A stretch of DNA of 64,000 nt from Xiphophorus maculatus. Lineage: Eukaryota; Chordata; Actinopteri; Cyprinodontiformes; Poeciliidae. The notes under the pieces are model-generated. The model searched no databases and was not told where the DNA came from. It worked only from the letters and a program-made list of their open reading frames with translations. Numbering within the stretch: position 1 is the first letter of the stretch; every line of letters begins with the position of its first letter. Shown in pieces: positions 1 through 64,000 of this stretch. The translations under genes and the position numbers were made by a program. The stretch covers positions 1,210,272 to 1,274,271 of the forward strand of contig NC_036446.1 in assembly GCF_002775205.1 (NCBI RefSeq), read 5' to 3'.

Positions 1-1731
1 CTCTGATTGGCTGATCGATGTTGAGCGCTGGCATCATGGATGAACTATGAATTCATCTCATGTAACTGTTTACATCCGTCGCTGCCATTATTTTTTTAAA
101 TTTGAAAATCAATCAGAAATGACTCACAACAAATGAAGAATTGTCGTTCTGTCGAATTGTATTAAAAACCAACATCAAATCAAACTAAACCTGAGCTGAA
201 AGTTAAATAATAATTTCTTAAAGTGATCTGAAACACAAACAAAAATGTATTAAATAAAAATTGTAAAAACTTAACAAACATAATCTACATTCTAGATTAC
301 AAAGTGCTGACAGACTCTCAGCCACACCTGCAGTTTTATTTGTAATGATGCAGATTCTTCAGAGCAGCTGATGATCTGGTTGGACGGGAGCAGTTTCCAG
401 TCAGAAGGTCAGAGACGGATGTCTGTCCCCTCCGATGTGTCCACTGGTCCCTTAAGATCAAAATGAGGCAATAATGAGTCAGAAAAATCTTTAAAATGTG
501 AGACATTTAAATGCATTTAGTTGACAAATGATGACTTAACAGGAATAAACAGGAATAAAAGAAACAGACAAAGGGAACGGAGGTGAGACAGAGACAGACT
601 GAGATCAGGCAAGAAGAGAAACCTGAGAACAGGAAGAACCGGAACAGACAAAGGAGCCGGATCACAAAAAGACAGGAAGGTGATTTATTCTCAGAAAAAA
701 CAGACTGTTCATGACAGCAACACTCAGGACTGATGACACAAACACCAAACCAAAGAAAAATTACAAATATTTCCACTTCAGCTGCAACTGAGAGCAAAAA
801 CTCTTTTCCATACACTTTCTATAATATTAGCTCTAGATTTTCAAATGTGAAGTTATGAAATCCACCTTTCAATCTTTTTTTCTTTTGTTTAGATATTAAA
901 ATATTTTATTGATCAAACATAATCATTATTCAAACCTTTCTTGTTGTTTTGAACTAAAAATCATCAGAAATATGACTGAGACATATTTTAGATGAATGTG
1001 AAACAGATGGTGCATCAACATTGTCCCTGTTTAATCCGCTGTAATTCAACTCAAGCCCGTTTTCCAGAAAGTTCTGTCCGACTGGGGAAATGTGAAAATG
1101 TAATCATATTTACCAGAGTTCAAAAAAGTGAACTCTGGGGCGGTTTGAATGGATGTATGAACGCCAAGCATACCAGAGATTGCTCCAAAAACAGGAAGTG
1201 CACTACAGTGCAGGGCATTCTGGGTAAATACAACCAAAACAAACCCGAGACTCTAGCGTTAGTCGTAGCCTTTAGCCAAAAACTAAAGAAAAATCCTCCA
1301 ACCGCTAAAATTTGACGCCACTCTATTTTTATTTGGTGAAGAAGGAAGTTGCGTTCAGTGTCTTCAGATGTTTTTGTGTCGTTTCCTTCAGTAGTTTTTG
1401 GTGCAGCGCCCCCACAGGCCAGGAGGGGAACAGGTTGGTTTGATTCAGAGCAGAGAGAAAGAACCACAGCAGCTGGAAACGGAGCAGATGTTTCAGTTTT
1501 GGTCCCCAGTTGAACTGATTTTGCCAGTTTATTGGGTGGAAACACCCAGACAAACATGCTGATGTTCTGCATCTCCAGCAGCAGCAAACTTTGAACTTCC
1601 TCCAACTGCAGATATTAAATATCCACAGCAGTGAGAATCAGAATGACATAACATTCACCACTGCCACCCCACATCCCCACCCCTGGTGCATGGCTGTGTT
1701 AAGGTGTTTCATGGTGCTGGTTTGACTGCAG
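1..1731. other. AT-rich non-coding stretch with repeat-like sequence
   Basis: I see no convincing coding exon here. The open frames on both strands at about 990-1610 lack recognisable domains and run over repeat-like sequence. That sequence includes a perfect 10-bp inverted repeat with a 6-bp spacer at 1113-1138. The rest is AT-rich and featureless. If the gene ending near 2250 extends upstream, part of this stretch is its intron. Confidence 0.5.
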
Positions 1732-2128
1732 TTTGTTCCCCCTGATAACGTATCATCCCTCTGATGATCTCCAGGACAGACTGGAGCAGATCGATGGGCT
1801 GAACAAGGAGCTGAGGCAGTGTGACCTGCAGCAGTTCATCCAGCAGGCCGGTGGGAACCCGTACGCCGACCAGGGGGCCCCGCTGCTGGTCAGCGAAGTT
1901 CAGCTGAGCAAGACTCGCGTCAGGAAGTAGCGGCGGCCGGAGCATCAGTAGGTTAGCTACACACAGACCTGATTGGTTTTACTGAGTATTAAACTCTTTT
2001 TGTCACACATTTAAAACATATCCAGTGTATCTATATTTAAATAGTTTTCAAAATTAATGAATTACATAAATAACTGACTGTTATATGTTCTGTTTTTCTG
2101 CTGCAGGAACCAGAAGGAGAAACCTTGA
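1732..2128 (+). CDS. 3' terminal coding exon(s) of an unrecognised gene (partial)
   Basis: An exon with coding character follows an acceptor at 1730-1731, or alternatively one at 1773-1774. It encodes a charged helical stretch (DRLEQIDGLNKELRQ) and then a segment containing GGNPYADQGAPLLVSEV. Two ends are possible. Reading through gives a stop at 1928-1930. Splicing from a GT at 1927-1928 to an acceptor at 2105-2106 replaces the end with KNQKEKP and a stop at 2126-2128. The second option uses a real-looking acceptor and sits just before a poly(A) signal. Upstream exons were not found in the window with confidence, so this is only the C-terminus. I do not recognise the family. The helical part suggests a coiled-coil protein but is too short to name. 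Confidence 0.5.
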
Positions 2129-2232
2129 AGTCCCGTTAAATGTGTGTGAGTGTGTGAATGTTGTGTTTGTTGGAATAACACACATCTCTTTGTACAGTTA
2201 TTTAGCCTGGAATGTCACTTTTTATATGTAAA

Positions 2233-2238
2233 AATAAA
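2233..2238 (+). terminator. Poly(A) signal of the unnamed upstream gene
   Basis: An AATAAA hexamer lies about 105 bp after the putative stop at 2126-2128 and is followed by a T-rich tract. It marks the likely 3' end of the partial gene at the left edge. Confidence 0.55.
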
Positions 2239-2259
2239 GTTTTTTATTCCATCTCTGAA

Positions 2260-3758
2260 ATAAACTCTCAGCAATTCATCTTTGCACCACCAGAGGCCGC
2301 CAAAGCTTAGTGATGCAAACATCTCTCCTGATAAAACGATCTCCTTTAATTGAGAGACTTTTATGAAGCTTACTGATTCATGCTAACTATATGTTTTTAT
2401 ATAGAAATGGTTAATATGGTAAAAAAAATATATAGTATATATTAAATAAAAGAAAAATATATAAAACATTTTGCAACTTTATACTCATCCCAGTTGCTAA
2501 CATGCGGTGATGACGGTTCAGGTATTTAAAGGTTTTTGTTTCATCTCAGTCCTAAATTACAGCTGCTTGCTCGTCTCAGCTGTTCTGTTCAGGGTCTGGA
2601 ATCATTTTAGGATTATACTCAATAAAAACAGCATTTGGTTTTCAGTTTAGATAAAATCACAATATCATCCTCTTAAACATTATCTTTAACTTTTTGTAAC
2701 TGTTCTCATGTCATCTTTTTATCAAACATTTTTGCATTTTTTTACTAAAACTAATTTGCATTGGAGATTAGAATAATTTTAGTTGCAGAAAGTGGAAGAA
2801 GAGACTTGAAGAAGAAGTTGAGAAGTTTTGTTGTTGAACTAAATCTGTGCTAACAGACCATGTTGTGACCAAGGCTGGGCTGAGAGTTAGCAGATAAACC
2901 GACTCAGGACTAAAATCCCATCCTGGATGCAGGTAGGAAATGATGCCGTCCATCTGAGCTGATGTTCCTCATGTTCCTCTGGTCTCATGTGGATTTTTAT
3001 TAAATTATACAAGAATCTCTAACTCTCTGTCTGTTACGCCTCTCAGTGAAGGAAGATTTCCCTGCTTGGTGTCCGAATTGTAATCAGGTGTTAGTGCAGC
3101 GGCCTCCAAACATGCAGCACAGAGGAAAGCTGTTGTCCTCAGGTGACCTTTTGACCTGCAGCCATCAGCGTCTGTGTGGGACGGATCTAAAACCTGAGAC
3201 ATGACTTTATGTCCTGATTCTTTAACCAAACCTGAAGTCTGGACCTGGAACAGGTCTCCAGATCTCTTTTAGCTCATAAGGTTTGTTCTGAGGTCCGATC
3301 TTTGACCCAGTCTCTCAGCGTCTGTAATCTGCAGCCCGTTGATCTAAACGCCTCTTTTCTGAATCCAATTGTGCCAAATTGGATCCGATTAGTTTGGAGA
3401 GAGAACAGACCAGTGAGCAAGACTTTCACAATTTAGTTTCTCCAAATCAGATTGTCCACTTATCCTCCAACAGGAACAGCTGAGATCTTCTCATCTGACG
3501 GGGAACAGGGCCCACAGCATCACAGGTCCTCCACCGTACTTAACAGTAAACATCAAGTGCTTCTTTGTCATATTCATCCATTGTTTCCCCTAGAATGCTT
3601 GAAGCTGAAAAATTCAATCCAAACAGATGTCTATTTCCTAGATTCCTGTAGTAAACAGCTTTTTTCCCTTTATTTATGCCAGTTACAAAACCTCAACAGC
3701 TGTCATACAAGCTAATATTAATAAAATCCAGCTTGTTCTCCAGTTGTTGTGCGTTATG
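2260..3758. other. Intergenic stretch upstream of the first PDE6-gamma gene
   Basis: No supported gene. The short open frames (for example 3005-3229 and 3452-3715) have no recognisable domain and no good splice context. The sequence is AT-rich with no clear repeat. Confidence 0.45.
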
Positions 3759-3830
3759 GAGGCTTAGTCATAAGCCGGCAGCCTAAATCGGCTCTGGGAG
3801 AGGCGGTCGGTCCATGGAGGCGCATAAAGA
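3759..3830 (+). promoter_or_regulatory. Probable core promoter of PDE6-gamma copy 1
   Basis: A 16-bp block GAGGCTTAGTCATAAG at 3759-3774 is identical to one upstream of the second copy (7387-7402). Further on are an AAATCGGC element and a weak TATA-like CATAAAGA at 3823-3830, about 48 bp downstream of the block. In copy 2 a good TATA box lies at nearly the same distance. Conservation between duplicated promoters, with little else conserved upstream, is the main evidence. The AATCGG part resembles an OTX/CRX-type homeobox core, which would suit a photoreceptor gene, but that is inference. Confidence 0.6.
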
Positions 3831-3852
3831 CGCTGCTGAGGCGAAAAACCAG

Positions 3853-3938
3853 GAGAAAAGAGAGACTGTGAGAAGAAAGAAGACTCCTTCTTTGTCTCAC
3901 TGCTGCTTTTCATTTCAGTGACTAACCAACAGAAACAG
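3853..3938 (+). other. 5' UTR exon of PDE6-gamma copy 1
   Basis: The non-coding first exon ends at a donor (gtagga) at 3939. It contains a purine-rich tract followed by TCCTTCTTTGTCT (about 3861-3898), which is closely matched in the first exon of copy 2. The transcription start is placed about 30 bp after the TATA-like element, so the left boundary is approximate. Confidence 0.55.
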
Positions 3939-4492
3939 GTAGGAGGATTTTTATTATATCAAATTTAAACGTTTGTCATGTGTCACCATTTTTTTATTTC
4001 AACTGAAAGAGTGAATATATGAACTATTTAGAGTCAACGCTGAATGTAAAGAGGGAGGGAGAAACTAAATATTCTGCAACGAAATATTGTCAAACTAACA
4101 TAAGGATGGTAAAAAAATGAATAAAAATATAGAAAAACTTATTTAAAGCTGCAGTTTCTTCAGTTGGAGGACTGTTTATCTATATGTGCAAATTATATTC
4201 ACAGCTCATAAATTACAATGTTTTAAATGCACTTTAGAGTTATCAGTATTTATCTCAGTGTTTGGTCTCCTTCCAATCAAACTTTTTTTTTTTACTATAA
4301 TTTATCTAAAATAATATAAAAACATGCAATTAATAATGTAGTTTTGTCCAAATTAAGCTATTAAATATATTTAAACACATCTCCTACAATTACATCAACA
4401 GATGCATTCATGGCATGTGAAACAGGACAGTAAGGTCGTCTCCAGGGTGGTTGATGGTTTGAATCCGGTCTCTCTGTGATGCAGTCAGTAGG

Positions 4493-4888
4493 ATGAACTC
4501 CACAGCAGCAGCAGCAGCAGCAGCAGCAGCTGGACGCACCAAGTCGACTCCACCAGAGCTGGAGCAGAAGGAGAGCCGGCAGTTCAAGAGCAAAGCTCCC
4601 CAACGAGGACAGAAAGGGTGAGATGACCTTTCACCTCAGACAGGAAGTTAATGAACAGCAGCAGAGTGAGAAATGTTTCTGTCTCCCTGAAAACAGAGTC
4701 AACAGCCACGACCCAGCCATGCAAGGTCTGGATGGTGAGTTTACTGGAGGTTTCCCAGTGGGTGTGATGGTTTCTGTGAAACATTTAACTGGTTTTGTTG
4801 GTTTGTTGCAGACGCTGCAGTGGTTTGTCCCTGGGAGGAATACGGAGACGTGGAGCTGAGCGAACTGGCCCAGTTTGGAACCGTTTAG
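4493..4888 (+). CDS. Phosphodiesterase 6 inhibitory gamma subunit-like, copy 1
   Basis: Coding exons are 4493-4617, 4697-4734 and 4812-4888, giving 79 residues. PDE6 gamma blocks the catalytic site of photoreceptor cGMP phosphodiesterase until transducin pulls it away. The family is shown by the basic core SRQFKSKAP (human RQFKSKPP), the short middle exon ending MQGLD (human MEGLG), and the end VCPWEEYGDVELSELAQFG (human ICPWE...ELAQ(Y/F)G). The tryptophan used by transducin is kept. The N-terminus differs from PDE6G/H: the proline- and lysine-rich TPRKGPPKFKQ segment is missing and a run of nine alanines (GCA repeat, 4505-4531) follows MNST. The last residues are TV instead of II. Exon 2 begins at the acceptor 4483-4484, and this is the first ATG in it. 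Exon sizes of the last two exons are identical to copy 2, so the pair is a tandem duplication. It could be PDE6H or a third fish PDE6-gamma lineage, so no symbol is given. Confidence 0.85.
4505..4531 (+). repeat. GCA trinucleotide run coding nine alanines
   Basis: Eight GCA codons plus one GCT lie inside the first coding exon of PDE6-gamma copy 1. Copy 2 has ordinary sequence at this position, so the run arose after duplication or was lost from the other copy. Uninterrupted triplets suggest length polymorphism. Confidence 0.85.
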
Positions 4889-5083
4889 CCCTCAGGAAGA
4901 CTTCCTGCTGTTCCTGTTCCCCCTTCATCCTGAGGATGAGGAGCAGAAACATCACAGATCTACAAGCATAATAATAAATCATGAAGATGCATTCATGGAC
5001 TTACATATGAACAGAAATGTTTATGATCATCTGTTTACTCTTCAGAGCCTTACAAGTTCCTGATAGTTGATGCAGCTGCTTCC

Positions 5084-5089
5084 AATAAA
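5084..5089 (+). terminator. Poly(A) signal of PDE6-gamma copy 1
   Basis: AATAAA lies about 195 bp after the stop codon and is followed by a 22-bp perfect AT palindrome at 5099-5120. Confidence 0.6.
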
Positions 5090-5120
5090 AATATAATATA
5101 TAATATAATATTATATTATA

Positions 5121-6835
5121 ATCTGTCTGTTTGCAGCGGATTATTAAAATCTGTTGAATATATTGAATAAAATAGAGAAACTAACTCTGCATTTAATTTT
5201 CTCATTCATTCTGCTGTATTTCACACAAAACCACTAATATTTCTCAAAGTTTGTAATTTTAAATAAAATTATTTTAGTCCTTGAGTTTTGTTTCTTTTAG
5301 GATTATTATTACATTCAGGGAAATCATCCAGTCACCGAGTTTGAATATCATTGACTCTGTTGGTGTTTCTTCCTAACATAATATTTTTTTAAAGGAGAGA
5401 TAAAGTCAGAAATTTGGAGTCTTTTATTCAGTAAAGGTAAAAAAATTCCTCCTCCCCTTTAATTTCAGGAAAGTTAAGAGAAATTAAAAAATATTTTTAT
5501 GAAAGTCAAACATTTTCTCATTCTTTAACATGGAGGTTATATTTTCAGTCAGGAGTTACAAAAAGGAAGAAGGAACAAAGTATGTAAGGGTTTGGATCAA
5601 GCTCCCAGTTTTCTGATTTTATTTGACACATGGAAATGTTGCACCGGTTCAGGAAAGATGAGCTGCAGGAGCCTGAAGGTAAAGTTTGATCAGAGCAGAT
5701 TTTAAGGCTAATCTCAGAGAAACGGTGGTGGATTCACTGAGATTCAACCAGAATTTATCTCAAACAGTCCTGATGAAAAGCGTCTCAGTTGACTGGAGTT
5801 CATCAGATTACTGACAAACACCATCATGTCTGCTGTTTATGATTTTAACTGGCCATGTGGGAACAAAGGAAAGATCTTGTCTTTACCTGAAAACAAACAG
5901 ATTTCTCTTTAATCTTTCCAAACAGAATGACTATGTTCACTGTTGTTCTGACTGAACGTAGCATGTTAGCTTCCTTAGGCTTTCTCTCTACCTTATACTG
6001 ATTATTACACTAATCATCATCTGACTAGTAATGATTATTACATCACTAGTCAGACCTTAAAGAATAAATAAACCCCCAAACAACTTGCTTTGCAGATAAA
6101 CTCTATAAATGGTTCTTTAAGTTGCTATTTCTATGTTTCTGTACAAATTGTGACGTTTTTATGTAAATGTGTTTAATATTCGGCCTAAAACCATCTCAGT
6201 ACTGCAGTACTGCCCTCTGTGGGTTGACAGGTGGCTACTGCAGTTCATTTCTCCTATTGCAGCCCAGCTGTTGGTGTCTACATGACATCCCCACGTTTGG
6301 GTTTGAAACCATCTGACTGTAGCAGACTTGTGCATTATGCACAACTGTATATACTGTAAATATGATCCCTGACTAATTTCCAATATAATTCACTACTTTG
6401 TACTCAAGAACCACGTCTGTGTCTCATTAAGCTCATCTTCTTACATCAGCATCGATGCCATAAATTATGGCGAGTTAATCAGGAGATTCTTGGTAATGTT
6501 GCCATTTTTTGCAAATATTTCTAAAGAATTTTAGTTGCTGTTTTATTTTAGCAACAGTTGTTTCAGAGATGCTAACATTTTTAAAATTGTATTCTAATTT
6601 AAAGTCAAAAATACTTTAAAGATTTAGTACTGTTTATTTTATTCGTGCACACATTTAATCATATTAGAAATATTGCATCGCTCTGTTTGTGTGATGCTGT
6701 TTCTAAGCACCAGTAAAGCTGAACAGGTGATTTAGTTCAGGTGTCGGAAAGAGGATTCGGTAACACTCGCTCATTTGAAACAATCTATGAAGATGTTACA
6801 CACACACACACACACACACGCACACACACACACAC

Positions 6836-6872
<37 letters not shown>

Positions 6873-7386
6873 TGTATCTGCAGATGCTGTTGAAAGGTTG
6901 AGGCTGATTCACCCACCTGCAGATTTGGACATGATCCTTGTTATGCAACGTTTATCTGTGTGACTCATCCTGTTGTCCCGGAGCAGACGAGCCGTTCAGC
7001 CACGTCTCTGTCAGCAGCGCTTTATTTTAATCAATTAAAATGGAGAACAATTACGAGGTAAAACACCGGAAAATAAATATTTCTAATTAGTGCTTAAAGG
7101 CCTTTGAGAATCTAAATCAGAATGACTTTCACAGAACAGAAAACCATGAAAACACTCAGTTTAGAGACCAGTTAAGCTAACAGAGAGGAAGTCAGAGTAC
7201 CTGGAGAGAAACCCAGTGATCACAGGGAGAACTCCATGCAGAAAGACACCAGACTGGGCAGCAGTGTTCCCAACTGGCCTCCATGTTTCCCATGAAAGAC
7301 AAAAATCCTAATTTTATTTGTCTTTGAGTCTCTACATTTCATAAACAAAGAGTCCCAACAAGCTGCTGTGGGTATCTTGAATTAAT
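5121..7386. other. Intergenic stretch between the PDE6-gamma copies
   Basis: No supported gene. It contains AT-rich sequence and a (CA)n microsatellite at about 6798-6868. The open frame at 6775-6963 is largely a translation of that microsatellite and is not accepted. Confidence 0.55.
6798..6868 (+). repeat. (CA)n microsatellite with CG interruptions
   Basis: About 35 CA units run from 6798, broken by single CACG variants near 6819, 6839 and 6868. Confidence 0.95.
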
Positions 7387-7454
7387 GAGGCTTAGTCATA
7401 AGTCTTAATCGGCCTGAGCGCTGAGGGGAAGCTGATCCCTGCAGGGTATAAAAG
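7387..7454 (+). promoter_or_regulatory. Core promoter of PDE6-gamma copy 2 with TATA box
   Basis: The block GAGGCTTAGTCATAAG (7387-7402) is identical to that of copy 1. It is followed by CTTAATCGGC, whose reverse strand GATTAAG resembles a photoreceptor CRX/OTX site, and by a canonical TATAAAAG at 7447-7454. The spacing of block to TATA (about 44 bp) is close to the 48 bp seen in copy 1. The match ends sharply outside this region, which points to selection on the promoter. Confidence 0.7.
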
Positions 7455-7477
7455 CAGACAGAAGGACGAGGAGAACC

Positions 7478-7576
7478 GAGACAGAGACCGCAAGAAGAAA
7501 GAAGAATCCTTCTTTGTCTTGCAGCTGCTTCTTATCTGGTCTGCAGAGAGAAACATCTCTAACATCTGGAAAACAA
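7478..7576 (+). other. 5' UTR exon of PDE6-gamma copy 2
   Basis: The non-coding exon ends at donor gtaagt at 7577. The tract AAGAAAGAAGAATCCTTC (about 7494-7512) is shared with the copy 1 leader, again showing common origin. The left end is set about 30 bp after the TATA box. Confidence 0.6.
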
Positions 7577-7737
7577 GTAAGTTCATTCACTTTTCAATGT
7601 TTATAGTCAGTATCATATTTACTTACATTCTCTGTTCTTTCACATTATATAGCAGAATTTAACCAACTTCTTCTAATGTGCCACAGATTCCTGTTTACTT
7701 ATGAAATGTTTGGTTTTTCTGATGCACAGTGGAGAAC

Positions 7738-8111
7738 ATGAATGCATCATCAGTACCTGAGGCCGGTAAGCCCAGTCCAGCTGAGCTCAAGCAGAAGGAC
7801 AGCAGACAGTTTAAAAGCAAAGCTCCCAAACCTGGACAGAAAAGGTGAGGAGAGTCTTCCCAGCACTCAGCTTTCAGGGTTTTCTTCTCTTTCTAATCCA
7901 GTTTTTATTTCTCCACCAGCTTTGACAGCGCTCTGCCGGGGATGGAGGGGCTGGACGGTGAGTCTGAGGGTCAAATTCAGCCTGGATCCTGGTGGTGTTG
8001 AGCTGTTCCCTCATGCTGCTCTGTTTCCCTGCAGATGCTGCAGTGATCTGCCCCTGGGAGGAGTTTGGTGACGTAGAGCTGAGTGATCTGGCTCAGTTTG
8101 GAACCGCCTAG
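7738..8111 (+). CDS. Phosphodiesterase 6 inhibitory gamma subunit-like, copy 2
   Basis: Coding exons 7738-7844, 7920-7957 and 8035-8111 give 73 residues, against 83-87 in human PDE6H/PDE6G. The product should inhibit photoreceptor PDE6 and respond to transducin in the outer segment. It has the basic core DSRQFKSKAPKPGQK, the LPGMEGLD hinge, and the C-terminal ICPWEEFGDVELSDLAQFG, which matches the family closely. The two final hydrophobic residues (Ile-Ile in human PDE6G/H) are Thr-Ala. The N-terminal PRKGPPKFKQ segment of PDE6G/H is replaced by a short PEAGKPSPAELKQK. Introns fall at the same phases (2 and 1) as in copy 1. The start is the first ATG after the acceptor at 7728-7729. It is probably the less derived of the two copies, since it lacks the alanine run and keeps ICPWE and PGMEGL. 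Confidence 0.88.
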
Positions 8112-8442
8112 ATCCCAGTCAGAGCTGGAAAAGCATCCAGGAGGAGAAGAACGGGGTCTAGGCTGCAGGAGTCGTTTCACTGACCGACCGCAGCAGTTGA
8201 GCTATTGTTTGTTTTTTATTCATTTTTATTTATTTTTCAGCCAAACTGCAAGGTCAGAAACTCATCTCACTCAGTCATGTGATCGTACGATTTGATTTTA
8301 ATTGATGACATAAAATTTTACCAGATTGTGTTGAAATTACTTTATTCTACTTTGAAATCAAATCTTCACCCATGATTATCGTGTTATAATAATAATGGAT
8401 CCAAAGCTTTGCAAATGTCTGTGTAAACATGCAAATTTGTAC

Positions 8443-8448
8443 AATAAA
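8443..8448 (+). terminator. Poly(A) signal of PDE6-gamma copy 2
   Basis: AATAAA lies about 330 bp after the stop codon in otherwise non-coding sequence and is followed by a T-rich stretch. Confidence 0.5.
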
Positions 8449-8469
8449 TCAGTTTTTTCAGTCAGCTAA

Positions 8470-8979
8470 GTTTGTTCATCTGGTCTTAATGAGTAAAGAA
8501 AGAGAAACGAGTGAAGAGCAGCGTCTATCAGATGTCAGAATTAAAATGAAGAAGGTTTCTGTTCTGTTTACTTGTCGGGGTTTTGGGTTTTTACTGCACC
8601 GTCCTCCTTCACATCAGGATCGAATAGTTCCTGCACATTCGCAGCTTCTAGGATGCAACATGTTGAAAAGGTTTCAGTTTTAACCACAGAGGAATTTAAA
8701 AAGTGTTAAAATGACTCTCCAAAATATTCATGACTTCAGTGAATCATTATGAAGATCTAAAAATAACAGCAAATATCCAAACAGAGCAAATCTACTGAGA
8801 ATGAAACCTGATAAATGTGGATATTTAGCAGTTAATTTGTCTGTATCTGATGACAGAAATCACTCGCCGTCTATCGGACCGGCCCAGCAGAACTTCTGCC
8901 ACAGTAAGAGGTCCAGCTCCAAACTGAAAGGGGTTCAGAACAGTAGAGTTCATGAAGACGCTGCTCTCACTGCAAGGCA
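8470..8979. other. Non-coding gap between convergent PDE6-gamma copy 2 and the - strand GCAP
   Basis: The two genes converge here. No standard AATAAA for the - strand gene was found between 8450 and 8979, so its 3' UTR may use a variant signal or overlap the neighbour. The open frame 8429-8683 has no domain. Confidence 0.4.
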
Positions 8980-11091
8980 TCATGGGAGCTTTCTGCAGTT
9001 TTGGGTCACCCAGCCAGAGGTGTTGACGTCCAGATTGAGGAGGTCCATGAGCCACTGGTCCTTTTTGGCCCCTTCCATGAACTCAGTCAGGGTTATCTCA
9101 CCTGAGAGGACAGAGACCAAAAAGACTCTTGGTACCATGTCTTCATTTTTACAAAAGAACGAGTCACAACAAGCTGGTTTCAACTCATAAAGAAAAAAAT
9201 CGAATAATAATGTCTTCCTTGAATCTCTCTGGGTGATCAAACACAATCTGCAGCATCATTTTAATAATGTTGGTACATAAAAAATAGGACATCATCAAAC
9301 AGGAGTTATCAAGATAATTTGTCTCATTTATAGATTCATTACACATGGAGTGAAATATTTATCGTCTTTATTTCTTGTTATTTAGATGATTCTGGACCAC
9401 AGAGAATGAAAACCTAATATTTTTGTGTCAGAAAAGTAGAATATTGTGGAAAAGGTTACAGCACATTGATAGAAAGTTGAGTGGAAGGAAAAAGTGCATG
9501 AGCAACAGATAACTGGAGCCTTAAGAAGTTTGTCAAGCAAAATCCATTCAGGAATCTCACAAAGAGCAGGACTGAGGCTGGAGGTTAAATCAAGCAAAAA
9601 GAGTCCAGACCAAACAGAGAGGATGTACAGAAATAAACATTCAGAGTCTGAAATTTCTGAATAAATATAATTTTATTGATCTGATGTAATATTTAAATTT
9701 TCAGAGACTCTGAATTCTTTCTAAGCCAGAATCATTAACATTACAAGCAATGAAGGCCTGAATATTTCCATCTGTCTATGAATCTATACAATCTATGAGT
9801 TTCCTTTTCTAAAAGAAATGGTAAAAAATCTGTCATTTTTTCACCATGTTCTAATTTTTGGAGCTGCGCCTGAATTTGTTCTCCTACCGTCATTGTTGTT
9901 GTCAACGAGATCAAAGATCCGATCACAGATCTGGGACGGAGTCAGTCCGACCTCGCTCTTCTGAAGTTTGATTTTATGAAGAATCTGTCAGAAAAATGTC
10001 AGAATCCAGGAATTTTAACTCAACTTTCACAAATGAACAATTTTCATTAAAAGCAAAACTGAAGGATCTCAGCATCAAAATGAATGGAGGATAGTAGAAA
10101 GTAGTGTAATAAATGGACAAATAAAAATAATGAGTAAAATTTGATTCAAATAAATTAGGACTGGATGGAGAGAGAGGATTCGCTGCTGCTGAAGGAAAAA
10201 CCATCCAGTTCGCTTCGTCCAGAGGGTCCGAACTCTGCTTTACCCAACCGCTAACGTTTATCAAATGGACCAGTTCAACAATATGAAGCTAACTGGAAAA
10301 AGCTTCATTAAATCAGAAACCAGCCTATTGAGTAGCAGAGTTTCCCTTCATAACCCAGATTATGTGGTCTGCACATCCTGACCCCTCCGCCATGCCCAGG
10401 ACACCTGAGCCGTTGAACCACCTGATCTCCAGGTTAAAGGTACTTAGGATCACAACTGCTCAACACTTTTTCCGTCAATGGAGCCACATAACATGACCTT
10501 AGCCTCTTGCCCTAATCCCAGATTACCGGGGCACTAAAGTCCACCTTTAGGAGATTCCTGCTGTAGAAAAACTTGTTAATATTTCACAGTTTGACTCGTC
10601 ATCGTTGTATCTCTGCTCCCATCAGACGTTTCTGTCAATAACTTTTGGATAAAGCAGGTTTTCCTCACCCTTATGAGGAGCTTCACCTCGTTCCGGTCCA
10701 GCTTTCCGTTCCCATCCCGGTCGTACATCTTGAAGGACCATTTGAGATGATCTTCCAGATTTCCTCTTAAGATCAAGTTTAGGGCGGCGACGTACTCTAT
10801 GAAGTCCAGCGTGTTGTCCTGTGGATAAACCAGGCAGAGTTACACAAACCACACCATGGACCTGATTTCTGGCAGGCAGAGTTAACAATCCTTCACCTGG
10901 TTTGTGTCGAAGGAGCGGAAGATCGTCTCGAGGAAGAGGGAGTCCTCCGGCGATCTGCTCTGGACGCCGAAGATCTTCTTGAACTCGTGTAGATGCAGGG
11001 CGCCGCTGGGACATTCCCTCAGGAAAATGAGGCACATCCCCTGAATCTGAGCCACATCCTCCTCATCGCTGCTGCTTTGTTCTTGTCTCAT
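8980..11091 (-). CDS. Guanylate cyclase-activating protein (GCAP) lacking Gly2
   Basis: Coding exons on the - strand are 11091-10897, 10818-10669, 9984-9888 and 9101-8980, giving 187 residues. GCAPs are neuronal calcium sensors that switch on retinal guanylate cyclase when calcium drops after light. The first EF hand is degenerate with the typical ECPSG. The other three loops are intact: [24 protein letters not shown] and [23 protein letters not shown] and [14 protein letters not shown] are family signatures. The N-terminus is [12 protein letters not shown], so the usual Gly2 myristoylation site is absent. An in-frame stop lies a few codons upstream, so a longer start within this exon is excluded. 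Exon lengths after the first (150, 97, 122) equal those of the + strand GCAP at 13452-14763, with which it is head to head. The fish GCAPs are numerous, so the exact paralogue is not assigned. Confidence 0.88.
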
Positions 11092-11635
11092 TGCTGCAAG
11101 CTGCTTGGGTCAAAACGATTCCTGAAGATTTGACAATAATCAGGAGGTTCTGGCCGTCTGTCCGTTGCGAAGGCTCCGACTGACTCGTGTAAAGAGATCA
11201 GCACCACTGGCCCGTTTCTCCTGGGAGGCATGCTTCCCAGGCATTAAGCTCATTAGCTTGTTAAACTCTTGCATAAAATCCAACCTCTTGAAATAAATCT
11301 ACTGTTACCTCATTTGACTCGCAAATACACACATTTAGTAAAAAGTGATTTTTCATCATGAGGTTTGAAACTAATTGTTTATCCATTTTTTTTGACCCAA
11401 TGCAGATGTTTACTTTACAAATATCTCACCAACATTTCAGCCACACTTCTCAGACTTTTCATCACTTTCACACTCAGAGGAGGTCAAATAAAACCAAGGG
11501 AGGTTTCAGCAACCAGCAGCTTTCTTTGACTTGTCTGGAGATAAAAAGGACTGAAACTGAAATCTTTTAAATAATTTGTTTATGATATTCATTTTTTCTG
11601 TTTTGCTACAAATCTTTAGTAAACTCTGCAAGCCG

Positions 11636-11738
11636 ACGCCAGTGTTGGCCAGGGTTCACCTGTAAAAGAGATTTTTTTTTTTTTTATCTCAAAGGGATTT
11701 TCCTGGTGAAATACAGGTTAATAAATAATAATATATCA
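11636..11738 (+). repeat. Fragment of a dispersed fish repeat (CCAGGGTTCACCTG... type)
   Basis: The segment runs from a CCAGGGTTCACCTGTAAAAG motif through a T-run to CCTGGTGAAATACAGGTTAATAAATAA. A diverged reverse-oriented relative appears near 26455-26530. The arrangement resembles the 3' tail of a common teleost interspersed repeat. The family was not named from sequence alone. Confidence 0.45.
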
Positions 11739-11786
11739 TCAACCAGTCAGTTTTGATGGGGTAGAAGTCAGTCTGCTGCCCTCTGC

Positions 11787-11819
11787 TGACGTTTTTCTGT
11801 AATGCTGAGAAAAACGTCA
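11787..11819. repeat. Inverted repeat with TGACGTTTTTC arms
   Basis: TGACGTTTTTC (11787-11797) and its exact reverse complement (11809-11819) flank an 11-nt spacer. Both arms contain a TGACGT half-CRE. It could be a small MITE relic or a regulatory pair. Confidence 0.7.
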
Positions 11820-12550
11820 AGTCAAATCTACTTCCAGGCCACAAATAAATGAATAAATAAATATTATTATTTTGTGTTCTTTTATATACTCAGCTTGGAA
11901 TATTTTATTCCATTGACTGTGATATAGGAAGTGATGCAATTGTGTAAATATTTGAAAAGCTGAAGTTTTGGTGCTCGCAGCTGATTTAATCACTTTTAAT
12001 TAAAAATATTTAAACTTCTTGATCTGGAAGTTGATTGTGGATTTAATGCAAAATGTTAAAATCTTTCATACACTGTATCTTAGTCTGACAAGTTCCTGTT
12101 GCATCATTTTATTAATTAAAACATGTTTTTCTTCTCACCTCAACAGTAAAGGCTCTTCTGATTTCTTACCAACTTCCAGACTGGAAAATTTCGGTGTCTC
12201 TTTAAATCTAACGAGGCTGTCAGTGTGAGGATACGAAGATGAATAAAACTTTAAGTTACAGATTCATGTTGTGCTTCAGCTAAAAATGAACAAATGAATG
12301 TAGATTCCTGCAGTGAGGATGAGGGACTTTGACTGGACCGGGGAACTCATGGTTAACCAGATCAGCAGGTTAAAGATAACCTGCAGGGACAAGTTTCCTG
12401 TTTTTACTACAACTTATAAACCTGATATTCCAACCGATCTTCAAAACAGAGGAAGCTTTTAAAATGAGGAGAATTCATTAAAAAGACACACTGATGATTT
12501 TTCTCACCGCTTGACATTAAATCAGACCAAACCTTTTCAGCTTCGGACCA

Positions 12551-12585
12551 TTTTTATTGAAAATCTCTGTGATTTTCAATAAAAA
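12551..12585. repeat. Perfect 15-bp inverted repeat with 5-nt loop
   Basis: TTTTTATTGAAAATC (12551-12565) and its exact complement (12571-12585) flank TCTGT. It lies in the shared upstream region of the two GCAP genes. It would form a stable AT-rich hairpin in single-stranded nucleic acid. Confidence 0.9.
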
Positions 12586-13451
12586 TGTTATAAAGTGTTC
12601 TTCATATTCAGATTTTTACATTAGAAAATCTTAAATGATGAAACGTCTGAAAGGAAACCCAAAGTCACTCTAACAAATACCCAGGAAATGACTCCACATC
12701 TCTTCATTTAGATCAGAAACACTAAGAGATACGTTTTGCCTTTTGGTTCTGCTTTAATTGATTGTGGGATTTGATTATTGATAATAAAATCAGGCTGAAA
12801 AACAAACGAGGACATCTGGTGGGTGGAACAGGGAAGTGCGGGAAGAATGGAAAAGAAAACATTTCAACTGGAGATAAATACACCTGATCAAGTCTCTGTG
12901 TATATTAGAAACATTATGGGATATTTTAAGCTTCTCAGTCAGTTAAACTAATATTGATTTACAATTCAGCAATCAAACAACAAAGGTGTTAAACTCAGTT
13001 CTGAACATAAAGACACTGATAATGCAGCTCGTTCAGAAGCTGTTTATATCTTTGCGGCTCCAATCACAGGACTGTTTTCTGTTCTCCTGCCAGGTCAGCC
13101 TGGGTAAACCGCCTCCTCACACGCTTCATCGGATCAACACATCGACAAACACTCGCTTACGCTCTGGTGGATTCAGCCTTTTAATCTCTGCTCCTCTCCA
13201 CAGTCAAACACTCTGCAGATTAGTTCCCCAACTTTATTTCACTGCATGGTGGAGAAGGAGCAGCTAGGAAATATTCCAGAAGTTTCCTTAGAGGTTGGGA
13301 TTTGTTTGGGATATAACTGGATCTGTTCAGTAGGTGTTCCTGAAGTAGGAGAACCAGTTCTGGAAAGGTCCGAGCAGACCGATGGGATCCTGATGTTCCT
13401 GCTCCGTAATCCGACACCTGAGGGGATTCCTGCTGCCTCCTGCCTGAAGTC

Positions 13452-14763
13452 ATGGGTCAGGTCCAGGCCACCACCGATACAGAAGTGACTCTGCAGAACA
13501 TTCAGGAACTGTACCGGAAATTCACCGATGAATGTCCGAGTGGAAACCTGCACCTGCATGAATTCAAGAAAATCTTTGGCGTCAGCAGCAAATCATCAGA
13601 GGAGGAGGTGGCTTTCATTGAACTTGTCTTTAAATCCTTTGATACCAATAAGGTAACGTGTGTTTTGGTGTGGAAAAAGGGTTAGGATTCAGTGATCCAC
13701 AGAGCATCTCTCCTGGTTCTGTTTAGGACGGTAAGTTGGACTTCATGGAGTACGTGGCAGCCGTGAACCTCGTTCTTCGTGGAAAACTCATCGACAAACT
13801 GAAGTGGTCTTTTAAAATTTACGACAACGATGGGAATGGCTGCCTGACCAATCAGGAAGTGAGGCGTATTATCAAAGTGAGTCTTCAGTGCCAGGTTTTT
13901 AAAAAGTCTTATTGTTTCATGAAAAGCATTTGGAGCAGCTGGAAAGTTTAACATGAACCTGGTTGAGCTTTAAAGTAAACTATTGTGAACCCTGGAGTAT
14001 TTTAAGCAGCACAGAGAAGCTGTTTACTCCAGATAATCCTCCTCACTTTACAACCTGCAGGCTGTGAAACATGGTAGTAAATACAGTCATAAATATCTCT
14101 TATAAATGTTTGAAAATGTGGTTCTGAGGTTAAATAACTTCTGTTTTTTATTTGTTGTTTACACTTTCACTTCAGAGCCGTTGGCATTTTGCTTTTTGGA
14201 GACAAATTGTTGCAAAGCCGCCATCTAAACATCTCAAACTATGACCACAAAAACACTGTGCAACTTTTGGTAGAAACCAATTAAGAAATATTAGCAGGGA
14301 AGCAGGGACCATCTCTGCATCTCCATCAGCTTTTAGAGAAATCATAAAATAAATTAATTTGTAGAAATGAATGAACATATTCACAATTTTCGTCCAAAAT
14401 CATGGTAATGTTTGCTAAAATATTGACATAATCATGTTTCTTTTTATCCAGATCATCACCAAAATTAAATGGCATAATGATTCGAATGTGGAAACTGTCG
14501 ACTACATCTGCGACAGGATATTTGAGCTGACGGACAAAAACAAAGACAGTAGGTGAAAACATGGAGGAAGACGCTCCGTTGGAAATGAACAGTATTGTTT
14601 CCTTTCAGTGTGAACTCTTAAACTTTGTGTTGTGTCTGTAGGTCAGATATCTCTGGAGGAGTTTATTGAGGGAGCAGAGAAGGATCCGTGGCTCATGGAG
14701 CAGCTCCGACTGGACTTGGCGCCTAAAACCTGGTTCATTAAAACCCAGCAGAAGAAGAACTGA
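13452..14763 (+). CDS. Guanylate cyclase-activating protein (GCAP), + strand
   Basis: Coding exons 13452-13652, 13727-13876, 14452-14548 and 14642-14763 give 189 residues. It should activate retinal guanylate cyclase at low calcium in photoreceptors. It starts MGQVQATTD, so Gly2 is present and N-myristoylation is expected. The non-binding first EF hand has DECPSG. The calcium loops are [24 protein letters not shown] and DKNKDSQISLEE; the last has Ser instead of Gly at loop position 6. [15 protein letters not shown] and LKWSFKIYD are typical of the GUCA1 family. Introns match the - strand GCAP exactly in phase and nearly in size. The CDS is close to the usual family length of about 185-205. 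Paralogue assignment (fish guca1a-g) is left open. Confidence 0.9.
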
Positions 14764-17588
14764 GTCCTCCAGACTGCAGGAATATTCAGCCTTACCATCA
14801 ACAGACACACTGGACTAAACCTCAGCGGCCAGCCTTAATGTTCAGGTTCTGTTTTTCTGGGAAAAGGTTTTTCCCATTTTCCTTCAAAATAATCCATATT
14901 TGCCAACAGAACTTAGCATTTCAGCAGGTTGGCGCGTCCTGATAGAGGATCTTCAGCCGTTACTCTGGGAAAGTGGATTCTGTCTGCTGAGCCGTTGCTC
15001 TGCAGAGCTGGACAAACGTTTTGGATCGACACATTTTCATTTTTCAAGCAGAAGCCTTTTGATCTTCGCTCGGTCTCATTTAAAGCTTATTCCATTCCTC
15101 TCACTGTTTGAACTTTTGCTTCAACTTTTGGAAATTTCCAAGTTTGGATTAATCCAACAATTTGTCTGTAACTGATAACTACAGGCTTAAAAACACCTTT
15201 TACACTGTTGTGACCTCATATTTAAAAAAGTCTAAACAACCTTCCTCCAACATGGAAGGTTGATGTTTCTATTGTACAACTTTCTGAACCACATTTTGTC
15301 TCTTTTGCTGAACAGAAAACCCATACGAACACCAGAACCAGGAGTCTGTAGAACCCAAACTACAAGCTCTTAGGTTTGGCAGCTCAACTTTATTTTATTT
15401 AAGGATATTGTGCTTTTATTCACCTTCAGATGCACACATACTTTTCTGCAAACAGATAAATTAACATAAAAAAATTCAGAAATATTATAAAATATACTTT
15501 CTGAGATCAGTGACCAAACTGGACTCTGAAAACGTGTAGATTTTATTTCTGAAAAGATGATTATTATCTCATTTGTCATCAATTTAAATGGAAATAAGAG
15601 TAGAAAATAACTGTAGATATGCTTTAGATCAGGGGTGGGCACTCCTGGTCCTCGAGGGCCGGTGTCCTGCAACTTTTAGATGCATCTCTACTTCAACACA
15701 CCTGAGTCAAATAATGAGGTCGTTAACAGGACTCTGGAGAACTTGACTGCACTTAGGAGGAGATTCAGCTGTTGGATTCAGGTGTGTTGGACCAGGGAGA
15801 CATCTAAGAGTTGCAGGACACCGGCCCTCGAGGACCGGGAGTGCCCACCCCTGCTTTAGATGGTTTTCACTTTGGTCTGTAACTGTTTTTCCCCCTGTGC
15901 CTGTTTTAAAAAAATGATCACAACATGTTTTTTACCTGAAACGTTGCAAAGCTTCATTTAGAAAAATCTACAATAAAACTGGGGAGCAATTTGAGTCATC
16001 TTAGCTGCTCAAACTCTTCATTAGACTCCACTTTTACTGAAAAATAAATGAAACATTTGGAAAAATGACTAGTTTGATTCTCTTTACACTTGACTTTGTC
16101 ATCATTTATGGTTTTAATGGGTTTTTTCAGATTCCCATCAGCGATGTGTTAGTTTCTGTGTTTACAGGAATCAGACTGCAGATCCAAACGATCCTCCAGT
16201 CGCTTCATGCAGACCTTATGGGGGCTTTTACTCTATTGAATTAGACGGACTATTCTTAGCCTGTAAGGCTCCTTAACCGCCAGAATTATATCTGCTGCCT
16301 TCACACAGACGCCTTTTTACTTCCACGCTTATTTTTAAGATTAGGAGGAGAGATTAGAAGGCCAAGGAATCAGGCTGAGACAGGTTTCTTAGAGTGATGG
16401 AGCTGCGAGTGTTTCTGGAACATCAACTGCAATCAGAAACTCGATCCAGAATAATCCACTCACTGATCTACCAACCAAACGGAGCTTCTAATGAGGAGAA
16501 GAAAGACTACATTTACCCCAAAAGATAGTTTCACTCTAATGGTGCAGAAAAGCAAATAGTGTTTAATGATCAACATGGAAAAGAAGTTAAAAGCAAAGAT
16601 ATAAAAGTGTTGCAACCATAACTGCCTCATTTCAAAGGGAATAAATCCTGGAGAAAAAGTAAAAACAGGTTCCTCAGTTTGACTGCAGCTCCAACAGGAA
16701 TCTGTTGGTAACTACAAGTAAATGAGTCTGAGGGATTAGATAACCATTTTCAAAAGATGATCTGCAAGAAGAGTTATTGTATTATAAGCAAACAATGTAT
16801 TGTCTTTATAACTGGGAGCTGCTGATTCAAATGTTCAGATAATACCTGAACTATGACCCCAAATGAAAAGGGATGGACGGAGACCAGAGAGCAGAGGGAG
16901 AAGGAGGAAGTTCAAACCATCCTGTCCATCAATCATAATGGGTAAGGATCATATCACCGACCCAAACGTCTCTCAGTAGAACCGGGTGACCATCTCATTT
17001 CCCCCAGTTTTATAAATCAAAACTGCCTCTGACACTGCAAGGCAACCAGACTCACCAAGGTGCAGGACTGGAGGCTGAGGAAGGAAAATACATTATGAAT
17101 TCATTTGATATCTATTTTTTTTCTCCCTCGCCTTTAAAGATCCAAGAGGAATCGCTGATTCATTTTGTTTTTTGTACAATAAAATGTGAACAAATCTACT
17201 TACGTTTGAATTTTTAAAAGTAAAAAAACAAGGAGGCATGTTTTAAATAGTTAATAAAATAATAGTAATCCACTTTCTCATTGTGTACTCACATGAAAAG
17301 GAAGCAATTTCAAAATCTTTTTTGAATCTTCTTAGGTTGGAAGCAAAACCGGAAATGATATTCATGTAGTTCTCCTGGAAAATATTCCTTCTTTGATTCA
17401 TATTTTACGATAAGAACAAAAAAAAAATAGCAGGAAAAACAAATGACAACAGAACAGAAGACTTTATTCCTTACCTGTATTCCTGTGATATACATTTTAG
17501 ATCCATGCGAATGTAATTTATTGGAAATATCTCTTTTTGTAGCTGCTGATGGAAAAAGCGTGAAAAGGTTTTTTCTTCCTGTTCGAAT
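14764..17588. other. Intergenic stretch between the GCAP gene and golgb1
   Basis: No supported gene. The stretch includes the 3' UTR of the GCAP gene (end not fixed), a 224-bp hAT-like MITE at 15630-15853, and plain AT-rich sequence. Short open frames here show no domains. Confidence 0.5.
15630..15853. mobile_element. hAT-type MITE, 224 bp, with 8-bp target duplication
   Basis: The element begins CAGGGGTGGGCACTCC and ends with the inverted copy GGGAGTGCCCACCCCTG. The terminal inverted repeats are about 53 bp with only a few mismatches. It is flanked on both sides by the direct repeat CTTTAGAT (15622-15629 and 15854-15861). An 8-bp duplication and CAG...CTG ends are typical of hAT transposons. 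There is no transposase, so it moved non-autonomously. The near-identical ends and intact duplication suggest a fairly young insertion. Confidence 0.9.
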
Positions 17589-17600
17589 TGCGCATGCGCA
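17589..17600. promoter_or_regulatory. NRF1-type palindrome in the golgb1 promoter
   Basis: TGCGCATGCGCA is a perfect 12-bp palindrome that fits the NRF1 consensus. It lies about 145 bp upstream of the donor of the non-coding first exon at 17745, in a CpG-containing segment within AT-rich surroundings. This fits a TATA-less housekeeping promoter. Confidence 0.7.
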
Positions 17601-17745
17601 GACGTTTCTCAGTCTGTTGACAAATGTGTCCAAGACCTCTGTCCCGTTGAAGATCTGTACTCTAAATGTAATAAAATGTAACTTTGCCGGACTCTTCTGG
17701 ACCAGGTGTTGACTCGGGTGGGTTCTTCATGAACTTGTGAGCGCG
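17601..17745 (+). other. Probable 5' UTR exon 1 of golgb1
   Basis: The segment ends GAGCGCG followed by a good donor gtaagc at 17746. The next plausible exon holds the start codon at 20661. The transcription start is not defined by a TATA box, so the left end is approximate. Confidence 0.5.
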
Positions 17746-20646
<2,901 letters not shown>

Positions 20647-20660
20647 GGCTCTAATCAACC

Positions 20661-23600
20661 ATGCTGAAATGGTTTTCTGGGGAAGAGGGAGAGCCCGGCT
20701 CCTCTGTAAGTCCTGAATTTGCATAATTTAAAAATACACTACCGTAAATGATCTAAAAGAGCAAAAAGAAACATTTTTGAAATAAAATATCATTCAGTTA
20801 GAGGTTTGGTTCAGCTGTCTGCAGATTTTAGATGCATTTCTGCTCCAGATGGTGAATTCCCTCCTCAGCTCCAGTCTTTCAGCTCAGACTCGGAGCAGTG
20901 ATGCATCGCTGCAGGATGGTAGCTCTCCAGTTATGGAGCAATAAAATGATCCCATACTTTTAATCTGCTGCATTTTTACAACCAGCTTTCACCAGCAGTG
21001 GTAACGTTTGAAGCTCCAGGTATTTCTGACTTTATAACTTCAGGTTTATCTGTGTTAATGTTGAGCTTCATGTCCAGATTAACAGGAATCAGTCAAACTG
21101 CTGACCTTGGTGCGTTTCACTGAGCTACAACTTCCTGTTTGAATCCCACTGAACTGTTTTCAGTATGAAGGCAGTCATTCATAATATTGTTCAGTTGTTA
21201 TCTAAGATGAGAAAAGGCATATTGAAATGCTGTATTTGCTTTATTCAGAGCAGCATTTAGAAATAATTGTAAAATTTTTGTATTTAACCAGTTAGTTTAT
21301 TTCTGTGCTTCAATGTAAAGTAGAAAGTTTGCTGCATGTCTCTCACTCTCTCAACATCTGCCATAAATCCTCAGGAAACTTCAGTATTTATATTTATAAA
21401 GTTGTTTGAAAAGGATGAAAAATTAAAGTTTACGTCTGGAAATCTGAAGTGAAAACTGAAGGAGCTGTTTAATTAGAAACCTGTCAGTTATTCTGATTAT
21501 TTTCACTGCATTTCTGTTATAAATCATAAAAAGAATCAATAAGTTCTTAGTAATATGCTTTGGCTACATAAAGTTTTATCCAGAAACAGATTGATCTGTG
21601 GTTTTCATCGTTCCTCCTCAGGGCGCCGGCTCCCCTCGCGGCGCTGCAGCCGCTGCAGGTCCTGTTGGCGCTGCAGAACTTCCTGTGGAGGAAATGGCGG
21701 AGCGGCTGATCCAGACGGAGCAGCTCGTCTCCCAACTGAAGGAGCTGATCCGGGAAAAAGACGCAACGCTTCGCTCCAAAGACGACCAGCTCAAGGTGAG
21801 GGCGGCTCCCTGCCAGGCTCCGCCCACTCTGGATGGCTCCGCCTACAACCTGGAGCTGGATCTGGTTAACCTTTAACCCCTGGAGGCAAAGTCCAGCATT
21901 CACTGAGAGACGGGATGTGAGACAAGAACTCAGTGAATGTTTGACCTGAACGCCAAAACAAAGGCAGAAATGAACAGAACCATATTAAACAGTATTGATT
22001 ATCCTCCATAATTAATGCAGCTTCAGTTGCTCTGACTAAACCGAAGGTGATTTGTGGGCTTTGTGCCTCAGGGGGAGAAGGAGGCGTGTGAGGCCAAGCT
22101 GTCTAAGCTCCGCCTCCAGAACAAGGCCAAGGTGACGTCTCTGACATCACAGCTGGAGGAGCTGAAGAAACGGCAGGGAGAATCCGGAACGCCGACTCAC
22201 AGCAAGAAGGTCTGAGGAAAGACAGGATCTCCACTAACAAATGAACTCTACAGATTTAAGTTACTTTCTTTGCTATTTTCATTGTATTATTATTATTTTT
22301 TTAGATTTTATTATTTAGTTTCTTGTTTTACTTTAAAATATGTTATAGATGTTATTCTGCTACATATTCTAATATATTTATGTTGTATTTTACTTTGCTT
22401 TGCTTCTAATAAATTACATTTTTTTTCATTTTTGTTAAATTTTATTTTATTTTTAGTTTTTATTGAGTGATCTTATTTTGTTTTTGTATGGTAGGATATT
22501 TAATTTTTTCAGTTTTGTTTTACTGAATCATATTTAATCTCCAGTTGTTTCTTTTTTTACTTCTTCTTTGGTTTAATTTTCCAGTTTTATTTACATGATG
22601 ATGATGATGATGATGGCGGCTGAATGAGCTGTTTGTCCCTCAGGGTTCTTCAGAGGGAGGAGGAGAGCAGGCCAGTCGGGGGAAGATCGTCCTGCTGAAG
22701 AAGAAGGTGGAGGAACTGGAGCAGCAGCTTTCTCTGAAAGAGGGAGAACTGGAGAACAAGGTGGATAATATTCACTGTGCAAATGAACTCAGTTATTTCT
22801 GTTTGGGAGACGTCTTGGTAGATGTTAATTGTTCCTGAATGATTCCAGAGGAAGGAGCTGGAGGTTCAGCAGCAGCGAGGAGAGGAGATGGACGCCATGC
22901 TGACAGAGAGGGACAGGAGGCTGGCAGAAAAGGAGGCGTACATCGTCCACCTGCAGACGGGACTGGCCGGAGATCACCCTGTAGCTGCTGCACCTCAGCA
23001 GAAGGTGAAGCTCTTCTAACATCCAACCCCTGCTTCTCTGATGGAGGAAGCATCCACATGTTTTAACTCCTGTCTTCTTCTCAGGTGCTGGAGGTCGGCG
23101 GAGAGATGCAGGAGCTGCAGCTGCTGGTGCAGAGCCTGACCAAGAAGGTAGAGGAGTCAGAGGAGCGTTACAGTCTGCTACTGGAGCAGACGGACAGCCT
23201 GAAGGAGCTGCTGGCCTCAGAGAAGGAGCAGTACAGCCAGAAGGAGAGCATGTTCAAGCAGAACGTAGGTTTCCACACGGCAGCTCAAACTGAAGCAGCA
23301 GAGGCAGAAATAACGCCGCCATCTTGTTTTCAGATCCAGACGTTTAAAGACATCATCATTCAGAAAGATAATCAGCTGACGGAGATCAACCAGATGCACG
23401 AACAGGAGCTGTTCAGGCTGGCAGCCAAATCAGACGCCAGCGCCGACCTGGAGCAGGTACCGCACCGCCGCTCACTGTCCAATGAAACGCTTAGAAACGC
23501 CTTCTAACTTCCTGTTTCCCCCCAGCTGCTGAAGGCTCTGAAGCAGAAGCTGCATGAGAAGGAAGAGGTTCTGAACGGGAAGACGCAGGTCATCGACGTG

Positions 23601-26600
23601 CTGCAGGGAGAGGTGGACGGCAGGGACCAGCAGATCAAGGTCAGCAGGTCCTTTCTCTACCGTCAAACCAAACCAATGAACAGGAAAAATCGAGTTTGTG
23701 ACCCTCTGGTTACCTTAAGGGAAATGGCATCAATAAATGTGTACCCCGTAAATTTGTTCTTACACTTTCATAAATGTAAGAATCTGTAATGTACCTGCTT
23801 CATCATCGTTATCGTCCCATTTTTGTCTTTTTTTAATGTGTTGACCTCAAAAGTTTCGACACTCCTTACAAATAAAAATCAGACTAATGTATCATGAATG
23901 TTTATTAATCCCTCAGTCCAGTGCAAACACACGATGTCGCTCCAGACAGATTGATATAGACTGATAACTGGACTCATCCTGAACACACGGTGGTGGCAGC
24001 ATGATGCTGTGGGGACAGGAAGGCTGGTCAGAGCTGATGGTTCCCCCTCCATCATCCACCCTGAACACACAGCTGGAGATGATATGGGACGGCTTAGATC
24101 CAAGCAGATCCATGTGTTGGAATGGCCTAGTCAAAGTACAAAATAAATCTGTGGCAAGACTTGACAACTGTTTAGAGACATTTAAAGGAAGATTGAGAAA
24201 AATTTTCAAAGCCCAACAGACCAGCAGCTGCACCTGTAGGGACAGGAGCTCAAAGTGTTCACTGAGAAGGTCTGAATGCTTTTCACATTTTTATTTATTT
24301 ATTTAATATATATATACTTTTATTTCATCTTTATTTTTTATATTTTTATATATTTTACATGTTTTTATTTTATGCATTTTTTAATTGTAGCATATTTATT
24401 TTTATTTTACTTGTATATATATTCATTTAATTTTGAAATTTTTATTTTATTTTAATTAAAAAATATTTAATTAACCTTTTTTTCATTAGTAATTTTTATT
24501 TTAAAAATCATTTTCCTTCCACATCAGAATCTTTTTATACTTTTTTCTGCTTCTTGCTCATCAAATCCTGATAAAATAAATCTTTGGTTTCTTGTTACAA
24601 AGTGAATAAATGTAGAAAGGTTCCCGCGGTCTGAATACTTTGGCTCCTGTTGTCACGTTGTGTCGGTTCTGTCTGACCCGACAGGAGCTGACGGAGCGAC
24701 TCCAGCGGCTGCAGGTGGAGCGGGAGAGCCTGGAGTCCAAGATGGAGGCGGAGAAGCACGTGATGCGAGCGCAGCTGCGGGACCTGATGGAGAAGCACCA
24801 GGTGGAGCTGCAGCAGCTGAGCGCGCAGCATCTGGACCAGATGGAGCGACTGCAGACGGAGCTGCTGGGGCAGCTGGAGGAGCGCCGCACAGCCTCGCCT
24901 GCAGTGGCGCCACCTGTCTGCAAGGAGGCCTCAGGAACCGGAAACCTGCCGACAGATCCGGCCTCCGTCCAGAGGATGGCAGAGCTGGAAGGTTGTAGTT
25001 AATTTTACTGGTGACATGTGGAACATTTCTGGTTGGTTTTATGGTTTCTGATAATTTAGTTAGTTTTCTGTTTTCTTTCAGCTCAAGCAAAGCAAAAAAC
25101 GGTAGAGGCCAGCAGGTCAGAGGCCAAGTTCCTGAAAATGAAAGCTTGGTCCAAGTCTCGGATCCGACAGCTGGAAGAGGAGCTGAAGAAAAGCCAGGTG
25201 AGTTTTAGCGTCCAGATCCAAATGCTTCGTCTGCAGCAGCTGCAGTGAAACTCATTTCAATGAGGCGATTTCAAGGTTTGGAAAGTGTTTTAATTTCTGT
25301 TCAGCTGAGCAATAAAGTGCAATCCAAAAGTGATTACAGCCTAAAGTTGGGAAATATTATTTACAGTTGAAACCAGATATTTAAAACGCCTAATAAAAGA
25401 CACAGGCACATTTTTCTCACTAACTGTTGTCAGACCAGGCAGGTGTGTGAGACATTTCAGGACAGAAAATATTGTTACATTTCAGTTAGTTTATCTTGTC
25501 CCTGGTGTAGAATGTATGTTACTATCACAAGACATTATTAATACTAATAAACTATATAATAGTGAATTGAAGATTTCATTTGATTTGTTTTCATTTCCAA
25601 AGTTTGGAGAAGGAAAAGCTGCAAATTTGCCTTTAAACTACTTGAAACTTGAAAATGTTTCTGTGGATAAATATGTGAACCCTGTAAAATGGAGCGGATG
25701 AAAGTAAAACGTCTGTTTTCTGCTTCCTGTAAGGCTGGCGCTGCTCCTCCGGACCTGACGGCGCTCCGGGGTCGGATCACGGCTCTGGAGGAGGAGAGGG
25801 AGGAAAACCAGTGGAAGGTGGATCAGTACGAGGAGCTGAAAGCGAAGAGCGGTAAGGAAACCGAACCCTGTGATTTTCCTCCGACTGGAGGCCGCGGCCG
25901 TGAACGTCTGGCCGTTTCCTGTCAGAAATGCTGGAGGCGAAGCTGGTGGTGTACGAGGAGCAGCAGAGGACGCTGCAGGCCGAGCTGGAGCAGTTCACCA
26001 AGAGGGCGGCCTCCCAGGTCAGCACCGCTTCCCCCCGCCTTCACCTGCCGCGTCCCGACCTGCTCCTCACCGGGTCTACCCTCTGTCTGCAGGCCAGCGA
26101 GTCCGGCAGCACCGACGACACCCAGAGCAAGGTGCTGGAGTGGCAGGAGATGGTGGCGGAGGCGGCGAGCGCCCGGGGCCGCGTCCGGGAGGAACGGGAG
26201 GAGAGGGCGGCCATGGCGCTGCGGATCAGCCACATGGAGGAGGAGCGAGAGGGTGAGACAGCAGCTGCAGGATAGGAACCAGAACCGGATCCTTCTGCTC
26301 ATCCGCTCACCTCACGCACACCTAATCTGCTCCGTCGTCCTTCATAACGCAGCAACTCTCATGTTTTTATTTTAGTCTCATTAAAGCCAGATTCACCTCT
26401 ATAAAGCACATGTCTAACTAAATCTGGCCCGCCAAAGCTTTTTATGTTTTTATTTATTTGACCTTTATTTTTATCCTGGTAAAATGGATAAAAATCCCTT
26501 TTAATTGAGAAGTTAATCAACTAAAAACCTCTCTGATAAGGACTCCTCTTTGTCAGGGAGTCCTGGCCAAGAGGCAGCAACAAATACAACACAAAAAAAC

Positions 26601-29600
26601 ACAGACACCAAACTACGTCAATCAGTCCCTCCAGGTTTTTGCAAAAATTTATGCAAAAAATCAGCTGGTTCTTTTTATCTCGGTAATACATAGTTGTGAG
26701 ATTTTTGCAAATCTTTTTTTTTTTTTTGCCAAAAATGCCTTAAAACTTTGTGTTTGGAGCTGAAACGGTTAATAAGATTCATTGTGATTAATTGATTACA
26801 GAAATAATTGTCTAATTTAGTAATCAATTAATTATCTCGAATACACAGATTCTAAAAAATAGCAAAAAAACTAAACAAAGAAATGGCATTTAATATATGT
26901 ACATATATTAATATTTAATTTATGTAAAGAAAACCTTTTACTGTAAATGTTTTCCATCCAGAGCTCCTCCAGTTTGAGCTTCAACTGGTTCAAGTTATGT
27001 AAGAAAATATGAAGCACCTTTTGCTATTGTTGTATTTTAGACAATATAATATTTATTTTCTTATTTTAATAAAGGAATTGTTTATTTTCCTCTTTTAGTG
27101 TATTTTTCATATTGAGTAAAAAATTCTGCAGAATGTGGCAATTTCTTTATCTGATTAATCGTCCGAATAACTGATAGAATTGATTCCTTAAATATTTGGT
27201 AGTTGCAGTTCTAAATGGGTTTAAGTGACTCTAACTCCCACCTGTAGGTGGCAGTATTTCTTGGTCCCTCAGTCTAAATTACATTTCTAAATTAGCACCA
27301 CAAAACTTGTGATTTGCCAAAAATCACAACAACAGTCGTGAAATCCTGGATGGACTGATCAGTGTGAAAAGATGTTAAATATGGTTTAATTTTAAGAAGT
27401 ACTTAATGAAGACACATCTATTTATTAATATTTTAACAGTTTAATAATGGGTTTTATCAAAACGTTCTGGCCCTTTAAGGACATTCATGACCTTAATTTG
27501 ACCCAAAATGAAGATGAGTTTGACGCCTGCAGGTTCAGTCCAGCTGCAGCCATCGTGTCTCAATGAGCCCAAAGTCTGTGGAGTTTTTTTGTGTTTCTTT
27601 CCCCTGTTGTCTGACTGAACATCACTTTCTGTTTCTTTATTTCCCCTGTCCTCGCCGTCATCATGTGGGAGATCTGAGTTAGCGTGCGCTGCCTCCCGTC
27701 TCGCGGACCGCCTCCCTCTCCGGCCCCCTGCTCCGGGGATGGGAGCAGCCACTCAGAACCGTTTCCCATCAGTTTTGTGCATGCAGGCTCCTCCACCTCC
27801 AGCGCAGCTCCTGCTCCCTGCACTGCCTGCGGCTCCTCTCAGCTTTACAGGGTTGAGCTTCAGCCAGTGCAGAGACGGGCCGCGCTGCAGAGTCTGTCGT
27901 TTAGTTTCCTCTGTTTTTACACCTTTTCCCCTCTCTTCTTGTCCTCTGTGCCAGTTTTTCTGTTGGTCTGGAGTCTAATGGTTGCGCTGCAGCAGTGGTG
28001 TCCTGGTCTCAGCTTCAGCTCAGTGTTTGGGAAGATTTGCACTAACTGAGGAGTAAAATGCTTCAGGCGGAGATCCTTCACTCTCATCCTTACTAACAGG
28101 CAGATTGGTGTTTAATTGATGCATTATCAGTTACTGAGGACCAAATATTGTCTGATATAAAAGTAATTAAGAGTAAGAGGCCACAGGTTTTAAACTTACT
28201 GCATCACTGGGGTGTGTGTTCTGTTCTAACATGCAGACTATGCCTTGAAAAACTTTCTCTGATATTTTTTACACTTCAGATACTGTATTTAATGTATCTT
28301 ATTGTTAATCTGTGTGACAGACCAACACAAAACTTAACACAAATACATGATTTCCACCTCTTTTACATTTAAAAATCAGAAATGTCATGTAATTGTATTC
28401 TGGCTCCTTTACTCTGATAACTTTCAAGAAAATCTGTGCAACCATCAGAAATTATTGAAAGATCTACACAGAACCAAACAGAATGAGATCCCAAACTTAT
28501 TCTCACATTATTATAACTTTATTCACATAATATTACAACTTTATTTTAGTATTATGACTTTGTTCTTGTAATATTACAACTTCTCATAAATTACAAAGTT
28601 ATTCTTGTATCATTAAAGTTTTATTCTCGTAATAATTTTCTTCTTACTCTGGGCCTAACGCTCCGTCGTAAATTAACGGATCTACTGGGTCTGATCACGC
28701 TCCATCCATCCATCCATCCAAACTCTGGATGTACCTGTTAGTGTGAGCTCTATCTCAGGTGTATCTGATGGCTACTTTCTGAAAAACACAGAATGAGAAG
28801 GCCATGTTGGTGGCAGCATCATGCTGTGGGAAGTTCCCTTTTCTTCAATAATCTTCCAACAAAAAAAAAAAAAAGATTTGGGGAAAAATATGCAAAGCTG
28901 CTGGAGTCAACTGCATCCAATGGTGGTGCTTGAATAGATTGACGTGGAGAGTTGAACATAGAAGCACTCCACACTTTTAAGATTTTTATTGTGAATTAAT
29001 TGGAAGCGTTGCATCGTTTTCTCTCCTTTTGATAAACCTGCATTACTTTGTGTTGGTCAGTCACATAAAATCCCTGAGATAAACTGGAGTTGGGTTGAAG
29101 TGGAGTCGGTTCTGACCCTCCCAGGACTGAATCGCTTTGCCTCATCGGATTTTGGGAACTTTCCATGTCTTCCTAACTCTGCTTGCTGTGCACACACTAA
29201 TCAGCGCTGAACACACTGTGTCCCCTCTCTGCTTCACCCTCTGCTTGGAGCTGCCCTCCACCTTTTCTCCCCCTCCACCCACCAAGCAGCCTGTCTGCAC
29301 AAAACGGATGGGACCGTCTGCGGTGATCAGTTCGGACGCCGCCCTGCTTCCGTCCTGAGGAACCCTCTCAGATCTGCACAGATTTCACGTTTTCAGCGAT
29401 GAAGCGTTGGCTTTTAAATGTGACTCATAAAGACGGGCTCTGTCCTTCCTCCCACTGCCACTCCGTCTCCCACATGTTTGAATGCTGTTTTCCTTTGCAA
29501 TGCAAATTAGGTGTGCATGGCTTTGAGCAGTGTGTGTCTCTTCATGAAGTGTTGCAGACATAGAAATCCATATTTTTCTCCATCCCTGATTCTTTCACCT

Positions 29601-32600
29601 CTCCTCTTCGCTCAGTGTTTCCACTCCTAGAAAAAGCTTTTCTGTGTGTGATTTCCATATTCTTCACCACCAACACCATCAACATCGTCACGCTTCTGCT
29701 CCTCTGTCCAGTCCACTTTAATGTTCACTTCCATCCACAAACTCGTCCTCCCCTTTTCCCCTGTGGCACAAAACTGATTGAGGATGACTGGTTCTTTCCT
29801 GGCTGCTCCGATCCAGCTCTGGCCACCCGGCAGCAGGAGTTGGAGGAGGAGCTGGCTCAAGCTCGGGGGCTGGGCCGACCCGGGGCCAAGAAGCTGCTAG
29901 CTCCGGCCCATCGAAGCCTGCAGGTTGGTGTGAACTCAATTTATTCTTTTTAAATGAATATATTTTTTCTTGCCTTTTGATTTTTTTTGTTTATTAATAA
30001 TTATTTAATCTTTAAAATTAAATGTTTAATAAAATAAAATTAAAAGTATTAGAAATATCTTATTTTTAAATAAATTATTATTAACTATAATTAATAATAT
30101 GAGATATTAATACTTATTTTGGAATTTTTTTTATCTTAGAGGGGCAATATTATGTATTTTCCAGGCAGATAGTTCTATTTTATAGCACACTCAAGCAGCT
30201 ACAGAATGTTACATACATGGAGCTCTGTTAACCTTTAACAACGTTTTCCCCAGTTTTTCCCAGTTTTTCCCAGTTTTCCCCAGTTTTTCCCAGTTTTTCC
30301 CAGTTTTTCCCAGTTTTTCTCAGTTTTCCCCAGTTTTCCCCAGTTTTTCCCAGTTTTTCTCAGTTTTCCCCAGTTTTTCCCAGTTTTTCTCAGCTCCTTT
30401 TATGACCTTTAAGATTTAAATCTGTAAACTTTAAATGGGGAAAAAAGCTGCAAGTTGCTGCTGATCAGATGCATGGATTAACTGATTCTGCTCCAGCTGG
30501 AAACACAACAGAGATGTTGGAGAAGCAACAGTCTGGGAAGGGTCAAAGGTCATCTCCAAATTGCCTGTCCATCGTTCTGCAGAGAGGAAGATTATTCCCC
30601 AAAGGAAAACCTCTCAGACAGCCGGCAGTCTTCTCAGGACTGGATGTCCCACCACCATCTCTCATGCTATAGGCCTCAGTTAGCGGGGTCAAGGTCAAAG
30701 GTCACGACTCTGAGCCAGTATGGCTGCTAGAAAGGGTAAAAGGAGAAAGCCTCTCTCGAAGTAAGATGGCAAAGCTGCATCTGGATGAAGGACGTGTTGG
30801 ACCATGAAGGAAGAAACCGAACCCAGCAGATCAGCCTAAACTCATTATCACCTGTGGAGCACGGTGGTGGAGGGTTGATGGTGTGGGCTTGCTTTGCAGC
30901 CACACAGTGGAGTGGATTTTTAATATAAACATTCTGTGTTTAGGAGGATTTTGAGTTTGACGGACAGGCGTCCTTCCAGAACCCCGGCAGAACCTCGGAG
31001 AGCACGACCCCGATGGAGGGAGAGAACATGGGAGGTTGGTGGCCCGAGTTCAGTACTCCTGACACAGGTGTGAGACCCGCGAGGCAGCTTTCCGCCGGCA
31101 TGCACTCAGTCACCTGCACTGTGGGAAGCTTCAGTTTCCTTTGGGTAGTTTTGTTTTATCCATAACACCATGTTGGACTCCTGGCTGTTCATTCCCCGTC
31201 TGGCCTGGTAAAAACCACTGGGATCTCTGGTTTTTGTGTTTTTTTGGTTTACAGAGCTCTGCTGTGGCAGTCGGCGCAGTCGTCTGCCTCATCATATCAT
31301 GAGTTCTAAGATTTTAATTTCTCAGACACGTGCATGCTGGTTGAGCTGGCTAGTGTTTGTCAGTGTGTCTCAGTTAAAGTGAGATCATTATGAATGTGGG
31401 TGGAAAGATGTCGTCCATCTGCGGTAAGTTTGGTGTTTTTTGGCGTTTCTGCACGATTTCCTCCCATTTTGTTTCTAATGTTTCTCCTTCACCTGCTTCC
31501 AGGTTTGTTTTACTCACAGAACCAAAGATTACATCAGTTTTTATCTCCAAATGGTCGATTACAGAAAATGCACTTTCAATACTAAATTTTTAATATATTT
31601 TTCAGATTGAAAACTGATGTAATTTTTGGTGATTTAAAAGAAACAAACTTAAATGTTGTTTTCTTCACCTGAATAAAACATGTTCCTCCCAGGATGCTGA
31701 CATTCCTACCCTTTTAAAATCAAAGTGGTAGATATGTTAATGTGGATTCATTAATGAGAAATTATTAAATAAACAGTATTTATTATGTTTTACAACCCTT
31801 AACCTATACATTTTATTTGTGATTTATTTAATTCTTAAGATTAAATAAATGTTTATGAAAATAAAATTAGATAGTTAGTTTAAAAAATGTTTTAAATAAT
31901 TATAATTATTTATTCTGAAACTAATATATTTTTTCTGCCTTTGGTTTAAAATTTTTAATGATTTGTTTAATTTTTAAATCTAAATTATAATTAAGATTTA
32001 AAATTATAAATCTTAATTTATAAACTGTATAAACTACAGTTTATAAAAATAAAATTAAAAATATTAGAAAATAGGTATGCAATTATAATGAATTTAAAAT
32101 TTACTTTTAAATTTACTTTGGTTATTTTAATGATTAAATTTTAAAATTTAATTATTAAATGTTTATAAAAATAAGTTTAAGTATTAGAATATCGATCACT
32201 TTTAAATATCGTTATTTCTATTTTTTTTATTATGAAATATTACCCTCTTGAAAATTAGATGACGCACCTCAAAGGGTTTTCCTTGAAACAAATATTATTT
32301 TACAATTTTAATTTTCTTTTCCTGCACATTTCTTTTCTACATTATCGTTTGGAAAATAATCTCAGTGAAGGAAGTTTTAGTTGTGATGCACTTGCTCATG
32401 AAAGATGTTTATTCTCAGTCCATTTCCGACTCTAACTGTGTCTGCCGGCGGTTGCAGACGGGTTGCGCTCCGTCGTGGAGGAGCTGGAGCTCGAGAGAAA
32501 CCAGCTGCAGGAGCAGATCCTGAGCCTGGAGGAGCGGTGCCAGGACCTGGAGGACCGGCTGCAGCTGCAGGCCCGGATAGAGGCGCTACAGGTACGCTCC

Positions 32601-35600
32601 TGCTCCCCGCATCGCAGCTTTACCTCTAACAACCGCTCACCTTCTTAAAGACCACCTTACACTGTGACCATATAACCGTCCCACTGAGGAATAAGTTGGT
32701 GAAATGACGAGTGAACTGCATGTTAAACCCTTCTAACACAGGTGACGTTTGATGTAGATGAAGAAGAGCAGCCATGTTGGGTTTCTCAGGTGTGTTGGGT
32801 CGCTCATGTTTGGTGTGCGCTGGAGGGCGCCTCTGGCGGTGGTGGCTAACGGTGTGGCTGGCGTGCGTGGTTAACCACAGACATGCAGAGCTGACGCGTC
32901 ATCATTACTGAACGTGGTCTGTGGCACAAGGTGGAAATGAGCTGAAATGTTCTCCACAAAACCTGCTTCAGCCAAACTACAAGCACATTTACAAAGGAAA
33001 TAGAAGAAAAGAGAAATGAGGGTTTCATACCCTGGAACAGGTTAGAACCAAACTTCACTGTGTTTTACTGGGATTGAATATGATAAACCAACACAGTGGA
33101 TCATTGTAAAGGAGATGGAAAGTTATGGCTTCCTATGTGGCAACCTGGATTTAACTTAATCTGTTTTCTCTTTAACTCTGACCAGCTTTGGGTCGGGTTC
33201 CCCACGTTGGGCTCCAATTATGTAGGAACTGAAAACACATACTGCTAAACCATAATTAACAATCTCTTCTTTGCTTTATATACCTTCATATGATAGGAAC
33301 TTGGACGTCCAGACCAGAAAAATCTATCTAAAGCTAAATATTTTGGTCTGTTAAATCAGTTACAATTTTTATTCTAAGACTCAGAAGTAGCTTCATGCAA
33401 ACTGTACAAAAACACAGATAAATACTTAGAAATAACTGAGTTTCTCCCAAACTGCAGTAGATTAAAGTAAAGTTTCTTATTGTGCCACTAAAGTATCAGA
33501 TGGATGAATAAAACTGAGTAAGATCCTTTAGTTTTTACTCTTTATCTTCTATTTCAACATTAAAGAGAAGTTTGCCTTCCTTTGTAAACACAAACGTCTT
33601 TATGCTTTTAAGAAATGCTGCTTTCCTTTAGGTCTGTTTGCTGTGCTGAAATTAAGATCCTGTGATCTTTATCGTAATTTGACCTTTTTCTTAATTATCT
33701 TCTTTGTCACCACAGAATGAGATGGAGAAACTGCAGAGCCAGCTGGCCAGCGTGCGCGGTCAGCACAGCAGAGACACCGAGAAACATCAGCTGCTGGTCA
33801 ACAGCCTCAGCGAGCAGCTCAAAGGGTAACACTGCTAACGGCTCAGGTTTCAGACAGAAAATGATACAACTGCTTTCCATATGGCATGGGCTGGTGTCTG
33901 ATCACTTTGAATAAAAATAGTTCAGGTTTACATTACTACTATAGTTACTCCAGGAAGACAGAATGACCATAAAAAGTTAGTTTTTTTGTCTGTGCAGGCT
34001 GACTGACACCCAGGAGAGCCTGCAAAGTTCCCTGATTGAGAAGGAGAACATTCTGGCCAAGACGTCTGAGAAGCTGGAGCTCATCGACAGCCTTAGAGAA
34101 ACGCTGAGCCAGAAGGAGATCCAGGTCAAAGAGCTCTCCGACAAACTCCTCCAGACCGAGCACAGCGTAAGAACCCAAGCTTTGCTTTTCCTCTCAGGAA
34201 CCAAGGCGTCTCCTCAGCCTTCAGCGTTCATGTTTGGATTCGTTCTTACAGCTGGAAAACGTGACGAAGAGACGCAGCAGCTCGGAGAAGCAGTGCTCTG
34301 AACTGAAAACTGAAGCTGCAGACCTGATTCAGAAGCTGAGTGCGCTGAAGGAGAAGGTGTGTCCTAGCAGAGCAAAAAACCCTCCATGCTTATCGAGTCC
34401 TCTGATAAAGATGAATCAATTCATCTTTCATCGCAGCTGCACCATTTCATGCTGGGAAGTTTAGGAAAGTCCAGTTTGAGTATTTTCCTCCTCGCTGTCA
34501 GTCGCTGGTTCAACCTTCAGATGGTTCAGAGTTTTGGTTCTGTCTTCAGCTCAGCCCTCAGCTTGTCAGAGGAAGGTGGATTTAATTTGTTTTGGATTAT
34601 TTCCTGCTGAAAGGCCCAACGACCCATTATCAGCTTCCTGCCAAATGTTTTATTAATGTTTATGAAAAGAAGCCCGCAGCATCATGGCTCCTCCTGGAGT
34701 TTTAGATCTTCGTCTCCACATGTTTACGTTTGTAATGGTTGGGCGGAAACTTTTTATTTTTTAATTTTTTTTGCATTCCGGTCTGTTTTGGCAAATCTAC
34801 AAAATTCTGTTTTAAATTTACAATAACATAAAGATCACTTTGTTTTCTAAAATAGCCACATGTTTCACTAAAATATTGCATGCTCAGTTATTTTTGGAGT
34901 TTTTAATAAAAATGACTGCATTTCCGTGGCTCTCTGGTGAAACGGTTTGGACATCAATGATCTAACGGTTGTTATGGCGACATGGTGACACCAACATGTC
35001 GGTCTGCAGCTTTAAACTCCCTGATTATTCCTCTGCTCATAGATTTGGGCAGATTTATCCCAGGAGGAATTGTCCTAAGCTGATTCTAACACACTCAGCT
35101 TTGTTTGATTAAAATGTTTTCCAGTCTTTCCAACTTTGAAGAAAGTTTCAAATCTAATTTATGATCTACAAAATCAGGAAATTAATAGTTTAAACTTAGT
35201 TAAAACTGCCTTTTTTGTATTTATATCATGATTATTGCTTCAGTCATAAATTACAATTTTTCAAACTTTTCGATATGAAATGATGCAGCTGCTGAAAAGG
35301 AGCGTTTGATTTCATAAATCCTTTCGGAGGTTCCAATAAATGAGGATGAAGACGTAATTTTGCACAAATAATTTGCTAATTTTAGTGTTTTTGTGTCATT
35401 TCTTGAATGAATTGAGCATAATAACTTAAAACTTATTTTTAAAACCATTTTCAGGCCCAAAAGCAAGAGGTTACCATAGAAACGCTCCAAGCGGAGCTGG
35501 ACCAGACCAGTGAGGAGCTGGACAAGCTGAACACGACTCACCTGGAAGAGCGAGCCCAACTGATCCACGACCTCCAGAGCTGCGAGCGGGAAATCGACAG

Positions 35601-38600
35601 TCTGAAGGACGTTCTGCTGGAGAAGGACAGAGAGATATCCAGCCTGGCCGGGAACATGGCCGAGTACGGCGAGCAGCTCAGCCTGCTGAAGCAGGAGGTC
35701 AAGGAGAAAGAGGAGAGCCTGGTCCAGGTGGAGAACGCTCTGAGGAAGGCTGAGCGGGAAGCTACGATCATCAGGGACTCGCAGAACTCCGACCAGCAAA
35801 CCCTGAACGGCAAAATCACAGAACTGATGGGGAAGCTGAAGGATGCCGAGGCGGAGCTGGAGAAAACCAAAGAGGAAGGAGAATCTAAGGCGGCCGAGGT
35901 GGAGCATCTGCTGAAGCAGGCCGAAGGCGACAAGAAAACCATCCAGGAGCTGCGAGGCGACATCCAGAAGCTGAATGTGAGCCAAAGGAATCATCTCTCC
36001 GAATGCGAGACTCACATCTCCTCCCTGAAGGAGCAGCTCAACGTTTCAGCACAAAAGCTGCAGGAGTCCGAAGGAAAAGTCCTGCAGCTTCAGGACAAAA
36101 ACACGATCAGCGAAAAACTGCAGCAGGAGCTGAAGGATAAGGAACAGGTTCAGGAAAGGGAGCTGAAATCCTCTAAAGACGAGCAAAACACACTTTTAGC
36201 TCAGGTGGAGAAATACGGCAACCAGGTTGAGACATTATCCAGTAGATTAGAGGAGAAACTTGAAGCAATAAGATCTCTGGAAGAGCAAATCAGGACGGCA
36301 GATAAACTGGTGGAAGAGGAGAGGCAGAAGTTTGACTCAGAGAAGGCTAGGTTGAACAATGAGATCCAAAATAAATCTGAAGGCTTCTCCAAAGTCGAGG
36401 AGATCTTAAGAAGCACAGAGACTCAAAAACAAGAGCTGGAGGTAAAACTTAAAGGGCTGAAAGAAGAACTGGAGCTTCAGAGACGCCAAACAGACGAGCT
36501 CCATGAAAGAGTTACATCTGCTCTTCAGCTTAACGGCAGTCTGGAGGAACAGCTTCAGGTCATCACCGAACACAGAGACAAACTGCAGCTGGAAGCAAGC
36601 GAACGCATCAGAGCCGTTTCAGAAGTTACAGCCGAGAGAGATTCCCTCCAGATCCGAATATCTGCGCTGGAGACGCAGCTTTCTGACAGCAACAGAGTCA
36701 TTCAACGGTTGCAGAGAGAGAGAGAGGATTTAAACCAAGTCATAGAGCAAAGCAATAACTCCAACTCAGAGCTCCTGCTGGAAAAAACCAACGAATGTAG
36801 CCGTCTGCTGGAGGCACTTAGGGAGAAGGAGGAGGAGGCGAGCCGGATGAGGCTGCAGGTGGAGAAAACGGAGCGAACCGCCGCTGACCTTCAGTCCAAA
36901 ACCGAAACGCAACAAAGTCTGCTGACGCAGCTGGAGGAGACGCTGTCTCTGCTCCGAGAACAAGAGTCCAGTTTGAAGTCTGGGCTGATGGAGAAGGACC
37001 GGATGCTGAAACAGAAGGAAGAAGAAGAATCCCGGCTGGAAGCTGAAGCTGGATCCCTGAACGAGGAGCTTTCTGAGCTGAAGCACCGACTTAAAGAGCA
37101 GGAGGAAACGTGTCAAACCCACAAAGACCAACTGAACGACAGAAACCAGGCGGTGAAGTCTCTGAACGACCAAGTTAACGTCTTCAGAGAAAATACCAGA
37201 AAACTGGAATCTGAGGCGGAGTGGAGGAAAACTAAACTGGATGATTTAAATTCCCACCTCCAGACTCTCACCGAGGAAAACCAGAACCTCCGCTTCGCCT
37301 GTGAATCCAAAGAAAACCAGATTTCTCAACAAAGACAGACTGTTTCTGAGCTTACCCAACAACTGGAAGCATCTGCTGAGCAGAACTCCCAGATCAGGAC
37401 TCAGATTATCAATCTGACGGCTGATAATCAGAGATTACAGGAAGAGTTAGGGAAAAACAGCCAACTGGTTTCTGACTTAGCAGCCGAGAAAAGTTTCCTC
37501 CAGGAAAAAGCTTCCAGCCTCGAAAACCAAATCCAAGACAATCAGAAAACAATCAGCGCTCTGACCGATGAGAAAGAGGAGCTGAGGAAGATCCTGACTG
37601 AAAGCCAAGAGTCAAACTCTGCAGGTCTGCTGGAGAAGACAAATGAATGCGCTCGTCTGTCCAGATCGCTGCGGGAGACGGAGGAACACCTCCAGAGTTT
37701 ACAGGAGCAGGTCAGTCAGCTGAAAGACACGGAGAAAACCATCTCTGAGCAGAGAACCCAGCTGGAGGCCCGGCAGAACCAGCTGCTGCAGCTCCAGGAC
37801 ACCGTGTCCATGCTGCAGGAGCAGGGCTCGGTTCTGAAGGCCGCGCTGATGGAGAAAGACTCCACGCTCAACCAGACGGCAGAGGAATGTCGAGTTTATC
37901 AGAACGAGCTTCTGACTCAGAGAGAGCTGGCGTCGAAGCTGCAGGAAGAAGCCGAGTCAGTCAGGAGAGAAACGTGTGAGATGCGACAGCAGCTGGAGCA
38001 GAAAGAGCAGGCCTTCCAGGAGGTCACTCACCAGCTCCAGAGTCAGAGAGAGGAGCTGAAGAAACGCAGCGAGTCAGTGTTTTCACTGAGCAGTCAGATC
38101 GGAGCCATGAACCAGAGCGCCGCAGAGATGGAGGCGGAGATCTCCAGTTTAAAAGCTTCCCTGCAGAAACTCTCTGCAGAGAATGAGCAGCAGCTGCAGC
38201 AGAGCGAGGCCGAGGTGACCGACCTGAGGGACGGCATGCAGGCGCTGACGGACCAGAACTGCAGGCTGAAGGCTGAGCTGCAGAAAATGGCGAGCGAGCT
38301 GGAGCTCATCAGCAGACTGAGAGCAGAAATCTCAGACAGAGAGAAGGAGCTCAGAAATGTCCAGTCAGAGGCGGAGACGATGAGATCCACCATGCAGGAA
38401 AAGGATGAAAACCTGGAGAAACTGCAAGCTTTTATCCAGCAGCAGGACCAACAGCTGAAGCAGATCAAAGATCACAACGACACTCTGCAAAAACAGCTGT
38501 CAGAGCTGCAGGAGACGACCTCCAACCTCAGAGGTCAGGTAGAAACTCTGACCTCAGAGTCAGGTGTGCTGAAAGACGCCCTGGAGAAGAAGGAGCAGTT

Positions 38601-41600
38601 GAGCCTTGAGTATCAGAGTCACTCGACCGCCACCGTGGAGAACCTCAACTCCCATCTGCAAGGCAAAGAGGCCGAGTGCGACAGCCTGAAAGAGAGGATA
38701 TCTCACCTGGAGGAATCCGTCTCTAAGCTCAGCAGCTCCCTGCAGGTCCAGGCCTCTGAGGCGGAACGACTCAGGGCGGCTTTGGGAGAAAAAGATGCTG
38801 CCCTCCTGGAGCGATCCCGCTCTGTGGAGGAAGCTCAGAGGAGAGCCGACGAGGCTTCGCTCTTCAAGTCGCAGTTCATGGAAAGCACAGAGATGGCGTC
38901 CCAGCTGCAGAGTCGGAACCAGCTGCTGTCTGCCGAGTCTGAAAACCTGAAGAGGTCAGCAGAGGAGACGCAGCGCGCCTTCACCAACCTACAGGAAAAG
39001 TACGCCCAATCCCTGGAGGAGCTGCAGGACGTCAGGAAGCGCCTTGCTGAACGGACAGAGGAGGTCGACGACCTTCGAGCACAAATGGACGATTCCAGCA
39101 GAGGGCGCCAGACGGCAGAAACCACCGTGGAGACTCTGAGGACGGAGGTGTCTCTGATCAGGGACAAGCTGGACAGAAGCCAAGCCTTGAACTCCAGCCT
39201 GTCCAAAGAGAAAGAGGACGCCCATCAGGCAAGTGTAACTCAGCTGACGGTTGAAATAGAAAGACTTAAATCCCAACATCTTCAGGTCGCAGAGCAGATG
39301 AACGCTCTGACCGAGAACCTGGAGCAGAGAGAGATGGCTCTTCACGCAATAAACAACCAGTACGGCGCTCAGGCCAAGCAGGCGGCGCAGCTGATCTCAG
39401 AGATGCAGAAACTGGAAGAGCGCAACAAGAGTCTGAGCGAGGAGCTGCTGCTGTCCAGGGAGGAGCACCGCAAGCTGCAGGCGGAGAGGGAAGAGCTGGA
39501 GCAGAGCCTACAAGCCAAGGTTAGTGCCAAAGACGAAGAACTGTCTCAGTTGAAAGAAAACATACAAAAAATAGAGCAGATTCTGCAGGACTCTGAGAAG
39601 GAGTGGCTGTCGCTGCTGGACAGGGAGAAGCAGGACAAGAGTCTGCTCACAGAACAATTAGAACGTCTCAAAACTGAAATGAAATCCAAAGATGTTAAAG
39701 TTAATGCTTTGAAGGAAGACTTAGACGGTTTGCAGGACAGATTAGCAGAGGCATCAGCTGCAGTCATGCAAGGTTCAGACCAGCTGAGCGCTAAAGAGCT
39801 GGAGGCATCGGCATCCAGAGTCCAGCTGGAGGGAGTTCTGGCTTCCATCCGGGAGAGGGAGGATGAGAACCGGAGCCTGCAGCAGGCGCTATCAGCTGCA
39901 GACAACGAGCTACGAAGAATTCTGAAAAACAACACTGAAACGGACTCTTCTGATAGATCTGCTGCAGTAAACCAAGAAGAATCATCACTACAAGTCTTGA
40001 TAAAGAAGGTACACGAGAGTCATCAAGCTGAGATAAATGCTGTGGAAAGAGACCTGGCTGAAACTGCTGCACAGCTGCAGAATCAAAGGAGCAGCGATGA
40101 GAAGAAACAGGAAGCTCTGGAGAATTTACAGGCTCAGTTTCATGCAGAGCTGCAGAAGAACACATCCTTAGATGAACAGATGAGCTGCATGAGCCTCCAG
40201 GTCAGCCAGCAGAAGGAGCTGCTCTCCTCTCTCAGCCAGCAGCTGAAGGATAAAGACGCCTCCATCGCTCAGCTCATCGAGTCCGCCTCAAACGAGAGGC
40301 TGAAGCTGGTGGAGGAAAACGCCTCCCTGTCAGCGCAGCTGGAGAACATGGAGCGTGCTCAGCAGGAGATTTCTCTGCAGCTACAGGAACAACTTTCATG
40401 TTTTCAGAAGGAGAACTCTGAGAAGCTTCAGCTCAGAAAGGAAGCAGAGGATCTGCAGAAGGAGCTTTCTGCTGCATCCAAAGAGAAGGAAACCATGAAG
40501 AAGAAACTTCAGGCTGCTCTGGTTGTGAGAAAAGATCTGCTGAAAAGGATTGATGAGTATGAGAAGCAAAAGGAAGAAGGACAGAACAATAAAATGTATG
40601 TTTTGCAGGAAAAGTTGAATGAAATGAAACAAACGTATGAAGAAAAAATTTCTGTTCTTGACGCGGAGAGACTTGAACACAAAGCAGTTGGTGAAAGAGC
40701 TGCAGAGCAATTACAATCCGAAAAACAAATGCTGCAGAGGACATTAATGGAAAAAGAGGAGAGCTTGTGTGACGCTTTAGAGAAAGTCAAGGAGAAAAAC
40801 TCTGTCATTGAGGAGCTTCAGTCCAGAGCAGAAGACATCGAACGAGAAAGAAACAATTTGATACAGAAACTAGAGGAGCTTCAGAACGAAACGAAGACAT
40901 TCCAGGACGAGCTGAAGGACAAGTCTTCCTCCGCTGCTGCAGATCTGGAGGTGGAGCGGGCACAGATGAAGCAAGAAAAAGCTGCTCTGCAGAAAAAGGC
41001 CCAGGCTGCACTGCTGGCACGCAAGGAAACACTAAAGAAGGCTCAAGAAAATGAGAAGAAACTTACTCAAGAGCTATCTGAGCTGAAAGAGAAGCACGAG
41101 GCTCTCTTAGCGCAACACCAGCTGCAGGCAGAGGAGCTGGATGAGCTCCATAAAACTTCTACCTCTTATCTAGATGAAGCGAACTCCTTAAGACGGCTCA
41201 TCGAGGAGAAGGACAAAACTCTGCAAGATGTCAAAGTGTCTCTGGAAACCATGAGGTCCAGGTTTGAGAGCATTTCTCTTGAAATGGCTGATAAAAACGA
41301 AGCTTTTGCTCAGGTTGAAGAAAGAGAAGCTGCTTTAAAGTCGACTTTGCAGAGAGTTCAGAGCGACCTGGAGAAAGCTCAGGCAGAAGTAGAACGGAAA
41401 ACCCACGAGATGGAGAAATATCAAGCTGGGCATCAGGAGAATCAGGAGTTATTGGACAGAACTGTGACTTTAGAGAACCAACTCCAGGAAGAGAAGCGAG
41501 CAAACGAGGAAAAGCTTCACATGTTAATGAAAGAAAAGGAAGCCATGTTGGAGCAAAGCAATCAGCTGAGAACTCAACTGGACGAAGCAGTTGGTTTGCT

Positions 41601-44600
41601 TTCACAGAAATCTTCAGAGTATTTAGCAATCCAAAAGACGTTAACAGAAACGGAGAAAGAAAAAGATGTTTTGGTTAAAGAAACTGAAAAGGTGAAGCTA
41701 AACTTCACAGAAATCCAACAAGAAATGGAGTTTTTGAAGAAGGATAAAGAAAACTTGGACAGGTTTATCGGTGAGCTGAAAGGTGAAATGGCTGCACTGA
41801 AACTGCAGAATGTAAAGGAGAAAGATGAAGTCAACAGAGACCATGTTGCTTACTCTTGCAATTGTGCAGAAAACTTTGAAGTGAAACTGAAGGAGAAAGA
41901 TGAAGCTTTGTCAGTGTCTCAGGCTCAAGTTTCAGAGAAAGATCAACTAATCACTTCACTGGAGCTGCAGCTGGTTCACCAAATCAAAATGCATGAAGTC
42001 ACAGTTGAAAAGGTGAGAACCGAAGCTGAGGGGCTTCAGAGATCCCAAGAAGATAACCAAACCAAACTTCTAACCAGGAAACTTCAAGCAGCTTTAGTTT
42101 CCAGAAAAGATCTGATGAAGGAAAACGCCTCGCTGAAGGAAGAAGTTGAGAAGTTGTCTGCTCAACAGGAAGCAAAGGAAGCAGAGTACCTGGATCTGAA
42201 GTCATCCCTGTTGAAGCTGAAGCATCAGAACGTGGAGCTGGAAGGTTCTGCATCATCTGTCCTCAAAGAAAGAGACGCGCTGGTCGCTGATGTTGATTGC
42301 ATCTTGAACGACAACCGCAGCCTGTCTGCAGCCTGCGACAGTTTGAAGTCAACCATCGAGAGCATCACACAGCAGAAACAGGCCTTCTCCTGCCAGCTCG
42401 AGTCGCTCAAAGACTCCCAAACCGAGGAGCTGACCAAATGGAAGTCAAAGCATGCTGAGCTGAAGCAAGAGTATGAGTCTCTGCTGCAAGCGTACGAAAA
42501 CGTGAGCAGTGAGATGGACAAGATGAGGCAGCTGTTGGAAGGAGCCAAGAGAGAGCGTCAGGAAGCTCTGAAAAGAATCCATGATCAGGAGACCCAGAAG
42601 GAGATCCTGGAAAAGCGAGCCCAAGCGGCGGAGGAGGAAAATGAGAGGATTAAAGAGAAGATGCACAAATTCTCCAAAGAGAAACGCCAGAAGATCGAGA
42701 ACCTGGAGGAAGAGAATCAGAATCTTCAAAAGCAAATCTCACAGCTTGATGGAAACCAGGAGGTGGCGGTGTCCGAACTAAGAGACACAAACCGGCACCT
42801 GGAGGCAGAGATTTCCCAACTTGGAGAGAAACTCTCAGCGATTCAGGCAGAAAACATCCAGCTGGCTGAAAAACTAGAAGCAGCGAGTTGTTCTCTGGAG
42901 GAGAAGAACTTGGAATCAAACAACAACGCAAACAATATGCAGCTGAAGCTCGATGAAGCTCTCAGTTTGAATAACTCACTGACGGCGCAAATTGAAGCAC
43001 AGAAAACAGAACTGAGCTCTCAGCTGGAAATAAGCAATCTGCTGCAAAAGGAGAAGGCGGATCTTTCTGAAAGACTAAAAGAAATCCAGAAGAAGCTGGA
43101 GCTGGAGCTGGGAAGGCGAGATGATGGGATCAAAGAGCTCCGAGATATTCTCAACAAGCACAACCAGGAGACGATCAGTCTGAACGAGAAGGTCCGAATC
43201 CTGGAGGACGACAAGACACTGCTGCAGGAGGAGCTGGAGAATACCCAAGAGATTTCGGACAAGGTGAAAAACGAGAATGAATATTTGGAAACTGTGATCC
43301 TGAAGAATTCAGAAAGAATTGATGAGTTGACAGAGTCCGTCAATGTCCTGCAAACCCAGAACGCTCAGCTGACGGCGCAGCTTACATCGAGCAGGGAGAT
43401 GAGCGATCAGGTCTGTCGAGAAAAAGAGCAGGAGCAGCTCAAGTTGGTTAGAGAGTTTGAAGAGAAACTCAAGACTGTTCAGAGAGGCAGCGAGGGATCC
43501 AAGAACGTGAAGAAGGAGCTGCAAGAGCTGCTGAAAGAAAAGCACCAGGAGATAAATCAGCTCCAACAAAACTGCATCCGGTACCAAGAGGTGATTCTAG
43601 ATCTGGAAAACTCCCTGAAGAGTTCACAGTCAACCTGTGAACATTTGGAGAAAGAGCTGAAGAAGAACTCTGAGAAGATGTCGGCATCGGAGGAGAGTAG
43701 TAAGAGACTCGAATCCGAGTCGGTAAATATCAGGAAGCTTCTCCAGGAGGCAGAGGAAAAGATCACAAGTACCGAGTCTGAAAGGGAACAGCTGGCTCTT
43801 CAGATATCCCAGAGCGTTAAACAGATAGAGGAAACTAAATCGTCACAACATATTGAAGAAACACAAAGACAATCCTTCATACAGAATCAGCTACAGCAAC
43901 AAGTTGACGAGCTGAAGAATCTGAGAGAGAAGGAAAATGAAAGAGTGGATGAACTGATCCAGGAGTTGCACTCTAAAGATCTCCAGATAAACACCCTGAG
44001 GAGAGCGGTTGAGACCAGCGAAGCCAAGCTTTCTGCTCTGACTTCCACTCCACATGGGGCTGACACCTCCAGACTCTGGGATGATTTGTACCAGAAGAGC
44101 CTCCATCAGAAAGACAAGCAACTGCTGGAACAAGGGTCAACCATCACAAGGTTCCTGGAGGATCTGAGGAAGAAAGAAAAGGAAGTGAATGAACTTCGAG
44201 TGGCTAAACTAAGACTGGAAAGGACGTTGAATGAGTACTCAGTTGCTGCCGCCGCTCATCAGCGCCAGATGTTTATAGTAAGCGCAACCAACGCTGAAGT
44301 GAGTGAGAATTTGGAGCTCATGACTGTTCAGGTGAAGGAACTCAGTGGTCGAGTGGAAAGATTGGAGCAAGAGAAGAACGGTCTGAACCGACAGCTGGCA
44401 GAGAGAGAGGACGAGCTCTCCCAGCTGCAGCCTCGTCTTCAGCAGATGGAGAAGCTCAATGCTGACACAGAAGCTCAGCTGCACCTTTTACAGACCGAAC
44501 GGGACAGAATTCAGGCTGACTTTGACAAGCAGCTGGGCATTGCAATTCAACTGAAAACACTCCTTCAGGGCAAAGATGCCGAGATCTCCTCCCTGCTTTC

Positions 44601-47600
44601 CTGCAAAGATGGCCAGATGTCTGGGTATCTGGAGCAACTCCAGGCTAACTATCACAACCAGGTGTCTGTTTACGAAGACAGACTCACGTCGTCACGCTAC
44701 CAAAGGGAAAGGTTGGACAAAGACATAAGAGGACTTCAGGCTAAGGTCAAAAGTCTTGAAATTCAGGTGAGCAGATCCGTTCAAGAAAAGGAACAGATGG
44801 AGATGAAGATCGAGTCATTGAAGAACTCGATGGTGTCTTTACAGAGCGAACGGGAGCGGCTGATGTCTGAATACAGAGTACTAGAGGCAAAGAGTCAGTT
44901 GGGGCTGAAGGATGAAGGAGGTTCCCATGATGGTGAGGGCGGTGCAAGCAAAGGCTTTAAGCATGAAATCAGAAAGTTGTTGCATCAAATGGATGATCTG
45001 AACTCTGAGAACGCCATGCTCAGGGCTCAGCTGGTGCGCTACCGAGAGGATTTAAATCAGGTACTGTCCCTGAAAGACAACCAGGTGAAGGTTCTGCTTC
45101 AGAAGCAGCAGGATGTGATCAAAAACCTGGAAATCCAGAAGGCTTCCACTGAAAAGCTTCTCAGAGATTCTCGGCTGGAACTCCAAGAGAAACAAGAAGA
45201 CAGTAATGCAATTAAAACAGAGAATGAAGAACTCAAGGGTAAAGTCTCCAAACTGGAAGCTGAAAGAGTGACGACTAACGAGGGCAGGGTCATTGCCAGT
45301 TTACAGGACGCCGTGGCGGCCAAGGCGTCTGAATGTAGCGACCTCCAGCAGAAACTGCTCTCCCAGAAAGCATCGGTCGATGAGCTCAAAAGCAAAATGC
45401 AACAGTTGGAAGATGAGACTGACAAAAAACTTGCTGAAGCTGAAGATAAATACAACAGTGAGCTGGACACCTTCGAGCGGGAGGTGGAGATGATGAGAAA
45501 CGAGCGTGAGACGGCAGATCAAAGAGTGGCGGAGCTCGCCAAAGATTTGCTGGATTTGGAGCAGCAGTTAGCTGAAGCTAAATCACAAAACAAAGACCTG
45601 AAGGCTCAGAATGAGTCTCTGTGCAAAGCCATGGCTGCCCTGCAGAATGACCGAGACCAGCTCATCGAGGACTTCAAGACCCTCAGGAACAGGTACGACG
45701 AAGAACTCCAGCAGAGTCAGGTGGCTCTGAACAAGGTTGAGCGCAGTCTGCAGGACGCGTCTTCAGACCTGGCCGGATATGCTAAAGAAAGAGACATCCT
45801 TGTTCTCAAATTAAAAGCTGTAGAGGGCAAAGATGCACACGAGGAGCTGAGCAAGTTGTTGGAGGAACTATCGAAGTCCCTGTCAGAGAAGGAACGAGAG
45901 CTGAAACAGGTGGTTCTGGAAAATAACGCATACAGCAGGCAGCTGTCTGCGTTCTCCAGATCCATGGCCAGCCTGCAGAATGACCGCGACCGGCTGCTGG
46001 ATGAGCTGGCTGGAGCCAAAAGAGTGGCTGAATCCAAACACGGGTCGAGTGCAGAGATGGTTCTCAGCCCAACCTTGGAGAAAGAAAAAGCCGTCGGTGC
46101 CTTGGAAGATGAGAATGATGGACTGGTAAGTGGAGTCATCACCTTGATATTGGTTTGACTGCTGGATCATTAGATGTTGTTTAACTACTGGATCAGTGTG
46201 GGTTGCCTTATGATTGCCTGTTGCTTTTCTAAAAGTTGCCTGTTAGTTGGTTGTTGGTTTTCTGGTGATTGACTGTCAGTTTTCTGCTGGTTGCTTTAAT
46301 TTTGATGGTTGGCTGTCGGTTTTTTATTGGTTGCCTGTTGGTTTTCTGTTTGCTGCTTTTATATTGATTGACTTTTTGTTTTTTGTTGGTTTGCTACTAG
46401 TTTTAACTGTCTGTTGGTTTTCTATTGGTTGGCTGTGTTTTGCTACTTGCCTTCTCATTTTCAGTTAGTTGCTTGTTGATTAACTGATGGTTGATGGATT
46501 TCCTGTGTTTGTTTAAAAGGACATTCGGACAAATGCCTTAAGTTGCCCTGATTTCTTTTCTATGTTATCATATTTCTGCGTAGCTTGTTGATGATCTGTG
46601 ACATGACTCTATGTCTGCAGGTGAAGGACATGAAATCTGATGAGCTCCACCAGTCTACCAGCAGCTATCAGCAAAACGCTGCACATCTGAGGTAAAACAC
46701 CATCCTGCTTATGGATCAAAATCCAATTTTAGAGGGATTTACGCCTGGACTGGAAAATCATTGGAGTGTTTTCATTTTAATCTGTTTCCTACATTCAGAA
46801 AGCCTTGAAAATAACCCTGAAATCATTCTGCTTCTTCATAAAAACTATTTTTTTCTAGCTTCATGGCTTTTTTAGTGCAGTTACAGATATTAAGAATGAT
46901 TTTTTTCATTCTTGCTGTTTAGGTCTGAAGCTGAGAGGAAGGACACCCTGCCCATTAAAGTAAGCTGCTCTTCTAAAATACATTTCTATTCTTTCCAAAT
47001 CAAGCATCTACATCAGTAGCTCTTCATTCTATCACATGATTTTTTTAGAACCTTTCATTGAACTTTGAATGTTTTTCAGTCATTTTTATCCTTTTTCTTG
47101 TTTCCTCTGACTCCTTAAAGTTGAGCCTAAAGTAATGAAACAACTGAGGAACTTTATGGGGTTTTTATTTAACCTTGGATGCTTAGTGACAATATGAGTT
47201 CATTTCTAGTAAAAACACTAAATAATCCAGTTTTTTTTTCCATTCATGCAGAAGGAAACGGCTGCGCTGGCAGGCCAGAGCAGCCAGGAGGCGGCAGTGA
47301 GTCGGTTAGAGGCTGAGAAGATGCAGCTCTACAGAGACCTGCAGCGCTGCGTTTATGAGATCCAGCAGCGGGACCAGTACTTCCATCAGCTCAACACCAA
47401 GGTAGGAAACAGCCCGGCTCCTCTGGAGGCCATTCACAGCTGCCAGTCAAACCAAAGTCGAGATCTTCTGAGAGACGACCTGCTTCTCATCCACCTTCAT
47501 CCCTCGTCTTCCTCTCTGAAGCTGCAGCAGGCGGTGGAGGAGAAAGCTGCGGTCGCAGGCCAGCTGAGGGCCGTTTCCCAAACGCTCAGGGACAGCCAGA

Positions 47601-49214
47601 ACCGCTGCCACTGGCTGGAGAGTCAGATCCAGGGCCAGGTAGAACCTCCACAGCACCTGCATCCTTCACTGGTATCAATGCTGCTAGTTCTACACCAGAT
47701 GGAGGCACAAAGATTAAAACTAATCTTTTCTGCTTTGTTTGCACCTTCTGTCCACAAACAAACTGGATCTTTGGTGATAAAACCTGATAAATTAAATAAA
47801 CAAAACTCATCATGTTTTGTTTGCACCATTTGACGCCATCAAGGCAGACATGTTGGATTAAAGCCTGGTGTTTGCACACAGCAGGGCTCGGCTGAAGTGG
47901 CTCCTGGAGCTCCTCAGGAGAGGAGCAGCGACTCCGTCAGTGAGGCAGCAGAGGCCAGTCAGCTCCGGGAGAGGTGACCACATCTTTCATCTCATCCCTG
48001 TACGATCCTCCCTTCATGAAATCAGTAAAATCAGTGAACCTTGATGGTGTGTGTGTGTGTGTGAAGACTTGTGGAGGTGGAGCTGAGTCTGGCTGATGAA
48101 CGAACGAGGAGAGAGAGCGCAGAAGAGGCGCTGCGACTGGCGGAGGACAGAGCGAAGAGGTGAGGCGTTCACAGACCTCTCCCAGAGTCCGGCTGTGAAA
48201 AGCTGCTTTAAAATGTGTTTCTGTTGCTCAGCGCTGCATCCGGCCTGTCCAGAGACAATCAGAGGGACTTCAGCATCGAGATGGAAGCAGAGGAGGAGTG
48301 GGAAGCTCTGAGCCTCGACCCAAACCAGCCGCTCATAACACGGAAGGTCAGCAATACTCAAACACTCTTTAAACGTTCCTGTTAAACACCAACATGTTCA
48401 CAGCAAGGGAAGCTTGAACTGAACGGCGCCCCCTACAGGCTATTAATCAAATAAAACGGGTTGTCACCAAACTGGCTGGTATTTTTCTGATAGTAAAAAT
48501 AAAACAGACTAAGATCATTTTAAATTATGAGAATAAAGTCATAATATAACCTGAGGAAAGTAGAAAAATTGACAATAAGTTACTCTTGCATTATTATGAC
48601 TTTATTCTTGTATTAAATCAACTTTATTGTCATTATATTGATTTTATTTTTGTATTTTACGACTTTATTCTCATAATACTATGACTTCATTCTTATAATT
48701 AAAAATTAGCCTGGCTCTAAAACTCCGTCACAGCTTGAACATTATAAAACATGTCAAAATATAATATTACACTAAAGCTTGTTCTGATGGCTGGTATGAA
48801 AAGTAGAAAATAAATATAGAAATAGAAATATAGTGTAGACTAAATATGGCTTGTCATGTAACTGATTATATGACAGTTGGGCTTGCCTTATTGCACTGCA
48901 GGGAACATTTAATTCTGCGTACAGGAGATTTAAAGACCAGCCGGTTGGGTCTGTAAGCTCCTGTCTCATCGGTCTGGCATTAGTTTGGTGTGGAGTTCTT
49001 CAGGTGGAACTTCAATGTGTTTTTTTCCTGATGGATGGTTTGTCTCCCCCTCCAGGTGAAAGGTGGCATGGTGGCGTGTCGCCGGTGGCTGAGGGGGCGG
49101 AGCCTCTACTTCTCCAGGCTGCTGACGGGTCGCGCTCGCTCTCGGTATTTCTTCCTGGCTTACCTGCTCACGATACACGTGGTGGTCCTGATGTGCCTCA
49201 CCGGGGCCTGGTAG
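20661..49214 (+). CDS. golgb1: Giantin (golgin B1), Golgi membrane tether
   Basis: Giantin is a very long coiled-coil protein anchored in the Golgi membrane by its C-terminus; it tethers vesicles and helps cisternal organisation. Exons: 20661-20705, 21622-21795, 22072-22209, 22644-22760, 22849-23004, 23085-23264, 23334-23456, 23526-23639, 24685-24991, 25082-25197, 25734-25851, 25926-26017, 26093-26252, 29712-29923 (start uncertain), 30944-31067, 32458-32591, 33716-33825, 33998-34166, 34252-34356, 35455-46125, 46621-46691, 46923-46959, 47252-47401, 47522-47638, 47885-47973, 48067-48159, 48232-48346, 49056-49214. All phases agree; total about 4,731 residues (human about 3,259). Diagnostic stretches are [39 protein letters not shown] with [21 protein letters not shown] with [19 protein letters not shown] and the terminal hydrophobic segment [19 protein letters not shown]. 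Nearly all of the rest is predicted coiled coil. Residue 1 follows the acceptor at 20646. Confidence 0.93.
23880..24650 (+). mobile_element. Decayed Tc1/mariner-like remnant in a golgb1 intron
   Basis: The intron between 23639 and 24685 contains GGTGGCAGCATGATGCTGTG (about 23990-24010) and ends near 24625 with GTCTGAATACTTTGGCT, both characteristic of teleost Tc1-like transposons. The middle (about 24290-24550) is simple AT-rich sequence. No open transposase frame survives. Confidence 0.6.
25362..25690. mobile_element. Tc1-like fragment in a golgb1 intron
   Basis: The stretch starts TTACAGTTGAAACCAGATAT and ends with GATAAATATGTGAACCCTG, resembling the two ends of a non-autonomous Tc1-type element. 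It fills most of the intron before the exon at 25734. The internal sequence is not coding. Confidence 0.45.
26623..27357. mobile_element. Possible hAT-like element with CAGTCC ends
   Basis: The left end CAGTCCCTCCAGG and right end CCTGGATGGACTG are inverted repeats with one mismatch in 13. The subterminal parts (TTTGCAAAAATT and GCCAAAAATCAC) are also loosely inverted. No convincing 8-bp target duplication remains and there is no transposase frame, so the call is tentative. Confidence 0.45.
28310..29085. mobile_element. Degenerate Tc1-like element with inverted ends
   Basis: The left end reads GACAGACCAACACAAAAC and the right end TTTGTGTTGGTCAGTCACAT, an inverted pair. Inside are GGCAGCATCATGCTGTGGG and GCAAAGCTGCTGGAGTCAAC, both typical of Tc1-like transposase relics. 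It is interrupted by the period-22 AT repeat and a (CATC)n run near 28703. It has no open transposase frame. Confidence 0.65.
28490..28680 (+). repeat. Dispersed period-22 AT element, copy 1
   Basis: Repeats of a unit like ATTATGACTTTATTCTCGTA are followed by a unique tail CTGGGCCTAACGCTCCGTC (about 28653-28671). Related copies with the same type of tail occur near 48520-48735, and without a clear tail near 62440-62525. Confidence 0.6.
29712..29923 (+). other. golgb1: golgb1 exon 14 with uncertain 5' boundary
   Basis: The 3' half ([33 protein letters not shown]) is clearly coding and splices in phase 0 to 30944. The left boundary was chosen because the AG at 29710-29711 follows a good pyrimidine tract and fixes the phase with the previous exon, which ends in phase 1. 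The translated first 20 residues ([14 protein letters not shown]) do not look like giantin. An upstream missed exon combined with the AG at 29781-29782 is the main alternative. Confidence 0.5.
29924..30943 (+). other. golgb1 intron with minisatellite
   Basis: It contains AT-rich sequence, then a roughly 150-bp minisatellite at 30244-30392, and a scrap resembling Tc1 (GAGCACGGTGGTGGAGG near 30857). No exon is seen; the open frame at 30469-30672 has no domain. Confidence 0.55.
30244..30392 (+). repeat. Minisatellite, unit about CCCAGTTTTT (10-11 bp)
   Basis: About 14 head-to-tail units alternate CCCAGTTTTTC and CCCAGTTTTC with some CTCAG variants. All pyrimidine-rich on the + strand. Confidence 0.95.
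31068..32457 (+). other. golgb1 intron, very AT-rich
   Basis: The second half (31730-32250) is almost entirely A and T with repeated TTAAATTTTAAA-like words. No exon or mobile element can be supported. Confidence 0.55.
32592..33715 (+). other. golgb1 intron with Tc1-like scrap
   Basis: Near 33058-33120 the sequence GGGATTGAATATGATAAACC followed by AACACAGTGGATCATTGT resembles a Tc1 inverted end. Otherwise non-coding. Confidence 0.45.
34357..35454 (+). other. golgb1 intron before the giant exon
   Basis: About 1.1 kb without a supported exon or recognisable repeat. It ends with a standard acceptor at 35453-35454. Confidence 0.55.
35455..46125 (+). other. golgb1: Giant coding exon of golgb1 (10,671 bp)
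   Basis: A single uninterrupted frame from acceptor AG at 35453-35454 to donor gtaagt at 46126 encodes 3,557 residues, roughly residues 899-4455 of the predicted protein. It is coiled coil throughout, rich in Glu, Lys, Gln, Leu and Ser. It contains internal repeats: LLEKTNEC(S/A)R occurs at 36775 and 37627, 284 codons apart, each followed by an LMEKD motif. QAAL(V/L)xRK(D/E)xLK occurs three times (near 40512, 41005 and 42088). The many opposite-strand open frames in this range are shadows of this exon. Confidence 0.95.
46126..46620 (+). other. golgb1 intron with G/T-rich degenerate repeat
   Basis: From about 46195 to 46480 the + strand is dominated by loosely repeated words such as GTTGGTTTTCTGTTGGTTG and TTGCCTG. 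The open frame at 46247-46468 is a translation of this repeat. No exon is supported. Confidence 0.6.
48347..49055 (+). other. Last golgb1 intron, with dispersed AT element
   Basis: The intron contains the second copy of the period-22 AT element. No other exon is seen. Confidence 0.55.
48520..48735 (+). repeat. Dispersed period-22 AT element, copy 2
   Basis: Repeats of ATTATGACTTTATTCTTGTA-like units end in CCTGGCTCTAAAACTCCGTC (about 48713-48732), the same kind of tail as copy 1 at 28653-28671. Confidence 0.6.
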
Positions 49215-50184
49215 TGGAGTCCCTCAGGGTCTGCTGCGGTTTCAAACTGCGTTTCTGTGTTAAAACACTAAAACCAGCAGAGCTGCACCAGCTGCAGCTT
49301 CTCTGAACTCCTGCAGGCCACAGGACACTTGCACTAGTATTTAAACACCAGACAGCTGCACAGTTCCTGCAACGGTTCCCTGGTTTCTCGTTGCTTCTGT
49401 CTACCGGTAGAGAGCGAAGCTGCAACAAGGTTTTTCTGTTCAACTGAATTATTGAATGTCAGTGTAAATCAAGCCTTTAATCATGGCTCTCCTTTCGGTT
49501 TTCTTACAATTTAATAATTAGAGGAAGGAGCTGGAGTTCTTGAATAGTCGTAATTTTAGGTTTTTGTGTCTGAAAAGGAGACGAGACGATTAAACCTTCG
49601 TCCGGTCTCCGTTAACACTACTGAACGTCTCCGTTGCCTTCCTGAGCGAACACATCCTCAACCCCACCCGCTGCTTCACCCGCCCTGCCTGATGCCATGA
49701 GTTGCACATAATCAATCGTAATGCTGACTTCAACTATGCACTGATAGAAGCTCACAAGCACCGCTCCCTTTAAAGCCAAAGGCGGCAGAGAAACTGCATC
49801 CATGGTAACGATGATGAGATGAAACTCAATGTGTGCCATTTGAAATAATCCACAGATATTTAAGATCCTCCTGTATTTATGAGTATCCAGAACCTGGGCT
49901 GTACATGATGTATTTATGTTTGTATATTCCTCTCTGTACCTTTTCCATGAAATCAGAAGGTTTCTGAAACCGGATCCTAAACTGATCCGGTTTATGGAAA
50001 AGCTGCGGTTCTGCTGCGTAGTTGTAATTACTTGTATAAAAGTTTGAGGTTCCAGCGTGAAACACGGAACCGAATGTATTTATGGAAAAAGGTGAACTAC
50101 TGAAAAATGACATATTTTCTTTACTGTCTATTTTTCCGAGTTGGCGACGCCTCAGAGACTCGAGGTCAAACTTTGTGCAATAAA
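49215..50184 (+). other. golgb1: 3' UTR of golgb1
   Basis: Non-coding sequence follows the stop at 49212-49214. Poly(A) signals AATAAA occur at 50179-50184 and again at 50228-50233. No competing gene is seen between. Confidence 0.65.
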
Positions 50185-50233
50185 GTGACATTTTTCAGCT
50201 CATCCTTCATCATCTCAGAAAGACGTTAATAAA
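50179..50233 (+). terminator. golgb1: Paired poly(A) signals of golgb1
   Basis: Two AATAAA hexamers at 50179-50184 and 50228-50233 lie about 1 kb after the stop codon, giving two likely cleavage sites close together. Confidence 0.6.
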
Positions 50234-52875
50234 GTTCATCCAATCACTTCTCACATTTCACAACTGCTTCTTTATCTGCTTTAAACTTAAAGCCACTGTT
50301 GAGAATTATTATTTTTTATTAACATGCAAAGCCGTTTTCGCTTTATAATTGTAAAAAAAACAACCTGTTCTTATTTTTTTTGAGTTGGAGGAAAGTGATG
50401 CTCCTGCTGTCCAGCAGAAGTTGATGCTCCGCCGCTAATAGATGAGCTAGTTTTTTTTCTGCACCTTAGCATTTTTGCTAACATTTGGCATACTTAGCTT
50501 TCCCTAAATTACTTTTCCCAGATAAATTCTGAAGTACTAAATTAGTTGGCAGTTTTGCAAACATTCAGTTGAATAAAGCTTAACAAGACTAGTTGTGATT
50601 GGTCGATACAATGGCCCAACATACAGGTTGAGATCGTGATCGTTTTCAGCGTACCGCGTTAGCATTAGCTAAGCTATTGTTTATGGTTAGTGCTTTAGCG
50701 CAGCTAACTTTAGTTAGTGGTGCCGTCTGGAGCAGGTTTGGTTGAATTGGACCCGTTTGTCTTATAAACTGCTCTGATATGAGTTTTGTTGTTTGTAAAA
50801 TGGGGAAAATTAGAAATAATACATGATATTATTGATAACACTATGGTCACAGTAGTAAAGGTTTAAATGGTGAACATTTCACAAAATGAGCATGAATTAG
50901 TTGATGTTTGGGTGTAAATACAACTCAGAAAATTTAATTAACTTCGGTTGATTCAGTTTACCTGAACTGAACTGGTTCTGATGACCCAGTACCCTAAACC
51001 TCACTCATAATAATCATATTAATAATAATCATAGTAACCTCTGCTTTTTAGGCTAAACTACAATTATTTTTAAATGTTATGTTTCATATTAACTCGATAG
51101 ATTTTTACTTAAAATTCAAGAATAAGAGATTTTTTTATCACCAAGGATTTTGTTTCATGTAATGTGTTCATTCAACCACAAGAGGGCGGAGTCTGTTAGT
51201 GTGCTGTGCAGGATTTCCCAGTATAACCAGAGCCACCCATGCTGACGGTGTCACAGAGGTGGGATCTGTGTCTCCTCATAGATTTGGTCCATTTTTCCAG
51301 TTATTTCAGCTGCAGGAAGTGATCATTAATTTATTGCCTGGGAGCCGAGTCATCCGAGTCTTAAATCATTTATGGAGAAGTTCCCTTTTCTTCTCTTTTA
51401 AGACTGGATCTGATCTCATTCAACATGACGTCGTGTTGGAGGCTGAGTGGGTTTTCCTCAGGAAAACGGCTTCTCTCTCTGCTCTGTTCTTCAAACGACC
51501 TTCAGGTTCTGATCAGAGATGAATTGCAGCTTTTATAGAAGTCAGTTATGTCTCTTTCAGCAATAAAGTCCAATATTAGACTCCAGTTTCCATTGCTGAC
51601 AGGGATGAATCATGGACATTTAAAAACCTGAGCCATGCTGTCTCACTCCGACCTGAATTCAACTTGCTTTGGATTTCCAGGCTTGTGATGGAAACCGCTC
51701 AGACTTGGTTCTAATAAAAGAAGGAAATCTGCATCTCGGTTTGCTCTGGTAGCCTTAAAGCGGTTCTCCAGTTGAGGGTGACCCAGTTGCTTCCAGCACA
51801 GGAGGAACAGAGGAGGAGGAGGAGAGAAGCATGTGGGAAACTGCTATGATTAATGTGCCTTCAGAGGCGGACTGAGCCAGAAAGGAGGCCAAACACTGAA
51901 GGATGTTTTCATCAGATCTGATACATCCAGGATGATTCTTCATCCTCATGTCATTAAATCATCAGAACTGATGTCTAACACAGCAGGAATACAGATGGGA
52001 CTTGTCATATCTATCAACTGACAAACTGGTTTTTTGCCCAAACTGGTTTCATCACCTCCCAGAATCAAAGCTGGTTTAACCCGACCAGAGAAAGGAGTTT
52101 CATTAAATCCACCGTCACCTTTCAGCAGTGAAACTGTTACTGTGGTTCCTTTAAATCGGCTCTGAAATCTGATTGGTGATCCACTTCAGTTTGCATTAGC
52201 GCCACCTACTGGCTGTAACAGGTGAAAGATAAAACATTCATGATGAGCTTCAACATGGAACCATGAGAAAATTATTTTGCACAATACATAATATTTGTGC
52301 TTTTTGTAAAACAAAATTGCTTTCTACTCATAACATAAATAATTATACTGATAAAAATGTTCTTTATTTCACTAAAGTGATTTTTTTTGTTGAATTATGA
52401 CATATTTGGCCCTCCATATAAATCTTGATATTCCAGCTTCTTTAATGAATTTATGTAATAAATTATGTTTTTTTGTTTCAACAGAATTAAAATGTGAGAA
52501 ACTGATTTGAGCTTTAAATGTGCAGCGGCAGCCATGATGATGATGATGATGATGTTTTCATTGTTTTCATTGTTTGCAGTCTGCAGGACTCTCTGTTACC
52601 TGTTTTAGTCCTGAGTTTTTTCTGCCTGGCCTATAAAATGTCCCAGTTAGTAACTGGGTCTCCTGCTGCTGGAGGTGCTGGTGGTGCTGGTGGTGTAAGG
52701 AGGAGGCAGCTGGGCGGAGGCTCCTCCATGTGATCAAACCTCTCAGCCTTTTCGTCGCCTCTGGAATTGCTTTGGGCGGGCGGACGTGTCCGGACAGACG
52801 CCTCGCTCATCACCGTCTCTCTGGAGCGACTCAGACTTCTGACTCTTCCTCGTCTTTTTTCTGTTTCTGGTTTCT
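50234..52875. other. Intergenic stretch downstream of golgb1
   Basis: AT-rich, with no supported exon. The + strand frame at 51199-51522 has no domain. An (ATG)n run lies at about 52533-52552. Confidence 0.5.
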
Positions 52876-53180
52876 TCATCGTCTCACCCTCCTCATCCTC
52901 CTGCTCAGCTGCGGGTCTCTGACCTGCAGGAGTCCAGAAACACCAACATGCCAACATAAAGCGCCGCAGCTCTCATTTTCTGCTTCGGCTTCAGCATCTT
53001 TACCTCATGTGCTACATGCATGACCCCGCTCCCAGAGAGGCTCATTAGTTGCCATAGGAACCAGATCCTCCCCAGCAGGACCCCCGACTCCTCTCGCCAG
53101 CGCCGCACATCCAGACTCCTCCCACTGCTGTCCGTGTTCAGCAGAAGCTCCAACATGTTTGAAGAGGTTTCCATCAGCAG
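52876..53180 (-). CDS. Weak candidate: two 3' exons of an unknown gene
   Basis: On the - strand a 177-bp open exon, 53180-53004, has AG before it and a GTAAAG donor after it. It encodes a stretch with MLELLLNTDSSG and LLGRIWFLWQLM. It can join in phase 0 to an exon at 52923 that ends with RRMRRVRR and a stop at 52876-52878. A second reading frame through the latter exon stays open to 52631 (88 residues, rich in Arg, Glu and Pro), so the phase is not settled. I recognise no family, and further upstream exons were not found. It may be a real gene end or chance. Confidence 0.3.
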
Positions 53181-54104
53181 CTGCTTTCAGTCACCAGAGT
53201 TAAAACACAGCAGCAGGTTTAACACCTCCAGTAAAATTAAGAACAAATTATTCCACACAAAATTCTGAACTTTCAACTTAATGGACAGATTTTTGCTTAA
53301 TAAATGTCTGAAATACTGACATATTCAGACAGTTAAATGTATGAATATGTCTAGTGTAGTTCCTGAAACAATAAACTTTCAGAGGTCAAGGTCAGGTCAT
53401 CTGGACAAACTGAGGTCAAATCTCAAACATCCAACAGCAGCCAAGTTACCACAAACCGACTGCAGGGAAACTTAAACTAATATGATCTCATCTGCATATT
53501 TTAATTTGAGTTCATCTTCTGAAAGCACAAACATACGAACGTCTGACCAGACTGAACTTTTCGCTTCTCAAGGTTTTTCTGCACCAGAAGTTTAAAACAT
53601 TTGATTTTCTCCCAGACGTCGGCCAGTTTCCACCAGTAAGGAACCAGTAAGAGGCAGCAGGCTGGTTCTGGCTGCTGGTTGGTTGTGGAGAAAACATCAA
53701 ACTCTGAGGATGTAAGATAATCAGAAAGTCCCTGAACGCAGCAGGAACCGACATGACGAATAAAGAAAAATCACTTTTAGAGTAAATATGTGTAAATAAA
53801 ATCAAAATCAATCTAAACGTGTAAAACTGACATCAGCGCTCTGGTTCTATAGGCTCATGGTGCGTTCAGGTGCACTGCGTACATTAGATTAGCTGTCTGT
53901 GTTTGGTTCTCGTTAAGGTTTATTATGATGATGATGATGATTTTCAGGCCAGTTATCTTCTCCTCCTGCCGTGTAAAATCATTTTGCGGTGAAATCGTGA
54001 CGCTGCAGAGTGGAAACGTGAAGAGGAGGATTCAGTAAAAAGAGCCGCGGTTCTGATCCTGATGGAGCCTTTAGCTCCACTGAAGTGTGAATATTTACAG
54101 TGGA

Positions 54105-54135
<31 letters not shown>
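54105..54135 (+). repeat. (CA)n microsatellite
   Basis: About 15 CA units. Open frames on both strands here are translations of the repeat. Confidence 0.9.
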
Positions 54136-54140
<5 letters not shown>

Positions 54141-54574
54141 GACCAGAGTGTGGATGGTTTCCATACTGATCTGCGGCTGCAGTCTCTGCCTCTCCGGTGA
54201 AACCGTTTCGTTGCTGTGGACTCGGTCCTGGTCCTGGGCCGAACCGGCCTGTTGCTCTGGCCGCCTGCCACTGTTGCCATGATCAGCATCCTGCTCGGCT
54301 TTCCATCGCCGTTGTCATGGTGATGACCGTTTATTTGCAGGGGGCCACGCTGGTCTCCAGTGTTTCCGGGACGCAGGCGGGTAGATGAATGTTTCAGCCC
54401 AGTGACGTCGTCATCCGGTCCAGAACCGACCCGACAGAAACAGTCTGACCAGGGTTCTGCTCTGGACTCCAGAACCTGAGAAACAACAGAAAAACTCAGA
54501 ATAAAAACAATAATTCTGATCTTTCTGAATAAATTTTTAACTCTTAAACTTTCATCCATTTTTTCACATCAGAT

Positions 54575-54745
54575 CAACAGAATTTGTGTTTTATTGGGTT
54601 TTTATGTGACAGAAAAGAAATATTCATATTCATGGTTTCAATATTTTCAGCTAATAAAAATATGAATTATGTATTAACCCCCTTTACTCCGACTCCCAGA
54701 GCAAAATCCAGAGCAACTAATTGCAACAGAAGTTGCTCATTCTGT
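54575..54745. mobile_element. Tc1-like left-end fragment
   Basis: GTGTTTTATTGGGTTTTTAT followed by GTGACAGA, then ATTAACCCCCTTTACTCCGA and CCAGAGCAACTAATTGC, match the order of motifs at one end of common fish Tc1-like elements. Truncated. Confidence 0.55.
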
Positions 54746-55929
54746 TTTATTTCATCTCCGTTGATCAATTTTCACCAGGATTTCTGTTTATTATTTATGT
54801 TTTACTGCTGTTTAGATTTTTTAAATTATTCCAACGTTTTTAATATTTAATATATTTTCATTTCTGTTTATTTTGTGTTTGAATATCTCTGAATGAGTTG
54901 GACATTTTTTTTCTGTTTAGTTTTGTGTTTTTTTATTTACCCTTTGCTATTTAGCTCTTATTTATTATTTAATGTGATGTAACTGATTCTTGGTTTGTTG
55001 ATGACGTTTACATGTTGTTTACATCAGGCATAATATTCTGTGATAAAATCTGAACAGGAAGTTGGTTTTATTAGTTATTGCTGGACCCTCGTTGTGGATT
55101 GTGGTTTATTTTCATCCAAACTTAGACAAAATGTTTGTCCAAACCTGGATCTCTGAAATCCACTGGTACTTCCTGTTTCCAGTCCAGTCGGGCGTCTGGC
55201 CCTTTAAATGCCTCCAGGCTTTGCTTTGTGAAATTCCCAGCTACATCAGGAAGCTGGTTCTGTCCAGATTCTAAAGTTTGTAGCAGTTTGGTCCCAACAT
55301 TAAATAAAAGTTTGGCCACTCAGGTGAAATTTATATGTTTGAAAATTTCACTTGTAATTTTTGTTTCACTTCCTGAAATGTTGAAGCAACAGAAAACAGA
55401 CAGAAATGTTTTTATGAATTCATTCACTTTTACATCCAGGTTAATCGGATCAAATATCTGTTTTGGGTTAATAAATGACCAACATGTGTCATAAATCTCT
55501 AGTTTCAAAAATCACAAACCTGCATTTCCTGAGCTGCGTCTCAGTTGTGATAACAGCAGAAACCAGCAGGACGTCACAGTTTGTTGTTTCGGGTTCTTTG
55601 TCCCGCCTCCTCATCATTTCTGTCCAATGGGAGCAAAGATCATCACATGTTGTGAGAGTTGCTGAAGGTTCATAAAACTTTTTCTCTCTTCATTTTGTTA
55701 AACTTCCTTCCTGCAGCAGCTGCTTTAGCTGAGCCCCTCCTGCACCAACCGACCCTCCCGGCCTGCCGCCCTGGGCAGGGAGCCATAATGTTCATATCAG
55801 AAACGGTGATTTTCTAGAAACATGAAACGTGTTTGGATCAGAAGTCAGACTTGCTGATATTTTCTCATCTCTGCGGACATAAATGTGAAATCTGTAAATG
55901 TTCTTCAGCTCAGTTTTATTTCCGCTCCG

Positions 55930-56332
55930 CTCTCTGGGAGGCAGAACGAGATGAGAAATGTCCACCTGTGCAGCGGGGAGGCGGCTGCATCAACGCCCCC
56001 TTCCTCTCTCTCCTCTCCTCCACCTTCCAGCTCCGCCTGCCTCCTCCTGCTGGCGGGGCGATGAGCCGCTCGGAGCCGCGCTCGGTGGCTGTCGCCTCGG
56101 ATTGAATTTCTGCTCGGAGCTGCTCGGATTTCTTCCCCACCCCGGAGGTCGGGTTTACAGGCTCCGGTCCGCAGAGCCGCACTTTGCCTGGAAGTTTCCC
56201 CCAGCAGCGGAGCTCCACCGGCCGCGGCGCGCCGGCGCGGACAGCCGGAGGACATGGAGCGGCTTTAGGAGGAGACCCAGCCCGGGGGAGGGAACCTCTT
56301 CAGGCCGAACAGGAACCAGAACCACGTTCAAG
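55930..56332 (+). other. GC-rich CpG-type first exon of a downstream gene
   Basis: The segment is strongly GC- and CpG-rich within AT-rich DNA and ends at a good donor gtaagc at 56333. It probably holds a promoter and a long 5' UTR. Two short upstream reading frames are inside: 56061-56105 (14 codons) and 56254-56268 (MERL). No long coding frame continues across the donor. The next plausible exon on this strand is at 63490. The transcription start is not fixed, so the left end is approximate. Confidence 0.6.
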
Positions 56333-57077
56333 GTAAGCATCATTGTTTTCTTATTTTTCCCCTCACCGAACAAAAAAATTCTTCCATCTTTTTTTGTGGT
56401 TTAAAGCAAAGGTGAAGAGATTATTGTCACTTTATTAGAAGCTTTTTGCCGCATTTCTTCTCTACAGTCAGTTAATCTGCTCCAGTCAGACTGAAGACTC
56501 AGAAAGTGGCAGAAAAGCTTCTTCTTCTTCAACCTTTAGCAGCTTTAGGGTGTAAATAATAAATGTTTTATTGTGTGAAAGTGGAAACGGTGGAGGTGAA
56601 GCTGTGAGTTTGAGGAAAGCTGAATTGGCGCTTTTCGAGCAGGTGCAGCTCATCCTGGTCCGCTGCGGCTCATTCTGGACCAGAACCAAGAACCTCTGGA
56701 CCAGAACCAAGAACCAGTATCGATCCACTCCTGCGCCGTTTCACAGCTTCCTCTAAGATTTACACAAGAAATGACAGAAAGTTTAGATCCCTGCCTGTGA
56801 TTAATAATTCCATCTATTTGAATCTATAAATGAAACTTGCTGTTTGCCACTTTGGATGGTTTGTGTTTCAGACGGGAATATAAATATATATTTTAGAATA
56901 TTAAGCAGATCAGCAGCTTTTTGTCTGAATATTGTAAATGAAATATCCAGATCAGATCAGAAATGAAAATGATTTCTGGATGGTTTCTGGTGAAGAAAAA
57001 GTTTGAAAGAAAAACCCAACATGGCTGAACTTCAGTTGTTTTCTTACGGAACATTTTAAAATCTTTGGCTCCAGATC

Positions 57078-57360
57078 TTGCAGATTCCCCTGGTTCTCTC
57101 TTACGGTGTCCCTCAAGGCTCAGTTCTCTTTGCTCTCAGTTTTTCCATTTGGCACGTTGTGATGAAACATGACTCATCATTTCTAAAGCAAACCTTCAGT
57201 CCTGCCCTGAAACCTGCAGCCCTGTGTCTCTGTCATGAAGCTGATGGCTTCATCCTTTGTGGCTCTTTGCCAAAATGAAGCAGATTCTCTGTGAGCAGCA
57301 TCTAAATGTTTATTATCAATCAGCTGTGAAAAATGCTGCTGCATGGCTGTTAATTTGCAC
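57078..57360 (+). mobile_element. LINE reverse transcriptase remnant
   Basis: The frame contains SYGVPQGSVL, the conserved GVPQGS motif of non-LTR reverse transcriptases. Further on comes QSAVKNAAAWLL, like the QN/KNAAARLL motif found downstream of the catalytic domain in fish LINEs. The YADD region and most of the enzyme are missing, so it is a collapsed fragment. Confidence 0.75.
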
Positions 57361-59804
57361 ATATAAATAAATTCCCCCAAGTTTAGCTTTGTCTTCCCTC
57401 AATCAATGTTAGTCTTTTTTTCTCAGAGTTTCTGCACCTCCATGTTTCCTCAGCCAGATTATTGCTGTTCATTTTTAACTGTAACTTTACAAACTTTCTT
57501 AACTTTATTTTTTACTTGGCATAAACCTTTGAGCAAATTTGTAAGCTGGTTTCAAACCAGCAACTTTTGATCTTAAGTGTTTGGAAGCAGAACGCTTCGC
57601 CGACCCAAACGTCTCCCTGAGTTCTGGTTTTGAGTCCAGGAACGTCGGACCTGGACCCGTCAGTGAGTTGTTTGTAAAGGAATTTTATGAGGAGAGAAAA
57701 TTAGTTTTTACTCAAGTTATCTTTGTTTGGTTTTAAAAAGGTAAAAACCCATAACATCAGATATTTCAGTTTTCTGGTGTCATCAGAAGGAATGATGCAC
57801 ACAAGCAAACTCCTGATTTTTCACATTTAAAAACTCAAAACTTTCTTCTGTCTCCCAGCTGTTCACAAATCTGAATCTCTGTGCAATTTGGAGGTGTGTG
57901 CACTTCCTCCCAGCTGGGAGTCCAACTCTACAGGAAGTTCCAGCTCAGACCAATTTCAATGTCAGGCTCTGAACTTTATTTTACAAACTGGCCTTAAAAC
58001 AACAGACCAACAGATTAATCTGCTTTTTCCCTGATTATTGATTTTATGATTCTGTTGTTTAAATTCCATCTTGGGTTTTCAGTTTGGAGTTTTCTTAGGG
58101 CTGAATTGTCTTATGACCCCAACGCTCTCAGTATTTTTTATGTTTCTTTAGAGCCTGAAAGGTTAGACGTCTGCTGAAAATATCTCTTCATGTTTAGACA
58201 AACAACCAGGAGGAAAAGGTGAAACATTGCAACGTCTTCCAACAGAGAATCAAAGTTTTTGAGGTTGAGGACGGAGGAGGCTGAGAGTTTCAGAAAGTCA
58301 GAGATTCATCTCCAGAAATAATTCAGCTTTAGTTCGATCTGGCAGCAGGACTTCATGAAACCGTATAATTTCAGCCGCTGCATCCCTCATTCCTGACATC
58401 TCATCGCAGCGCCGCTGGACTGGCATTTACCTAAATGTCAGGTGTAAGTACACATGTGGGCGGACCGTCTCATTTACACTGGGAGGTTTAATTAATACTT
58501 GATGGTTTAACTGCAGGCACCTGCCGCGCGCATCAAAGCGTCTCTGGCAGAGATTCACTAGGAAACCGTTGTTGGGTTTCAGCCTCATCTTTCCCCGGTT
58601 TCTGCTGAGTTTGATGTGGAAACGTCTTCAGTTCTGGATGTGAATGAGGTCAGGAGTCAGTGGAGCCGTTCTTTAAAACACGAGGCTATTTCAGGAAGAC
58701 AATCTTTCACTTTCCTTCCTGAAACCAGACTCATAAGATCAGTATCTCTTCCTGTTAAAAAAATACAGTTTACTGAAATACATGTTTCATTGGGGCTGAA
58801 AATGGAAACAAATTGCAGGAGATGAAGCAGCATTTCAATAAATAATGACGTAAGATTTAATATTCTCTGATCTGCTGCCATCTGAGAGTCGATTCCACGT
58901 GGGACTGAAATCTGTCTGGAACAGAAAAACTCTACAACTCGCAGAAAATATGAATTTTAAACGAATTACTCGATGCCTTCAGGTTGGAAGCTGGAATTTG
59001 TGAGTGCGCCCCCTGCAGGCAGAATGATGAGCTGGGAAGTTGAAGGTTTTTCACCAGAACCGGCCAATTTGATCCGATTAAAGGTTAGAATAATCAGTAA
59101 ATAACTGAATACTAAAATAATCATGGCGCCCTGGTGGATGCCCCAGCATGATGCTGCCACCGCCGTGTTTCACAGTGGGCTGCTGTTTTGTGCAGGTTTG
59201 TTCTCCCTGACCCGTCTGCTGGGTTCTGGTGTTTCTCTGAGGCCAGAACCAGAACATTTGGTTAAAGCTGGACTCTGTTTATTGATTATAGGTGATTATA
59301 GGTTCTTCAGAACACAGGACATTTTTTCTCCAGACATGAAGGTTTTTGTGTTTCTGTAATCTGGATTTGAATGTTTTTTCAGGAATAACAGTCTCTTCCT
59401 CTCTGAGCTTCGTTTCACCTCATGTTGGTACAAAACTCATTTTCTCTGACTGACCAGCAGCAGCTTCCTCAGGAAGTCTCTGGCTTTTTTTCTCTGGTCA
59501 TTCTGCACATTTTGGACCAGAACCGGGAACAGAACCCGTCTCTTCCTGTTGCTGGTTGGACGTTCCCGTCATGTCTTCAGTGTAATCGTTGTCCTGATCG
59601 TGGCGGCTCCGTTAAGGTCCAGTGAATGTTTCCCAGGGTGAACCGGACTGGAGCAGCTGATTCTCTTTTCCACCAGAGCAGAAACTTCCTGGTCTGACTT
59701 TCAAATGCATGAATATTTGTGACTCCAGTTGTCAGTTCACCTGCCAGAGGTTCATTTAGCAAACAGAAATAATTTACAACCTGAAGCAAGAGAAGTTTGA
59801 TCTG

Positions 59805-60122
59805 AACTGTAAAAACATAAAAAAGTATTTTGTTTAGTTTCTGGTTCACTTAAAATAAGACTAAACTAAATTATCTGTAACTTTTTAGGAAGACATAGCA
59901 GCTTATTTTCAATCAATAATCTGATTATTTCACTTATATCAGGACATTTTCTCATGTCATAATTAAAATAATATGATGAACATTTTTTTCATAAAGGCTA
60001 AGAAATTATTGACTTAAAACAGTCTCGTATAACTTGCTGAAAAGTTACTGGTTATTTAGTTTAGTCTTATTTTAAGTGAACTGTGATATTTGCATTAGAA
60101 ACTATTTTGTGTTTTTGCAGTG
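59805..60122. mobile_element. MITE with long inverted repeats
   Basis: A 27-bp arm at 59844-59870 (GTTCACTTAAAATAAGAC...) is matched perfectly by its reverse complement at 60055-60081. Outer parts are also inverted but diverged: left AACTGTAAAAAC and right GTTTTTGCAGTG. Total about 318 bp with no open frame. Flanks TTTGATCT and TGTGATTT may be a worn 8-bp target duplication. Confidence 0.75.
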
Positions 60123-61399
60123 TGATTTAACCGTCTTGCTGTCTCTTTCATGGTGTATGTAAACTTGTGGTGTCAGCTGTTCCCCTGTTGCTCCGGGGTT
60201 GGTGCACATTTGCCCCCTGATGTCTGCAGAAGTCGTCTGTTTTCCTGCTCCGTGTTTATCTGTGGCCCCGGAGGAGCCAACAGGAAGTGTGTTTACGAGG
60301 CGGCGGCGTTGGATTCTGCCTTCTGCAGCGATTAAAGTCAAACGGGTCCGAGTTCCAGCCCTGAGGCCCGCCCAGGCTGCAGAGATCTGGACTCGCCTGG
60401 CTTCTCTCTCTGGTTTCCTCCTGCTGAGAGCGCCATCTGCTGGTAGAAACGGATGTTTAATCCTGGCAGGATTCCCCAGCAGACCCGCTGCGCTCCGACT
60501 GCAGGGGCCCGGTGACGCCGTGCGTCTGATTGTGGCTCTGTCAGCGTTTTAATTCCCATGGTCGCCTCACAAAGCGTTCAGGAGGGAAGTGAAGCTGCAG
60601 GGTTGGTTTGGGTGGATCTGATGATGAGGATGATGAAGAGATTTTTAACAAAAATAGATCAAATAGTCTAAAAAGCAGCAATAAAAGTCAGGATATTTCA
60701 GAAGTTGAGGGATTTTTATTCCAGGAAAATCCTAAAGTCAGTCCAGTCACAGCAGAAGTTTCTGAACGCCAACAGTCGAGTTAACGTACGGAGAGAAAAC
60801 ACGTCCAGGTGTCTCTGCTCTGCAAAGGCTGAGGAAGAAACACCCAGTGGAGGTGGAGCCGGATGGACGCTGCTCCCAACTGGAAACCAGTGAGAACAGA
60901 AAAGGATCTGATGAAGAAAGAAACTGCGGCTCTGAAACCGAAGCCTTAAGGCTTCACATGTGCAGCTGTTCACATGGACAAGGCAAAAGTCTCCTGCATA
61001 AAACGCTTGAAGGTCCAATGGGACGAAGGTGAAGCTCTTTGACCTCAGCTGGTGTTGGAACCACAGGAGGATCTGCTGTCATGGTAACGGTCCTGAAGGT
61101 CCGGTTTGTTCTGCAGAACAGATTCAGATTAAATCCATCTATATTTAATTTCACTAAATAAGAATTAAAGACACTCTGGGCTTCAAAAGGCCAGCTGCAA
61201 AACTTTACATGTTTTTTTCTGTTTAAGACACTCGATGAAGATTAAATTCAGAAGATTGGAAACTTTCATCGCTGCTGAGATCTTAAGAAGAATCGATTTT
61301 TAATGTGGAGCCACTTTGGATCCAACAGACATTTTGTGAAATTTCAGCAACAGTTGATAAAAGATTGTTTTCTGTTCTTAATTATTTCTGTTAGTTTAA

Positions 61400-61765
61400 C
61401 ACTAGGACTACCAGGATTTTGAGAAATTCCTATCTCTACCAAGAGGGGCCAAATTGGGTATCTTCCTAGAACTATCGAGAGAGGGCCAAACTGGGTTATT
61501 AGCATCCAAATGTGGCCAAACTGACGACTCTGAATGGTCTAATTAGCATCCCTGTAGATGTGACCATAGCCTGAGGGACCAGCAGGGGGGAGGAGAGCCA
61601 AACTCACTACATCAACTTTCACGCTGATTGTCCTTTGTCATTGTCAGTAATGGCCTTATTTACATAACAAAGGCGCCTCTTCACACCCTCTCTTGGAGGG
61701 CCAAACTGGCCCCTCTCTGGTACCTAGACGAAGATTCCCATTTTGGGAATCTTTGGTAGTTCTAG
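61400..61765. mobile_element. piggyBac-type MITE, 366 bp, with TTAA duplication
   Basis: TTAA flanks both sides (61396-61399 and 61766-61769). The ends CACTAGGACTACC and GGTAGTTCTAG are imperfect inverted repeats. TTAA target choice is the mark of piggyBac-family transposons. The interior carries four copies of GGCCAAA(C/T)TG at 61447, 61484, 61514 and 61699, plus a variant near 61595. There is no transposase frame. Confidence 0.82.
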
Positions 61766-62439
61766 TTAAATCATATTTGCGGGGATGTTCATCTGCAAAC
61801 GCAGCTAGAAATCTGCAGCGAAAATCAAACAGCACCGAGGCGAAGGTCAGAGGAGGAATCGGCCAAGAGGAGCAGAACCAGAACCAGAGAGGAGATGGAC
61901 CAGGAGCAACTGGTCAGTCTGAGCACAAATTCAGTCATTTCACTGAATCTGGGCTCAACGACGTCTGATCTGATGAAGCTCGAAAAATGGAAAAATGTCC
62001 GTCTGGTGAGCAACGCAGCAAACAACCTGCTGCTGTTGGTGAAAGGAATGCTGGGAAATGAGGCGTAAAAATAACATTGAGTTTTTCTGATTGTAATCTT
62101 TTCAAGTGACGGAAAATATTTTCAAAAAGTGTTTTTTATTTTGATCGTCTCTTCTGTACTCAGGAGTTTGTTTAATTATGAGAATAAATTCGTTGCATCA
62201 GTAAAATAGAGACATAAAATTCCCATAAAACATCTTTAAAATGAGCAGAAGTCGTTTTAATGAGAAAAATCTTCAACGTTCACATTGATCTGATCTGATG
62301 TGATCAACTCAGTCGTTGGTCAATAGTTTCAAAGTCCAGATGATAATTTGATGCTCATGTGATGAAATATTTCCTTATTGGTAAAACTGATATCAAAGTA
62401 TAACTTCAAAAGATTCTCAACATTCCTCATTTTAATATT

Positions 62440-62525
62440 TTCTCATAACTTTACTGCTTTATATTCCAAATATTACGACTTTATTCTCATAGTTAGAAAC
62501 CTAAACTTTTAGCCCGGCCATGGTC
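62440..62525 (+). repeat. Dispersed period-22 AT element, partial copy 3
   Basis: TCTCATAACTTTACTGCTTT and ATTACGACTTTATTCTCATA units precede AGCCCGGCCATGG. The repeat unit matches copies 1 and 2, but the conserved CTCCGTC tail is not present. Confidence 0.5.
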
Positions 62526-62880
62526 ATCATCAAGTTGACCTGAAGTCCAAATAAATGGAAGCTGAAAACAAGATGGCCGCCCTGAACTACGGAAACCCAC
62601 AGAGGTCATTAGTGGGGAAAAATCAAAATTTTCCCAAAATGAAATCTTCTAAACAAAAAGTTAAATTGACTGATAAATCATTGTTTCACCTGGACCCGGC
62701 TGATGACCTCACATCAGGTCACCTGAAGATAAAACCTTCATGTCAACATTTTCAGAGAAACACACAGGAATCTTTGTAGCCTCCGATTTTTCTGGTTTTG
62801 GCGCTGCAGAGATGAACTGGAACAGCTGACAGATTTTTATTGCATCTTTGATCTTCAGCTTCTTGCCTGTTTGTAGCCCT

Positions 62881-62912
62881 TCCTCCTCCTCCTCCTCCTC
62901 CTCATCCTCCTC
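62881..62912 (+). repeat. (TCC)n run
   Basis: About ten TCC units with one TCA variant; pure pyrimidine on the + strand apart from that variant. Confidence 0.9.
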
Positions 62913-63489
62913 GTTTCTGTCCGCCAGCGCTCAGAGATCTGACAGCGTGCGAAGGCAGCATCACTGTAATCAGGTTCAGCTGAACAGAATATAAAATCCT
63001 GCTCTTACTGTACAGGAAGCCCATTTATTATCTATTAACTATGATTCACAATTCATCTCCATTTGCTTCTTTTTGGATGAAACAAACCTAGAAATGCTCA
63101 TCATTTTGTTTGGTATTTATGGAGATTATTGGTTTGGGGAAAAAAGCTTCGCCCTGGAATTGGAAACATTTAGATCATTTCTGTTAATATCATAAAATGA
63201 AGAAGTTTTCGTCTTGGCGCTGCAGGCAGGAGGTGGATCAGATAAATGCTGAGTGTTTGTGTCCAACATGTTGCATAACCCCAGACTGAATGTTACAAAC
63301 CAAGAACACAAGTGATTAAAACAGTAAAAGCTGTAAAGTGACTGATGGCTTAACGCAGGCGGACTGGAGGGAAACACCTTGAAGCTGATGGTTTTTCTCA
63401 TGTCTGCACTTTCCGCTGTTCAGATGAAATATTGAATTTGTTAATATTTGAACGTTATGAGGTCATTTGGTTTCCTCCTCTCCTCTCAG

Positions 63490-63553
63490 GGAGCGCCGGA
63501 AGCCGGACCCGGTCCTTCAGAGCGGTTCTCCTCCGGATCCGATGGCTGAAATG
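63490..63553 (+). CDS. Possible first coding exon of a gene running off the window
   Basis: A pyrimidine-rich acceptor (AG at 63488-63489) opens a GC-rich 64-bp segment that ends at donor gtacgt at 63554. It contains ATG at 63542, giving MAEM with the donor after the fourth codon (phase 0). With the CpG-type exon at 55930-56332 this would be exon 2 of the same gene. Only four codons are visible, so the product cannot be named. Confidence 0.4.
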
Positions 63554-64000
63554 GTACGTAGATCCGCCTGAAGTTCACCAGCCTCAGCTGAACGGACCAG
63601 ATCTCCAACACACGAACGCATCGTCAGTTAGACGCATTACTCTGATGATGATGATGATAGGCTTGTTGAAGGTTTTTCTGCTGCCACTTTTCTCTCTCCT
63701 CTCCATCCAGCTCAGATTTGTTTAAGCTCAACTTTATCTTTTTTAATGTATTTTTAGAATTTCAAAGTTTTTCAGACACATTTTCCATCCACAGTTAAAA
63801 CACAGCTGTGCTGCATTGACATGATGGTTCTGTGCTGAAAGATTTCCAGATTCAAGTTGAGTTTTTGTCCTGAAAGCCTGGAGGGATTTTTAAAGGCCAG
63901 GGATGAATGATCTGTAGGGGGCGCTACAAACACAACCTGATGGATTTCAGGTGGGCTGGTTGCTCTGAAGTTTTGGGAAGTTTCTGCTTTTGGAGGAAAC
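63554..64000 (+). other. Intron or non-coding sequence to the window edge
   Basis: AT-rich, with an (ATG)n run at about 63643-63658. No further exon is seen before the end. Confidence 0.45.

Follow-up and report, generated by a model that had tools for sequence, protein, structure and literature searches.

Four apparently functional genes for phototransduction-type regulators lie intact within 11 kb of the 64-kb window (the whole stretch of DNA that was analysed): a tandem PDE6-gamma pair and two GCAP-type EF-hand genes arranged head-to-head, with a golgb1-like gene next after the latter. They would represent two local duplications at one site of the old phototransduction paralogon, a reading to which we give a probability of slightly less than one half. 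The coding regions are as follows.

4493-4617, 4697-4734, 4812-4888, plus strand: PDE6gamma-A coding exons (79 aa, 9-Ala tract, C-terminus GTV)
7738-7844, 7920-7957, 8035-8111, plus strand: PDE6gamma-B coding exons (73 aa, C-terminus GTA)
11091..10897, 10818..10669, 9984..9888, 9101..8980, minus strand: GCAP-R coding exons (195, 150, 97 and 122 nt; 187 aa)
11092..13451, no strand: intergenic region of the divergent GCAP pair (2.36 kb)
13452-13652, 13727-13876, 14452-14548, 14642-14763, plus strand: GCAP-S coding exons (201, 150, 97 and 122 nt; 189 aa)

All four reading frames are open, their splice sites are GT-AG, and 868 bp separate the stop codon of gamma-B from that of GCAP-R. PDE6gamma-A and PDE6gamma-B matched the Pfam family PDE6_gamma (PF04868) with E = 4.6e-24 and 9.7e-25, respectively, and the pair scored 84.8 and 87 bits against a gathering cut-off of 25. 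The best PDB sequence was GCAP2 (1jba) for both EF-hand proteins, with E = 3.7e-56 for GCAP-R and E = 5.2e-52 for GCAP-S (39 and 40 distinct sequences, respectively, at E <= 1e-12). When the four cluster proteins were used as tblastn queries (E <= 1), no extra copy was found in the 64 kb, and rod gamma, bovine GCAP2 and human GCAP3 matched only the same four genes under these conditions. The compact four-gene linkage announced in the preliminary description is thus borne out by the frames, the splice sites, the Pfam and PDB matches and tblastn, and its gene identities are confirmed at the family level by the PDE6_gamma and GCAP2 matches. Its statement that nothing lies between the genes agrees with a non-systematic reading of the open reading frame list, in which no further gene-like frame was seen between 4.5 and 14.8 kb. 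Rfam gave nothing at gathering score, and viral contigs, scanned with GCAP-S only, gave no confirmed match. On the left-hand side there is a gene with its 3' end at about 1774-1930, for which Pfam and NCBIfam returned no match; the expected gene at this place is presumably IQCB1, going by human gene order.

Odd residues at functional positions and the poly-alanine stretch of gamma-A might suggest an assembly artefact or pseudogene relics. This is very improbable, given that the window contains no N, that frames and splice sites are intact in all four genes and that dN/dS between gamma-A and gamma-B is about 0.12 (dS 1.57, dN 0.186). The gamma pair is under purifying selection.

By their sequences, gamma-A and gamma-B are not ordinary PDE6G or PDE6H proteins. 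Their identity to mammalian gammas is 43-53%, and the C-terminal tip reads GTV in gamma-A and GTA in gamma-B, versus GII in canonical PDE6G and PDE6H. In the canonical tip the isoleucine pair (II) itself matters at the catalytic pocket. The central region of canonical gammas is basic without acidic residues, with 10 basic and 0 acidic residues at positions 24-48 in rod gamma and 11 and 0 in cone gamma, versus 7 and 3 in gamma-A and 8 and 2 in gamma-B. PMC6046437 describes the C-terminus as the key inhibitory domain of PDE6 gamma. Both proteins would sit on the PDE6 catalytic dimer as inhibitory subunits, probably with a looser hold than PDE6G or PDE6H, because acidic residues occur in the central basic stretch and the C-terminal plug lacks the two isoleucines. 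A retrocopy origin of the gammas was ruled out by the presence of both coding introns, kept in gamma-A and in gamma-B, and of a likely 5' UTR intron.

Both gammas most likely belong to the PDE6I branch, of which they would be orthologues. PDE6I is the third 2R paralogue of the PDE6 inhibitory subunit, and zebrafish pde6i (accession XM_003198119.3) carries K29E (PMC4906994); both copies here likewise have Glu in place of Lys29, which supports this assignment. The last coding intron of PDE6H has been lost in the studied teleosts except zebrafish and cave tetra (PMC4906994). Gamma-A and gamma-B do not show this loss, although the rule may not apply to this species, and the retention of both coding introns, unlike in most teleost PDE6H, supports our reading of the cluster. 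The PDE6I assignment is weakened because K29E is a single residue, because PDE6I has been reported among the studied teleosts only from zebrafish and cave tetra, because gar PDE6I lies with SSTR5 on LG13, a place to which nothing here ties golgb1, and because an identity of 43-53% falls below the floor of 64% found between human and zebrafish gammas (PMC4906994). Functional regions of the zebrafish sequences are highly conserved except for named exceptions (PMC4906994), and since K29E is the only one named there for pde6i, altered tips are not a reported PDE6I trait. Zebrafish pde6i is a single gene and its expression in the adult eye is extremely low (PMC4906994).

The gammas might instead descend from a diverged PDE6G copy, transposed or locally duplicated, with the GCAP adjacency as an accident of lineage-specific rearrangement. 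Such an origin is possible but rather doubtful. It would fit the report of PDE6I from no studied teleosts other than zebrafish and cave tetra, the local duplication that teleosts are reported to show for PDE6G and PDE6H, the low identity to mammalian gammas and the altered tips, unreported for pde6i; it is opposed by the Glu that each copy carries at position 29, and the introns exclude a retrocopy, though not a transposition at the DNA level. It would also require a coincidence, since the chance of immediate gamma-GCAP adjacency is about 4 x 2 x 6/25,000 = 0.002, an estimate in which about 4 gamma loci, 6 GCAP loci, about 25,000 genes and random placement were assumed for a family pair picked after being seen.

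A conserved promoter is common to the two gamma genes only. The elements concerned, with introns predicted from the splice sites, are the following.

3759..3908, plus strand: PDE6gamma-A promoter core and part of non-coding exon 1 (aligned to 7387-7530)
3939..4484, plus strand: putative PDE6gamma-A 5' UTR intron (GT...AG)
7387..7530, plus strand: PDE6gamma-B promoter core and part of non-coding exon 1 (16-mer, TAATCGG, TATAAA)
7577..7729, plus strand: putative PDE6gamma-B 5' UTR intron (GT...AG)

The alignment of 3759-3908 with 7387-7530 scored 68, whereas the maximum in 200 dinucleotide shuffles was 38; this block of about 150 bp, spanning promoter and first exon, is conserved, whereas introns and flanks align at chance level. 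In gamma-A it contains the exact 16-mer GAGGCTTAGTCATAAG (3759-3774), TAAATCGG, a CATAAA box (3823) and a purine-rich 5' UTR; in gamma-B the same 16-mer (7387-7402) is accompanied by TAATCGG (7406) and TATAAA (7447). Position 3759, from which the preliminary description started, is the first base of this block. A scan for the 16-mer with up to 3 mismatches recovered no site besides the two gamma copies, each of which matched perfectly, although 6 of 100 shuffles also gave at least two matches at this tolerance. For the 12-bp core, with as many as 2 mismatches allowed, 4 matches were obtained versus 6.25 expected. Hence, the case for a shared gamma promoter is drawn from the alignment and its contrast with the decayed introns, not from motif scans. 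A MARE-like sequence, TGACT[AC]AGC, which we take to be an NRL/MAF site, occurs twice in the 64 kb, only in the two gamma promoters, and was counted once, as copies of one ancestral site. The TAATCGG of gamma-B agrees at 7 of 8 bases with TAATCGGT, the consensus of the pineal factor Bsx. The pineal element PIPE was discarded as a candidate (2 matches with 2 mismatches versus 5.9 expected).

Shared control within the gamma pair, as predicted from this block, is well supported. Between gamma and GCAP promoters none of the four comparisons scored above the highest of 60 shuffles, with one tie, and no block was common to the two halves of the 2.36-kb GCAP intergenic region. As far as the sequences can be aligned, a promoter shared by all four genes was rejected. 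The shared retinal control proposed in the preliminary description thus finds no support in the sequence across the two families, in contrast to shared control within the gamma pair. The four genes might still form a co-regulated unit in one photoreceptor type, under one distal enhancer or chromatin domain. The genes are functionally related and the cluster is compact, regulation has been suggested as an advantage of the paralogon (PMC6170504), TAATCGG is present in the gamma-B promoter, and the PIRE/CRX-type motif TAATC[CT] was found 3 times within 500 bp upstream of GCAP-S versus 0.60 expected, a modest and post hoc excess. We consider such a unit unlikely, since the promoters of the two families have no common block, TAATCGG is not enriched in the window (4 versus 2.99 expected), and TAATC is absent from the gamma-A promoter (0.65 expected) and occurs once upstream of GCAP-R (1.09 expected). 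Over the same distance of 500 bp before GCAP-R, no TAATC[CT] was present (0.60 expected).

The EF-hand pair shows the features of the GCAP/GCIP family, namely four coding exons, CPSG in EF1 and Ca-capable EF2-EF4 loops, read on the sequences against the Ca-binding rule of PMC6170504. Four exons are described for GCAP family genes in a study from which teleosts were left out (PMC10061024). GCAP-S begins with MGQ, with the Gly2 for myristoylation, and GCAP-R with MRQ, its start codon aligning with that of GCAP-S; as it has no Gly2, GCAP-R was not classed as an activating GCAP. The interface residues of GCAP1, given as H19, Y22, M26, F73, V77 and W94 in PMC8395740, correspond to Q, Y, L, F, V and W in bovine GCAP2, to Q, Y, T, F, V and W in GCAP-S and to Q, C, L, F, V and W in GCAP-R. 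Tyr22, which GCAP1 requires and which the other four GCAPs compared have kept, is thus replaced by Cys in GCAP-R.

In the tree GCAP-R and GCAP-S were sisters (support 98/97). Their grouping with GCAP2 received a support of 62/29, and the alternatives gave AU p values of 0.367 and 0.376; a placement outside (GCAP1/3, GCAP2) was not rejected (AU p 0.367). The pair appears nearest to GCAP2 and may belong to the GCIP branch. That GCAPs stimulate cGMP synthesis had been assumed for these genes; the GCIP branch is possible, and GCAP-R has neither Gly2 nor Tyr22. If the pair were GCIP, it would not stimulate the cyclase and would rival GCAPs at high Ca, and the cluster would combine two kinds of brake instead of the two arms of the cGMP cycle. 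This is a serious possibility, though we hold it to be improbable on balance. The placement outside (GCAP1/3, GCAP2) and the missing Gly2 and Tyr22 of GCAP-R speak for it, as do the absence of Gly2 from lamprey GCIPs, the reported loss of GCIP in amniotes (PMC6170504) and the lack of cyclase stimulation by GCIP at low Ca described in PMC4040495. GCAP-S retains Gly2, Tyr22, Phe73, Val77 and Trp94, which argues against GCIP, as does the best PDB match of both genes to GCAP2, in a comparison that contained no GCIP sequence.

An inherited neighbourhood with local duplication is our preferred origin for the cluster, and the site itself would derive from the paralogon. PDE6G/H/I and the GCAPs belong to one phototransduction paralogon at the megabase scale (PMC6170504), so that the ancient neighbourhood offered in the preliminary description is upheld as a live explanation. 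A literature survey made mostly at title level yielded no published description of close gamma-GCAP adjacency. The earlier comparison with human chromosomes may have been made between non-orthologues, since both PDE6I and GCIP are reported as lost from amniotes. Under this preferred origin, a gamma gene would have been tandemly duplicated whole, promoter and non-coding first exon included, and a GCAP2/GCIP-like Ca sensor gene would have given rise to the divergent pair. GCAP-S would retain the elements by which membrane guanylyl cyclase is controlled in a Ca-dependent manner, while GCAP-R would be non-acylated, probably poorly activating and perhaps a GCIP-like competitor. The closeness of the genes would mainly reflect inherited position and not a common promoter. 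Photoreceptor or pineal expression of the cluster genes may be expected from these features. It is quite improbable that the cluster is a module dedicated to cGMP control in some non-standard photoreceptor, be it pineal, parapineal or a subtype within the retina. In such a module, two loosened gammas with a conserved promoter of their own (TAATCGG in gamma-B) and a divergent pair of cyclase sensors, one of them a non-acylated competitor, would survive as a 10-kb fragment of the ancestral phototransduction neighbourhood.

Should the arrangement also occur in gar, zebrafish or bowfin, it would provide a gene-to-gene link between families that PMC6170504 joins at the megabase scale, and the close-origin proposal for phototransduction genes could be tested at a fine scale. 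The divergent tips of the gammas and the GCAP without acylation would be natural experiments on the tightness with which PDE6 and guanylyl cyclase need to be held. Names based on human genes (PDE6G/H, GUCA1A/B/C) can mask branches reported as lost in amniotes.

Compared with known systems, gamma-A and gamma-B have PF04868, the RQFKSK core and a CPWE...ELAQFG-type C-terminal block in common with PDE6G and PDE6H, but they lack Thr22-Pro23, carry K29E, have a glycine-rich stretch shorter by one residue and show Val for Leu76 and Thr-Val or Thr-Ala for Ile86-Ile87. With zebrafish pde6i they share the PDE6-gamma family and Glu at the Lys29 position; however, pde6i is one gene whereas gamma-A and gamma-B are a tandem pair beside GCAP genes, with an altered tip and an identity to human gammas below the human-zebrafish floor. 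The EF-hand pair has a CPSG-type EF1 and three binding loops in common with GCAP2, GCAP2-A and GCAP2-B (zGCAP7) (PMC6170504), and shares [KR]DxW[LV]M...W close to the C-terminus with bovine GCAP2, although GCAP-R lacks Gly2. Gar GCAP2-A and GCAP2-B are also paired locally, but head-to-tail on LG27 (PMC6170504), and the medaka GCAP2 pair is about 5 Mb apart, whereas here the genes are head-to-head, 2.4 kb apart and beside gamma genes. GCIP, known from Xenopus, zebrafish and lamprey (PMC6170504) and compared here by description only, belongs to the same EF-hand family, and its lamprey forms lack Gly2 like GCAP-R; no remaining 2R duplicates of GCIP are reported, whereas a pair is present here. 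The paralogon of Lamb and Hunt (PMC6170504) places both families in one ancestral region, at distances of megabases and in separate figures, whereas in the cluster 868 bp lie between the stop codons of gamma-B and GCAP-R.

Four complete genes were reconstructed from their splice sites within 3759-14763, and the compact PDE6-gamma/GCAP linkage proposed in the preliminary description was thereby borne out. In order, these genes are:

4493-4888, + strand: coding region of gamma-A, a PDE6-gamma gene
7738-8111, + strand: coding region of gamma-B, its tandem neighbour
8980-11091, - strand: GCAP-R, a GCAP2/GCIP-like EF-hand gene
13452-14763, + strand: GCAP-S, a second gene of this type, oriented head-to-head with GCAP-R

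No further copies of them were detected in the 64-kb window by tblastn (E <= 1). Compact introns and the set of genes present suggest teleost DNA. The gene families of the cluster are already known, and genome databases may already annotate these four genes; the apparent novelty lies in their tight linkage and in the unusual residues. No description of PDE6-gamma and GCAP genes as neighbours was found in the accessible parts of the literature searched, mostly non-subscription papers. To the left, the 3' coding end of another gene (ending in QQAGGNPYADQGAPLLVSEVQLSKTRVRK and a stop) lies on the + strand at 1774-1930, without a Pfam or NCBIfam match; human gene order would place IQCB1 here. To the right, a 3571-codon coiled-coil open frame (35443-46158) and a membrane-anchor exon (49032-49211; CASP_C match below threshold, 19.7 bits, cut-off 28) are consistent with golgb1/giantin, the name we infer. 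Beyond it (49.2-64 kb) no gene was recognised among the open frames viewed by eye, and the GC-rich open stretch at 55.9-56.4 kb had no Pfam match. A short palindromic element (CTCGAGGGCCGGTGTCCTGCAACTTTTAGATG... plus inverted end), MITE-like by eye, occupies 15640-15855, and (CA)n/(TG)n microsatellites occur between gamma-A and gamma-B (6798-6869) and, as seen in the ORF lists, at ~20.4-20.65 kb and ~54.1 kb.

Pfam PDE6_gamma matched both small gamma proteins well over the cut-off. Each gene has three coding exons, with intron positions matching between the copies, and a non-coding first exon predicted from splice signals alone. The proteins share 48 of 73 aligned residues (dS 1.57, dN 0.186), and homology between the genes runs through the coding exons and the promoter. 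Judged by sequence, both are far from the mammalian gammas: against reference sequences that are in part provisional, gamma-A was identical at 34/79 residues to rod gamma and at 33/66 aligned residues to cone gamma, and gamma-B at 34/73 and 36/68 aligned, respectively. Reported gamma identities are 72-81% between lamprey and human and at least 64% between human and zebrafish (PMC4906994). Coding exon 1 of gamma-A carries a CAG array of 9.3 copies (4503-4530), which is read in the GCA frame as a nine-alanine tract near the N-terminus.

Our first choice is that the pair belongs to the PDE6I branch (probability roughly 0.47), because both coding introns are retained and Glu occupies the Lys29 position in gamma-A and gamma-B alike. 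The same Lys29 to Glu replacement is the notable change named for zebrafish pde6i, whereas the last coding intron of PDE6H is gone in the studied teleosts except zebrafish and cave tetra (PMC4906994). A copy of PDE6G is a less probable identity, favoured by the restriction of PDE6I, among the teleosts studied, to zebrafish and cave tetra, and by the altered C-terminal tips; since PMC4906994 names no tip change for pde6i, the odds of PDE6I were lowered and those of PDE6G raised.

GCAP-R and GCAP-S have four coding exons each (195/201, 150, 97 and 122 nt); guca genes of non-teleosts were reported to have the same number (PMC10061024). In phmmer searches of PDB, GCAP2 (1jba) ranked first among the 40 sequences that matched GCAP-S, and among the 39 that matched GCAP-R, at E <= 1e-12. 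GCAP-R and GCAP-S are identical at 101 of 187 aligned residues (dN 0.404), with saturated synonymous sites (pS 0.766), and formed a clade (support 98/97) in a tree with eight reference rows, none of them GCIP (guanylyl cyclase inhibitory protein). Bovine GCAP2 as sister of either protein alone was disfavoured (AU p 0.035 and 0.017). The pair grouped with GCAP2 at 62/29, and positions outside all GCAPs and with GCAP1/3 were not rejected (AU p 0.367 and 0.376). The pair may be GCIP, since GCIP branches outside all GCAPs (PMC6170504) and that position had an AU p of 0.367. As read off both sequences, the EF2-EF4 loops meet the binding rule and EF1 is of the CPSG form. Gly2 and Tyr22 are retained in GCAP-S; GCAP-R starts with MRQ, aligned to MGQ of GCAP-S, so that myristoylation from this start is not possible, and its residue at the Tyr22 position is Cys. 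Changes at H19, Y22, M26, F73, V77 and W94 abolish activation by GCAP1 (PMC8395740); F73, V77 and W94 are retained in both proteins.

Phototransduction genes of 14 families, 36 in all and including the GCAPs and PDE6G/H/I, have been argued to form one paralogon, for which a gene-regulation advantage was suggested (PMC6170504). That paper describes gar GCAP2-A/B as head-to-tail on LG27 and takes its gar PDE6I location from PMC4906994. As both families are already tied to the paralogon region, inherited proximity with local duplication is the preferred origin of the linkage, which could also be a later rearrangement. Under inherited proximity, the cluster would be a close-range relic of the paralogon neighbourhood, plus local duplication.

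A block of ~150 bp (3759-3908 and 7387-7530) is common to the gamma promoters, scoring 68 against a maximum of 38 in 200 dinucleotide shuffles. When ten gamma-A/gamma-B segments were each compared with 200 mononucleotide shuffles, four exceeded all of them: the promoter core plus exon 1, the upstream 0.6-kb segment, and coding exons 1 and 3. The upstream segment (32 vs 31) overlaps the promoter core and matches via the same 16-mer, so it is not independent. No excess similarity was observed in the 5' UTR intron (score reached by 37/200 shuffles), the coding introns (68 and 116), the 3' flank (126) or the distal upstream stretch (32), and the score of coding exon 2 (38 bp) was reached by 19. 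Because the other non-coding sequence has decayed to chance, the block looks to be held by selection. Inside it, an exact 16-mer present in both copies is followed by TAATCGG in gamma-B and by TAAATCGG in gamma-A. TAATCGG resembles the consensus of Bsx, TAATCGGT (PMC6779754). Across the window TAATCGG shows no enrichment (4 vs 2.99 expected), so a Bsx-type site in the gamma-B promoter is no more than a lead. Of the four comparisons between gamma and GCAP promoters, none beat the shuffles (one tied), and in all five non-coding comparisons between GCAP-R and GCAP-S, 9 to 65 of 200 shuffles attained the observed score. The shared control suggested earlier for the cluster is thus supported by sequence within the gamma pair, but not across gamma and GCAP promoters. 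Three TAATC[CT] sites (13182, 13217 and 13407; 0.60 expected) lie within 500 bp upstream of GCAP-S, a possible CRX/OTX input.

Gamma is described as holding PDE6 by two grips, one in its basic central region and one at its C-terminus (PMC6046437); residues 55-62 of gamma, a glycine-rich stretch, form bonds with the catalytic dimer (PMC10838916). In the simplest reading, gamma-A and gamma-B are predicted inhibitory subunits that would inhibit PDE6 while holding it less tightly. They differ from rod and cone gamma in their basic region, with three acidic residues in gamma-A and two in gamma-B vs none in rod and cone gamma, in a glycine-rich stretch shorter by one residue, and in a C-terminal tip that reads GTV in gamma-A and GTA in gamma-B.
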